Assembly: GCA_038093975.1 (NCBI GenBank)
Contig: JBBPTG010000084.1
Span: forward strand, 53,159 to 117,158
Reading direction: 5' to 3'
DNA: 64,000 nt
Origin: Chalciporus piperatus
Lineage: Eukaryota > Basidiomycota > Agaricomycetes > Boletales > Boletaceae
Each line of letters starts with the position of its first letter. The first letter of the stretch is position 1. Below, piece after piece: positions 1-64,000 of this stretch. Below the pieces are notes generated by a model. It was not told where the DNA came from, did no database searches, and was given only the letters and a program-made list of their open reading frames with translations. Position numbers and translations under genes: made by a program.

Positions 1-532
1 GGTCCATGAACGAAGGAAGGTCGTATGTATCGTGTTTGAAAACCTTTTTCAGCGGGTCTATGGTCTCCCTGAGCCTGGTCGACTGATGGACGATCTTGAG
101 AGCCGTCATGCGAAGACATAGGGAATACACCGCGACGAATCCTTCTCGGGTCATACGGTCGTAGAGTAAGACAGCAACATCAAACAGATGTCTCTGCAAA
201 CAGAACCTGATCGAGCGCATGAACGCCATGGAACGATACGTGTTGTAGAATTTGGAGTCGGAGAGTCTATCCATGAAGTAGGAGGTGAGTGTATCGGCGC
301 GAGGGGTGAGGAGAAGTCTGTCTGCGCCCAAGAGAAGATTGTTGACCTGGGCTCTGTGAATCTTCTGCACAGATGTACCCTCCCTGGATGATGTCTTGGG
401 TGATGGCTGCTTGGAAGGACCAGCAACCGGCTGACGAGAGTGCATGAACTTGGACGATACAAGAGCGGTAAGAGGTCGGATATTTCGAATACGAGATGGA
501 TGTAAAACGCGGCGAAGGCTCGTAGGAAGCAT
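1..532 (-). CDS. Mitochondrial PPR-like protein, 3' part outside window
   Basis: The frame is open from an ATG at 532-530 to the window edge (177 codons), so only the N-terminal part is present. The first residues, MLPTSLRRVLHPSRIRNIRP, are rich in Arg, Ser and Leu with no acidic residue, as in a mitochondrial presequence. Around residues 118-130 there is a stretch (DVAVLLYDRMTREGF) with the look of a pentatricopeptide helix pair (A-x-x-L-Y-D-x-M-x-x-x-G). PPR proteins bind organellar RNA; that role is inferred only from this short motif and the presequence. The gene is divergent from thymidylate synthase, 202 bp apart. A different helical-repeat mitochondrial protein is possible. Confidence 0.6.
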   Translation of the reverse strand, partial: MLPTSLRRVLHPSRIRNIRPLTALVSSKFMHSRQPVAGPSKQPSPKTSSREGTSVQKIHRAQVNNLLLGADRLLLTPRADTLTSYFMDRLSDSKFYNTYRSMAFMRSIRFCLQRHLFDVAVLLYDRMTREGFVAVYSLCLRMTALKIVHQSTRLRETIDPLKKVFKHDTYDLPSFMD

Positions 533-734
533 CAGAGGTCGTCCACCGAGTCGTCCTTTGGTGGAGGAGGAGGTTAGACTACACTCCTTGCTAGTAATTT
601 GCTACACTCGAGCAAAATGATTAGCCCCTCCCAAGTATGTGACATCGATCACGTGCTTCGCAAGCGCTTGTGACAACTCGCGTTCCGGTTCGCGTGATCT
701 CCCTTGCATTCGACCACAATCCTCCACCTCCACC
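533..734. promoter_or_regulatory. Bidirectional promoter, PPR-like gene / thymidylate synthase
   Basis: These 202 bp separate the two divergent start codons and must hold both promoters and 5' leaders. The stretch just before the thymidylate synthase ATG is C/T-rich with CCACC repeats (about 720-734), a common context upstream of highly expressed basidiomycete start codons. No TATA box is obvious. Confidence 0.45.
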
Positions 735-1717
735 ATGGCCAGTGCAGTCACCACCCACGAAGAGCACCAATACCTCAACCTCGTCAAACGCGTCATCACC
801 GAAGGCGAATCCCGCGCTGACAGAACCGGCACCGGCACCTTGTCCATCTTCGCTCCCCCATCCCTCCGCTTCTCCCTCCACGCCGCCACTCTCCCCCTCC
901 TCACCACAAAACGCACCTACCTCAAAGGCATCATCGAAGAACTCCTCTGGTTTATCAGCGGAAAAACAGACGCGACCCTTCTCTCCTTGCGCGGGGTCAA
1001 GATCTGGGACGGAAACGGCTCCAAGGCGTTCCTCGAGCAGCGCGGGCTGGGACATCGGCGCGAGGGCGATCTGGGACCCGTGTATGGGTTTCAGTGGAGA
1101 CATTTTGGAGCGGCGTATGTGGATTGCGATACGGATTATAAGGGGCAGGGCGTCGATCAGTTGCAGGAATGCATTGATAAGATCAGGAACAATCCTACCG
1201 ATCGACGCATCATTCTCAGTGCTTGGAATCCGGCTGGTGAGTTGAATCGTCGGGTATGAGCGTTTCTGAGAGTTTGATCACGACCATGGCTCTGTCCCCC
1301 CTCCCCTTAGCGATCCCGCAGATGGCACTACCACCGTGTCATATGATGTGCCAATTCAATGTCCACATCTCATCCACTCCCGGTACCAAAAATGGTCTTT
1401 CTTGCCTGATGTACCAGCGTTCGGCCGACCTCGGTCTCGGTATCCCCTTCAACATCGCTTCTTATGCCCTCCTCACCCACATGGTCGCACATGTCACCAA
1501 CACCGAACCTCGCGAGCTTATCATTCAGCTCGGGGACGCACACGTTTACAAGGACCATGTAGAAGCACTTCAGACGCAGCTTAAGCGAGAACCAAAACCC
1601 TTCCCGAAGATCCGTTTCAAGAAACAAATCGATAATATTGACAATTTCGAGTATACCGATATTAAAGTAGAAGGGTATGATCCTCACCCGACGATACCGA
1701 TGAAGATGAGCGTGTAG
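735..1717 (+). CDS. CDC21: Thymidylate synthase
   Basis: Two exons, 735-1236 and 1311-1717, with a 74-nt GTGAGT...TTAG intron, give 302 aa, the usual length for a fungal enzyme. The enzyme methylates dUMP to dTMP with methylene-tetrahydrofolate, the only de novo source of dTMP. Visible signatures are the phosphate-binding RADRTGTGT near the N-terminus, [20 protein letters not shown], the catalytic Cys177 in MALPPCH directly after the intron, and the C-terminal [10 protein letters not shown]. Splicing restores the spacing NPxxxPxMALPPCH seen in other family members. The ATG at 735 is preferred because it opens directly into the conserved N-terminus ([16 protein letters not shown]). It is convergent with the SAMHD1-like gene. 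Confidence 0.97.
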
Positions 1718-1848
1718 AGATGTGTATGCATGTATGTACTGATCGATACCTAATAGACCTTGTTGTACACTGGAAATCCGACCACGTTCTAGCAAAGGGT
1801 AAGCAATAGATGAGAAGAAGGACAGTGACAGCCATGCAAACTTCGAGC

Positions 1849-4134
1849 TCAGGATGCATCTGCACCTTTCTCGGAAAGGCGCATACTCTTTTTCGGACGT
1901 TCATTGTCCAGGCTATCGCTGACATCCCTCCCCCTCTTACTTTTCGGTTTCCTCGTCGGCGACTCGCCCCTAAAGTTGGCCGGTACCTTGGTAAACTGGT
2001 TCTCCGAAAAGCTAGGCGTTCTTCCAAAGGACCGAGACCGACGATCGATACCCGGAGGCGCAGAGGCGGTAAGCGACAAAGCAGAGCTGACCTTGCGCGA
2101 AAACTCGCGAGGCGTCGTTGGTGGTGGGCTACCAGGTGGAGGCGTAAAGACTTCGACCGTTTGCGGGTCGCCTTGAGTAGTCAACTTTGCCGGATCAAAC
2201 TCATCGTTCTCTTCCTCGATGGCCGAGAGGTTCTTCAAGATGTGTCGGTAGGCAGCTTGAATGAGCCCGTGGAATCTGTTATCCTTGGTGAAGATCCTCA
2301 TCCACACCTCCGCGAACGAAGAAGGCATCAAGAGGGAGATGTCACTGTGGTCGGCCTTGCGACATTCTGAAATACAACATCAACGTCAACTCCTTACGCC
2401 TGGCGAGCTGCTCACCCTTGGGCTTCTGTTTCGAATAGAACCTGACCTCATCGAGCGGATTCCTCTCCTTCTGTCCATAATGCAGCGTCGAACACTCGAC
2501 TGCAATATGGCTCGGCTCGAGTTGCGCTACCAGCGCCTCGTCTACCCCCTCGAGCACGCCGGATTTGACCACCTCGACGATCTTCTCCGGCGTGATGCTG
2601 CCCTTGATCATATCCTTGTCCTCGTGCGAAAAGACCTTGAAATCGACAAGTCTGTACAAGTCACGCTGGCGCATGCGCTCGATGATAGCGCGAGCGCCCT
2701 CGAGCTCCTAAAACACCCGGGTGAGGTTTGTGAATTAGACCAACTCCGCAACCTACTTTCTCTGTCGACTCTTCAATCTTGTTCAGTAGGTAATCAGTTA
2801 GGTATACATATCGCTTTGGGTCTTCGACAAAACGAGCAATCTTCATATAGGGTTCAGCCTCGACAAGTGCGTCGATCACCATGTACTCGACGGACTTGGC
2901 TGTTAAAGATGAAACCTAACGAGCACAACACAGCGGACTAAAAACTCACTCGTTTTGTGGTTGTAAATCCGTTTGTGCAACGAGAATCTGGTATAAAACA
3001 ACTCATAGATCTGATTTGCGTCTTTAATATCATAGCATATCTGGTCTTCGACGACACGTGCAGAGTGAATAAGCCTCGAGGCAACATGAGTGTTACGCCA
3101 GCCAAGGATGAACCCCATGTCATTCTCACCTCGTGATCGAGACGTTCCCTCTATCTCCCACAGCGTGAGAGTCCCTTAAAATATAGTCGAATCTACCTCA
3201 CGGTCAATGAGATGAGGCAAGCAAAACGGCACGAGGCGATTCACTTATCGACGTCGAGGCCGTTTCGCTTATTCGCGACGATCTCAAACAGGAACGGCAT
3301 CCTGCGCCCCAACCTATCGTCCAGTTTTTTAGCACCGACGTTTAGCCCATGCCGAGCGCATCACTCACTCGCAACGCTTCCATTCACCAGCGATGAGCGC
3401 CTTGACGATAGACACTTCCTCGGGTGTGATGTCCAACTGATACGTCTCCACCATGTCATCGAACATCATCTCACTTGCTTGTTCATGCGTCCATTCCTTT
3501 CCTGGTCTGCAACGTGTTCATCACGGAAATGAAGTCCTGATTCATGTGCTGGGAACCAAGTGAGAGGACTTACAGAGCTATGGGGATGAAAACGCCATCC
3601 CAGACGTGTGACCAGGGACCGTGTCCGAGGTCATGGCAAAGACCCGCAAGTTCGACACACTCGATATGCTGGTCCGTGATGCCAAGAGAGGGATCCTTGT
3701 CGCGAAGATGTGTCGCCATCAGTCTAGCGAGGTAGCCAACACCTGTTTCGATTGTGGATGTTCAGATACTGCTGCTAGCAAGCACGCATATATGCGAGTA
3801 GGAACGCACCGAGGCAATGCTCAAAACGATTATGTGACGCTCCGGGAAATACATGGTAGGAGAGCCCAAGTTGCTTGATGTATCTCAGCCGCTGAAAGTG
3901 TTTGCTGGACGATATTCGGTTAGAATATCACAGACAGACGAAAGTGGATGACGACTGACGTATCGATGAATGAGCAAATCCAAGGCGAGAACGAGACTGT
4001 GTAGGATCCGCAAAAGGTCAGAATGATCGACGGATGAATATGGTCGTTGACTTGCCATAGTCGTGCACGCTGTCCTTGAATTGCCTCGTTTGTGTACTGC
4101 GAGCAGGGGCATCTGAATCTGGCTGGGAAGACAT
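1849..4134 (-). CDS. SAMHD1-type HD-domain dNTP triphosphohydrolase
   Basis: Eleven exons (4134-4056, 3996-3960, 3904-3810, 3742-3574, 3506-3369, 3301-3245, 3192-3130, 3074-2950, 2899-2757, 2707-2398, 2366-1849) give 577 aa in frame. The HD core is clear: [11 protein letters not shown], then ASHNRFEH (His68), [15 protein letters not shown] (His107-Asp108), and a later Asp in ICYDIKD that completes the metal site. Exons 8-10 match the SAMHD1 C-lobe ([33 protein letters not shown]). There is no SAM domain; the protein starts 26 aa before the HD fold. The last ~110 residues form a Ser/Pro/basic tail with TP/SP sites and a [12 protein letters not shown] nuclear signal, so nuclear location and CDK control are plausible. 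The family splits dNTPs to nucleoside and triphosphate. Intron 1 is GC-AG, and intron 10 is only 31 nt but required to keep the frame. Confidence 0.92.
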
Positions 4135-5417
4135 GCAAGCGATGGAGGAGGTGGGGATCGTGATGGGGGAAGGAAGAGGAAATGGACGTGGGGCAGACTC
4201 GCGTCCCCCAACTAATTTATCAAGTCGCGACCGCCAGACGAAAACGGTCCAATGACGAAATACGCTTGCGCCCACACGTGATCGGCGGAGACAACGGACA
4301 CGAACACCGACAACGCGACAATGATCACCGGGACCCACAAATATCATTGCCGGCGAATCTTGTACCATAATCGTGACGCATTTACCGTTCACAAGGTCAG
4401 ACCGAACGTATACGACGAACCCCAAACTCAAAATCTCGACAATTCCAAAGAAAACCTAAAGGCCTAAAGGTCGGAGGTACGAACCGGCGCTATCACAGTT
4501 GAAGGCCCTGGACTCTAGTCTCTGGCTCTTGATTCTACTACCCAGGTCCCAGTTCTCGTCTGTAAGCTACACTTGTCCTACGTCACACCACACACACGAC
4601 GTCACCACACTCACCTCGACAGGACCCTACGTCACACATGCTCTCCGGTATCAATGACGTAGGTCGTCTCGAGACACACACCCATATATATATCGGACTA
4701 CTCGCCATCCTGTACCTTGCCTTCTTTCTTCCCCTCCTTCCTCCCACCGATAACCAGCACGCACAGCGCACCCACAAAGTACTTTAATTGGTCTCGGTTG
4801 GTCCTAGGGTATTGTAGATGGATGAAACCCATCTTCCGTATCCCAGAACCACTCTAGACCCAACGCAAGTACGTCTGTCGTCAAAACTACTGATCACATG
4901 CACACACCCCTCGTGACGAATTCGAGTGAACATTGTGAGATGTAATTGCAGTACAAGAGGATAGTACAAATTGGATTCTAACGAATTTCATGAGTCGACG
5001 AAAGAAGGAAAGAAAGAAAGAAAGAAAGAAAGAAAGAAAAAGACGTCTATGTGTTGATGTCGTAGCGGTAGAGAACGCAAAGTACCCCGGTGTATGTATC
5101 ATTGTATGTATGTACACATGCCCATCATGCCATCCCCATGTCCCAAACAAAACAACGTGTGTTGAAAACGCAAAAGCCTCCTTCGAATTTTCGCAGGCGC
5201 AGACCCGCCCCCGAGTGACAGTAAACGGTCGATGCATCGATGCTTGCAGCTTGATGATTGTACAACAGTTTTTACACTCGACCGAAACCGACGTTTGGCA
5301 AACGCGCTGCCAAACTGATGAAGCTTCCCTTCCCTTGACCCCAAATCAAGAAAGAAAAGAGAGAAAGAAAAAACACGAAAAAAAGGATCACCCAGTTGTC
5401 GTCAGATGACGGCACGT
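4135..5417. other. Intergenic region, no gene seen
   Basis: This is the spacer between the start of the SAMHD1-like gene and the end of the GATA-like gene. It holds a TATATATAT stretch (about 4684-4693), CACA-rich sequence (about 4588-4625) and a GAAA microsatellite (5000-5040). Reading frames here are short, overlap one another and show no recognisable protein. Confidence 0.6.
5000..5040 (+). repeat. (GAAA)n microsatellite
   Basis: About eight near-perfect GAAA units lie just beyond the 3' end of the GATA-like gene; a second, less regular GAAA-rich stretch is at 5349-5380. Confidence 0.9.
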
Positions 5418-7757
5418 TCAATCGTCGTTGTCGCCTTCTGCTTTCATACTCGAGCCTCGGTTTTCAGCAGCATGAACAGCCTCCAACAGCTCTGCGTCCG
5501 CGTCCGCGTCACCGTCCGCATCTGGATCGCCCTCTGCGTCAGCCGAGGATTCATCAGACCCTCGCCGAGAATTCGATTGGGATTGCGAGTGTGTTGGGGA
5601 GGCCAAGTGTTTGACGACAGGCAGTGCAGCTATCGAGGTGCAAGCATTCGAACCATTTGCACGAGAAGACACCAACGAGCGAGTCTCACCGGAGCTCATC
5701 GGTCTACGAACCCTGTCTGCGTTTGCGCGTCTGTGGGAATCGTCATCATCGGTCTGTAACGTCGCAATGGCAGGTGGGGAAGGGGGGTCTCTCGTCCGCT
5801 CCCTTTGGGACTCGCTCGCACGGGGTGGGTGCAAAGGTGATGGCGCGAGAGTGGATGTTGGGACACGTTCGACTCTATCTGGTCGATCCCGGTCTCGTCG
5901 ATCCTTGGACATGAATGACTGGATTTGAGACGAGTGGCCAATGAGTTGCGTGCCCCCGGGTCCGATACCCGCATTAATGGGTATCGTGTCCGTTCGTGTT
6001 AATCGGGCTGGCATCGAATGAGTGTGAGTGAGAGACCCGACGGCAGCTTGACTGGCGTGTTGATTGATCTGAGATTGGGATTGGTTCTGGGAGTCCAACG
6101 TGCCTCGTCGCTCGACGCGTTTCATTTTCTTGCGACAACGATCGCAAACAGTTCCTGGCCCTTCTGGACCAGGTCCCCATTTCTCGACACACTTGCCGTC
6201 CTTGTAACGGCCGGTTAAACCACACTGACGACAAATGCGTTGACCCTGCGCATTCGTGGCAGGGTGTGGGGAGTGATGTGGGACGGGGGCTGGCATGGGT
6301 GCCGTTGCAGATTGAGGGAGGGAGATCGTCGGAGTGGGTGGGGGTGCCACGCTGTTCGTCGTAATGGGGGGAGTCGGTAATGCTTGCGATCCGTTCGCTA
6401 CGGAGGGGAGACGTCATTGAGTCGGAGACGACGATAACCAAGCGATTGCTTACATATTCCGGTTATGGAACCGGTTTTTCCTTTCTTAACAGGTGCTCCC
6501 GTGACAGGGGGCGCAAAGATATGCGTCTGATACATGCGCTGTTCTCCCGGTTGTTCCAATGGCCCGGCAGTCGAACTCGGCACGTGGTTTACAATGGAAC
6601 GCTGGGTGTTTAGCGAAGGGGCGTGATTGGGGTGTTGGTGGTGCGCGATAACGGCACGCGGTGATTGGGGTTCCCCGCGGGGACGCGGGTCGTCAGTTGA
6701 TGCTTCTAGTAACATCTCGTCGATCGAAAGCGATCTGTGCGACGAGCGAGATGACGATCTCGATTGGGTGTGGGAATTGGGATGACGGCTCGGAGGGGCC
6801 GCGAGAGGTGGTTGTAGCGTAAGGTGGGGAGAAGGGAGGTGAGAACGATGGGGATGGATGTCGATGTCGAGGGGTCGACCTCGAACGTGAGTCTACGACG
6901 ATCATCAATAGCGGCCGTGGTGGCAAACGAATTACACTTACGGAACTCGATCTAGGGTTATAATCGTGTTCATTACGCGAGCGTTTTGTTGGGGGCTGTC
7001 CTGGAGCCACCTGATACGACGGGTCGTCGAAACTACCCGAACGCGGTCTAATACGTGAGGATGTCGCGTTTTGGGGAGGGGGTGGATTGGGAATGCTGTG
7101 TGATGAATTGAAAGAGGAGGTGTATCGATGGGAACGATGACTAGTTGACGAAGGGGGTACGAGCATGATCGCTGGGCTAGGCGCAGAGGGTGTATGTATG
7201 GGTTGCTGATGGGGACCTGGGAGGGGAATTGGAGCGATGACGAGTTGACCGCCACCTTCAGCAACGAGACGAGTGAAGCCTGCTCTCGCATCTGCAGCGC
7301 GTAGTTCGATAACCTGAAGATAACGATTGAGCTCTTCCCAAGCTTCTGAAAGAACACGTCTTCTTGCGTCGGCTTCGTCACGGGCGTGTTCGGCACGATC
7401 GGCGCGTGCCTCGCATTCAGCGATGACACGTTGTGTGGCCTCGGAGATGGTGTGGGTGGACGAGGTGCTGTTGCCATTGTTGGGATTCGGAGGAGAAATC
7501 GCCGAAGAAGTAGCAGCTGAATAGGAAGCCAACAATTGCTCGGCCTTTTCGAGACGCTTTCGAGTTGCTGTGAGATCTTTTCTGCGGTAGCTTGCGGTTA
7601 GGAGCTGAGCGAGCTGAGCATTGGACTGGGCGGACGCGCTGCCGTTGGGAGATGGAATGGGAGGGGTCATCGAGGTGGTGTGGTTTATAAATGGCGGCAA
7701 GGGAACTTGAGGGTGATTGTTGATCGCGACAGATGCTGGCTGGGGTGAGACAGACAT
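5418..7757 (-). CDS. GATA-like zinc-finger protein with coiled coil
   Basis: Three exons (7757-6942, 6892-6454, 6397-5418) with introns of 49 and 56 nt give 744 aa. Residues ~50-165 are Arg/Glu/Ala-rich and look like a coiled coil (RKDLTATRKRLEKAEQLL; RADRAEHARDEADARRRVL). A single zinc finger follows: Cys474-x2-Cys477, then 25 residues including EKWGPGPEGPGTV, then Cys503-x2-Cys506 and a basic KKMKRVERR tail. The W-x-GP-x-G...C-x2-C half resembles GATA fingers, but the loop is longer and holds an extra Cys484. The rest is Pro/Ser/Gln-rich and disordered, ending in an acidic repeat (DADGDADADAELLEA) that could activate transcription. DNA binding is inferred from the finger. The specific regulator is not recognised. 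Confidence 0.82.
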
Positions 7758-10700
7758 GGCTGCACGTCGTCGTCGAGGACGATGACGAGGAACAGAACTC
7801 GACTCGGGATGGGGATGACGTCGTGAAGGGGAGGACGCCCTCGTCTGGGGAGAACAGATTTAGGGGAGGGAGAGGAGGCGGGGGATGTGGAGGCGGGGGT
7901 TTGAGAGAATGGTCAGGAGTTGGTTGAGGTTGATAAGAACTGGACGGCTGGAGCGGGTAGACAACCCAGCGGTGTGCCAGCGGATTTCTGAAATCGCGTT
8001 CGGCCGGCGTTTCCCCTCCCCGCGAGGTTACCACAATAATTGACCAATAATTGACAATGACATGCAGCGTTGGCGAGGCCTGGCAGGTTCCGTCCAAGAA
8101 TGGAAAATTCGACCTGCAATCGGCGCAGTACAAGTCACTTGACGCACAATGACCCCAAACACCCCCTCCATCCCGCCGCGCCTCCATCACGCCTCATCGC
8201 TTCCGCGAGGTTCATCTCACTCACCGCTGTCACTGCCAGTCTCACCCACAGACAACGTACCCACGCAGGATCCATCTACACTCGCAACCACCCGCCATTA
8301 TTTCTACTTCATTGTCCCGACTCCCCGTCTTTTCAACGACTTTTCTCGCCATGTGCTCGCGCCTCCCATTCCGAGCCATTCGTGATGGCGCCATCGACCG
8401 GGTTACACGTCGTCGCGTGTTTTCCCAGGTGATGTCGTCAACGTCCTTCGGGGTCTCTGCCTCGTGTCGGCGCTCGTCTTCCCCTCGTGCGTTCTTCTTT
8501 CGGACTTTTTCCATCACGTCCTCCTTTTGATCCAGCCAGATTCATCTCCTGCCAATGGCCTCGCGTTCTTCCCCATGCCCATCCATATCCTCACTCCCGC
8601 ACCCGCGTCATAGATACCACCTGGTAGCACATCCCGAGACTCTCTCCCGGCACAACACTTCCTTTCTCGGTGTGCTTCTCACCTTTCCTTCCTTTCCCTC
8701 GTCCCTGCACTCCCCAGCCCCCAAGTGCCTGTCTTCCCATCACCGCAGATCCATCACTGACATCACCTCATACATACTTACACGCCCAGTTGAAACGTAC
8801 ATGATACATCTCGCTTGCCTTCCTCCCATGATTATTCGGGCTCGGCATCTAACAATTCCATTCACCCCTGTCATACCATACGTCAATCAAAACACGCCAC
8901 AGTCCACTGAATCCAACTCCAACGCATCTCCCAACCTCGACTCTCCACACTCTGGTGCGTCCCACTTCATCTCTTTCCCCCACATTCCCCGCGTTCAGGT
9001 CTAGCGTGCCGTGGCGTCCTTTGGGATTTTACAAATTACTTTCTGCCTTTTCTTATTTCCCCCTTGCATCCCATGGCCTCCCCCTCGGCGCGTGTCAATG
9101 TTCATTTCATTTCATTCTTCGCCTCTTGATTCCCAAGGTATCAACATCCTCGTTCATTCACCCTCTCGCGCCTCTCACACGCTGACACACCGTATTCTGC
9201 CGTCCCTAAACGGGCAAGGAAAGCGCCCGGATGTTCCCACCTTGTTTTTCCGGCGCCCCCTCTTCCCAATCCCGACACGACCCCGACTCGATTTCTGCCG
9301 CGTCCGACATCCGGCTGTGTCCGATCGACATCGGCTGTAGCAAAGTTTGTCGTTTTTTTTCTGATCGCTTCCCAACGAAAAAGAATGACATTCGAGCCGA
9401 GTCGCGACGCTGTCAAAGAAAATACGCATAAACTCCTCCCGACCGGTATACCGCACCGAATCAGACGGCGTTGAGAAACCTCCTCTTCGCGCCCACACAA
9501 AATCCACCAGCACGCTCCGCACGGCGCATCATGCACGCGTCCGTGCACGCACTTCCCTTGTACAGCTTACATATCCAAATTTCCGAGGGCCTTTTCGTTG
9601 TATCCTTTGCTCCACTGCTTTCATACCATTTCATCCCTGGAATGATTTCGTGGAGCGGTCCGGTCCATTTGTCTATCGCCGATGGTGCACTGCTTGTGTC
9701 CCCATCAAAGGTGCGACTGACATGCGGCATATGTCGATCACACAGCGTTAGTGGCGCACACGTGTTCTTCACTGACCCACGAACATCACGGCGTTGTCGA
9801 CGTCATTCCCGACTTCAGCTCAATGGTATTCGATATCGTCCTCTATCCTTGTTCATTTTCGAGGGTGAGCGACATGAACATGATTGTGCAACTGCGATTG
9901 TCGCTCTTCTCCGCCCAACTACGATTTACAGAAATTGGTCATGATCGCGATTCCAACGGCAACTGATCACAATGCCATGCACTGTTCATACATCACATCG
10001 TGCCGCGATTTCTCCCTCGGGTTCAGCTTGCACCGCATAAGGCAGTGTTGAGCGCGCGATCGTTCATCTTACTTACTTGCTGTACTGACGCCGCAATTGT
10101 CGTCATGCAGCCACGGAGTCGTTTACAGGCAGATCCTACCCACGATCGCTCGCTCGCCAAGGCGTCATTGTCGCGTGCTCATCCTGGAGTCACGGGATTC
10201 CGAGATACGGTAAGTATGCATGATCTGAAATCATCCAAATGTACACGAGGCGTACACTATCTCACCTACGTCATGATTTGTATGAAGGCACAGCCAAAAG
10301 TTGTATATGAAACGTTGCTTCGGCCACCATCAAGGAACTCAAACGCTTGTCCTCGACACCATGACTCGAATGAAATACGACCCATATAATGGTGTCCCAC
10401 CGGAAAGCAAGTAGGTCGGGATGGTCAACACGAGGCGTCGTATCGTCAATTGATGCCTTTGGACTTGAGGGGCTCCGCATGCTGGCTGGGTGCGTTGTAA
10501 GTTGACCTGAAACGTTTGTGTGCTCATCAAGCCGCGATTAGCAAAACACGTAAAGAGATCACTCGTGCAAACCATCTCACACCGGCCCGCCGATTCTTCC
10601 GTGCCATATACATACCCGCCCACCTTCTTGGCGCAATTATCAAAACTTGCCGGCTCGACGCCGACCAGGTGACCGGTGACCGGTGACCTCTCACAGTTTT

Positions 10701-12733
10701 CCAACTTCTTTTTTTGCGCGCTGAGTTGTGAACGCGCTATCCATCTTGTGCTTCCGTGGGGGGTTGGGAAGCGCCGACACGAGGCGCTTCCCGTGACCCC
10801 CGATCATGAATCATTCCCAACTAGGTTGAGGTTTTTTTTTTTTTTTTTTTTGAATCCATTAGTGTTAGGTTGAGGTTGACAGGACACTGTAACACACACA
10901 CCCCGGGGTGGGGTGCAGAACTGCAAACTGGTGAGCTACTGTACTTGTGTGTGTGTGTGTGTGAGCACCGCGCACAAGCGATTAGCTCGATTTCTGCCTT
11001 GATTTGTGAGTTGCCACTCGGTTCTACCAAATAGCCGTACGGACCTACCCCCCCCCCAAAAAAAAAGTCGACATTGAAACGTTGAACATTGACTTTTTAA
11101 ACTTTTTATTTATTTATTTCTTTTTTTCTGTCTGTCGCGTCTATCGATACGGTCTGTCCGTTGTCAGCGCCGCCATCACGAACAACACGAGGCAGGGAGG
11201 GGGGGTATGATATCCCGACGAGCTCGGGCGGTGGGTTGTTCCCATCTTGGTGCGCACACAAGGTCCGTTTTGGAGGAGATGTCAGGTGTTTGAACGGGGT
11301 CGTTAGGGGGGCATGGTGCGCCCGGCAATGCGTGCAGAGCCTTTGGCCCTTGGGGAGGTCACATCAATGGAATGATCAAAATCACGCAAGACTAAGGAGA
11401 CAAAGGGAGGGATATCGTGGTTACGGTCTCGGGTTCGAGAACTCGTAACCTATTGTCATTGTCAATATTAAATGAGCGATGTCGATCCTCGTTTCGCTTT
11501 GGACAAGAGTATCTGAGAATCTCTCAATTGTGTGGGGGCGACGTGCGATTTTTGATTTTTGATTATCGTGATGATGATGCTTGCAAGAGCTATGTAGCAG
11601 TAGCTGGCGTGTAATCACCCTCAGATCTTAGACTCTCGATCGTTTCATCGTGTTTGATCAGCGATGTTTTTCGCTGCCAGATGGACACGACTCGAGTGGG
11701 GTTGATCATGCATCATGATATTGATGGATGATGATGACGCCAGTACGCAACGATTGACATTTCGGGAGAGAGCGAATCGTATTGGGTCGAGTCACGGTCC
11801 ACGGAAGGGATATCGCTTTCTTTTCTCATCAAGGGGAGAGAGGAGGGCGCAGTGAGGGCGAAACATGCGTACATGGTGTCGTAGCTGAGTTCGCGGTGGG
11901 TACTACTATTTTCCTGCCACACCGCGGCGGCGGGCGTGCCTCTGAATGGAATGCTACTAGCACTTTCAGGTAACCTTTTCGGTTTTGATCTATCTCAAGG
12001 GGATCAGAGCTCTAGTTATGGAGTCAGTGGAAATTCGGATTCAGATTCGTCTTCGACCTTCAGTTTCAGGCTGTAAGATCCTCCGAGTCCGAGTCGAGCT
12101 GAGCTGGACGTGAGATGCCAAGTGGTGGCTACTACTCCGAACACGAATTACGCATGAACACGTACGTGGACAACGCGAGGCGCTCCAGAAGTTGAAGACT
12201 ACGACTCAGCTGTCGTTATCTCCCCCTTGACTCCGAGCCTGGGTCGATGATGGGCGAGTCAGAGCCAATCGATTCGATGTGTACGTTGCTAATAGTTCGG
12301 TATGTTCATGATGATTCTAAATGCAATTGTAACTTCTAATTTTGAAGTGGAAAAACGTGCGATGTTACGTCCTGCCCCTTGGAAGAGTAGGAACGACTGT
12401 CTTCCTACCCAAGGGCCTGCCTACGGGAGACTACGTCTTGCCAAATGTTAGCCGGGTATTTACCATGTTTGGTGCAGTAGCATCATCGAATTGATACCAT
12501 GCAGCTTCACTTCAGCTGGCAGAGCGAGTCCGCACTTCCGCCTACTACTAGGCTTCCTGCACGTGTAGATGGGCTCTCCATGTATACGGGCCGGTAAAGG
12601 GTGCACTCAGGGGTGCACATGCTTGGCCTGGCGCAATCATGATGGTGGCGAAGATCATGGTTGACAAGCGTTCTCAGTCAGGTATGCACTGTCAACATCA
12701 GCCATCTTCTGAACGTCCTCTTCCCCCTGCTTC
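7758..12733. other. Long region without a supportable gene
   Basis: About 5 kb upstream of the GATA-like gene. 7.8-9.5 kb is strongly C/T-rich on the plus strand, as in long fungal promoters or leaders. Many short frames occur on both strands, but none shows a recognisable motif, a splice series or a consistent frame. Simple sequence includes a T20 run (10832-10851), a (GT)n stretch (10946-10963) and short C and A runs (11047-11066). A long leader or non-coding transcript is possible. Confidence 0.5.
10832..10963. repeat. T20 tract and (GT)n microsatellite
   Basis: A run of 20 T at 10832-10851 is followed by (GT)n at about 10946-10963, separated by unique sequence. Both are plain simple repeats. 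Confidence 0.85.
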
Positions 12734-13462
12734 TACTATCATGGGGGGCGTAATGACAAGCCTTTCAGTATTTGAAGTGTAGCACACTCAATTCTCAGCC
12801 TATTTACCTGATTTCTGCACCAGCAGGTGCGAAAATGAACCGCCTACAATCTACAGCAGAAAACGGAATTTTTGAATGATGGTGTGGACTGTCGGCGAGA
12901 TCCCGGTCCAAACAGTGGTGTTGGGTAGTGTAATGACAAGTGCTGTCACACTCGGTCACGCTGGAGCATTGGATCTCCGCTTCGGTAACTCGGCAAGATA
13001 GCCGGGGTTCGCAAGACGCGTCGCGTTCGTTGATTATCCGACTTTGGGCGGAGTTTCCTTTTTACATCCGCCTGTCACGCTGGCTATGCTCCTCTGTGCT
13101 CGTCTTTCCAATGATATGCTGATCTCATCTCTCTTAGCATCCAAACAGTGAATCGGAAGTTGGTGTGAGTTCGAGAAATACATCGAGCAGACAATATCTG
13201 TATTTCGCAGCTTAGTGATGTGGTTCTGGCTCGTGATCAATCAAAAGGTATGCTGGTAACAAAGGTGTACACAAAATGTTTTGTCTTTTGTTCATCACCC
13301 AGTCGAGATTCTGCTTCAAAATTTTATTCGTACATTGGTTGAATATCAGAGATATCATGTAAATTATCCCGGATTTTTATTCGCATTGTGTGAGGTAGAA
13401 ATTGTGGATCAGTGGGTTTGTCATTGCAATACCCACTTGTCATTACGCCCCCCATGATAGTA
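12734..13462. mobile_element. MITE-like element 1 with TIRs and TA duplication
   Basis: A perfect inverted repeat of 25 bp, starting CTATCATGGGGGGCGTAATG, lies at 12736-12760 and in reverse at 13436-13460. Each end is flanked by TA (12734-12735 and 13461-13462). The 725-bp element has no transposase frame, so it fits a non-autonomous TA-inserting (Tc1/mariner-type) MITE. An inner partial copy of the terminal motif (GTAATGACAAG) is near 12931. Confidence 0.8.
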
Positions 13463-13849
13463 TCCCCCCCCCCTCTGTTCGCCATGCCATACAGCCGTGT
13501 CTGTCATGCTTGGTTACGTCTGTGGATGTCAGGTTCGTGGACTTGGATCTGACGTCGGAAAGACCGTGGCAAACTTAAATTTTCGAGGCAGATCGGTCCT
13601 CCCGAGGCTAGGAAGCAAGCTATAATTAGTCACTTTCAGGGGGCTAAGAGTTGAGCACACATACTACGCGAAATTCACCTGGGCCGACTCCCTCCGGTAC
13701 CGGCGTCGCGAACAGCACATGATCGTGAACAGGCTGAGGCATTTTCTTCCCGAGCTGTCGAAGCTACGAAGCGATATTTTCGCGGTGGGATCCGTACGCC
13801 TCAGTATACCCCGAGTTCACGTACCTGGTTCATGCCTATCAAGTTCTCG

Positions 13850-14472
13850 TAAGGTAGTCGTCTTGCGGAAACCACGAACATCACGTGGAGTGACACATTG
13901 TGACACAGAGACTCTGAACATATGCCGCATCATGCCGGGTACGTCGGAGAAGAATCGGAGACGAAAACAGAGGTAGCACTGCATTATGGAGATGTAGAGC
14001 TAGTCGCGATATACAAACGACTGGCAAGTCGACAAAATGAACAGGACATCATGCTGAGACTGAATGGGCCTTGTCAAGATCTGCCATCAGTGACTCAGGG
14101 AGCACACGATGACCACGGTATTTCTTCACAGCCCAAGCTGCCTGTGCACCATCAAGACCACGCCTGTAGGCATCAATTCGCTCAACCTCGGCAGTGCAAC
14201 AGCACTTCACTCGGCTACTGCTGGATTTCGAGCGGACCTTGGGGACATTTTCTACTGCTTTCAAGGCACAAAAAAATTCACGATCAATTCTCGGAAGGAA
14301 CGACTTCACAATCTACTCAATATGAAATCTGTATCGTAGTTGATTCCATATTTTGTATTGACTACTTTCCTATTTCCTCCCCTTCTTGGATTGTTTCATG
14401 GATTTTCGGCCTCGTCACACAATGTAACACCTTGCACGTGATGTTCGTGGTTTCCGCAAGACGACTACCTTA
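13850..14472. mobile_element. MITE-like element 2 with TIRs and TA duplication
   Basis: A perfect inverted repeat of 36 bp beginning AGGTAGTCGTCTTGCGGAAA lies at 13852-13887 and in reverse at 14435-14470, flanked by TA on both sides. Similarity continues imperfectly for about 20 bp further in. The 619-bp body holds only unrecognisable frames that span the element borders. It is a second, sequence-unrelated TA-flanked family only 388 bp from element 1. Confidence 0.78.
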
Positions 14473-14990
14473 CGTTGCCGGCAGTTCTCTCGACTCCCTC
14501 GGAGTTCCCCTATTTCCGAGCATACTGGTGGAGTCGCAGCTTCTACTTCTCTATTTTGTGATCGCGCATTCAAGCAGCAGGTGCTGCGTCCCGAAGATGC
14601 ATCCAACATGAGGAACCCGCTGAGAGACGTTTTGCATGCGCAGCTTCTACGTTTGTTCGCGGATCCAAATGTGTTCCGATAGCCTCCAGGGTAGTACAGT
14701 ACTGCCAGGATGGCGTGCTCTGGGAATTGCCCTGTTCGTTATCACCCACTATCTATGACAGACGTCATCCTCCGTTCCGCACAATGATTTTCTTGTCGCA
14801 CTGCATCACCCGCAGCGTTATACTCCACTGTATGCCCTGAAGCACGAGGTTTCATTTCCTTCCCCGGGCCGCATGGCGTACCTCGACGAGTGATCCCCTT
14901 CATCTGTGAGGGTGCTCAGTGCATATGAAATCAATCTTCTTTCCGTTTGGTGAGTTCATCGAGGCCTCACCTGCCGCGAACCGCGCGAGT
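14473..14990. other. Spacer, nothing recognised
   Basis: About 520 bp between MITE-like element 2 and the possible gene relic. It shows no extended frame, RNA gene or repeat. Confidence 0.5.
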
Positions 14991-16191
14991 TTACATCATA
15001 CCTATGTCAGTGATCTCATCTGTCATTATCGGGATGTCGAAACGCATTTCGGAACCTGTGACGTCGTCGTTAGGTAGTCGAGCGTCTCCGGGAGCCACTC
15101 CTTGTCGGAAACAGTCATCTAGCACTAGCTTCCCTGTTGTACGCAGCAGTTTTTCAATATTCAAGCCATCAATATCCCCGCTTGGAGTGGGGTTCCGGTG
15201 GCGACAGACCCCGTTAGCACATTCAACATTTACATCAGTGCCCCTAGGCCTCGCGTGTCGCGTATATATCTGCAGATGGGTATCAGGGAAATTATGGGCT
15301 TCTCCCCGATCAGATGACAACCCGATACAAACTAAATTCAGAATTTCCATCGCATGGTATGTTTGAACGCACCGGTGACGTCGTGAAGTTGGCTCCAAAA
15401 TTGGATCCTGATCCCTGATAACCTACATATAACGTCGTGCTCTTGCCTCGTGTTAGACGTATGTGTTCGTTCATATAAGGAATCAGCTCTTACCAAGCGT
15501 GTCGATGATATTCACGGGAGTTGAACCTCGAACGTTCCTGGAGCCTGCGTTGAAACTTGATTCCCATCGCGGCAGCATCATGATCATATGTCGGTTAGCT
15601 TGTCGCCGTCAATCAAGCACAGGTTGACTTTGCATGCTACTACGCACATTTTTGTGAGGAGTGTGGTTTATGGGTTGAACAATTCTCGGTTTCACATCGT
15701 TTGGCAGCGGGAACTGCTCTGAGGCACAAACATTGGCATATGGCTTGCGGAGATTGAAGTGGCGTTGATCGTGCATGTCTGGGGGAGGCTTCGTACAGTG
15801 TCAATCGGGGAATAGACTTACAAGGCTACCATCTTTTGCGGGTAGAATTGGATATGTCGATGTTCTTGCCTGGAAAGACGACACTCGATGACGTGACGTG
15901 ACGGACTTCAAGTTAAAAAGGCGCATCACGCGGAGCCGAGCAGACATGCTTACCTCCGACTTCTATTCTAGATCTAAAAACAAAACCTGTATGTGGTGAA
16001 GAGTGTGAGTGCATCCTCCCCAAGTTTCGTTGGCTCAGCGACTCCGAGGAGAGCAAAGGCAACTTACCGGTCGGGCGTGAGAAGGAACTCGACATTTGGG
16101 CAAGTGAGCGCTTCATGTCACTTGACTGCGCCGTAGGGTCCGCAGTCCACCCTTTCAGACTTTCAGTTTCCCAAGCCTTGATGGAGGTCAT
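14991..16191 (-). pseudogene. Possible multi-exon gene or gene relic, unknown family
   Basis: Several protein-like blocks with good splice signals follow one another on this strand. They are a first block from an ATG at 16191 (MTSIKAWETESLKGW...SSSFSRPT) ending in a GTAAGT donor at 16067; a block near 15.75 kb with FPLPNDVKPRIVQPI; a block near 15.5 kb reading GSRNVRGSTPVNIIDTLG then, after a GTAAGA...GTAG intron, YQGSGSNFGANFTTSP; and a last exon (about 15270-14991) with GDIDGLNIEKLLRTTGKLVL. A continuous frame could not be built through the 15.75-15.9 kb part, where stops remain in the natural junction frame. It is therefore either a gene whose small exons were misjudged or a decayed one. 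No family is recognised. Confidence 0.33.
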
Positions 16192-16284
16192 ATAAGCATT
16201 TTCGACCGGTAACTGATCAACTAGGTTTCTGACCCATTTCGCCGCGTTCGTTCGTGCATCCTTTGGAGGGTGAATCGGTGACAA

Positions 16285-17994
16285 ATGATCATACTTGACG
16301 ATCAGGATTCGGAACAACAAACGAACGCTGCGGGCCGAATCAAGTTTGGACCAGACAACACGCCCGCCACAGCAGGACAAGGCCCCGTCCCTTCTTATAT
16401 CCAATCCCATAGCAATACGCCACCTCCACCCAATCTACCTCCTTCATATTCAAGGCAGCCTCACAGTTACCAGAGGGCTACGACCCCTCTTGTTTCTGAG
16501 TACCCTCGTTCACCGACCAGAAGATTTTGGACCGCCTTCGTAGTCGCATTCATCATATATTTCGTCCTGGCGGGAACTACGCGAACAGTCATTGTCAGGG
16601 CCACCCACAGAATGGTAAGCCTTGATTTCCATACAACATAAATCGACGATTCTCACTCTCCGTTCTCAAGTTTGCTGACGACGGTGCTGCTGGCGCCCCC
16701 CAAGTCGAGGATGGCAACGTCCTTCTTTCCATCGGAAGTTTAAATTGGACCTCTTATCAGTCCCACCCCCGGTGGGCGGAGAGGTTTCCCAAGAGCGCCG
16801 AGACGTCTTTCACTCTTCCTATCGATTCCGATGAATTTTACCTCATCTCGCGGGGTTCGTATCAGCATGGGAAGGTTGAATTGGCACAAGCTACTGAAGA
16901 TGGGGACGTCAACATCAAAGTAAATGTTCGCGTGGCGTACCACGATGCTCGGGCGCTTGCACGGTCTACGATATGCCTGCTGCGTAAAGGCGGAAACAAA
17001 AATGGTATTGGCATTTTCGTGAGTTGCAGAACTGCGGTTATCCCCGGTTGGTGATTGTGGCGAGTACCAGACTGACCTATCGATCTCAGACACCTACTCC
17101 TGCGTGGCATGTTAGTCGTGATATCGATCAATTGAACTTTGAGGTCACCATCGTCTTCCCAAGTGCGCGCCCTGGGCGTGCTCCACTCCGCATTAATAGG
17201 TTTACATCACATACTAGCAGCTTTGCCCACGAAGCTGGAGATCTGTGGCAGACGATGTTTTTCAATGATATTGAGTTGCGCACATCGAATGCTCCAATTG
17301 ACCTCACGGTAAGCATACACTCCCCCTCAAATTTCCTCGCTAATCGTTCTGGGGAATTAGTCCATCACAGTCGGCAAAGGATTGCTGACATCGAGTAATG
17401 GGCATATCACTGGTCACTTCAACTCATCCGATTCGTTGGTCTTGCACACGTCCAACGGACGCATCAAAGCATCTGCAGTCCTTTTCAGCACTGGCGGGCA
17501 TGCTTCAACATTGGACATGCGCACGAGCAATGGGTCTGTCTATTCAATCTGCGGCTCAAACGATAGAATACTGACGTTGCTCACACAGCCGGATCGACTC
17601 CGGAGTATCACTTCACACCACGTCGGGTGCGGGCGGAAACTTTGACGTGAAAGCTCGCACCAGCAATGGACCGATTGACCTTAAATACGACGATTCACCG
17701 TCAAGGGCGCACCTCACTTCAGAGGTCAGGACAGCTAATGGTCGCGCTTCCGTCGAAATGCACCCTGCGTTTGAAGGATCGTTTGAAGTCTCTACTTCCA
17801 ACTCAAGTCCCCGCGTCAAGGACTCTAGCCCTCCTGATCCATGCGGGCAACATCGTCGTCGCTGCATCGTCACACACAACAACTCTAGGAGAAATATTTC
17901 AGGATCAGTCTCCTGGGGTGCTTGTGACGGCAGAGAAAGAACTAGCTCAAGTGCGGTGCATACAAGTAACTCGGAGGCAGTGCTGACTCTCTGA
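16285..17994 (+). CDS. Single-pass membrane protein with adhesin-like beta repeats (DUF4097/DUF7330-type)
   Basis: Five exons (16285-16614, 16671-17018, 17090-17308, 17361-17533, 17589-17994) with introns of 52-71 nt join into 491 aa. Residues 1-80 are Pro/Ser-rich and cytosolic-looking; residues ~81-98 (FWTAFVVAFIIYFVLAG) form one membrane segment. The C-terminal half repeats a short strand motif: LRTSNAPIDL, LLTSSNGHITG, LHTSNGRIKA, MRTSNGSV, ARTSNGPIDL, VRTANGRASV, VHTSNSEAVL. This [LVA]-[HR]-T-S-N-G-x-[IV] ladder is the hallmark of DUF4097-like beta-helical domains; basidiomycetes carry many such proteins (DUF7330 class), of unknown function. The second exon has no internal Met-led frame but is continuous with its neighbours. 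Confidence 0.8.
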
Positions 17995-19122
17995 TGGACT
18001 CATCTGTCATGTAACCGAGGGGGCTGTGGAGGGAAGTATCTTGGGGAAAAACTAAGAATGATCATTTGTGTACTGTTTTGTAATTGGATTTATGCATGTA
18101 ACTTTACTGCTATGCAAGGGATTGTCGACAGCTCGTAACTTGACAGGCTTTTCGCTCGGTTAAGAGAAGGTCGGAGATAGACATGATATCATGTTCGTAC
18201 GGTAACGAAACCTATTCCGTATCATTGGGGGTAGGGAGAGGATCCGCGAATAACCCGCCGCATCTGCAGGACTTAGCCGGCTCGAAAAGCCACTTAGCCG
18301 ACTCTCAGAGTCGGCAAAAAACTGGTCTAGCGTAGTATAGCTAGAATGTCGATGCCGGTCCAATCAGAGTCCTCGTCAAGCCCTCGCGTAGGCTTCAAGA
18401 GTCGTCAAGCGATAACGTTACTCGTCTGCTTTGCAGATGCGCTGTAACTCGGAATTGATCACCATATGTAAACGTTTAAACTATGTATGTAAACCCGGGC
18501 CCTTGTAACGGATCCCAAGAGTCCTTTGGGTCCCGAAGTCAATATTTAATGGGGAAATTCCTCCTGTCCCTCATTACCCCTTCCGCGCTGCTTTTCTTCC
18601 CGGACTTAGAGATAGATAACATGGGTCACACCATTAGATATGCCTTCAATTTTGTATTAGACACTCTCGTCAGCTCATCACGAACCTAATGCTGCAGTTC
18701 ATGATCACCACATTGAGTTGTCGTATGTACTCAAAATGATAATATAAGGCAATTCATAAAATCATATCTCATTTCCCTTCGGAAGCCCCACTCGATATCG
18801 TCCTACGCCGCTGCGTGAAAGCACTGCGAGAAAAGAAAAGTGTCGAGAATCATTATACGCAAGCAAGGTGATAGCCCTGCAGGCGGCGTTCCCCAGTTTG
18901 CGTTTGTTATCCACACGTGATCATACTATGCGGTCCGGATGATGGGAAGGACGACAACGGTTATGCAAAGCGTGTATCATAGTGTACATCGATAACGAGG
19001 ACAAAACGCGATAAAGAAAAGTTCTAGAAAATACTTGGAATAGATGAATAGATGATGCGTGTATGTTGAGCAAAAAAAGGCGAGATGAACGACTCGGATG
19101 GACGACAAGGCAAGGATACCCT
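17995..19122. other. Intergenic region between convergent genes
   Basis: 1.1 kb of A/T-richer sequence between two convergent 3' ends. It contains a perfect hairpin with 9-bp arms, GCCGACTCT/AGAGTCGGC, at about 18297-18315. No gene is seen. Confidence 0.55.
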
Positions 19123-22100
19123 TCACCTTCGAGACAATAGACTCATTCTCTTCTTAGTCAACACAAGCCCCGCCCTTCGATTATTTGGAATATGTCCTGA
19201 TCTACCAGTTTCGTCCGACTCCGATTCAGATGAAGAGGAAGACGAGTCTTCTGCAACATTCTTCTTGGCCTTCCCATTAGACCCAGACGTATTCGCAGGC
19301 GTAGGTAAACGGGGAGAATACAGCGTCGCCTGGGAAGCTAGCTGGGATAGCGAACGGTAGGTGTTGATGGACTTCCGAGCAGGTACTTTGGACTTTTTCC
19401 TGAGAGTTTCCTCCTCCTCGGAGTCCGTAGGCTCGTCGCTTTCCTGCTTATCCAAAGAAACGACAGGTGCAGGAGGGCGATGTTGCGAGTAAGGGAAAGG
19501 CACCTGACTTGGCGTCAGGTCAAACAGGCGTTCCTTCTCCTGCGAGCTCTGCGATAGAGCAGGAACCCTTTTGCCGGACCGTCCCTTCCTTGCCTTGCCA
19601 TTGGGACGCCCGAGAACCATGCTGCCGTCAGCTGGCGGACTTGAGATAAGTTCATCTACCTGCATCATGGATTCGTCGACCTGGGGCGATGACTCTGGCT
19701 CTGCGAACGTTTCCCATCGGATCGTGGACGGTGTAGGAGCAACCCGTCTGTCGCTCGTCGCACTGCTTTGAGAAGGAGGATTAGATCCGCCCTCAATCTC
19801 ATTCGCAGGGGTTTTCGCAGCTTTAGTCGTCTTGACTCCGCCTTTTTTACGGTTCAGTAACACGACGGCAACAGGGGTAGTAGGCGGAGGAACAGAGCTG
19901 AAACGAGCGCTCTTGCGAGTTGTGATTGGTTCTTGGCTGGCAAAGATCGCAGTAGTCTTCCTCTGCGTCCTTGCATTCGCGGGCAACGGTGTAACCAAAT
20001 CCTGGACCTCTGAGGCGAACTGCTTAAGAGATACGGGATGCTCGTCGCTGTCAGGAATCTTGCCGCTACGAGTCTTGAGCCGCTTTGCTGCTCCTGGCTT
20101 TGGTGTCGAGTGAGGGAGGTTGGAGAAGAGAGATTCACCCTCGGGAGGAGGGCTCCCAACTTCAATGGGATCAGCGTTCGGCGGGGCTAAATCAAATGAT
20201 GGCTCCACGTCATCTGCAGGCTCTATCGGATCGACATCGGCCTCCGCAGGAATGGCAGGAGTTGCGGTGGTGTCATCAGGGGGGATAGCAGTTGCATCGG
20301 CATCTGCCGCCGCTCGAGGAGCAACTTGGGACTCTGGTGGTTGGCTGGCATCGGATACGTGAGCAGGCGATGCGGCCTTGTCCACGATAGCATCCTTTAC
20401 CCCAATCGAGTCACCGTCTACTACCATAGCTTCTTCAGGTTCCACCTGCGTCTCTTCACCACTGTCATCAACCTGTTTCTCGGGAGCGGAAACATCGGCG
20501 ACAGAATCTTTCATAACGACGTCACCATCCTCCACTCCAGTAAGTGTCTCCACGTGCTCGCCCTGGATCTCGACGGCCGCAGGAGGGTCATCGTCCATAG
20601 CTTCCGAAGGCCGAGGCGAAGGCGATCTCGACTCTTCCTCTGTCTCGGAATCAGAAGAGGCCGCCCTTTTCTTCATCAACTGACGCCTCGAACGATCAAC
20701 CTCCTCGTCCTGGTCTTCCTCCAACTCCCCCTTTTCCTCTTCTGAGTGACCGTTGGTATCTTCATCGCTGACAACTTGGTCGATTAGATCCAAGACACTC
20801 TGTCGCCTTGACACCGGCCCGCGGATCACCGCTTCCAGGTCAGCCTGGGTCGCAGGAGGCTTCTCTTCAGGAGTGGGCCGTTCTTGGACGACGGGTAACG
20901 CTTTGTCCTCACCAGCAGAAGTATCTTCGGAGCTATCCGAGCTACTCCCTTCATCTCTACTCTCCACTGTCACTTCGGACAAGTAAGAATTACCGGGAAT
21001 GATGGGAGTTCGAGGGGTAGAAACCCGGGGGATTGAAAAAGACTCCCCGGGCTCAGCGTCCTCAGCCGAAGAAGCACCAGACACGCCTGATATGGCGACA
21101 ACGTCAGGGTGAGCGATCGGGAACATGTTAAAACTCTGACCTTTGAGGAGAGCCTCAAGTTCCTTAACCAGCGATTCTTGGTCACCGGTGTCCGTATTCT
21201 GAAGCTCTTCTAGGCGTTGTCGAATTGCATCAGGTCCCTTCATGACGGTTGGACAGCAATAGCGGATGTGAAACGGATGCTGCAGGCAAATAGGACATAC
21301 TGGACCAGTCGTTTTAGACGTTTGAGTTAAAGGACGACTAGGTGTATCCTTGGGTGCTAGTGCGGTTTCCGTAGGTGCATTTGCTGTTGGTTTACTCGAC
21401 ACATCCGGCATAGATTCGGGTTCCGCGGCCATCTCAACAGCTTGTGCAGCTACTGGAAGCAAAGGAGGTTTCTTAGACTCTTTCTTCTTCGGTTTGTTGG
21501 GGACGGCAGGTTTAGGTTGCACGGTACCACTTGCATTTGGGATGAGACCAGACAGGATTGCTGCTGCTACCTCGTCCCGTGTTCTCGTACTTTCGCTCGT
21601 CGTAGGCATGGCTATGCTAACATTCATCAGTTGTTCCGTGCTTTGCCCGCGAGAGTTACTTACAGGCACAAACTGATGGCTTGGATGCACGTTTGGTCAC
21701 ACTCTTCCGAGTCTTCGGGCCTTGTTCGATGTAAGAAAGATTACGATCGAATAGAAAAAGTCTCACCCTTCGCAGCCTCGGCTTCCCCAGTGGACTTTGT
21801 CGACTTTTTCGAAGCTGGGTTGCCATTAGCAGATCTCTGGTCCTCAGAATGCCGACTTCACCTGGTTGAAGAGAGTCATCGCCGGCTGGCTTGCTCGAAT
21901 CATCGACCAGACTATCAAACCCTGATATCATAGAATAATGCAATGGTGTGAACGGGGCCTAATACGACGGTTACCGGAATAGTTACCCTTTTGATCAACA
22001 GCTAGGCGTCACAATGCTGTAAGGTTATCATAAACAATCCATGGGGATGGCACTCACACGCAGGGAGCTTCTTTGCAATGCCATCCTTTGCCCGCTTACT

Positions 22101-23257
22101 TTGCTTCTTCGTTGCCGGCTTAGATGTGCCAACAGAGTCACTCGTCTCCGCCTAGCAATTGGAATTATATGCAAAAAAACACATCGCTAGTGAGGGCAAT
22201 CTTACCTCTTTCTCGCGCTCTGTGGTAGGGGGGACTGCTGATCCGGGGAGTTGTGGTGCGTCAGAGGCTTTCTTCGCGGGGAGTCCAACAACCGGAGCTG
22301 GTTGAGGTTCCTTCGCCTTCTTCTCTCTCTGTCGCTTCTCCTTGGCAGGTTCCGCTGCGGTTGTCTGCGCCTCCGTTCGTGGAGGCTCCACAGTCGATGT
22401 TGACGCGGCTGGAATTGCAGATGACCTGACGGTCCTCTTAGCCTCGTCCTTTTTCTTCTTCTGCTGAGAGGGTTCCTCCGTAGATTTTGAGACCTCTGCT
22501 CGGGGAGGCTCAACAGTCGAGGGCAACACGGCTGGGGTGATAGAGAGAGCAGATTGACCGACAGTTTTCGCAGCCAGGACCTTCTCTGGGACTTTCTGCT
22601 TCTTATGAGAGGGCTTCTCCGCAGATTTCGGGGCCCCTGAGGCAGCGACATCGCCAAATGACACCGCGCGCTTTCGTTTGGGTGTCATCGCTGTCGATGT
22701 CGAAGCTTCAATAGCCCTGGGGAGTGGCTTCTCCGTGGGTTTGGACGTCGAAGGGCCAACAGGCTCTCGTTCTGGCTGTGGCTCTGAAGATTGCTGAAGC
22801 GGCCGAATTGTGAGAACACCAAAACATCATCGAGATGCGACTCGACTCACAGCTGCCACCGTAACTTCAATCTCGACGTCCGTGGATGGTGAACTCGACA
22901 AAAGGGCCTCGAATGCCTGGAAATCGTCATCTGTCCATCCCCGTTCAGCATTTGCTTAGTTCTTGTTGCACGTTGTCTTTACCATCTTCGAGATCGAGAA
23001 GTTTGCCAGACTTCATCTGCTTGAGCACGACAGCGGTACTCTTGACGAGGCCGAGTTTCCGCCGTACGACATTTTTGACCTCCTCGAGGGACGATTCTAC
23101 ACGGGTAAGTTAGCACGCCTGTTCTGCATCCGAGTCCGTTCCAGGCCAGTGACTTGCCGTTGAATAACCTCGCAAACGTCCGCTCTCCAGCATGGTATAC
23201 AATCCTCACAGGCTCGTCACCATGATTCTCCTTGCGTGGTGCAAGATGCTCCGGCAT
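19123..23257 (-). CDS. Large nuclear protein with ubiquitin-like N-terminus and Cys motif
   Basis: Nine exons (23257-23158, 23096-22983, 22930-22851, 22793-22206, 22151-22058, 21921-21862, 21814-21767, 21720-21664, 21611-19123) join into 1209 aa. Residues ~15-98 (VRIVYHAGERTFARLFNESS, EEVKNVVRRKLGL, AVVLKQMKSGKLLDLED, DFQAFEALL) have the strand-helix-strand pattern of a PB1/ubiquitin-like fold. A Lys/Pro/Ser-rich region with many basic clusters (TPKRKR, SHKKQK, KKKKDEAKR) follows. A short metal-binding-like motif is at 486-500 (CPIC...YCC). The last ~600 residues are acidic and Ser-rich with SP/TP sites. The composition suggests a chromatin or nucleolar factor, but no known family was identified. 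Intron 1 is GC-AG (GCAAGT...TAG). The start at 23257 is the first ATG leading into the folded domain. Confidence 0.75.
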
Positions 23258-24138
23258 GTTTGGCACGAACGATGTGGGGGGAGAACACAACTTTGCCACT
23301 CATTGTAATATGTAACAAACAAGTTACAGGATTGTCAACAACAAACGGCATCCATCTCTCGAACCACAAGCGCTCACGAGACTTGTTCAGGAAACGTGCC
23401 CCGCAGGTTTATTTTGGAGAAATTCCAATCTGTTTATTTTCTGTTCAACACCGCTCGTCGACGTCGACCCATGCCAGCGGTACACAGATAGTGCCAATCG
23501 CTCAAGACCACTATTAGTCTCCCAAACCCAGACTCTCGATGAGCAGAAGACAGTCGTTCTGCTCTACCGAGACAGGACCACGGATCGCGGGAGCAGCATT
23601 CATCTCTGGGTTTCTGGGCATGATTCGGAATCCAAAAGGATGAGGATGTCTACGCCCGCGATGATCCATACGGAAACTTCGAGCACAAGAAGTTTCAAGT
23701 GATCACTCACACCGAGAATTTTGGCAGTTCTACAGGGATTTCTGCCCCGTTGTCATTCAAAATCTTCTAGAACGGGTCTACTGTCTACTACTATACCTGC
23801 AGTTGTCAATGATATCCAACCGCCCGTTAGCTGGTCGCCACAGCTAACACGCTGAGACATAGTACGCGTCCTCGCATCCGTAGGAAATCGATTAGATTCC
23901 GAGTGTCTGGTAACGTAGCTAAAGGGTACACAATTATACACGAAGAATACGAAAAATATAGGTCCATGTCGGTCCATGTCGGTCCATGCATAAGTTGCAG
24001 GTATCTTCATCCCACTGGCAGTTCCCCATTCCCGCTATCACGGATATGCAAAAAAAAAAAAAAAAAAAAATCATCCGAGGATCCCAACACGAAGGGGGGT
24101 GACCAGCACCCCGCGTATCCTCACCCTCACCCACTCGC
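23258..24138. other. Intergenic region with simple repeats
   Basis: Upstream of the nuclear-protein gene and downstream of the 5-phosphatase gene. It contains three tandem copies of GGTCCATGTC (23961-23988) and an A21 tract (24050-24070). Neither a gene nor a tRNA is seen. Confidence 0.55.
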
Positions 24139-27100
24139 TCACAGCAACGCCTGCTGCCGATAAAACTCGTTCGCACCCGCCAACAACTTATTTTGCATCC
24201 CAAGCCACCACCCCTCCAACACCTTCTTCTCCCTCACCCTCGCCTCCCCTCTCACCTTCTTCACAGTCACCCTAAACGCCGCCGAAACCGGTCGATGATC
24301 AGACACGTTGGGCTCATACCGCCGATAACTCAACTGAACCACCCTCTCCGGATCCCTCGATTGCCACAACACGCGATCACACCAGGCAGGTACACGTCGT
24401 TTCTCGGACGTGTCGAATTCGTGCGAGTGGCGGTCGTATTTGTACGTGGGCGGAAAGGTGAGAGGGCCTTCGGTGAATTGGCGAAGACGGAAGGCGCGGT
24501 TGTGTTTCATTTCTTTGAGTAGTTGGTCGTGCATGTGGAGGGAATCGAGGTCGCCAGATTGGATCGCAGCGATGACGACGTCTCGTCGTTGGTCGATGCG
24601 GTAGTTCATGTCACCGTTGAGCTGGAGAGAATAGTCGATGAGCGCACCTAGTAATCGGAAGCGAAAGACGTGAACTTACAAAGACGATTTCATGGTCGAG
24701 CACCATCGATCCATCACCTCCGCCAACGAACCCAACGTCTTCCTCCACCGGATCCGAGGGAAACAGATTTTTCTCCTCGAGGAAGGCTGCTACGTCGGCG
24801 TTGCGCTGGCGGACATGATGTTGCCCAGCAGCCAAATGGCAATTGATAAAACACAAACTCGAATCGTCAATCACGAACCGCGCCACAATACCACCCTAGA
24901 AACCCAAAACGAAAAAAAAAGTAACGCCCGTCAGTCATCGCCACCAAACCAATACAAAACTCCCCACCTTGTTGCCATACCGCCCACCCATCCCTCGTTT
25001 GACAGTTGCGATAGCAGCATCCTTCAACGCTACCCTCTCCGTATTCTTGACAAACACACACATGAACAACCCAACCAAACTCTCCGTATGAATCACCGTA
25101 TAGGGACAAGCGATAGGCATCGCCTGCTTCACCGCTTGAACCAACCGATCGTGCCATCTCTTGTAACTCGACGTCACTTTTTCGTTGAGCTTGCCTTCTT
25201 CGCCTTTTTTCTTGCCCCCGAGAAGGACCGTCTTGGCTGCCATCTTGCGAGATTCCAAATCAATCAGTTCTTGGAATCCAAATGAGATGATGTCGGGACT
25301 ATCGACAGAAGTAAGGACGTGGTGGAGGAAGCGGAGGTTCTCCGGATCGGGACCAAGGGCCTCAGGTTTTGCAGCGTCAACGTTCCACGAGACGACGAGC
25401 ACCTTGATGTCTCTGAACGTACTAAAGGTATGCTCGCGCTTCAAAAGCTCTTGGTCTGAAACATCACCATCGTCAACACGAACACGCTTTTCATCAAAGA
25501 AAAAAATCCCACTCACCGATCCGATCTGCGCCAAGCAGCCCATCCCAAAACCTGATATGTTCGTCTCTTCCAACACTAATCACATTAAGCCATCCAAGGT
25601 CGTCGATCGAAAACGGGTCCACGAAAATCTTCATCACTGGTAGACCACCATGTGCATCCCAACAATTGGTGACGACCCATGGCTTCGCGCTCACGTCATA
25701 CGCAGAAATGGTCCCGTTCCGTCCACCAGCCCAAAGTCGATCGTGGACGCCCTCCAAGCAAAGCACGTCCGACGTACTCACTTTCGACACTTCGACGCAT
25801 ACAGGTACCCCATCGTTCGTAGCGACGTTCCAGATAGTGATGTACCCGCCTTCGTGGCCGAGATAAACGTGATCTGGATGCGATTGAAGAATTGTTCCCG
25901 ACGTCACTGCTCCGACGTGTTGAGTTGGTGTCACCGGGCGGGCAATGCTCCCCGGTGTGAATATATCATATATTCGGAGGACGGGTGCCGATGTGCCAAC
26001 AGCGCCATGCGTCTCCGCCCGTGCTGCGGTCCACAAAAGACCTCCCAACAACTTCACAAAGTCGGCTTTCTCCCCAATTCGGTATACCCGCGGGGCAGTG
26101 TAGACGAGGCTGACATCGTCCGCCAGGCTTGCGCCAACACCTCCGCTAGCATTAGTATTGGGGTCGAAAATGAGAACTTTGCCAGAGTCGTCCACGGTGA
26201 TCATGGTTGCTCCGTGTCGGAAGATGTTTGTGATCTGGTTCCCGTGGACGCCCAGCTTGGTTGCAGACGGGGCGCCGTTCCGAACATCCACCTCGAACAG
26301 GTGTCCATCCTTCGTGCCGACCCATACAAGCTTTCCCTTGTCCTCGTCACGAAGGGCTGACCGAAACTCGAGACAGGTAACCACAGACCCACGCATACAA
26401 TCTTTCGTATCGAGAGTCCAATTAGAGACATCGTGGGACGAAAGATCGAAGCCCTTGACATGGTGATGAGTTGCCACCACTGCATTGCGCCCCGCAACGA
26501 CGACGTGTCCCGAATGCGCAGGCACCTGGATCCTGGAATCGAGATATGTAGAATTGGCATGTGGGGGACGTCTCGAGGAATAACTCGAGTCGGGTAAAGA
26601 TTCCGAAGCGCGAACACGGGGATCCTCTTCCGATCCTGACTCATCAGACGAAGGTGAAGGTGGCCGACGCATTGGGGGCAATTTGTCACCCACTCCAATC
26701 GTGCGGGTCGGTGGAGGCGGAAGTCTGTTGTTGCCAAATGTTTTGCGATCACTATTTGGGGAAGCAGGCTCCAACGAAGTCTGACTGATGTTATGTGGTG
26801 TTAATGATCGTGCCGGAAGCGGAGGTGCTGGTGTTGGTGACATGATCGCAGGTGTAGCCTCTTCTTGTGTTGAGCGACGAGAAGGGAGAGGAGGTGGGAC
26901 TAACGGAGTCGGAGTAGCCGCAGTAGAGCTTGCACTAGACATGTCCTTGGGTTCTGAATGTGCAGGCGCACCATTCGACCGACGTGGCGGACGTGGCGGA
27001 CCCTGCAAAGCAGGTCGGGGAGGTGGCTTGGGCTTCGTGGGAGGGGAAAGGTTCGATAAATCTTCGCTTGAGCTATCTGAAAACTTCCGCTGGGGGCGGG

Positions 27101-28405
27101 GAGCATATGGACCGTTGGCGTAAATGCTCGAAGGAATGGCTTCGAACGAGCCATTCAAATTCCGGGATGAAGCAACTGGTTGAAGAGAAACTTCTGAGAT
27201 CTCGGATATCTCAGATTCATCGTCTGAGAATGGGCTATTCAGGGAAGAGGCGGAGCTTCCCTGAAATTCTGAGTTATCATCGCGCGAAAAGAGCGAGGAG
27301 CTCTGGGGGCGGAGATGGAGATTACGGGCAGGTAACGCTGGGGGGCTTGATGACAGGATGTTGGGCTCGCTTTGAAACGTATGATGATCCTCACGAAGAT
27401 AAACTTTGGAGATTTGGGATGGGGGAACATCCAGAGTCCTATGACTCTCAGAGTCAGAACTTCGACAGGATATATCCTTGAACAATGAAAACTCACGAAA
27501 AACGGTTTCGAATTGTAGCAACAGTGCCCGCGCGAGGTGAGGCTTCCACTGTGACAATGCTGGGTGTAAACATCCCAGTGGGTCTGTCAACTATTGGTGG
27601 AGATGCGGGATCAATGGATCCCGGCTTCGTATGGCGAGGTGGAAGGGTGGGAAATAGATGATCTGCCCCTACCACCGAATCACTATTTGACGTCACCATG
27701 GGGGGTCTAGATGATGGTTTGGGAGTGGTAGGACGTGATGGCGAGGTAGATGCCCGAAATTGCGTTGCCGCGCTGTAACAGCATTGGTTAGCCCCTAATT
27801 TCAAAGCGTTGATTGGGTCCAACGCGAATGGCTGACAGAAAGAACGCGGAACAAATCACTCACGAGAACATATTCCGAAGGGATGACACACCACCCAATC
27901 GCGGCGAACTGTCCTCGATGTTCTCATCCAACCCCGTGCTCGACTGGTCTGACCGAGAGACTGACGGTTCGTGATCAGGACTAGCGCTCGAAGCCACGAG
28001 CGTGGGTCGAACCGGGACTGGGCGTAGTAAAGGTGATGCAATTGGAGAGATCGACGACTTCTTGACCCTCGAGGGTGGCGGCGGTGGAGGTGCACGCTTC
28101 AGTGCGGCTGCCTTCGAGTCCGGAGTCGAGTCAGTGGGTACCACACGGATGGTTGGGGGTGACTGTGCTTCTCGGTCTCTGTCGTCAGGTATCCATGATG
28201 CTCGTGTGCGCGAATTCCGGGGAGATGAGTTGGGGACGATATGCGTTTGACTATGTGCGGGAGATGCGGCTGTAGCGGCTGGCTTTATGAAAGTGCTCGG
28301 AGCCGGTGTAGAAGGGGCGCTGTCGAGGGCGAACTGCTCGAACCTCGACTTGATACTCTTGATGGATGGAGTGGGCGAAAACTCGATTTCTGAATTGTTT
28401 GCCAT
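24139..28405 (-). CDS. Inositol-polyphosphate 5-phosphatase with N-terminal beta-propeller
   Basis: Six exons (28405-27864, 27772-27497, 27444-25517, 25455-24968, 24895-24680, 24621-24139) give 1310 aa; the exact 3' border of intron 2 is the least certain. Residues 1 to ~500 are Pro/Ser-rich with PPPPPP and PPxP stretches. About 520-910 is a WD40-like propeller, with blades such as LVWVGTKDGHLFEVDVR, VYLGHEGGYITIWNV, LWAGGRNGTISAYDV and EHIRFWDGLL. The C-terminal 400 residues form the IPPc domain: SWNVDAAKP (938), FGFQEL with metal Glu978, GDMNYR (1153), PAWCDRVLW (1228) and SDHRPVSA (1257). The family removes the 5-phosphate from phosphoinositides such as PI(4,5)P2, acting in membrane traffic and signalling. 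A propeller in front of IPPc is known from plant and fungal members and probably serves recruitment. Confidence 0.93.
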
Positions 28406-28560
28406 GCTGGAGCAGAAGAAAGAGAAATGAACGTATGGGCCACTTGAATTGTATGGAGACTGTGCAACAATGTGAGATCCTGAGAGGCGAAGAGTAATTA
28501 GAGAGTGTTCTGTTTGGATGGTCACGATGGGTGTAGACTAGTCGTGCGCGGGGAACTTTG

Positions 28561-28587
28561 TCGTCGTCGTCGTCGTCGTCGTCGTCG
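28561..28587. repeat. (TCG)9 microsatellite in promoter
   Basis: Nine perfect TCG units about 155 bp upstream of the 5-phosphatase start codon, probably in its promoter or leader. Confidence 0.9.
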
Positions 28588-29990
28588 AGGTGGCCAACAT
28601 CCGCGTCACCTCGGATAATTACCCAAGTTTGGTAATTCAAAATAGCGTCATCTTCCAAGGTCTAGACTCGCCAAGATCCCTACTACTCCTTCCAGCCTCG
28701 CTGGGCCCAGTGGCAGCGTGAGTTTGCTGGCCGACCGCAGTCGACGTGGGCTATCTTCGAGTCCAACTGGTAGGTTAAATACAGGTTAACCAATAAGACC
28801 TAACGGGATTACTGTAAACCTCGCGAACCGAGCCTTGGAATGGTCGCAGGCCTGGTGCAGTGGTGGAGGGTGAGACCTGCTGGGTTGCGAGCTCATTGTC
28901 TATCCGAGAAGGCGTCGATCACAAAGCACGACTATGCTGACACATTCATGTTGCGTCTATCCGCGATTCTGTACGTCCTTCAAGGTTTAAGTTCACCGAT
29001 CCAGATTCCAGTGGCAACAGGTACTGGCCTCCATTCTTGTGGCCCATCCAAACAATCGATAAAAGGCTAAAAGCACCTTCTCAGGTACGACTCGTAGATA
29101 TCTTCCTTTGAGGTGTCATCGACCACCACTGACATCGACAGGAATGAGTTTACAGCCCCCATCAGTAGCCGCATCAGACTCACCCACTGCTCCAGAAACC
29201 GTTACTTGTCGCCTACACCCCAGCAGAACAAATAAATGGCGATTTTACGACAACTGCCATCCCAGGCCCTCAGGGTCATGTCCTCCGAGTCGTAAGGTCG
29301 TGGTCTAGAGTTCGACTGCGCAACCGGCCCATCGCCTAAATGGCACGATAACTATCAACTGGTATTCGATACGTCCAATCTGTGTGCTGAGCCGAAAGGC
29401 AGAGGCTTGCGCCGTTCACGACTCATCTCATTTGGTTAGACCAGGTTAGACTACATACAGCTACATCTATGGCTCATTCAGGCCGAAAGCTTCTACCGAA
29501 TCACTTATCAAGGTTTCCCGGTTCCTATCGCCACCAACCACAGGGGTTTTGTGGCCAAGGTGAGCGTCGTTCTGGCCCCAAATCTAAAGAGCACAACTAG
29601 TACGACGACAGGTGGAAACCGTACCTGCCACCGCCCCCGGCACGCCCCCCTTTGTGACATGGTGAATCCAAGCCAGGCTCGCGAGAGGAAGACGGTCGGT
29701 CGGTCGGCCTAATTATTAGATTTACCTCTATTAATGTGGTCTCTTGAAATCACCCAGCATGTCCTGTAAATGCCAAGAAACACGTTGCAATTGTCCGGTG
29801 CGAATAGGTATGGGCTAAGATGACATATGTACATACAATACAATCCAGATCCTGAGTATGGTCCGGGTAATTAGGTAGGGTGGACGAGAACGCCGATAGG
29901 TCATTACGCCATTACAAAAGTCACTTTTTTGTGCCCTGACGAACGAGGGCTTTTAGAATGGATGATAGGTACGGTGATGGAACGAGGAGT
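28588..29990. other. Intergenic region, no gene seen
   Basis: 1.4 kb between the 5-phosphatase promoter and the 3' end of the DUF6593 gene. Frames are short and lack motifs or splice series. A GGTC/GGTCGG run (about 29695-29707) is the only simple repeat. Confidence 0.5.
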
Positions 29991-30762
29991 TCAGAGCCCA
30001 TGCTGAGCGATGTAGCGCATGATAGTCAAGGACGCGAAGATGTCTACCGTGATGCAATGCATACTCAGACACAGTACACCGACATGTCAGATTATCAAGA
30101 CTTACCGACGTAGAGAGGCGAGAACGCCTCGTGGATGGTCAACGTATTCCCCGAAACACTATACACCGGGACGTTTGGGGGACGCAGATCGTAATGCGCT
30201 ATCAAAAAGCCCTCTTCCGAGAGACACTAGAAAGCGTTCAAGTTCGTCCCTCAGTCATCGCTCCTGAAAAAAACGGATAAGTAACGCACCGACCACTCAT
30301 GATCGTCCACCGTTTTGTATTGCCATCTATACTCCCGTCCATCCGAAGCCCTGAATTTTCGCGACAGGGATCTATTTGACAAAAAATCCTCAGTTAGTTT
30401 CAAGTACTTACGATTCAGCGGAAACGAACTTACCCCCCGAACAGAGCGGTTTTGCGGAGGTAATTGTTTATGGGAATAGATACACTAGAAGCGGGTGGTT
30501 TTAAGAAATGAATCGTCCCAAGACCGAGGGACGGCCCTCCGAACTCGAGGACGACAGACGGGTGTCGTTCAAGGTGGCGCATGTCTGCGTGTCGTGTCGA
30601 TCGGCGACCCATGACATAGATAGCGACCGTAGAGTTATTTGCGGCATGAGGGTAAGGAGTGACACGAATGAACATGCGGTCGTAAATGTCATCATAGTCG
30701 GAGCTCTTGAGTTGTCCGGTACGGTCCTCAAAGGTAAAGGGCATTTGTATATGCCTCATCAT
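29991..30762 (-). CDS. DUF6593-type protein
   Basis: Four exons (30762-30434, 30371-30290, 30226-30106, 30043-29991) with three introns of 62-63 nt join into 194 aa. The layout matches the small basidiomycete DUF6593 proteins. An N-terminal beta-rich part precedes SLSRKFRASDGREYRWQYK, where charged residues lead into a [YK]-x-W motif. It is followed by EWS, HYDLRPPNVPVYSVSG and the closing helix DIFASLTIMRYIAQHGL. The ending on a hydrophobic helix with MRY is typical of that family. Function is unknown; no signal peptide or membrane segment is evident. The family assignment is from memory of the pattern and should be read as likely, not certain. Confidence 0.72.
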
Positions 30763-32262
30763 GACTGATGGGGACGTGGACGTGGCACAGGTTGGAGACT
30801 ACTTATGAGAGGAGACGAGGGGGACCGAAAGGAACACGGTGGTGTGGTTATAGCATCCTTTATATGCTGCGCCCGCAGACTTGCACGCGTAGTGACCAGG
30901 AAGGTTCCCCCTCCGGCGGAAGGGCGCAAGGTGTCAATCAGTTTTCGTCATTGTGAAAAGAAGCTGGCAAGTATGAGCAGTTCGCCATTTCTGGATCGCG
31001 GAGTTGCAAAGTTTCCAAATCAAACCTGGAGGGTAAATGAGGAAAACGAAGATTAGGGCATGGGGGAGACGGAGTGAGGAGACAAGTCACAATGTATCTC
31101 TGGGCTCGAATTCATAGGACCTGAGCGGCGAGGTACAAACTCGGCTGTGCGGGCCCACACGGATAATTCGCGCAACTGCATGGTCAGCTCAAAGGGCTAT
31201 ACAATGAGATATACTTAGCAGCTATGACCGACGGTTTACGTGATAATGAACAAACTGGGGAACTCACAGGATGGAAGCCTTCCCCGGGGATAGAGTGGAC
31301 TGACTTTCGCCAGGTCCATGTCGCGCCACCGTGAAGCGTGCGATGGCGCAGCATGCCAATCTTCCCAGCACAACACGGGATATGGCCCAACTTCACTCAC
31401 TCTCCCAAAGTAGCTTGGCAGATTCACTCCCCCGTAGCTATTATAGCCCTCCATACTCCTATGTTTTTTTCTCCCAGGGTATCTTCCTCGGGGAAGTTCT
31501 CAGCCACGTTCAAAGTCCCGCGAGACGACTCTGAACACGAGCCTGCCAGTGAGCACTGGAGACTCCTTGCAAGGACTCAGCCGTGATCCGGACGCCACAA
31601 GTCGCCTAGAGGGTTGGGGCCGATTATGACGCATTGAGAGGCGTACTCGATAATCGCTGAGCTATGCTTTGAATCAGCGGCAGTGACAAATTTCGGACGC
31701 CCGAACATGAGGACGCGTAGTCGGATCACCGACCCGCTGGACTCCATCCACTACGATCGTCCCACCCTCTGTTGGTGTGTTTTCGCACTCTCGTGGGCAT
31801 CGACTCGGAATGAATTTCCCATTTCGTAGCAAATGAGGGGCGACTCGGAGTCCCTTGCGGAACTGGCAGTAAATATATAGCTCAAACGAATGTAGATTGG
31901 TTTGCAAAACCCATTGGATCCACAGCGGGTCTATTGCGCAATTGAAATACACACAAATCGCGGGGCAACTTGAAATGATGGATTAGTCTTAATGTTTCAC
32001 AAGATACAGCATGATGAGTGGGTAGCCGCGCGACCGGCTAGAAAGAGAGAGATCCGCAACACCAGGATGGACAATCAAAGCTCCAGAAAGGTGATACCGC
32101 TTGGCCAGCTGACGGAAAAGAAACACCTACATTTGCTCTATTTGGTCGACCTCATGAGCCGCCCGACCAAAGGTGAATCTTGTGTCATTATCGATATCAT
32201 TGTCTGGGGTGACATCATCGACGTTGAACACGAGCCATCACGTACCCACCTCCCATTACATA
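30763..32262. other. Intergenic region; one weak small-gene candidate
   Basis: 1.5 kb between two minus-strand genes. The best candidate is on the minus strand: an ATG at 31454 (MEGYNSYGGVNLPSYFGRV...), a GTGAGT donor near 31265 and a GCAG acceptor near 31180, giving about 90 aa ending near 31091. It has no known motif and could be chance. Nothing else is recognised. Confidence 0.4.
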
Positions 32263-34177
<1,915 letters not shown>

Positions 34178-35719
34178 ATGTACGAGAGGATTAGAAACTT
34201 TACCAGCGCGGTTGACCAGGAAATTCAATTCGAGCCAGGTACTCCAGACCACGTGACCACAAACGCGGTCCAACGCGTGCCTTCTCTTCCTCTTCCTCCT
34301 CACTTCGCCATGCGCATTATCTCGCCCGTAACAGATGCCCCCACCTCAGATTCCCAGCGAAACGAAAAACCGTTAACCTCTGTCAATCCCGAACCTGTAA
34401 CGAACGTAGGATCACCACCTACCTCAAGCGCTAAACCTACTACGATCTCAACGATACCTACCGTTATTCTTGAGACAGATTTTGTGAGCGATAACATGGC
34501 AGCCGGACTCTGCATTAGCTTCCTTGGACATGTCATGTTTCTCAAGAATCAGGTCCCATTGTCAGTGTCATTTTTATCGTATCAGCCCGCATTTTTGTGA
34601 AATTTGATCGTCAGTCCTATCGTCCAGCTGGCCAGAATGCCAACAGGTGATGTGAGTGATCGAATTTCCGAACTTGTATCTCAGATCGATCTAAACCGAG
34701 CAAGGATACGACCCGTGCTGCCAAGAAACGCCACGAATTGTTGAATTCCTTTGACACGCTTGCCTCGCATCTTTACACAACATTCATAGCCCTTTCGACT
34801 GCTCTTGCACTTCGCAGTTCTCCCGAAAAGTTGGGCGGGGGGGCAGAAGCAAGTCCCGACAACAGTGCAAATCGGAAGAATGGGTCGGACAGAGCCTTCT
34901 TCGCGGTCGCTCTAGGTCCTACTCTCGGAGCTGCCAAGACACGGGTGATCGTTGGTATAAATGGGCTCGAGACAAAAGTATGGGGGTTGAGGGCAGACAA
35001 AATCTCGGGTGCACGGAGTCAACATAAAGGGTCAGAAGAATCTAGCACCCAGGATGATGAAGAGAATCCCCAAAGATCTGACGACGCTGACGACTCACAC
35101 CAAGAAAGCGAAGATGAAGATGATTGCGGTAGTGAAGAAGTTTCCGAACCAGGCAGCGATGACAGCGATGCGTCGCCGCCCCCGTCCCGTAGTCCATCTC
35201 CGTCTTCTTCATCTGACTCAGAGGGGAGCTCACCGTCCGATGGCCTTCGCGTCGAAGATCCGGGAGCATTACGGGCTGCGGAGCGCCTCCTCTCGCGTAC
35301 CCTTGCAACTGCATGTGCCGAGGATGACGGACACGGCTTGGCTTCAGAGATGGGTAAGCTCTAAGCACACTATTATCACCATGATCTATTCAGTCGTTCG
35401 TTCGCTAGCACCGACACAGATCCATGTCCTGCTAAGGGCGCCACGACGTTTTGTCCACCCTGCCTGGACACCTCGCCAGAACTTGTGTGTTTCTTGGGAC
35501 AGTTATCTTTCAGAGTTCTTGCAGGAATCGGGGGAAACCCCGGTTTCCAACGATGTTTCTTCCAAAAAGCGAACGAAAGCCAGCAAAGTTCAGGGAATTT
35601 GGGTAAGATCCCGGGGGAGCGACAATGAGCCCGAGAATGTCGAGGAAGAGCTAGCTGAAGAGGATGAGTTGATATGGTGGAGTTGGGATGGAAAGCTTGT
35701 TGGGTTTGCGGATTGGTGA
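34178..35719 (+). CDS. HORMA-like protein, possible p31comet (MAD2L1-binding) homologue
   Basis: Four exons (34178-34560, 34615-34651, 34705-35353, 35409-35719) join into 459 aa. The order of motifs resembles p31comet: AAGLCISFLGHVMFLKNQVPF-type helix, PIVQLARMPTG, a long helix KKRHELLNSFDTLASHLYTTF, the strand pair RAFFAVALGPTLGAAKTRVI...VWGLR, and a C-terminal safety-belt-like end LIWWSWDGKLVGFADW. A Ser/Asp/Glu-rich insert (about 250-340, with SPSPSSSSDSEGSS) separates core and tail. p31comet helps TRIP13/Pch2 remodel MAD2 in checkpoint silencing. The assignment is from pattern only and is the main uncertainty; gene structure is well supported because all joins keep frame. An alternative start at 34310 is possible. 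Confidence 0.5.
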
Positions 35720-36094
35720 TGACGTTGTCATTTGGCAAAACAGTTTATCAGCCTGTAATAAAGGTACGCTATTGAGGATAGTGGTTCGTAGTGACGAACT
35801 CCCAGACCCGCATGGCCAACGTTTCAACCCCCTCGTTACTTCCTAGCTGCATCCTTGACAAACGGGTCGAGTGGACACTGTAAGTTTGTACACGGCAACT
35901 CGCGCGTATCATGATCAGTGACTCGGATCACTTGCGTAGCCGTGTGCGCTGCCGCACACTTAAGGCTGTGTTTGGCAGATGGCCGCATTCACGAGGCTGC
36001 ATTCGGCTGTCTGCCTCTGACTTCTTGGTTCTACCTAGGAAGACGTTGACAAACGCTACTGGTCACCACCCCATCAACTTGACTATCCAACACC

Positions 36095-37884
36095 ATGCCT
36101 GACTCCCAGATTTCATCCAGCGATTTGAAGATTGTGCCTGTATGTCTTTTGTCCTTCACCAAGATTCTGTCCGAGTCTGATCGTCTCGATAGACCGAGCT
36201 CCACCCACTCTTTGAAGTGGAAGGGACGATCATACCAAGCGAAACCCAGAATCGCGCTATTGACTCAGCTCTCCACACATTGAGGGCACAACTTGATCAT
36301 GCACGTCTTCGTTCAGGAGAAAGTGCCGAGAGAGTCGGAAGCAACGCTGACAAGCTTGAGGCGCTCGTCCAACGTCTTGCAGTGTTGCGTTCCCCTGTTC
36401 AGCGCCTACCTCCCGAAGTATTAGGTGCCATCTTCGAGTTTTGCATCGGTGAACGAAGTGATTGGCTGCCCATTTCTGCTCAAGGTCCTCTCTGGCTTGC
36501 ACGCGTTTGCAGGGTTTGGAGAGAGATAGCACATTCAGACCCCCGTCTCTGGACATCCATCAGCTTCTACTTTCCAGACTCGAGTCAAGACAGAGAACGA
36601 GACGTATCAAGGGCCAGACCAGCATTGGATCTCTGGCTGACCAAGTCCGCGTCGCTACCAATCTCCCTTACCTTTATCGATCATCGTATCCACCATTCAG
36701 CCACGGAGGACCTCATAGCCTTGCTCGTTGATCGACTTCGAAACAACTCACGTCGCTGGAAAAATATATCCCTTAAACTATCATGCGGTTATTTTCCCCT
36801 CCTCTTCACCTTCACTCCTTGTGATTTGGCGTCTCTCGAATCACTTTCAATCGGCGGCGACGTCCTTGCGTACAGAGTCCCGGCGACCTTGCGTCTGAAT
36901 CTGGAGTCTGCCCCGAACCTCAAGTCGTTCACCTATAACGCACCTGGTCAATACGTTGATGACAGCATCAACCTCGACTGGGAACGCCTTACGGAGGTCT
37001 CCTTCGAGTTTGTCCAACATCGCGGCCCAAGTTCCACACTGCTTCGACACTTCAGGCACCTCGAACAGTGCCAAAACATCACCACTTGTTCCCTGGGGAT
37101 CGGTCCACCCTCACATCTCATCCGAAGGAACGGACAGACCGTCACATTACCCTGTTTCCAAACGCTCCGAGTCCGCCAGCTCGTCTCTGGCTCTCATGCA
37201 CGCTCAGTCATCGACGGTCTCGTTCTCCCCCACCTACAAACGCTCGAAATCGACGCAGCCTTGCTCGTGATCTGGGGCCAGAGATGGCACGATCGCCAAT
37301 TCTCAAATCTCCTGGCTCGCTCTCGCTGTGACCTCGAACGACTGTCCATCAAGGACGTTCATTTCCCCAACGGAGAGCTTTTACGTTGTCTTGCGCTGTC
37401 ACCCAAGCTGACGTCCCTTTGTTTGATCCCTTGCCCTCGATCCCATAATATCCTCGACGTTATCCGACACGTGGGCGACTCAGAGTCCGAGTCACGATCG
37501 ACCGGCCGAGCGCGTTACGCTGACCGGAGTCTCGTTCCACGCTTACGAGAACTGGCTTTGGGATGCGCAGCGGAGAGTTATTTCGACCCCATCATGGGCA
37601 TGCTCCAAGCGCGCGGCGTTGCTGCAGCAGGGGTGGACCCTATCCGTCGTTTCGAGCTGGTCTTTTTCGACCTGTGGCATGCCACGGACGAGCACCAGAT
37701 TCAGGCGGGGAGGGCAGATCGTCAGCTAAAGGTAGCAAGTTTCTGCGAGCGATTGGCACGGTTTGTGGCGGAGAACGACTCGGACAAGAACGTGGCGGCC
37801 TCGCTTACTGTCATCGCTCCCTATCTTCCTCAGTATATCGATATCGATAGCCGCGAGGAGGTTGGGAATCCTGGTTTGGATTAG
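36095..37884 (+). CDS. F-box protein
   Basis: A 45-nt first exon (36095-36139, MPDSQISSSDLKIVP) is joined over a 53-nt intron to 36193-37884, giving 578 aa. Joining adds TELHPLFEVEGTIIPSETQN before the internal Met at 36217. After a coiled-coil-like helix (ALHTLRAQLDHARLRSGESA) comes the F-box: RLPPEVLGAIFEFCI...LWLARVCRVWREIAHSDPRLW, about residues 75-130. The remainder has irregular Leu-rich strand-helix units (LASLESLSIGGD, HLQTLEIDAALL) as in Agaricomycete F-box/LRR-like proteins. Such proteins usually link substrates to Skp1-Cullin ubiquitin ligases. This expanded family has few assigned substrates, and none can be proposed here. Confidence 0.9.
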
Positions 37885-38213
37885 GTGTCCCTCGTGTCTC
37901 TCCCTGCCACAACAACCATTGACATTCACCTCTTGCGCTGTGCGGAGGACGGGAGGATGAACGTCGTCGTACACATGGAATGGCCTTACGAACCATACGC
38001 GAACGTTTATGCGGAAGGATCGGGGCCAGTAGTTCTCTTGACTTGCAGTTGTCGTTGCGTATTCGCTCTCTCACCGCGGAGACGATACCATAACCATCAT
38101 TAAGATACCTTGCTCTCCAATGCTACATGATTACTACATGGATGGATCTTTGCATACAGTGTATTACAAGCTGCGTGAGGATATAGACACGATCCCATCC
38201 TTTTTTAATAACT

Positions 38214-40096
38214 CTAAGCGTACAATCTCTTGGTGTATCTACAACGAACACGATCAGTTATTCCATCCCACACATATCCATCGAAAAAAGGACTCACGAA
38301 TTCAAACCATGCACGCCACCTTCGACTTGAGCACTCGCGGTCCTCAACTCGAACCGAACCCCGCCCTCTCTGACGCCCTGCTTCAACGCCGTCACGCTCC
38401 GTACGCCAATGTCTTGCAAGCTGTGTTGCAGACCGACGTGCAAGTAAGGAATGAACGCCTTGATGCTTCCCTTGTCTTGGACATCTCCAGACACACCCTG
38501 CGCTACCTTGACGGCGGACATTTCCGAGAAGTAACGCGTCGTCGCCGCGTTCTCGTGTGGCGCGCTCGTAGGCTGAGGAGCGTGCTTCGTCGAACCGGGC
38601 TTGCCATTGAAGGCAGGATTGGGACCAGGCTTGCCAGCTTCCATAGCCTCCAAGCTACCCATACCTCGATAAGCCTTGACACGCTTGCCGTCGTGGTAAA
38701 AGTACTCTCCAGGAGCCTCGGTAGTACCAGCAAGCAAACCTCCCATCATGACAGCGCTCGCACCAAGCGCGAGTGCCTTGACGATATGACCCACGTTCCC
38801 AACCCCACCGTCTGCGATAACCGGTACGCCAAACTTGTTCGCAAACTCGGCGACGGCGTACACAGCCGTTGCCTGAGGACGACCGACGGCCATGACTTCT
38901 TGCGTGATACAGATAGATCCACTACCCATACCAACGCGAAGACCGTCAGCGCCAGCGGCGATGAGGTTGGCAGCTTGTTCGCGCGTGACGACGTTTCCGG
39001 CGATGACCTCGAGTTTGGGGAACGTCTCTCTGATCCATTTGATCATGTCGACCTGGTAGATAGAGTTACCCTGCGACGAATCAAGGACGGCGATGTCGAG
39101 ACCAGCTTCGACGAGGAGCTTGAGACGCTCCTTGTCGTTGGGACGCGTACCGACGGCCGCAGCTGCGTAAAGCTGCTTGCTCTCGAGGTTCTTGCTCGCA
39201 AGAGGGTAGTTTTGGTTTTTGAGAAGATCGGAACGGGCGAGGAGGGACGTGAGGCGACCCTGGTCGTCGACGATAGGAAGCTTCCCCTTCTTGGAGGAAC
39301 GGAGGATGATGTTGGCTTCGTTGAGGGTGACACCTTGGGAAGCGGTAACGAGGCTGGTGGTCATCACTTCATGGAGGGATGTGGAAGGGGATTCGAATTG
39401 AACGTCGCGTGAAGTAACGATACCGACGAGTTTCCCTCCGAGAGATCCGGTGTCTGGATTAGCAAGAATCAGCACCAGAGAAGACAAAGGATATTGTTGG
39501 ATAAAAGTCAGAACATTACAAAGCTCCGCAGATCACAGGCAGAAAAGCCCGTTACTCGGAAGAACGAAGGTTAATGTACAATGATTTCTCATCAAATATC
39601 AAAAACGAACAAGAAAACGAAACGTACCAGTGATGGGGATGCCGCAGAAGCCAAGTCTCGCCTTGATGTCCAAAACATCAGCGACGGTGTGATTAGGAGA
39701 GAAGACGACTGGATCGGTGATGAACCCGTTCTCGTGCCTTTTCACGGCACGGACCATAGCCGCTTGCGAAGCAGCAGACTGGTTGTGGTGAATGACACCG
39801 ATACCACCCAAGAGTGCGAGACTGATGGCCATCTCTGTCTCGGTAACGGTGTCCATCGGGCTACTCATGAACGGAGTCTTCAACACGACGTTCCGAGTGA
39901 TCCTGGTCTCGGTGATAACGTCCGAGGCAGGAAAGTCGATCCTTCCCGGTAACATGAGGAAGTCGTTGTAGGTGAGACCTCCGTGGACTTGAGAGTCCAT
40001 GAGCTCGTTGACGGAGAGCCCATCTGAGCGGGCATAAGTCTGAAGGTGAGCAATCGCTTCAGAGGGATCAAGGATCTCTTTCAAAGGAGCGGGCAT
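38214..40096 (-). CDS. IMPDH: Inosine-5'-monophosphate dehydrogenase
   Basis: Three exons (40096-39628, 39453-38298, 38238-38214) give 549 aa. The last exon is only 25 nt and supplies the conserved end SYTKRLYA after VHGLN; without it the protein stops early. The enzyme oxidises IMP to XMP with NAD+, the rate-limiting step to GTP. Visible are [11 protein letters not shown] and SSPMDTVTE, the CBS pair ([31 protein letters not shown]), catalytic Cys338 in [27 protein letters not shown], and the flap Arg463-Tyr464 in TTRYFSE. The flap before RYF is enlarged by a Pro/Gly-rich insert ([14 protein letters not shown]...). Intron 1 (174 nt) is the longest in the host genes of this window. Confidence 0.96.
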
Positions 40097-41197
40097 TTTA
40101 GCCAGCTGGATCAGAAAATTTCAGGGACGTCATATACGGCCATTTCAAGCGGAGATCCAATTAATAAGCTGCCTGTCCGTGTCCGAGTGTCAGACGCCGT
40201 GGACTCAGTGTGACACTGTGGTGGGTTGGGCTGGAACGTGTTGGATGTGCGAGCTAGATCCGTCCAGAGTATCACTATCGACGAGATCTTGGTCTACTTA
40301 TCGATGGATCGATGATGTGAAGTTCACTCAAGGATCGATGAGGCTCGCGGAGTGTGTCGCCGTGTCAAAGCGGCCCGACATCACAAAAATTGTGGAAAGT
40401 AAATCTTATCAGAACTGATTATGTCATGACGCATCTGGACTATCAAGTGCTGGCGCATATGTCGTGGTCGCGATCCGTTAAATCTAGGTATCTCTAGGGT
40501 CGCATTTTTCAGTTACCACCCTATCTAGAGCCAATTTGTGCTGTCTACAACTGGAGTTTTAGATAGACTACGACAGTTCACGGTAAACGATGGCAGACCA
40601 TCTCTTACATGACAGCTCATACCAACTCACGAGAGGCCATATCTTAGACCTCAGATCACGCTAAGTGACGACACACCATTTCTTGGATGTAGACAATCAG
40701 GGCTCCTACAGTACATCGGAGAACGGATCGTATAATAAATGTCATCGAATTTACGAATCAGAGTCCGAGTCCATACCGCACTAAGACGGCATAGGAAATG
40801 GCTCGGACGGGTAGGTACTACGAATGGACTGAGAGGGCCGAAAGCGACCCTGTCAGAGAGGAAGGAAGGCGAACGAACAGTCATCTGGAATTTGAAAGCA
40901 TATATGAGAACCGACAAAGCGAGAGCCGAAACGAGACAAATAGCGGAGCGACTTGAAGTGCGACTTGAGAGCAATGAGGAATAGTGGAAAACTTGATGAC
41001 TGAGGACTACGAGACTGAAAACGCGCTGTGAGAGCATAAGAGTTCGTTGGGCATATTGATAGCGAGTGAGAAATGACGAGCGGCGAGTGGCACTGATCGC
41101 GAACATGGCGAGAAACGGATGCACGAACTTGAGCTGTAACAACCTGAGACAAAGGTAAGTGTCGTCTCACTCGGATCAGCGGAGATTACCTGCGTGT
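40097..41197. other. Intergenic region, no gene seen
   Basis: 1.1 kb holding the IMP dehydrogenase promoter and the 3' side of the next minus-strand gene. Overlapping frames on both strands (about 40650-41170) show no motif and are probably chance. Confidence 0.5.
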
Positions 41198-42226
41198 TCA
41201 GATTTTCTTCGTCTTCCTCACGTTCTTCCGAGGCGTCTTGCGAGTTTGACGCTTCATCTGCTTTTTCACCTTCGTGTCCGACTCTGACTCCAACGAATCG
41301 TCATCGCCCTTGGAGTCATTTTCATCTTCCGAAGAAATGACACGGGCTTTCTTCTTCTCCCCTTTGTCCTTGGTCTTCCTCCCTTTCCTTTTTCTGTCCC
41401 CCCTTTCCTCTGCATCCTCGTCTGTGTCAGGGACCGAGTCGAGCAGATCCAGTACTACCACCTTGGTTTGCGCATCGGCAGACTGCGGAGGCTTGTATGT
41501 ACTATGACCCGGGCCGGCAATTCTAGGGGGCGAGAGAGAAAGAGACTCGGATGTCTCGGCGGGTACCTTGGGAGGGGGAACTGGAGCTTGCGAGATATGA
41601 GATCCGGTATTGAGAATCGATCCAATAGGAGCGAGCACTTCACGCACAGGTGCCTCCACAGCAACCGGCGGAATGGGGACTTCGAAGGGAGCAGCAGGCG
41701 CCGGTGGTCCCGGAAGAAGAACGAGCGCTTTGAGACGAGCAGGAAGAGAAGGAGTTTCGAGCGAAGCAGGGGGGACAGGGGGTTTATCAAGCAGAGAAGG
41801 CGGTGGTACGTGAGGAGCGACCGCCGATTTGTCAGGAGCAAGCGGTTCGTAAATAGATGCGAGTTCCTCGTGAAGAGGGATATAATTGGAGGGAGCTAGA
41901 AGGGGCGAAGATGGAGGAGGAGTGGCAAGACGAGACGGGGAAGAGATATCCCCCTCACGGCCAGCAGCTGAGGATCCTGAGACATTGCTGGCAGCTTCGA
42001 GTCGTAACACGCGCGCAGCAGCCTGTGCACGCATCTTCGCTAGGAATGGATCATTTCCACCGCCGTTGTTCTCGTTCTCGTGACTACTCAAATCGGCTGT
42101 GCGACCATTTTTGTCGTTGAACAGAACTCTAATCGCGTCGTGCGCGTCATAGAATAAACTATCGAGAAATATTTAAGGAAAGACAACTCACTGATTATGA
42201 TATCCAAGGATGCCGTCTGAGTCCAT
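41198..42226 (-). CDS. Hypothetical Lys-rich, disordered nuclear protein
   Basis: Two exons, 42226-42192 and 42158-41198, with a 33-nt GTGAGT...GATAG intron, give 331 aa starting MDSDGILGYHNHLFYDAHDA. The intron is very short but needed to connect the ATG to the long frame, which otherwise has no ATG near its start. The middle is Pro-rich. The end is acidic then strongly basic (GDRKRKGRKTKDKGEKKKAR; KKQMKRQTRKTPRKNVRKTK), suggesting nuclear or chromatin location. No family is recognised. The ATG lies within the first bases shared by foldback elements A and C, so the native 5' end may have been displaced by insertion of A. Confidence 0.62.
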
Positions 42227-42599
42227 TCAGCTCGTTAGGCTGTACAGCAAGGCCAGCCGATCACCAATTAGGCCGTGCTCTACTGGCCGGCTAAGGATTG
42301 GCCGCTGGTGTATGGTCACCTAGGTTAGGGATCGGCTAGTAATAGAATGTACACATAGAGTAGGGATCAGCCAATGTACCATTTTGCCCTGGCAGTGGGA
42401 ATGGCCAACACAAAGGTTCCCTGAGGTAGGACCTGGCCGACTGGTGCTAATTACCCAGTCCTGCCTGCATCAGGGTTCGGCCCATAGAGAATAGGGATAG
42501 GCCGATGTGTAAACCCTCCATGTGTAGGGAGCGGCCGATGCAGGAAATGTTTAGGGGTGGGCATTGGCCACTGAATCGTGTCTCCTACAGCAGGCATGG

Positions 42600-43740
42600 C
42601 CCGATAGATTGAGTGTCAATGGGTAGGGATGGGCCGATGCAATGATGTCCATCTGTAGGGATGGGCCGATGCAATGATGTCCATCTGTAGGGATGGGCCG
42701 ATGCCACCCACCTCAGTAGGTAGGGATTGGCCGATGTATAGTTTGTTGATGCATAGGAATGGGCCGATGCATTGAGCCTCAATGTGTAGGAATGGGCCGA
42801 TGCATTGAGCCTCAATGCGTAGGGATGGGCCGATGCAATCAGCGTCGATGTGTAGGAATGGGCCAATGGGTTGAGCCTCAATGCGTAGGGATGGGCCGAT
42901 ATACCGATTGTCACTAGGTACGGATGGGCCGATGCAATCAGCATCGATGTGTAGGGATGGGCCGATGCATTCAGCCTCAATGCGTAGGGATGGGCCGATA
43001 TACCTAGTGTTACTAGGTAGGCATGGGCCGATGCAATCAGCGTCGATGTGTAGGAATGGGCCCATGGGTTGAGCCTCAATGCGTAGGGATGGGCCGATAT
43101 ACCTATTGTCACTAGGAAGGCATGGGCCGATATACCTATTGTCACTAGGAAGGCATGGGCCGATGCAATCAGTGTCAATGTGTAGGAATGGGCCAATGGG
43201 TTGAGCCTCAATGGGTAGGGATGGGCTGATATACCTAGTGTCACTAGGTAGGGATGGGCCGATGCAATCAGCGTCAATGTGTAGGGATGGGCCGATGCAT
43301 TCAGCCTCAATGCGTAGGGATGGGCCGATATACCTATTGTCACTAGGAAGGCATGGGCCGATGAAATCAGTGTCAATGTGTAGGAATGGGCCAATGGGTT
43401 GAGCCTCAATGGGTAGGGATGGGCCGATATACCTAGTGTTACTAGGTAGGCATGGGCCGATGCAATCAGCGTCGATGTGTAGGAATGGGCCCATGGGTTG
43501 AGCCTCAATGCGTAGGAATGGGCCAATGGGTTGAGCCTCAATGCGTAGGGATGGGCCGATATACCTAGTGTCACTAGGTAGGGATGGGCCGATGCAATCA
43601 GCGTCGATGTGTAGGGATGGGCCAATGCATTCAGCCTCAATGGGTAGGGATGCGCCGATATACCTAGTGTCACTAGGCAGGCATGGGCCGATGTAAAGTT
43701 AGTCCATTGGTAGGGATAAGCCAATGTGATCAGTGTCAAT
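42600..43740 (+). repeat. 33-bp satellite I, left arm of element A
   Basis: About 34 units of a 33-bp repeat beginning ATGGGCCGAT and ending TGTAGGG. Several unit types alternate: GCAATCAGCGTC, GCATTGAGCCTC, GGGTTGAGCCTC and ATACCTAGTGTCACTAGG (the last contains a palindrome). Because 33 is divisible by three, frames stay open through the array on both strands. Confidence 0.95.
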
Positions 43741-43755
43741 ATTATATGGCCTACA

Positions 43756-44605
43756 CTACATTACATTCCTCAGCCTCTCCAACATGTCCATCTGACGTAG
43801 CAAAGAAATCATATGGAATATGTGTTGCCTACGAGTGTAGGCCAGAAATTCTAAGCGTTCAAACATGATCCAAGATAGGGCCATCAGTGTGGCATCATCA
43901 TTTCTGGCCTGTTCTTCGGCGGCTGATCCCTCTGGCGGCTGGTGTTCTCTGCGCAGCCCTTGGGCCAATTGTCTGTTGGCCCAGTTGATTGCTTGCTCCA
44001 CTGGATTGCGGCCGACGACGTTATCATCAATGTATTCCATGCCATAATCATGAAAACCACTCACAGTGATCAAACGTCCCTGTGAATGGTGTATTTCCTG
44101 TCGCCATGTCCTCAGGATTTCTACCTTGCCAGTCATGGGCTGCAATCCAATGAATTCTTCTGCCCTCATAGGATGCCACGAGGTACTTACGCAGGTCCAG
44201 CTCGTCCAGAAGTCTATTTTCGTTTTCCCTCCGATCATTCGACGACATGATAGCTGGGATGTCAGCCGATGCAATATCCTGCTCATCGGCCTCGGCTGGA
44301 TCACGGCCTGACAAGGTAAGAAAATGTGTCATGAAAGCCGCGTTGATAATCGATGAGTTCTGGGCCATTTCGGCCCACATCCTCTGGCCTCTGGTTTGAT
44401 ACGTTGCCCCTGATTCGGCTGACCTCTGTTGAAACCATTCGGCCACCCTTGCTGCGTCGGCACGGACTGTCCTGATATCCTCCTCGGAGCCATTACCCAA
44501 AAGGATTCGAACGGTTCTCTCAACAGGACGAATGGATCTCATGCCAAGATTCTCCGCACCTCCAAAACCAGCCTGGCGGCTTTCATCTTCTGGGCTTGGG
44601 CTCAT
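43756..44605 (-). CDS. Element-borne gene of unknown family (loop of foldback A)
   Basis: Two exons, 44605-44065 and 44000-43756, with a 64-nt GTGAGT...CCAG intron and a TGATAAC branch-like site, give 261 aa. The ATG at 44605 (MSPSPEDESRQAGFGG) is the first in frame after the satellite. The protein is mostly helical and charged, with no membrane segment. Recognisable stretches: RPVERTVRILLGNGSEEDI, RILL...TRGQRMWAEMAQNSSI, RRIHWIAAHDW, LEQAINWANRQLAQGLRR, and a C-terminal helix ERLEFLAYTRRQHIFHMISL. It resembles no transposase catalytic pattern known to me. The end of the gene recurs in element C as a broken copy, so it belongs to the element family rather than to the site. The upstream promoter must lie in the satellite arm. 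Confidence 0.62.
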
Positions 44606-44650
44606 GGCAAATTCCCGCAGCGCATGTTCTTCCCGATACGGGCCTGTGAA

Positions 44651-45305
44651 ATTGAGGCTCAACCCATTGGCCCATTCCTACACATTGACACTGATTGCAT
44701 CGGCCCATTCCTGCCTAGTGACAATTGGTATATCAGCCCATTCCTACGCATTGAGGCTCATTGCATTGGCCCATTCCTACGCATTGAGGCTCAATGCATC
44801 GGCCCATCCCTACACATCAATGCTGATTGCATCGGCCCATTCCTACCTGGTGACAATAAGTATATTGGCCCATTCCTACCAATGGACTAACTTTAGATCG
44901 ACCTGCCCCTACCTAGTGACAATAGGAATATCGACCCATTTTTAAGCATTGAGGGTCTACCCATTGGCCCATCCCTACACATTGACACTGATTGCATCGG
45001 CCCATTCCTACCTAGTGACACTAGGAATATCGGCCCATCCCTACCCATTGAGGCTCAACCCATTGGCCCACCCCTACGCATTGAGGCTCAACCCATTGGC
45101 CCATTCCTACACATCGACGCTGATTGCATCGGCCCATCCCTACGCATTGAGGCTCAATGCATCGGCCCATTCCTACACATTGAGGCTCAATGCATCGGCC
45201 CATTCCTATGCATCAACAAACTATACATCGGCCAATCCCTACCTACTGAGGCGGGTGGCATCGGCCCATCCCTACCCATTGACACTCAATCTATCGGGCC
45301 ATGCC
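44651..45305 (-). repeat. 33-bp satellite I, right arm of element A (inverted)
   Basis: About 20 units of the same 33-bp repeat in the opposite orientation (GGCCCATTCCTACACATTGA type). It mirrors the unit types of the left arm but is shorter, so the arms are unequal in copy number. Confidence 0.93.
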
Positions 45306-45621
45306 TGCTGTAGGAGACATGATTCAGTGGTCAATGCCCACCCCTAAACATTTCCTGCATCAGCCGCTCCCTACACATGGAGGGTTTACACATCGGCCTA
45401 TCCCTATTCTCTATGGGCCGAACCCTGATGCAGGCAGGACTGGGTAATTAGCACCAGTCGGCCAGGTCCTACCTCATGGAACCTTTGTGTTGGCCATTCC
45501 CACTGCCAGGGCACAATGGTACATTGGCTGATCCCTACTCTATGTGTACATTCTATTACTAGCCGATCCCTAACCTAGGTGCATCAGCAAGACTGTAAAA
45601 AGTCTGAAATGACTGGAGCTT

Positions 45622-45651
45622 ACTTGTCTGACTGGAGCCAGTCAGACAAGT
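45622..45651. repeat. Subterminal hairpin of element B (left); mirrored at 49881-49910
   Basis: Perfect 14-bp arms ACTTGTCTGACTGG / CCAGTCAGACAAGT with a 2-nt spacer. The same hairpin occurs at the other end of the element at 49881-49910. It could be a transposase or recombination site. Confidence 0.85.
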
Positions 45652-45960
45652 GAGCCAGTAGCCAAGTGCCCCAGGCATCCAGTAGTCTCAGTCATCCAGT
45701 AGCCAAGTGCCCCAGGCATCCAGTAGTCTCAGTCATCCAGTAACCAAGTGTTCCAGTCATCCAATAGTCTCAGTCATCCAGTAGTCCAGTGAGTCAGTGC
45801 TCCAGTAATCTCAGTAGTCTCAGTCATCCAGTCATCCAGTATACCATTGGGCTCAGAAACCTAGTCACTCAGGAATCCAGAAACTCGAGTGTTTGAGAAG
45901 TCAATTACCCCAGAAGCCAAGTAACTCCAGTACTCGAGATCCCGAATTCAATCTGGGAGG
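45652..45960 (+). repeat. ACTGGA-type satellite III, left arm of element B
   Basis: Degenerate 10-12 bp units (CAGTCATCCAGTAGTCTCAG type) followed by a short non-repetitive stretch. The right arm carries the reverse complement in a much longer array. Confidence 0.85.
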
Positions 45961-46198
45961 CCAATGGCCAGAGATTTAATAGGGTAGTTTCAGAAAAATA
46001 TATATTTGTGTATCTGATACAATGTATTTACGGGTGGTTACATGGTGAGATGGCTCGACAGGCACCACGACAGTCAGCAGGCACAATACATGGACTCATC
46101 AATCAAAGTGACATGCAAGTGAAGAAGAAGCTCATCTTAAGATGATGGCGACGAGAGCAATATAAGAGAAAGACCGCATGTGGTGGCAACGAAACAAC

Positions 46199-46640
46199 TT
46201 ATGTGGATGCAGTCAAGTACAAGCCATAGGCCGCAGCATACGAAAAAATCTCGGCCAAGTCCTGGGCATCAGGTGTAGATGAGGGTAAGACACGGTCAAC
46301 AGAGATCATCATGATGGTACCACTGTTCAAGAGGGCGATGATCAGAACCATGAAGGGAGGGAAGTCGAAGCGGAACACAAAGGCTAAGATAGTGAAGCAG
46401 ACGACGATGCGGATGGTCTCAGCACAGGCGTAGATGGAATAGTTGCGCATACCTTGGGGAAATTTTCAAATGATACGGGAACCGCAGATAGCGTGAACGA
46501 TGGTGGAGAGACTGGGCTCCGTCAAGACGATGTCAGCGGCACCACGGGCAGGGTCGGTGGCACCTTCAATGGCAATACTACTACCAGCATTGGCACGAGA
46601 GAGGGCGAGGCATGCACCGTGGAGCATGGCAGACGAGGAT
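46199..46640 (-). pseudogene. PMA1: Plasma-membrane H+-ATPase fragment, C-terminal part
   Basis: Two frames match the fungal P3-type proton pump. Around 46600-46466: LALSRANAG, then [20 protein letters not shown] and LSTIVHAI, the hinge and hydrolysis-domain end that leads into membrane segment 5. From 46450 to 46199: MRNYSIYACAETIRIVVCF, FRFDFPPFMVLIIALLN and DLAEIFSYAAAYGLYLT, covering membrane segments 5-6 and beyond. A stop and frameshift separate the blocks (after GSRII). The invariant GDGVNDAPAL is mutated to a GACLAL-like string, and the phosphorylation-site domain is absent. It is a dead fragment, not a pump gene. Confidence 0.88.
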
Positions 46641-46744
46641 GTTGTTAAGACCGCGGTCGTTATACCTGAAACCAGCGCAGAGAACGAGAATTTCAGCGAC
46701 ACATTTCTGGGTCTTGGCGTTTGCGGGACGAGGGATTCCCTCTT

Positions 46745-46985
46745 TGTTGTTCTGCATCTTCGCCGTCCGAGTCTACGCTGTCTATCGTATCTGTCCGACG
46801 TGATGGTGTTGCCGGTTGAAGTCTTCACGAAGATCTGTATACCACCACGGAGTCAACATTAGAAATGTGTATCGAATGGCAACATACCAAGGTGGAGGGT
46901 ACTGTCCTTCTGTTGTAGTTGGAGAGTGTCCGACCGTCCTCAAGCTGCTGAGTACCCGCGAAAATGAGGCGCTGTTGTCAAGGGA
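46745..46985 (-). pseudogene. Ubiquitin gene fragment(s)
   Basis: The first half reads [14 protein letters not shown] (about 46838-46796), matching the start of ubiquitin, followed out of frame by NKEGIP (about 46745). A second block upstream reads QQRLIFAGTQQLEDGRTLSN then STL (about 46983-46890), matching the C-terminal half. The order, C-half of one unit followed by N-half of the next, fits a junction in a polyubiquitin gene. Several substitutions, frameshifts and the missing RLRGG show decay. Confidence 0.85.
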
Positions 46986-47009
46986 CATCAGGCAGTTGCT
47001 ACAGTACAC

Positions 47010-47300
47010 CAAGCACGGACGGGGATACCTTGGCGGTACCATTGTTCTCGTTGGAAAGGATGAGAGGACCACGACGACCAGGACCACGGCATTGGCGATA
47101 ACGGCGGTTGCGCACCTCCACAGAGTTTGCGAGAGTTGGGAACCCTGATGATGTCTGCATGGGCGTTAAGGCTGTTGAGGAGGGCGACGGCTTCCTTGGC
47201 TTCTTGAGGGACTCTACAGAATCGAGGACGACAAGGTGGACTTCGGAGGTTTGCTGGATGCGGGCACGAGCGGCGGCTGGTTCGATGTGGTTGTAAGTTA
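47010..47300 (-). pseudogene. Ribosomal protein uL4 (RPL4) fragment
   Basis: Pieces in three frames follow the order of eukaryotic uL4: HLVVLDSVESLKK, KEAVALLNSLNAHADIIRV, NSRKL, then EVRNRRYRQCRGPGRRGPLI and NENNGTAKV. In intact uL4 these read as one block, with the KMRNRRxxQRRGP motif and EDNG. Frame changes between blocks make it non-functional. It abuts the ubiquitin fragment directly. Confidence 0.8.
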
Positions 47301-47424
47301 GACGTGTTTGACATACAGTGAGCTTACCAAGAGCTTACATAATATTCCAGCACAACTCCACAAGTCCTTGCTCCTCACTCAAGAATGTTGCTCGTCGTCA
47401 GCTCTCGTCGTCGGATTCAAGTCG

Positions 47425-48655
47425 AGTTGTTCGGTCCCAACAAGGTCGAGCAGGAAAAAAGCGACCACCAACACAGACCGGCAGGACTTGTCGGTATCTC
47501 CAGCGACCCCGAATTTATTGGAGTCGTCGTCTAGGTACGCTATCTCACTTAGCGCTCTCCTCAACTCGTGCACCCTCTAGTGCGACAACGGCAAGAACAC
47601 GAGAGTCACGAGGACGGGACAACGATCACACGATTTTACGACAGGACAACGGCGACCACAGAATAACGACAACCACAGGACAGTGCAACGAGGATGATTG
47701 GATGGTGAGCTGCTTCGTTATCCTGGTTTTCGCGTTCCGCTTCGACCTCCCTCTCTTCATGGTTCAAGGCTAATGATTCGTCGTCAGTCCTCGTCGCCGG
47801 GATTGAATTCTGCGGTCCCAACAAGCTCGGAAGAACGCGATACTTCGTCAATATCGACCTCCTGCTCTTCATCAACTCCACATCGTTTCTGCGAAGGGCG
47901 CAAGGTACGGACGTCTCAAACCGACAACGTTGACACTATACACGAGCTCCGTACCCACGCCGTTGAGGGCCCTGCGATCCCCAACCTGCCCATTGCCCAT
48001 CTCCAGGAACTCCCGCTAACGAGACGACGATCGCTGCTCCTCTTGGTCGATACCAATACGTCCCCATTGAGACCACTGAGCCCTCCAATGCTCGCTCTCT
48101 TGAGCCCAGGACTAACTGCCCGGTATGTGTTCGAAATGAGAACCGACCTCGCTGACACTCACGATCTCCATGTTCACGCGAAGGCGGGCGATGAGGGCCC
48201 TGCCATCTTCGACTCGGCCATGTCTCTTCTTCAAGCACGAGATCACACGGGCCAACAAGACGACAATCACTGCTCCACTCGGTGGATACCAATACATCGT
48301 GTGTGTCATGTTGCGTTTGACAGGCTTTCAAAGAACATGTCGCCAACGCTCACTCTTTGTCCATTCCTTTCCTCGTTCGTCCCCGCTGGCGCGGTGTCGC
48401 CCGAAATCCAGTGTAAGTCCCTCATTCACCAAGACTGTCTCGTCTCAGAGTTATTTTTGTCTTTGCACTCACGCGCGGCAAATCGACGCCTTGTATTGTA
48501 TGAAGTGCTCAACGCCAGTAATGCCATCAAGGCTCCCACGGTCTCTCCTGCTCGAAGGCCAAGGTAAGCACAATGACACCTCGTTCTACAATTGAATCTG
48601 TCGATTTCAAGATTGGTGATATTGTGCCTGCTGACTGTCGCGGTGCCTGTCGAGC
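47425..48655 (+). pseudogene. PMA1: Plasma-membrane H+-ATPase fragments, N-terminal part
   Basis: On the opposite strand to the C-terminal fragment, scattered blocks match the N-terminal half of the pump. They are VELFGPNKVEQEKS (47428-47460), a second copy GIEFCGPNKLGR (about 47800), LLLFINST (about 47855-47880), YEVLNASNAIKA (about 48499-48540, family YEERNAGNAVKA) and DFKIGDIVPADCR (48602-48642). A block CFVILVFAFRFDLPLFM (47710-47763) is a decayed inverted copy of membrane segment 5. An unidentified segment with two diverged copies (EGPAIPNL.../EGPAIFDS..., 47960-48300) lies between. Duplications, inversions and stops rule out function. Confidence 0.8.
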
Positions 48656-48774
48656 CATCTCACCATGTAACCACCCGTAAATACATTGTATCAGATACAC
48701 AAATATATATTTTTCTGAAACTACCCTATTAAATCTCTGGCCATTGGCCTCCCAGATTGAATTCGGGATCTCGA

Positions 48775-49880
48775 GTACTGGAGTTACTTGGCTTCTGGGG
48801 TAATTGACTTCTCAAACACTCGAGTTTCTGGATTCCTGAGTGACTAGGTTTCTGAGCCCAATGGTATACTGGATGACTGGCTGACTGTCATACTGAGTAA
48901 CTAGGCTACTGGAATCACTTGTCAACTGGGCTACTAGATAACTGGATTGTTAGATTACTGGATTACTGAGTTACTGGAGCACTGAATTCACTTGCCAACT
49001 GAACTACTGGACCATTGAGTGACTGGATTACTGGATTACTGGATTACTGGAATCACTTGTCAATTGGGCTACTGGGCTACTGGATTACTGAAGTACTTGA
49101 CTACTGGATTACTTGACTACTTGACTACTGGAATCACTTGTCAATTGGGCTACTAGATAACTGGATTGTTAGATTACTGGATTACTGAGTTACTGGAGCA
49201 CTGAATTCACTTGCCAACTGAACTACTGGACCATTGAGTGACTGGATTACTGGATTACTGGATTACTGGAATCACTTGTCAATTGGGCTACTGGGCTACT
49301 GGATTACTGAAGTACTTGACTACTGGATTACTTGACTACTTGACTACTGGAATCACTTGTCAATTGGGCTACTAGGCTACTGGATTACTGAATAACTGGG
49401 CTACTGGGTTACTGATATTACTGGATGACTGGATGGCTGGATGACTGGAGCACTGCCACACTGAACTGACTGGGTGACTGGATGACTGGAGCACTGCCAC
49501 ACTGAACTGACTGGGTGACTGGATGACTGGAGCACTGCCACACTGAACTGACTGGGTGACTGGAGCACTGAACTACTGGGTGACTGAGATGACTGGATGA
49601 TTGGAGCACTTGGCCACTGGGCCACTGGGACTACTGAAATGACTTGGTGACTGGATGACTGGATGACTGGGACTACTGAAATGACTTGGTGACTGTATGA
49701 CTGGATGACTGAGACTACTGAGATTACTGGAGCACTGACTCACTGGACTACTGGATGACTGAGACTATTGGATGACTGGAACACTTGGTTACTGGATGAC
49801 TGAGACTACTGGATGCCTGGGGCACTTGGCTACTGGATGACTGAGACTACTGGATGCCTGGGGCACTTGGCTACTGGCTC
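48775..49880 (-). repeat. ACTGGA-type satellite III, right arm of element B
   Basis: A 1.1-kb array of ACTGG/ATTACTGG/GACTACTGG units. It includes a ~235-bp higher-order duplication: the block starting CACTTGTCAATTGGGCTACT recurs near 49054, 49133, 49270 and 49348. It is far longer than the left array (about 0.3 kb), so the arms have diverged in length. Confidence 0.88.
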
Positions 49881-49958
49881 ACTTGTCTGACTGGCTCCAG
49901 TCAGACAAGTAAGCTCCAGTCATTTCAGACTTTTTACAGTCTTGCTGATGCACCAGCT

Positions 49959-52900
49959 TTTCCACAGACCCTGCGCAGCATAGACCTCACGCACCGCATC
50001 CTGGTCACGCCAACTCCTCAGACGCTTCGTCGTCTTGACAAGGTGGCAAACCCACCGTCAGACACATTGTCTGAGGAACGGCCCAACAAGCGCCTCCATT
50101 TAATGGAGCGCGTCGACGTTTCAACACCGTTTGCATCAGTCGTGGAACTCCCTGACGAGGTTCCCATCACTCCTCTCGCTCCGCCCCCTCCTCGTCGCCC
50201 TACCTTGCGCGAACGTCTCGAAGCACGTTTGCCGGAGACTCCGTCTCCATCACCATCACCACCACCAATGAATGACCCCATTGTCCGCTTACCCGGACAT
50301 TGTCGGCAGTCTACGTTCGGTGAGATTGACCCTGGCACCTTCGCTCTGCCATTCATTACCACGGTTGCTCCTCTACCGGAAGAGGATATAGTCTCTCTGG
50401 GGGAGGAATACGATATCGACGATTACATTGAGCGTTTTTACGCCGATGATGAAGTCGAGTCGCAACCACTCGATGAGAGGATTGGAGAAGTCTTCCCGGA
50501 CATGGGAGAATACTTCGACTTCGACTATGATATGACTGAAAGGTCTGTCTCTTCACTCTCGCATCCTAGCGATGACAACTCACAACTGCCTTATTCACAG
50601 CAGTATGTAGAGTACATATTGTCATCTGTCTTAGATAGCGAAGTCCCAATGAATATGTCGATGTTCGATCTCGATTCGTGCGAAGAATGCTTTAAGTTGA
50701 GCGATCCTGACGACATGTCAGATATTTGGCTCCTTGACTCTGGAGCATCGTCTCACTTCACTTACGATATGTCCGATTTTTCGGAATACAAAGAATTTGA
50801 AGTCCCTAGGCAATGTAAGACAGCGAACGGCCCAGCACCTATCATAGGTCAAGGCACTGTCTTAGTTAATTTCAAGGGATCTATCGTCAGATTATCCCCT
50901 ACCATCTATATGCCCACGACGGACATCAAGCTCATTTCGATGGGCACTTTACTCCAAGATCAAGACATCTCTCTACGGTCCGCTGGCAACGGAACACTGA
51001 TAGATTTTTGGCACGCCCGTAAAAAGGCTACCATTCATCAGTTCCATTCGCATCCTGGCTCCACAATGTATTTTATACGTGCCGATGCGGTCAAGACCAA
51101 ACAATTTTCAACTGTGAAGTTATACGCGACAGACTATGATGTTCTACATCATCGCTTAGGACATGCTTCCAAAGATGTCATTCGTGCAGCAAAGAAGCAC
51201 CTCAAGGATTTCCCTGTGGTTGAAATACCAGCGGATGATCACGTTTGTCCTGGCTGTCAACTAGGCAAACAACCTAATCGTGCATTCCCGCCTACTCAAC
51301 GACGTGCTACTGAACCGTTTGAACTTGTTCACTCGGATCTCAAGTCGTTTGAAACGGAATTGTACTATAGGAATAAATATATCATCGTTTTTTATGATGA
51401 TTTCACTTCAATGTCTTGGATCAAGCCGTTGCGAAACAAAAATGACGCACTGCCTGCTACTTGACAATTTATCAAAATGGTCCAAACGCAATGGAAAAGC
51501 CAAGTAAACGGCTGGATGTCCGATGCTGGAGGAGAATATAAGTCTAAGGCTTTTGACGAAATGCTTCGAAATGAAGGTATTCTCATATATCAAAGCGCCC
51601 CACACACTCCTCAGCAGAACGGCAGAGCTGAACGGCATATCCGTACGCTCATGGACAAGGCACAAGCAATGCGTCTTCACGCTTGCTTACCATCATCATT
51701 CTGGGAATTCGCAGTTCAACATGCTCGGTATCTCCATAACAGAATCCCTAACAGGAGACTGAATTGGAAAACCCCACTAGAGCTACTAACTGGCGAACTT
51801 TCATCTCTCAATCATGTTCGCGTATTCGGATGTGGTGCCTATGTGCATCTTCCCGAAGACACTCGTGGTGGAAAGTTGCAACCAAAATCACAGCTAATGG
51901 TTTATCTGGGAGTTTCTCCTACGAACGAAGCCAATATGCAATTTTTGCGACCTAACAATTCCATCCACACGTCTGCGCACGCAGTGTTTGATGAGAATTT
52001 ATTCCCCAAGTGCCCAAATTCAAAACCTCATCGTGCTGTATCCCTACCGAGACGAAGACGTCATCATCAAGAAGATGGAGACGCTAATCAAGAGGATGGA
52101 GACACTAATCATCCTGATAGTGATCCAGAGGACGAGAACCCCCGTCGCCCTGGAAATACCCCGCGATGATGAATCAGCGGATGATGACGAAGAAGAAGCA
52201 GAACTTCCTCCTGCACCTGTCACACCCCCTCGTCGTGTACCGACGAACAATGCTCCACCAGCATTACCACCTAAAAGCGACCGTACTAGTCGCAGAGAGC
52301 ACCCACAACGTGATCGCAAGATCCCGCTTCGACCTGGAAATGTCTACGGCGAACGCGAACACCCCACTAAAACCGTAAAGGAAGTGGAATGTCTCTCACG
52401 CTGGAAGGAACTCACTGGAGAATCATCCTCCAAAGTACCAAATGTTCCCAGTGGTTTACCATCAACTCCTGAACCAGCCGCTCCTGAAACAGCATCAGCT
52501 GAGGACTCGGAAACGGAGATTGAACGACTAACCCGGGAAGGGGGAGTAAACTTGGCACGTTATTTATGTGCTAAAGCTATCAATGACACAGAGGACAAAC
52601 CCAATCACCGTGAATGGTCTTTTAGAGACATTCAGCGATTACCATCCGACGAACAAAAGCTTTGGCGTGAAGCATGCATGAAAGAATTGCAAATGCTCAA
52701 GGAACGCAAAGTGTATGAAGTAGTCGACAGACCTAAAAATCGGAAAGTCATTAAAAACCGATGGGTCTTTGACGTCAAAACCGACGGTCGTAAACGCGCC
52801 AGATTGGTTGCAAAGGGATTTTCCCAGATCGAAGGAATTGATTACGATGAGATCTTCTCTCCAGTTGTCCGATTTGAGACAGTGCAAATGATGCTTGCAC

Positions 52901-53785
52901 TCGCCGCTCTAGAAGATTGGCACATCACTGGACTAGACGTGTGTTCCACATATCTATATGGTCCACTGGAAGAAGAAATCTATATGGAATTTCCAGAAGG
53001 TTTTGCCACACCTGAGTTAGCCGGCAAAGTTCTCAAACTTCGACGCGCACTATACGGCCTTAAACAAGCTGGTATTACATGGTGGCGCGAACTAAAGAAG
53101 TCTATGGAGGAACTAGGCTTTAAAAAGATTTACTCAAACGCAGGCATTTATGTCTACACACGCGGCAAAGTTTATGTCGTTGTTTATGTGGATGACGCCT
53201 TCTTTTGCGGTCCCAACAAGCTTGAGATTGATCAACTCAAAGCAAAGTTTATGAAACGATGGGAATGCCGCGATCTCGGTGAGACAAATGAATTTCTCCG
53301 CATGAGAATTCGTCGAGACCGATCCAAACACTTGATCTTTGTTGATCAATGTGATTACCTTGATAAGGTGGTTGAACGTTGCGGTATGCAAGATGCAAAA
53401 CCAGCACGCACCCCTTTGCCTCAGGGATATTATCCGATCAAAAACACACAAGATGTTGACCCTGTGTTATGGACGCGTTTCCAAGTGGTCATCGGATCCC
53501 TACTCTACATCATGCTCGGCACACGCCCGGACATAGCCTACGCAGTTACTCAACTTGCGAGACAATCGGCAAATCCGACTCAAGAGCATCTTGATAAAGC
53601 ACTCTATATCGTCAAGTACCTAAAGGGAACACGAGACTACGCTCTCGTATACGATGGAAAGAGTGGTTCTGGTCTAATCGGACTCTCTGACTCTGATCTC
53701 GGAGCTGATCCAGAACGTTCACGCTCGCAGACAGGATACTTCCTGAAACTTGCGAATGCAGCTTTCATGTGAAATTCGCATCTCC
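49959..53785 (+). pseudogene. Decayed Ty1/copia retrotransposon, both ends lost
   Basis: Coding parts in copia order: end of Gag, protease (WLLDSGASSHFTY, about 50730), GAG-pre-integrase HHCC (HHRLGHASKDV...CPGCQLGKQ), integrase (HSDLKSFE; SDAGGEYKSKAF; QQNGRAERHIRTLMDKAQAM), reverse transcriptase (RWVFDVKTDGRKRARLVAKG; YVDD near 53184) and the start of RNase H (SDSDLGADPERSRSQTGYF). An in-frame TGA interrupts integrase at 51462-51464, a frameshift occurs near 52100-52170, and the RNase H Trp codon is TGA at 53770. No LTR remains: the 5' part stops at element B and the 3' part at element C. It is closely related to the intact copy at 56.4-62.1 kb. Confidence 0.9.
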
Positions 53786-54069
53786 AGAAGAGAGCCCATT
53801 CAGCTCGTTAGGCCGTACAGCACGGCCAGCCGATTGCCAATTAGGCCGTGCTCTACTGGCCGGCTAACGATTGGCCGCTGGTGTATGATCACCTAGGTTA
53901 GGGATCGGCTAGTAATAGAATGTACACGTAGAGTGGGGATCAGCCAATGTACCATTGTGCCCTGGCAATGGGAATGGCCAACACAAAGGTTCCATGAGGT
54001 AGGACCTGGCCGACTGGTGCTAATCACCCAGTCCTGCCTGCATCAGGGTTCGGCCCATAGAGAATAGGG

Positions 54070-54480
54070 ATGAGCCTCAATGTGTAGGAATGGGCCAATG
54101 GGTGGAGCCTCAATGTGTAGGGATGGGCCAATGCATTGAGGCTCAATGTGTAGGGATGGGCCGATGCATTGAGGCTCAATGTGTAGGAATGGGCCGATGG
54201 GTTGAGCCTCAATGGGTAGGGATGGGCCGATGGGTTGAGCCTCAATGTGTAGAAATGGGCCGATGCAATCAGTGTCAATGTGTAGGAATGGGCCGATGGG
54301 TTGAGCCTCAATGCGTAGGGATGGGCCGATGCAATCAGTGTCAATGTGTAGGGATGGGCCAATGCGTTGAGCCTCAATGCTTAGGAATGGGCCGATATTC
54401 TTATTGTCACTCGTTAGGGGTGGGCGGATGTAAAGTTAGTCCATGGGTAGGGATAAGCCGATGTGATCAGTGTCAATATT
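54070..54480 (+). repeat. 33-bp satellite I, left arm of element C
   Basis: About 12 units of the same 33-bp family as in element A, ending in TAGGGATAAGCCGATGTGAT just before the loop, exactly as in A. Confidence 0.93.
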
Positions 54481-54496
54481 ATATGGCCTACACTAC

Positions 54497-54690
54497 ATGA
54501 CATTCCTCAGCCTCTCGAACATGTCCATCTGACGTAGCAAAGAAATCAGATGGAATATGTGTTGCCTACGAGTGTAGGCCAGAAATTCTAAGCGTTCAAA
54601 CCTGATTCAAGATATGGCCATCAGCGTGGCATCATCATTTCTGGCATGTTCTTCGGCGGCTGATCCCTCCGGGGCTGGTGTTCGCTGCAC
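54497..54690 (-). pseudogene. Truncated copy of the element A loop gene
   Basis: This is the 3' end of the same gene as at 43756-44605: EGSAAEEHARNDDATLMAIS, then FERLEFLAYTRRQHIFHLIS and the same stop. The Trp codon of ALSWIMF is TGA here, and the coding part upstream is cut off where satellite II begins at about 54691. Confidence 0.85.
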
Positions 54691-54694
54691 AGCC

Positions 54695-55505
54695 CTTGGG
54701 CCTAACCCATGTCCCGAGCGACTCACCCGCACCACAAACGAGTTCTCAGCGACCCGCATGGCCCTCCAGTGGTCCAACCGGCCCACCCATGCCTCAATCG
54801 ACTCACCTATGCCCCAAGCGGCTCACTCATGTCCCGAGCGACTCACCTGCACCACAAACGAGTCATCAGCGACCCAACCGGCCCATTAGTGCCTCAATCG
54901 ACTCACCTATGCCCCAAGCGGCTCACCCATGTCTCAAGTGACTCACCCACACCACAAACGAGTCATCAGCAACCCAAACGGCCCTCCAGCGACTTGAACG
55001 GCCCTCCAGCGACCCAAACGGCCCTCCAGTGGTCCAACCGGCCCACCCATGCCTCAATCGACTCACCTATGCCCCGAGCGGCTCACCCATGTCCCGAGCG
55101 ACTCACCCGCACCACAAACAAGTCATCAGCGACCCAACCGGCCGATTAGTGCCCCAATCGACTCACCTACGCCCCAAGCGGCTCAGCCATGTCCTGAGCG
55201 ACTCACCCGCACCACAAACGAGTCATCAGCAACCCAAACGGCCCTCCAGCGACCCAAACGGCCCTCCAGTGGTCCAACCGGCCCACCCATGCCTCAATTG
55301 ACTCACCTATGCCCCGAGCGGCTCACCTACACCCCGAGCGGCTCACCCATGTCCCGAGCGACTCACCCGCACCACAAACGAGTCATCAGCAACCCAAACG
55401 GCCCTCCAGTGGTCCAACCGGTCCATCCATGCCCCAATCGTCTCACCTACGCCCCGAGCGGCTCACCCATGTCCCGAGCGACTCACCCGCACCACAAACG
55501 AGTTA
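54695..55505 (+). repeat. Satellite II, left arm of element D
   Basis: Tandem, imperfect units built from CGACTCACC(C/T), ATGCCCCGAGCGGCTCACC, AAACGGCCCTCCAG and ACCACAAACGAGTCATCAGC modules, with a higher-order period of about 240 bp. Several frames stay open through it. Confidence 0.9.
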
Positions 55506-55600
55506 AAAAACGCGGCGGCTCCTCAGGCTGGCCACTCATCCAGTCCGAGGACGACAATGGACAATGGACAATGATAGGAGTTACATACTACTCATAGATA

Positions 55601-55918
55601 CTAGTACATGGAATAAATATATTTTATTCTACTACTCGTGAACATGCAAGGTTTAGGTAGTTTCAAAGAAGGCAGAACATACTCTCCATCAGCTGCGTCA
55701 TACATCCGATCAGCAGTGCTTGGTGTGAGGCCACGATCCAGTGGCGTTTCTAGTCTCGGCATCTGAGGTGATGATTGAGGGATTGCAGCCTTGTGTTTTT
55801 TGCTCTTGTGGCTTGGCAGGGTGAGCTTGACCATCTTGATCTTTGATCCCTTCTTGAGAAACTTGACCTCTTGCACTGGGGTCCATGGTGTGGCCTTCTC
55901 GATCTTGGGCTTGACCAT
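55601..55918 (-). CDS. Small ORF in loop of element D, unknown
   Basis: 105 codons starting MVKPKIEKATPWTPVQEVKF, Lys-rich (KKGSKIKMVKLTLPSHKSKK), ending inside the arm at CMFTSSRIKYIYSMY. The Lys-rich first half has codon-like regularity and no stops, but no family is recognised. It may be the remnant of a larger loop gene. The plus-strand frame starting at 55918 overlaps its start and is less convincing. Confidence 0.25.
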   Translation of the reverse strand: MVKPKIEKATPWTPVQEVKFLKKGSKIKMVKLTLPSHKSKKHKAAIPQSSPQMPRLETPLDRGLTPSTADRMYDAADGEYVLPSLKLPKPCMFTSSRIKYIYSMY

Positions 55919-56399
55919 TGTACAATCAGATACTTGGTGATAATGTTTGCCTCATTGGCAGGTTAGCATATTTCAGGCCACCCAGGGGCATAGGTGACAA
56001 GATGAACGGGCCGGAGCCTTTGATCACTCACGGAAGCATTTGTACGTCAGAGCCATCAGATCCTTCCTCCGAACAACAGCCAAGTGACATCGGATGCATT
56101 AGCCGATATCTTGACAGCTTCTTATCCGACGTCATCAGGACGATTTAAGATGCAGACATGGCTGAAAGGTGACAAGCGTCTGATTGACAGCTTCACACCC
56201 GACGTCCTCGGGCCTATTTTAGATGTCTGATAAATTGACCCAGAGCCGACATCATTGGGACCTATCACACCGAAGGAGCCAATGACCAGCAACAAAGGTT
56301 CCTGACTGCACTGACACCAGGATTTGTTTCTCTTGCACCTGAAGTCACAGAAAGATGGTCATGAAGTCTGCCACCCAAACGACGGCCGAACGTTCCTAT

Positions 56400-56584
56400 T
56401 GTTGAACGTAGCGTACATTCTTAGTATAGAAGGTAGTTACCACGCTTGTTCTATATCACATTCGGACTCAGTCGATCTGAGTTCTAATACAACTTGACTT
56501 GTAACCACAACGTTCGAAGTTACCCAACAACCTCACCGCTAGGTAAGTCACCAGAAGTAGTTCCTCACTGGAACCCTCTCAACA
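56400..56584 (+). repeat. Copia 5' LTR
   Basis: 185 bp, TG...CA ends, identical by eye to 61910-62094. It must hold the promoter. The run TTCTATATCACATTC near 56449 is the most TATA-like stretch. Confidence 0.95.
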
Positions 56585-56598
56585 GGTTATGAGCCCTG
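56585..56598 (+). other. Primer-binding site (half initiator tRNA-Met)
   Basis: GGTTATGAGCCCTG is the exact complement of CAGGGCTCATAACC, the anticodon stem-loop of fungal initiator tRNA-Met. Copia of Drosophila and yeast Ty5 also prime from this half-tRNA rather than from the tRNA 3' end. Confidence 0.88.
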
Positions 56599-56873
56599 GG
56601 TAGCTCAGCTGTGCGCGAAAGCGCCGCTGACTACTCTGGTGTTCTTGCCTAACAAGAACGTTTGGTCGCTCTGCGCGGTTTTACCGCCGGGCATCCCTCT
56701 GATGCGGTCACGCTCAGAAGGGACATGACCACAATGAGTCAGATCCCATGGGGAGACTATGTCCCCCTAGGATATGGGCTCTGAGCGTTCACGCTGACGC
56801 GGTTCAACCCGCTCCCTTTTCTCCTCTTCGATTAAAGGCAACGCTGACACTTCATCCCGCTAGATACTCAACT

Positions 56874-59800
56874 ATGTCCTCCGCTCTCAAGGAAATCGCC
56901 CGCCTTAACGGAACCAACTACACGCGTTGGGCCGAGGAGATGCAGGATTATATCCGCTCCCAAGGCCTATGGCAGAAGGTCATGGTTCGCGCCATGCCTG
57001 CCATCACTGATACCCCGCCTTCCACTCAGGCGCAGATCGATGCGTGGCAGGACGACGATGACAAGGTCCTCGGCTCCATACGCATGCGTTTAGAAACGCA
57101 CGTCGCTAGCCAGTTCCCTATCGCAACTCACCCCGACTCCGTTCAACTCTGGGCTGCAATCAAAACGCGTTACGACTCTACGTCGGACGCCGCCGCGTAC
57201 TCTGAGATTCAGAAGATGCTCGCCATCAACTTCCCCAAGGAGGATCACCCGGGAAAAACCTTCGCAGCTCTCAACAGCTCTTTTGCGAAGCTGAATACAC
57301 TCACGTACACGATTCCAGACAACATCCAACGGATGTTCGTGTTGGCGAAGCTCCCCGCTTACGCCAACTACATCGTCAAGTCAGTCAACGAGAGATCCGT
57401 CCCTACCGCTGCCACCACCGCCACTCCCGCCGTCGCTGCACCCACGCTGGTGCAAATCGAACAACGCGTCGTCGCTGCCTACCAGCAGCACATCTCCCGA
57501 CGTGTGCCGAAGAATGCGCAGCCTGCTCAGCAGGCAAACCAGATCTCCGCTGTCAAGCGGAAGGGGGACGACCCCAAGTTTAACCAACAACAGGAGTCCT
57601 CTGCTTCGCAGAAGCCGGACGGTGAGCAGAAGAAGAAGAAGCGCAGAGAAGGTAAGCGCTCGGAAAAGGGGAAGAAGAAGCGCGACGAACGTCGCGCCAA
57701 TGCGAACGACGCTTCTGCGTCCTTCGCCTTCTCCTCTTTCTCCAACGCACCCGTGCTCAGCCCGGCCTCCACCATCTTCACTTCCCCCGTCGTCGACCCT
57801 CGTACCCTCGCGCACACCACCGGCGCACATCAATACGGTCCTCCCGCCTTTCCTCACACCCAGAACGCCATATCCCTTGCGGACCGGCTGGGTGTCACGC
57901 CTACTATCGAGACCGTCCGTACGCTTGACCCTGTGGCTAACCGCCACATCAACTACGACGCCCCCGTCTCTCTCCCGCGCTCGCCCTTCTATAAGAAGGA
58001 TGGCGCATCTATGTCCTTCCCGGTCAACGACCATAGGACTCTCCAACATCAACTCGGTGCGGCCTACTTCGGCCCTTCTGGTTTTTCTCGTATTCACGAG
58101 ACTCCTTCCCGCTCTCTTCTAGAGCGCCTGGATGAAACCATCGAAGACGCTGAGATGGAGATCGCGTCCATCATGCCCCTCGACGAGGAGTATGAGGCGG
58201 AGGGCGAAGACACCGTCTCCTTAGGCGACGAAGCACCTGACGAGTTTATCTCGCAGTACTTCGACTTTGGGGCCGCTGACGTTTGGCAAGTCCCTTTCCC
58301 GCTCTTTCTCTACACAGACACTGATGTGCGGCCTTCGCCACAGAAAATTGCATTTTACTGTAACATGTCTGATGTAGTAGATAGAAATGAATCTACTGCT
58401 ACCCCGTTCCAACTGTGTGATAACTGTTCAAAGAACGATAAGGGCAAGCAAAAGAGCGACGTGTATGACACACCAGCAGACCTTTGGCTGCTAGATTCAG
58501 GGGCTTCGGCCCATTTTACAAATAATATCAACGATTTCGCTGAGTACAACGCTTTTACCAAGCCAGAGTACTCACAGACAGCGAACGGTCGTGCGCCAAT
58601 TCTTGACATCGGCACAGTTATTGTGGAGTTCAATGGAAACACCGTGCGGTTATCGCCAACCATATACATGCCCACATGTAACATTAAGCTTATTTCGATG
58701 GGCACATTGCTCAAAGATCAGTGTCTAACACTGAAAGCTGTTCCGAACGGTATCGAATTCCAAGATACCTGCATTAAAAAGACCATTCTATCGTTTCACT
58801 CCCATGGTCGTGATACCATGTACTGGATCAAAGCGCCTACCGTCAAACCACATGCCAAGCCTATCAGCATGGCCGCTGTGGACTACGACTTGCTACATCG
58901 CCGCCTCGGTCATCCCTCGCGTGACGTGCTCAAAGCCGCACGCAAACATCTCAAAGATTTCCCGGACGTTGAAATTCCGTCCCATCCTCCCATTTGTCCC
59001 GGTTGCGAACTCGGCAAACAGCCTAACAGGACGTTTCCTCATACTGAGACGCGTGCAAGCGCTCCTTTTGAGTTGATTCACTCTGATCTCAAGTCATTCG
59101 AGATAGAATCGTACCATAAGTTTAAATACGCGGTCGTATTCTACGATGACTTCACATCAATGTCCTGGCTCGCCCTTATACGCACCAAGGACCAGACCCT
59201 TAAAATGGTCAAACAATTTATTGCTTTCGTCCGCACACAGTACAACGCCAAAGTAAAGGCTTGGAAATCCGATGCCGGAGGCGAATATACCTCCAAGGCA
59301 TTCACGGAATACATGCGTGATGAAGGCATCCGTATTCAACAGTCCGCCCCATACGCACATCAGCAGAACGGGCGTGCGGAACGCTTAATCCGCACATTAA
59401 TGGACAAAGCACAGGCGATGCGTTTACACGCTTGCCTACCCGATTCTTACTGGGAATTCGCTTTAACGCATGCATCCCACGTGTACAATCGTACACCAAT
59501 GGCTAGGTTAAACTGGAAGACTCCTATGGAGAAACTTACAGGGGAACAATCCTCCGTCTCCCACCTAAGAGTATTCGGATGTGGTGCATATGTGCATCTT
59601 CCCGATGAAACAAGGAAAGGGAAACTACAACCTAAGTCCCAATTAATGATTTATCTCGGTGTTGCCCCTGGTAGTGAGCGCAACTACATCTTTATGCGCC
59701 CCAACAACTCCATGCACACGTCTGCACATGCCATCTTTGATGAGCATTTGTTTCCTAAGTGTTCCGGTGCACGCCCTCACAGGCCCGTAAGTCACCCACC

Positions 59801-61838
59801 CACTGAAACACATCGACACACCGATGATGAAAACGAGTCTTCTGACTCTGACTCCTCTGACGATCAGTCTGATGCGGTTAAACCCGCCCCTGATCCCCAG
59901 CCAGCACCAGCACGCCCGGAAACCCCACCGGCACCTGCGCCTGCACCTCCTGTCACACCGCCATCCGCTCGTCCACCAGCTGGACCACCTGATGCCCCAC
60001 CTCGCCGATCTCAACGTGAACGCCGACCCCCTACTCGTCCTGGGAACGTCTATGGCGAAGATCGTCATCCTTTACAACAGATTAAGGACATTGAGAAGAG
60101 ATCTCGATGGGAAAGGCTAATCGGACACGGCGAATCATCACGAGAACCGCAGCGTGAACAACCAATCCCAGGTTCCATGCCCGACTCTACTCCTTCGGAG
60201 GACGAGATCGAACGCATAACCAGGGAAGGGGGAGAGGCATTGATTAACTATCTTTGCTCTCGTGCTTATATTCCGGATGAAATGAGTAATCCCAACTATC
60301 GCGAATGGAAATTCCGTGATATACTCAAACTTCCTGCCGAGGAACAAAAACTCTGGCGCCAAGCCTGCGAAACAGAGCTTCAGATGCTCAAAGATCGCAA
60401 GGTTTATGAAATTGTAGATCGACCAGCTGATCGTAAGATCATTAAAAATCGCTGGGTATTCGACGTCAAGTCTGACGGTCGTAAACGCGCTCGCCTAGTA
60501 GCCAAAGGCTTCTCACAGGTTGAAGGCGTAGACTACGATCAGATCTTCTCCCCAGTCGTACGATACGAAACGGTGCGGTGTATGCTCGCCCTTTCTACAC
60601 TTGAGAACTGGTACATCACCGGTCTCGACGTACGATCTGCCTATCTATACGGCAAACTGGAAGAGGAACTCTACATGGAGTTTCCTGAGGGTTTTATGCC
60701 ACCCGAACAAAAAGGCAAAGTCCTAAGACTACTACGTGCTATATACGGCCTCAAACAAGCAGGATTATCCTGGTGGCGCACGTTAGACAAGTCCATGGCT
60801 GAACTTGGCTTCACAAGGCTCAAAACTGACGCCGGCCTGTTCATATACCGCAATGGAAATGATATCGTCATTGCGATTGTCTACGTTGATGACGCCCTCT
60901 TCTGTGGACCTAACAAAGCTGTCGTAGACAAGCTAAAGGCCACATTCATGAAGACATGGGAATGTCGAGACCTCGGGGAACCTAAAGAGTTCCTTGGGAT
61001 GAATCTTCGTCGAGAAGGCAAAAAGCTGCACATTGATCAGTGCAAATACCTCGACAAGGTGCTTGAACGCTTCGGCATGACGAATGCTAAAGCCGCACCC
61101 ACTCCACTTCCTCAGGGTTATTACCCAGAGAAGAACGTTGCCCCCGTTAACTTCGAATTGCGGACGCGCTTTCAAACGGTGATAGGCTCGTTATTATACT
61201 TGATGTTAGGCACACGCCCAGACATCGCCTACGCAGTTACCCAACTGGCAAGGCAATCCGCCAATCCTACTAAGGAGCACTTGGATAGGGCTCTGTACAT
61301 ATGTCGATACCTAGTCGGTACTCGACAGTACTCCCTTACCTTTAATGGTGCATCTGGCAACGGCATTTATGCCTGTACCGACTCTGACTGGGGGCAAGAC
61401 CCCATCACAAGACACTCGCAGACAGGGTTTTTCCTGAAACTCGCGGACGGTGCTTTCCTTTGGAATTCACACTTGCAGAGCTCTACCGCCCTCAACTCTA
61501 CAGAAGCTGAGTATATGGCATTGAGTGATTGCACACGACAAGTATCCTGGATACACCACATGTTCTCAGAACTAGGTTATAAGCTAAAAGCTATACCGGT
61601 CTGTGGTGATAACCAAGGATCACTATTTATGGGTGAAAATCCCGTTACCGAGAAGCGTAATAAACATATTCCACTACGGTACTTCTTTATACGTGACGCC
61701 GTAATGAAGTGGAAAGAAGTAGAACTCTTCTACATTCCTGGAACTGACAATCCAGCGGATATGTTAACAAAGAACCTCGGACATGTCAAATTCGAGAAGT
61801 TCCGCTCCGAACTCGGTCTGGTATTCTACACCAGTTGA
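56874..61838 (+). CDS. Copia Gag-Pol polyprotein
   Basis: One frame of 1654 aa from the ATG at 56874 (MSSALKEIARLNGTNYTRWA); an upstream ATG at 56748 adds 42 residues unlike Gag. Domains in order: Gag (UBN2-like, to about 250), a Lys/Arg block (KKKKRREGKRSEKGKKKR) with no CCHC zinc knuckle, protease (WLLDSGASAHFTN, Asp codon at 58494), GAG-pre-integrase HHCC (HRRLGHPSRDV...CPGCELGKQ), integrase D-D-E (HSDLKSF; SDAGGEYTSK; QQNGRAERLIRT), reverse transcriptase (RWVFDVKSDGRKRARLVAKG; YVDD at 60882-60893) and RNase H (TDSDWGQD; STEAEYMALSD; DNQGS; DMLTKNLG). All catalytic residues are present and there is no frameshift between Gag and Pol, as in Copia proper. Confidence 0.97.
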   Translation: MSSALKEIARLNGTNYTRWAEEMQDYIRSQGLWQKVMVRAMPAITDTPPSTQAQIDAWQDDDDKVLGSIRMRLETHVASQFPIATHPDSVQLWAAIKTRYDSTSDAAAYSEIQKMLAINFPKEDHPGKTFAALNSSFAKLNTLTYTIPDNIQRMFVLAKLPAYANYIVKSVNERSVPTAATTATPAVAAPTLVQIEQRVVAAYQQHISRRVPKNAQPAQQANQISAVKRKGDDPKFNQQQESSASQKPDGEQKKKKRREGKRSEKGKKKRDERRANANDASASFAFSSFSNAPVLSPASTIFTSPVVDPRTLAHTTGAHQYGPPAFPHTQNAISLADRLGVTPTIETVRTLDPVANRHINYDAPVSLPRSPFYKKDGASMSFPVNDHRTLQHQLGAAYFGPSGFSRIHETPSRSLLERLDETIEDAEMEIASIMPLDEEYEAEGEDTVSLGDEAPDEFISQYFDFGAADVWQVPFPLFLYTDTDVRPSPQKIAFYCNMSDVVDRNESTATPFQLCDNCSKNDKGKQKSDVYDTPADLWLLDSGASAHFTNNINDFAEYNAFTKPEYSQTANGRAPILDIGTVIVEFNGNTVRLSPTIYMPTCNIKLISMGTLLKDQCLTLKAVPNGIEFQDTCIKKTILSFHSHGRDTMYWIKAPTVKPHAKPISMAAVDYDLLHRRLGHPSRDVLKAARKHLKDFPDVEIPSHPPICPGCELGKQPNRTFPHTETRASAPFELIHSDLKSFEIESYHKFKYAVVFYDDFTSMSWLALIRTKDQTLKMVKQFIAFVRTQYNAKVKAWKSDAGGEYTSKAFTEYMRDEGIRIQQSAPYAHQQNGRAERLIRTLMDKAQAMRLHACLPDSYWEFALTHASHVYNRTPMARLNWKTPMEKLTGEQSSVSHLRVFGCGAYVHLPDETRKGKLQPKSQLMIYLGVAPGSERNYIFMRPNNSMHTSAHAIFDEHLFPKCSGARPHRPVSHPPTETHRHTDDENESSDSDSSDDQSDAVKPAPDPQPAPARPETPPAPAPAPPVTPPSARPPAGPPDAPPRRSQRERRPPTRPGNVYGEDRHPLQQIKDIEKRSRWERLIGHGESSREPQREQPIPGSMPDSTPSEDEIERITREGGEALINYLCSRAYIPDEMSNPNYREWKFRDILKLPAEEQKLWRQACETELQMLKDRKVYEIVDRPADRKIIKNRWVFDVKSDGRKRARLVAKGFSQVEGVDYDQIFSPVVRYETVRCMLALSTLENWYITGLDVRSAYLYGKLEEELYMEFPEGFMPPEQKGKVLRLLRAIYGLKQAGLSWWRTLDKSMAELGFTRLKTDAGLFIYRNGNDIVIAIVYVDDALFCGPNKAVVDKLKATFMKTWECRDLGEPKEFLGMNLRREGKKLHIDQCKYLDKVLERFGMTNAKAAPTPLPQGYYPEKNVAPVNFELRTRFQTVIGSLLYLMLGTRPDIAYAVTQLARQSANPTKEHLDRALYICRYLVGTRQYSLTFNGASGNGIYACTDSDWGQDPITRHSQTGFFLKLADGAFLWNSHLQSSTALNSTEAEYMALSDCTRQVSWIHHMFSELGYKLKAIPVCGDNQGSLFMGENPVTEKRNKHIPLRYFFIRDAVMKWKEVELFYIPGTDNPADMLTKNLGHVKFEKFRSELGLVFYTS

Positions 61839-61900
61839 TCTCGCTGATACTTATCATGCGGAAGTCCTCATTTATGCTTACGTGTCTCCGTACACTTAGC

Positions 61901-61909
61901 AAGGGGGAG
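61901..61909 (+). other. Polypurine tract
   Basis: AAGGGGGAG directly abuts the 3' LTR and would prime plus-strand synthesis. Confidence 0.85.
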
Positions 61910-62094
61910 TGTTGAACGTAGCGTACATTCTTAGTATAGAAGGTAGTTACCACGCTTGTTCTATATCACATTCGGACTCAGTCGATCTGAGTTCTAATAC
62001 AACTTGACTTGTAACCACAACGTTCGAAGTTACCCAACAACCTCACCGCTAGGTAAGTCACCAGAAGTAGTTCCTCACTGGAACCCTCTCAACA
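61910..62094 (+). repeat. Copia 3' LTR
   Basis: 185 bp, identical by eye to the 5' LTR; it is followed by the CCTAT target duplication. Confidence 0.95.
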
Positions 62095-62099
62095 CCTAT

Positions 62100-62335
62100 G
62101 ATATGCAGGACCTTCCCTCCAGCGATCATGCATCAGCAAATCCTCAGTGAGCTGCACAATGCTGTGGCACTCTGCACAGCATGTTCCTGTCACAGTATGA
62201 CAGAAAGGTCCCCCTCTGTGCAGCATAGTCACAGCACTGTACAGAGTCTCGATTCTGTACGAACTTGTACAGAAGCAAAAGTTTTACCAGCCTCTGTCTT
62301 CTGTACTTGCGAAATTCTCTTTGCATGTTCACGAG
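62100..62335. other. Element D loop sequence, right of the Copia
   Basis: About 235 bp joined to 55.65-56.39 kb before the Copia came in. It is rich in TGCACAG/CTGTACAG motifs, with no coding capacity recognised. Confidence 0.55.
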
Positions 62336-62464
62336 TACTATAGAATAAAATATATTTATTCCATGTACTAGTATCTATGAGTAGTATCTAACTCCTGTCG
62401 TTGTCCATTGTCCATTGTCGTCCTTGGACTGGATGAGTGGCCAGCCTGAGGAGCCGCCGTGTTT

Positions 62465-62670
62465 TTTAACTCGTTTGTGGTGTGGGTGAGTCGCTCGGGA
62501 CATGGGTGAGCCGCTCGGGGCGTAGGTGAGACGATTGGGGCATGGGTGAGTCGCTTGAGGCATGGGTGGGCCGTTTGGGTCGCTGGAGGGCCGTTTGAGT
62601 CGCTGGAGGGCCGTTTGGGTCACTGAGAACTCGTTTGTGGTGCGGGTGAGTTGTTTGGGTGGCAGGTGAA
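62465..62670 (-). repeat. Satellite II, right arm of element D (inverted)
   Basis: About 200 bp of GGTGAGTCGCTCGGGACATG / GGGCCGTTTGGGTCGCTGGA units, the reverse complement of the left array and much shorter. Confidence 0.88.
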
Positions 62671-62870
62671 TCGCTCAGGGCGACGGCCGTGAATTGGGCT
62701 GGCGGCTGTGGCGCGGCTGTGTCATGGGCAAATTCTGTCCCTAAATGGATGATTTGCTGATGAGATCAACAGGTGACCGAAGAATCGGCTGAGGGGTTGA
62801 TGGGCCCATGGGAGCGGGGGGGCCGGTGGGTTGGCAGCAGAGGCCAGCCCTGAGACGCATGACGCAACTA
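62671..62870. other. Loop remnant of element C, right side
   Basis: 200 bp of unique sequence between the arms of D and C. It is not the missing part of the element A loop gene. A minus-strand frame here (AANPPAPPLPWAHQPLSRF) is Pro-rich and continues from the satellite; it is probably chance. Confidence 0.45.
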
Positions 62871-63770
62871 TCCCTACCCATTGAGGCTCAACCCATTGGG
62901 CCATCCCTACACATTGACACTGATTGCATCGGCCCATTCCTACGCATTGAGGCTCAATGCATCGGCCCATCCCTACCCATTGAGCCTCAACCCATCGGCC
63001 CATCCCTACGCATTGAGCCTCAACCCATCGGCCCATTCCTACACATTGAGGCTCAATGCATCGGCCCATTCCTACACATTGAGGCTCAATGCATCGGCCC
63101 ATCCCTACACATTGAGGCTCAACCCATTGGCCCATTCCTACACATTGAGGCTCAATGCATCGGCCCATTCCTACGCATTGAGGCTCAACCCATCGGCCCA
63201 TTCCTACACATTGACACTGATTGCATCGGCCCATTCCTACACATTGAGGCTCAATGCATCGGCCCATCCCTACACATTGAGGCTCCACCCATTGGCCCAT
63301 TCCTACACATTGAGGCTCAACCCATCGGCCCATCCCTACCCATTGAGGCTCCATGCATCGGCCCATTCCTACACATTGAGGCTCAATGCATCGGCCCATT
63401 CCTACGCATTGAGGCTCAACCCATCGGCCCATTCCTACACATTGACACTGATTGCATCGGCCCATTCCTACACATTGAGCCTCAATGCATTGGCCCATCC
63501 CTACACATTGACACTGATTGCATACACATTGAGGCTCAACCCATCGGCCCATCCCTACCCATTGAGGTTCAATGCATCGGCCCATTCCTACGCATTGAGG
63601 CTCAATGCATCGGCCCATCCCTACACATTGACACTGATTGCATCGGCCCATCCCTACGCATTGAGCCTCAATGCATCGGCCCATCCCTACACATTGAGCC
63701 TCAATGCATTGGCCCATCCCTACACATTGAGGCTCCACCCATTGGCCCATTCCTACACATTGAGGCTCAT
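62871..63770 (-). repeat. 33-bp satellite I, right arm of element C (inverted)
   Basis: About 27 units of the 33-bp family in reverse orientation, dominated by GCATTGAGCCTC and ACCCATCGGCCC unit types. One unit near 63530 lacks part of its sequence (GATTGCATACACATTGAG), but the frame is kept. Confidence 0.94.
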
Positions 63771-64000
63771 CCCTATTCTCTATGGGCCGAACCCTGATGC
63801 AGGCAGGACTGGGTGATTAGCACCAGTCGGCCAGGTCCTACCTCATGGAACCTTTGTGTTGGCCATTCCCATTGCCAGGGCACAATGGTACATTGGCTGA
63901 TCCCTACTCTACGTGTACATTCTATTACTAGCCGATCCCTAACCTTGGTGATCATACACCAGCGGCCAATCGTTAGCCGGCCAGTAGAGCACGGCCTAAT

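Follow-up and report, generated by a model that had tools for sequence, protein, structure and literature searches.

The foldback-shaped element at 45582-49950 of the window (the whole 64,000-nucleotide stretch of Chalciporus piperatus DNA analysed here) is probably a non-autonomous DNA transposon with PlavakaB-like ends (a CACTA-like lineage of the CMCT group) and an inherited Pack-type cargo. It is a member of a family with closely similar tips, and most of its composite of host gene pieces is common by descent to other members of that family. Pack-type capture has been documented mainly in plants. Capture of a single gene by hAT transposons has been reported before in fungi, the fungal precedents with terminal inverted repeats (TIRs) being, in the available parts of the accounts, hAT elements with one gene, one of them transcript-derived (PMC3538342, PMC6710886). 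Here, one genome holds a TIR family with a common multi-gene, intron-bearing composite, its decayed relatives and its intact parents. Capture, deletion, duplication and arm renewal can be followed through these as a series, which opens the capture mechanism to test by comparison between copies. The captured cargo of such elements can also mislead gene annotation.

Structure of the element

The original prediction had placed inverted satellite arms around a 2.5-kb loop at 45583..49958. The element and its architecture are borne out but both ends are corrected, the left one to 45582 because identity to other copies starts at query position 2-5 (mostly 5) and the right one to 49950; the termini at these positions read CATCA..TGATG. 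On arm-to-arm alignment the outer arms (45582-45840 and 49692-49950) show 1 mismatch in 259 nt and the inner arms (45821-46088 and 48620-48887) 2 in 268, with a loop of 2531 nt between the latter (Table 1). The element has the structure of a foldback, its long inverted arms containing tandem repeats. Where the left arm lacks the 48888-49691 satellite, a repeat of ~20 nt marks the limits of the gap. Identity by 50-nt bin is good only for the general picture, because the satellite causes slips of register.

One and the same 22-nt stretch of PMA1 terminates each of the inner arms, that on the right lying at 48620-48641; this scar shows that in the window copy the inner arm was duplicated once PMA1 DNA was inside. 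Other copies resemble the inner-left-arm query only as far as query position 227, that is, 46067. Near-identical arms are not a rule of the family, since arm-to-arm identity runs from 78 to 99.8% in nine elements, the window's included, and is often lower outside the window. Identical arms are also an invitation to assembly errors.

Table 1. Features of the window element (parent nt, position in the parent gene)
Feature	Position	Strand	Evidence
Outer left arm of TIR, 8-bp-type satellite; tip CATCAGCAAGACTGTAAAAAG	45582..45840	+	Repeat search, arm alignment, tip common to other copies
Subterminal imperfect palindrome, left arm; mirror copy 49877-49914	45618..45655	.	Repeat search; DNA fold z = -5.74
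Inner left arm	45821..46088	+	Repeat search; arm alignment
PMA1 scar, 22 nt, inner left arm; about parent nt 1066-1042	46067..46088	-	Arm alignment, mosaic aligner
PMA1 C-terminal piece with apparent intron; parent nt 2916-2380	46105..46631	-	BLAST (46123-46620), mosaic aligner, structure-protein match
PMA1 middle piece; parent nt 1465-1393	46632..46701	-	BLAST, mosaic aligner
Polyubiquitin piece over unit junction, intron remnant kept	46730..47021	-	BLAST, alignment
uL4 piece; parent nt 1617-1367	47022..47272	-	Protein match, BLAST, mosaic aligner
PMA1 N-terminal piece, internal deletion (636-670 / 818-862)	47422..47498	+	BLAST 47424-47459; 47457-47498 mosaic aligner only
PMA1 membrane-segment piece (2595-2660), inverted relative to 46345-46400	47700..47765	+	Repeat search, BLAST (47710-47765), mosaic aligner
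Second PMA1 N-terminal piece, same kind of deletion (629-674 / 844-928)	47795..47915	+	BLAST 47844-47896; rest mosaic aligner
Histidine-acid-phosphatase-like piece, first copy, ends at apparent 5' splice site	47916..48129	+	BLAST 48014-48130; 47916-48007 mosaic aligner only
Histidine-acid-phosphatase-like piece, second (tandem) copy	48130..48297	+	BLAST, mosaic aligner, repeat search
Histidine-acid-phosphatase-like piece, apparent intron 3' end and next exon	48298..48360	+	BLAST, mosaic aligner
PMA1 N-terminal piece (880-1005 / 1030-1065), runs into inner right arm	48479..48640	+	BLAST 48511-48604; rest mosaic aligner
Inner right arm	48620..48887	-	Repeat search; arm alignment
Right-arm-only satellite, 804 nt extra	48888..49691	-	Repeat search, arm alignment
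Outer right arm; tip ..CTTGCTGATG	49692..49950	-	Repeat search, arm alignment

Gene pieces in the loop

Three source genes had been proposed, with C-terminal PMA1 (plasma-membrane H+-ATPase), ubiquitin and uL4 pieces on the minus strand and N-terminal PMA1 pieces on the plus strand. BLAST matches all of these to the genome's own genes, but the total rises to at least four with the addition of a histidine-acid-phosphatase-like gene. The parents sit in this genome on contigs other than that of the window, and other copies of the element hold much of the same mosaic. On the minus strand, 46123-46620 is 83% identical over 510 columns to the genome's PMA1 gene on C32 (BLAST, E=1e-153) and 46199-46465 matches the plant H+-ATPase 5ksd (E=1e-21). 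The ubiquitin piece, 70% identical to polyubiquitin genes of the same genome (BLAST), crosses the unit junction in polyubiquitin order, as had been read from its two halves, and at its edge (46986-47021) matches the C452 copy only. The uL4 piece is 77% identical to the uL4 gene on C67 and matches solved uL4 chains with E=3e-4. BLAST also aligns 47778-47918 with C203, which carries the same PMA1 deletion junction. The fourth source gene (C85:45437-46213) matches 48014-48357 by BLAST and 47916-48360 by the mosaic aligner; its product resembles prostatic acid phosphatase (E=4e-5), and a Pfam search of the gene returned no match. Pfam searches of 10 loop frames gave nothing relevant (two weak unrelated hits), and a search of a plasmid collection found no match.

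Loop and parents share 127 15-mers and six exact matches of 20-33 nt, compared with no shared 15-mers for one equal-length stretch elsewhere in the window. Because the mosaic aligner also yielded segments in controls (12 in the shuffled loop and nine, of 15-49 nt, in the stretch 30000-32600), pieces shorter than ~50 nt were accepted only with BLAST support or as the continuation of a supported piece.

The pieces are decayed, as had been supposed. Most are 70-90% identical to their parents, differences between window and parental PMA1 fall at all codon positions (20/139, 15/139 and 28/140), and no coding or regulatory role is evident. That they keep exon-like borders has to be given up: uL4 breaks off at parent nt 1367, within an open exon, and the PMA1, ubiquitin and phosphatase pieces all keep apparent intron sequence, which together rule out capture at exon borders. 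The retained introns point to capture at the DNA level, the pieces having apparently been copied with their introns along. In Pack-TYPE elements, too, pieces are typically copied from chromosomal DNA.

These features also bear on whether the foldback might be a silencing locus, transcribed and processed to small RNAs with PMA1, ubiquitin and uL4 as regulatory targets. The inverted arms could form a hairpin and the six exact matches to the parents would suit such a role, but it is the arms, not the loop, that would be double-stranded, the pieces lie in both orientations, and both their identity to the parents, mostly 70-90%, and the spread of differences over the codon positions tell against it. 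We consider this reading very improbable, and a putative small-RNA role for the loop pieces is not favoured.

A family with uniform tips

A search of the genome with the terminal pattern, allowing up to two mismatches, gave 319 hits against 0 for a reversed control, the family tip pair being CATCAGCAA..TTGCTGATG. Among 54 element ends, most of them chosen for likeness to the window tip, 48 are identical over 35 nt; the C174, C18 and C226 elements, first found by their cargo rather than their tip, carry the family tip too. Target duplications of 2 bp or more are present in 13 of 27 complete pairs (9/16 and 4/11), where random pairing would give 14.6% (p=3.6e-5). One is of 3 bp, none is longer, and the remaining 14/27 pairs fall short of 2 bp.

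The target duplication that goes with a Pack-TYPE element is seen in the family, whilst none was found at the flanks of the window copy, which consist of an arm of another foldback (left) and Copia sequence (right). With no duplication and two unrelated flanks, the window copy taken singly could be a pseudogene cluster beside an unrelated satellite, joined by rearrangement or misassembly with no mobile element involved. Yet tips, arms and gene pieces like these recur on many contigs with differing flanks, and the duplications in other pairs argue against it as well, making this the least probable of the readings considered.

A fast-mutating interior as the cause of diverged interiors with like tips finds no support in two pairs of copies. 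In C62/C117, which have common flanks, mismatches number 25 among 922 flank columns, 13 among 779 arm columns and 6 among 296 interior columns; in C152/C261 the counts are 7 of 157 (flank), 3 of 128 (tip) and 17 of 859 (further in).

Class membership and the search for a transposase

Mutator-like elements (MULEs) make target duplications of 8-11 bp and are rejected here, no pair among the 27 having one longer than 3 bp. Helitrons, which have neither terminal inverted repeats nor target duplications, are ruled out by the presence of both in the family. What the element has in common with Pack-TYPE elements is that it is bounded by TIRs, contains host gene pieces apparently copied from DNA, and has no transposase found within it. 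PlavakaB transposons, in the available part of their description, have 5'-CATCA..TGATG-3' termini and target duplications of 2 or 3 bp (PMC12730594). The window family fits them in both respects, the duplications being a family-level trait, and differs in its long satellite arms, its captured host genes and the lack of any transposase found inside.

Pfam searches of ten frames found no transposase within the window element, and frames of other family elements (class B), read by eye only, showed none. One Plavaka protein, compared with the family loci examined, matched only in a gene flanking the C174 element. Profile searches of the genome give 135 Plavaka matches, a figure in which fragments of a single gene are counted separately. 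For the 19 contigs with known tips (100 listed of the 319), none of 33 Plavaka/KDZ matches falls within a tip pair of less than 12 kb. Single-tip contigs outside this set were compared by eye, giving C216, on which a KDZ match (30598-31248) stands on the inner side of the single tip at 28470; on C32, which belongs to the set but has one known tip only, a Plavaka match (2148-3152) has the same relation to that tip at 5551, both matches lying 2-2.5 kb off. The Plavaka genes at C160 and C168 have 5' regions unlike each other, and no tip was seen beside them.

Descent of the cargo

Outside the parents there are at least 34 fragment clusters, in 19 of which two or three of the genes PMA1, uL4 and phosphatase are represented. 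The searches for clusters and fragments give lower bounds, and the count leaves out the three parents, a PMA1 paralogue on C372, and C149 and C52, presumed phosphatase paralogues. Twenty-one of the clusters are accompanied by one or more family tips on the side where a tip is expected, two (C465, and C55 near 144 kb) have arm sequence with no tip within the stretch examined, C83 is cut by a contig end and 10 are covered by fragment hits only. Since some (C62/C117 and C36/C2/C274) are probably haplotype or segmental duplicates, clusters are not independent insertions. The proposal of multi-gene capture by a Pack-type TIR or foldback element is upheld, though the cargo is not private to the window element. 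Neither of the findings that would have spoken against it, the pieces lying adjacent without the arms or a lack of similarity to PMA1, ubiquitin and uL4, was encountered in this genome, the one searched.

The uL4 border 1367/1368 and its adjoining sequence are common to the window, C174, C18, C465 and C44, whilst the PMA1 junction near 675/818-851 is common to the window, C174, C18, C226, C203 and C83. At 7 of 258 PMA1 columns, the window, C174, C18 and C226 have a change in common that is absent from C483 and the parent. A few PMA1 changes are at odds with simple descent (two, for example, are common to the window and C483), and the ubiquitin piece is common to the window and C452 only. Taken together, the common borders and substitutions indicate that the cargo is mainly an inherited composite, probably scrambled afterwards.

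The alternative is that each element took its pieces separately by tandem insertion and remobilisation, a route described for plant Pack-TYPE elements in the available part of PMC8903248. The C372 PMA1 paralogue, which contains within the gene one lone arm, 177 bp long and bearing a family tip, would fit such events, as would C483, which has few changes in common with the rest and could stem from a capture of its own. Independent captures would nevertheless have to explain why the window, C174, C18, C226 and others agree in substitutions, in a uL4 border that lies mid-exon and in a PMA1 deletion junction, and why the same genes recur together in so many clusters; we regard them as unlikely. 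Pfam searches of C483 frames resembling further captured genes gave nothing convincing.

Possible mechanism

For an inherited composite in a PlavakaB-like element, a Plavaka transposase supplied in trans would work on the CATCA..TGATG tips. Capture, scrambling and arm renewal may then arise when a break left by excision or a stalled fork is repaired faultily, by copying from the other arm, another family member or a host gene, and the tips would be kept alike whilst the passenger DNA decays. Only tentatively do we go further and suggest a 'Pack-Plavaka' system, in which a fungal CACTA-like foldback family makes host genes into inherited mosaic cargo by arm-templated repair. Breaks in the hairpin arms would be refilled from the opposite arm, sister copies or host genes, leaving uniform tips around an interior that records copying events. 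The scar of PMA1 that both arms carry could be a remnant of this repair route, and so could the lone arm within the C372 paralogue. The route would be distinct both from the plant tandem-insertion route and from transcript capture by fungal hAT elements.

Comparison with known systems

The systems below are characterised from the available parts of the papers cited. Plant Pack-TYPE elements (Pack-MULE, Pack-CACTA; PMC8903248) are likewise non-autonomous TIR elements with host gene pieces, but here the host is fungal, the arms are of foldback type with one duplicated after capture, and the composite is common to many diverged copies. In Pseudocercospora fijiensis and relatives, a hAT element captured histone H3 (471 elements; PMC6710886), again a fungal TIR element amplifying a housekeeping gene into many decayed copies; there, a single gene, intronless transcript or retrocopy capture, RIP decay and 8-bp duplications are involved, in contrast to the several genes, kept introns and CATCA tips seen here. 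The hAT histone-H3 transduplication of Pyrenophora tritici-repentis, termed the first example in fungi (PMC3538342), is also a case of a fungal DNA transposon multiplying host-like coding sequence, but with one gene, mostly open frames and a transposase in the long form. The Tetris foldback of Drosophila virilis (PMC4079207) similarly has long TIRs containing tandem repeats, together with rearranged copies and no transposase found, and differs in that the available part of its account describes no host gene capture. Finally, the Helitrons of Pleurotus ostreatus (PMC4289320) are basidiomycete transposons with captured gene pieces that move by rolling circle, whereas the window family has TIRs and target duplications.

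Gene pieces in the loop

The original prediction that the loop between the inverted satellite arms holds pieces of plasma-membrane H+-ATPase (PMA1), ubiquitin and ribosomal protein uL4 was borne out, strands included. The minus strand carries C-terminal and middle pieces of PMA1 and one piece each of polyubiquitin and uL4. On the plus strand are several pieces of the N-terminal half of PMA1 and one PMA1 membrane segment. The three named sources do not complete the list, however: a fourth gene, on contig C85, also contributed cargo (see table), one piece of which is present as a tandem duplicate. The partial spliced protein of this gene resembles prostatic acid phosphatase (E = 4e-5) and gave no match to Pfam models.

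All cargo identities were checked against genes of the same genome (PMA1 on C32, uL4 on C67, polyubiquitin on C1 and C287). A solved-structure search supported the PMA1 cargo (E = 1e-21) and, weakly, the uL4 cargo (E = 3e-4). Ten loop frames searched against Pfam gave no relevant match, indicating that the protein signal has decayed. By codon position, the PMA1 cargo differs from its parent at 20 of 139, 15 of 139 and 28 of 140 sites; differences at all codon positions fit passenger DNA.

Features of the studied element (window copy), its neighbours and family members on other contigs (C numbers)
Feature	Position	Details
Window copy	45582-49950	
C85-derived cargo	48014-48357; 47916-48360	BLAST; mosaic aligner
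No confident source found in loop	47273-47421; 47499-47680; 48361-48478	
Loop stretches recurring in other elements	47273-47498; 48316-48521	loop search
33-bp-satellite foldback, first copy	~42219-45581	
33-bp-satellite foldback, second copy	53792-64000	also has 20-bp satellite; extends past window end
Copia retrotransposon	56400-62094	1711-aa open frame
Identical 185-bp Copia repeats	56400-56584; 61910-62094	
Mini-element	C36:158201-159060	860 bp; family tips; 2-bp duplication TA
Mini-element	C174:22387-22647	261 bp; family tips (one mismatch in one tip); 2-bp duplication AA
7.5-kb element	C483:669-8178	other tip variant; PMA1 and uL4 pieces; further frames
Candidate larger element	C36:164020-172245	two family tips 8.2 kb apart
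3.1-kb family member	C3:260586-263683	internal tandem repeats; no match to PMA1, uL4 or ubiquitin parents; no obvious transposase frame; one of many tip pairs of about this length
Family element	C174:44535	3-bp duplication CTA; starts ~14 bp upstream of apparent Plavaka-gene start codon
Arm in PMA1 paralogue	C372:6808-6984	single 177-bp arm and family tip; replaces parent nt 856-1030

Capture from genomic DNA

The fragments had been described as keeping exon-like borders, and this did not hold. The uL4 piece breaks off inside an open exon, at parent nt 1367, and apparent introns are kept in the PMA1, ubiquitin and phosphatase pieces, their intron status being inferred from reading frame and splice signals. 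The PMA1 piece retains an aligned stretch that breaks the parent reading frame and starts GTAAGT in the parent and ATAAGT in the window, the ubiquitin piece retains a stretch that splits codons of the C1 gene, and the phosphatase pieces retain both ends of one apparent C85 intron. Taken together, these features point to genomic DNA as the source and to borders independent of exons.

A family with PlavakaB-like tips

A search with the terminal 103 nt of the window copy, in which 40 of 80 candidates were scored, gave at least 40 long matches, all 99-100% identical, and a degenerate 27-nt terminal pattern gave 319 matches with up to two mismatches, its reversed control giving none. There are two tip variants, the window copy having the GACTGT form. 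Forty-eight of 54 ends examined are identical over 35 nt, a proportion biased upward because most loci were chosen for resemblance to the window tip. Of 16 complete pairs in a first set, 9 are flanked by target duplications of 2 bp (eight pairs) or 3 bp (one pair); C483, one of the 16, carries the other tip variant. In a second set, 4 of 11 complete pairs have duplications of 2 bp or more. The pooled 13 of 27 compares with 14.6% for random flank pairing (p = 3.6e-5), and the flank adjoining the tip favours TA.

PlavakaB families are described as having 5'-CATCA..TGATG-3' termini and 2 or 3 bp duplications (Kojima 2025, PMC12730594), a published description that the tips and target duplications seen here fit; 8-bp duplications are given for Zisupton, a KDZ member (PMC12730594). 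Profile searches of the genome returned 135 Plavaka and 75 KDZ matches; these numbers and the PMA1-type H+-ATPase suit a fungal host, probably a basidiomycete. Across 19 tip-bearing contigs, 33 Plavaka or KDZ matches were compared with the tip positions and all fell outside the tip pairs shorter than 12 kb, and a Plavaka match on C32 and a KDZ match on C216 each lie on the inner side of a single tip whose partner was not located. As no transposase was shown in any copy examined, the PlavakaB assignment rests on tips and duplications. Like the C174 element that starts just upstream of a Plavaka gene (see table), tips on C12, C66 and C22 lie close to Plavaka matches, at distances of up to ~500 bp.

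Shared ancestry of the cargo

Over 258 aligned PMA1 columns, seven changes are common to the window copy, C174, C18 and C226 and absent from C483 and the parent, four more are common to C174, C18 and C226 only, and four to all five copies; a few columns conflict (two changes, for example, are common to the window copy and C483 only). A PMA1 deletion joining ~nt 675 to 818-851 occurs twice in the window copy (once well supported via C203, once more weakly). The minus-strand pieces of C174 and C18 have it too, as do C226, C203 and C83. The plus-strand PMA1 pieces of C174 and C18, two copies 89.7% identical over 4377 aligned columns, join at 697|797 instead. For uL4, the window copy, C174, C18, C465 and C44 all have the border at 1367 or 1368 and share the adjoining sequence past it. 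Outside the parents there are 34 fragment clusters, and in 19 of them pieces of at least two of the three genes PMA1, uL4 and phosphatase occur together. On these alignments, most of the cargo is shared by descent among family members. The PMA1 and uL4 cargo of C483 may be a separate capture.

For the ubiquitin piece, C452 was the sole match in the loop search besides the parents. At 48 of 254 positions along one stretch of the C1 gene, C452 and the window copy agree with each other against C1; the window copy alone agrees with C1 at 8 and C452 alone at 10. Arms were not seen at C452 from 4245 to 9964, and for this reason C452 may be the ubiquitin donor or the donor's sister.

Tips, arms and interiors

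Many elements agree at 99-100% over their first 99-103 nt, and shared cargo is ~72-92% identical, whether the window copy is compared with others or the others among themselves. A closer cargo pair, C36 and C2 (95.4% over 2528 columns), is probably a duplicated segment. Unusually fast mutation of interiors is not supported by the differences between C62 and C117, which have common flanks: 25 of 922 in the flank, 13 mismatches over 779 columns in the arm and 6 of 296 in the interior. The two arms of one element are close in some copies and diverged in others, with best full-length alignments giving 85% (C174), 78% (C18), 79% (C2), 97% (C207), 99.8% (C221), 88% (C348), 86% (C338) and 90% (C259). 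The solitary arm on C372 looks like what an event involving the family and this PMA1 paralogue left behind.

The arms of the window copy are satellite with units of ~8 bp, each with an imperfect 38-nt palindrome near its tip. Aligned arm to arm, the outer arms differ by one mismatch in 259 nt and the inner arms by two in 268 nt, with the right arm 804 nt longer than the left. A ~20-nt repeat borders this length difference, as expected if the left arm were a copy of the right with an internal deletion, which is what we infer. A 22-nt stretch of PMA1, with one mismatch between left and right, closes both inner arms; at the right it runs on into the PMA1 fragment, and at the left it has no continuation. 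Matches of other copies to the inner arm stop where this stretch starts. On the simplest reading, the right arm served as template for the inner left arm after PMA1 capture.

Mechanism and known systems

The tips and duplications suggest that a Plavaka transposase would mobilise the element in trans. Repair copying would drive capture and scrambling, to judge from arm renewal, copies that include introns, deletions, and duplications both tandem and inverted. A possible small-RNA role had also been suggested; six exact loop-parent matches of 20-33 nt would leave room for small RNAs without arguing for them.

Capture of housekeeping genes by fungal TIR elements is already known: histone H3 carried by hAT elements is reported both for Pyrenophora tritici-repentis (PMC3538342) and for Pseudocercospora fijiensis and relatives, the latter with 471 elements and a transcript or retrocopy as the source (PMC6710886). 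Titles and abstract openings of the Plavaka literature surveyed make no mention of non-autonomous Plavaka elements that have captured host genes. Reading the element as a fungal Pack-type foldback was right in kind, if not in detail, and the observation itself was sound. What sets this case apart is the combination of several genes, kept introns, foldback arms and PlavakaB-like tips, in a family in which the capture mechanism is testable.

Insertion site and neighbours

No target duplication was found around the window copy, and its flanks are unrelated, with Copia sequence on the right and, on the left, the right arm of a 33-bp-satellite foldback, inside which the window copy sits. Ectopic recombination between arms, deletion or misassembly could account for this. 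The 33-bp-satellite foldbacks form a second family in the window, and the loop of their second copy contains a Copia retrotransposon (56400-62094).
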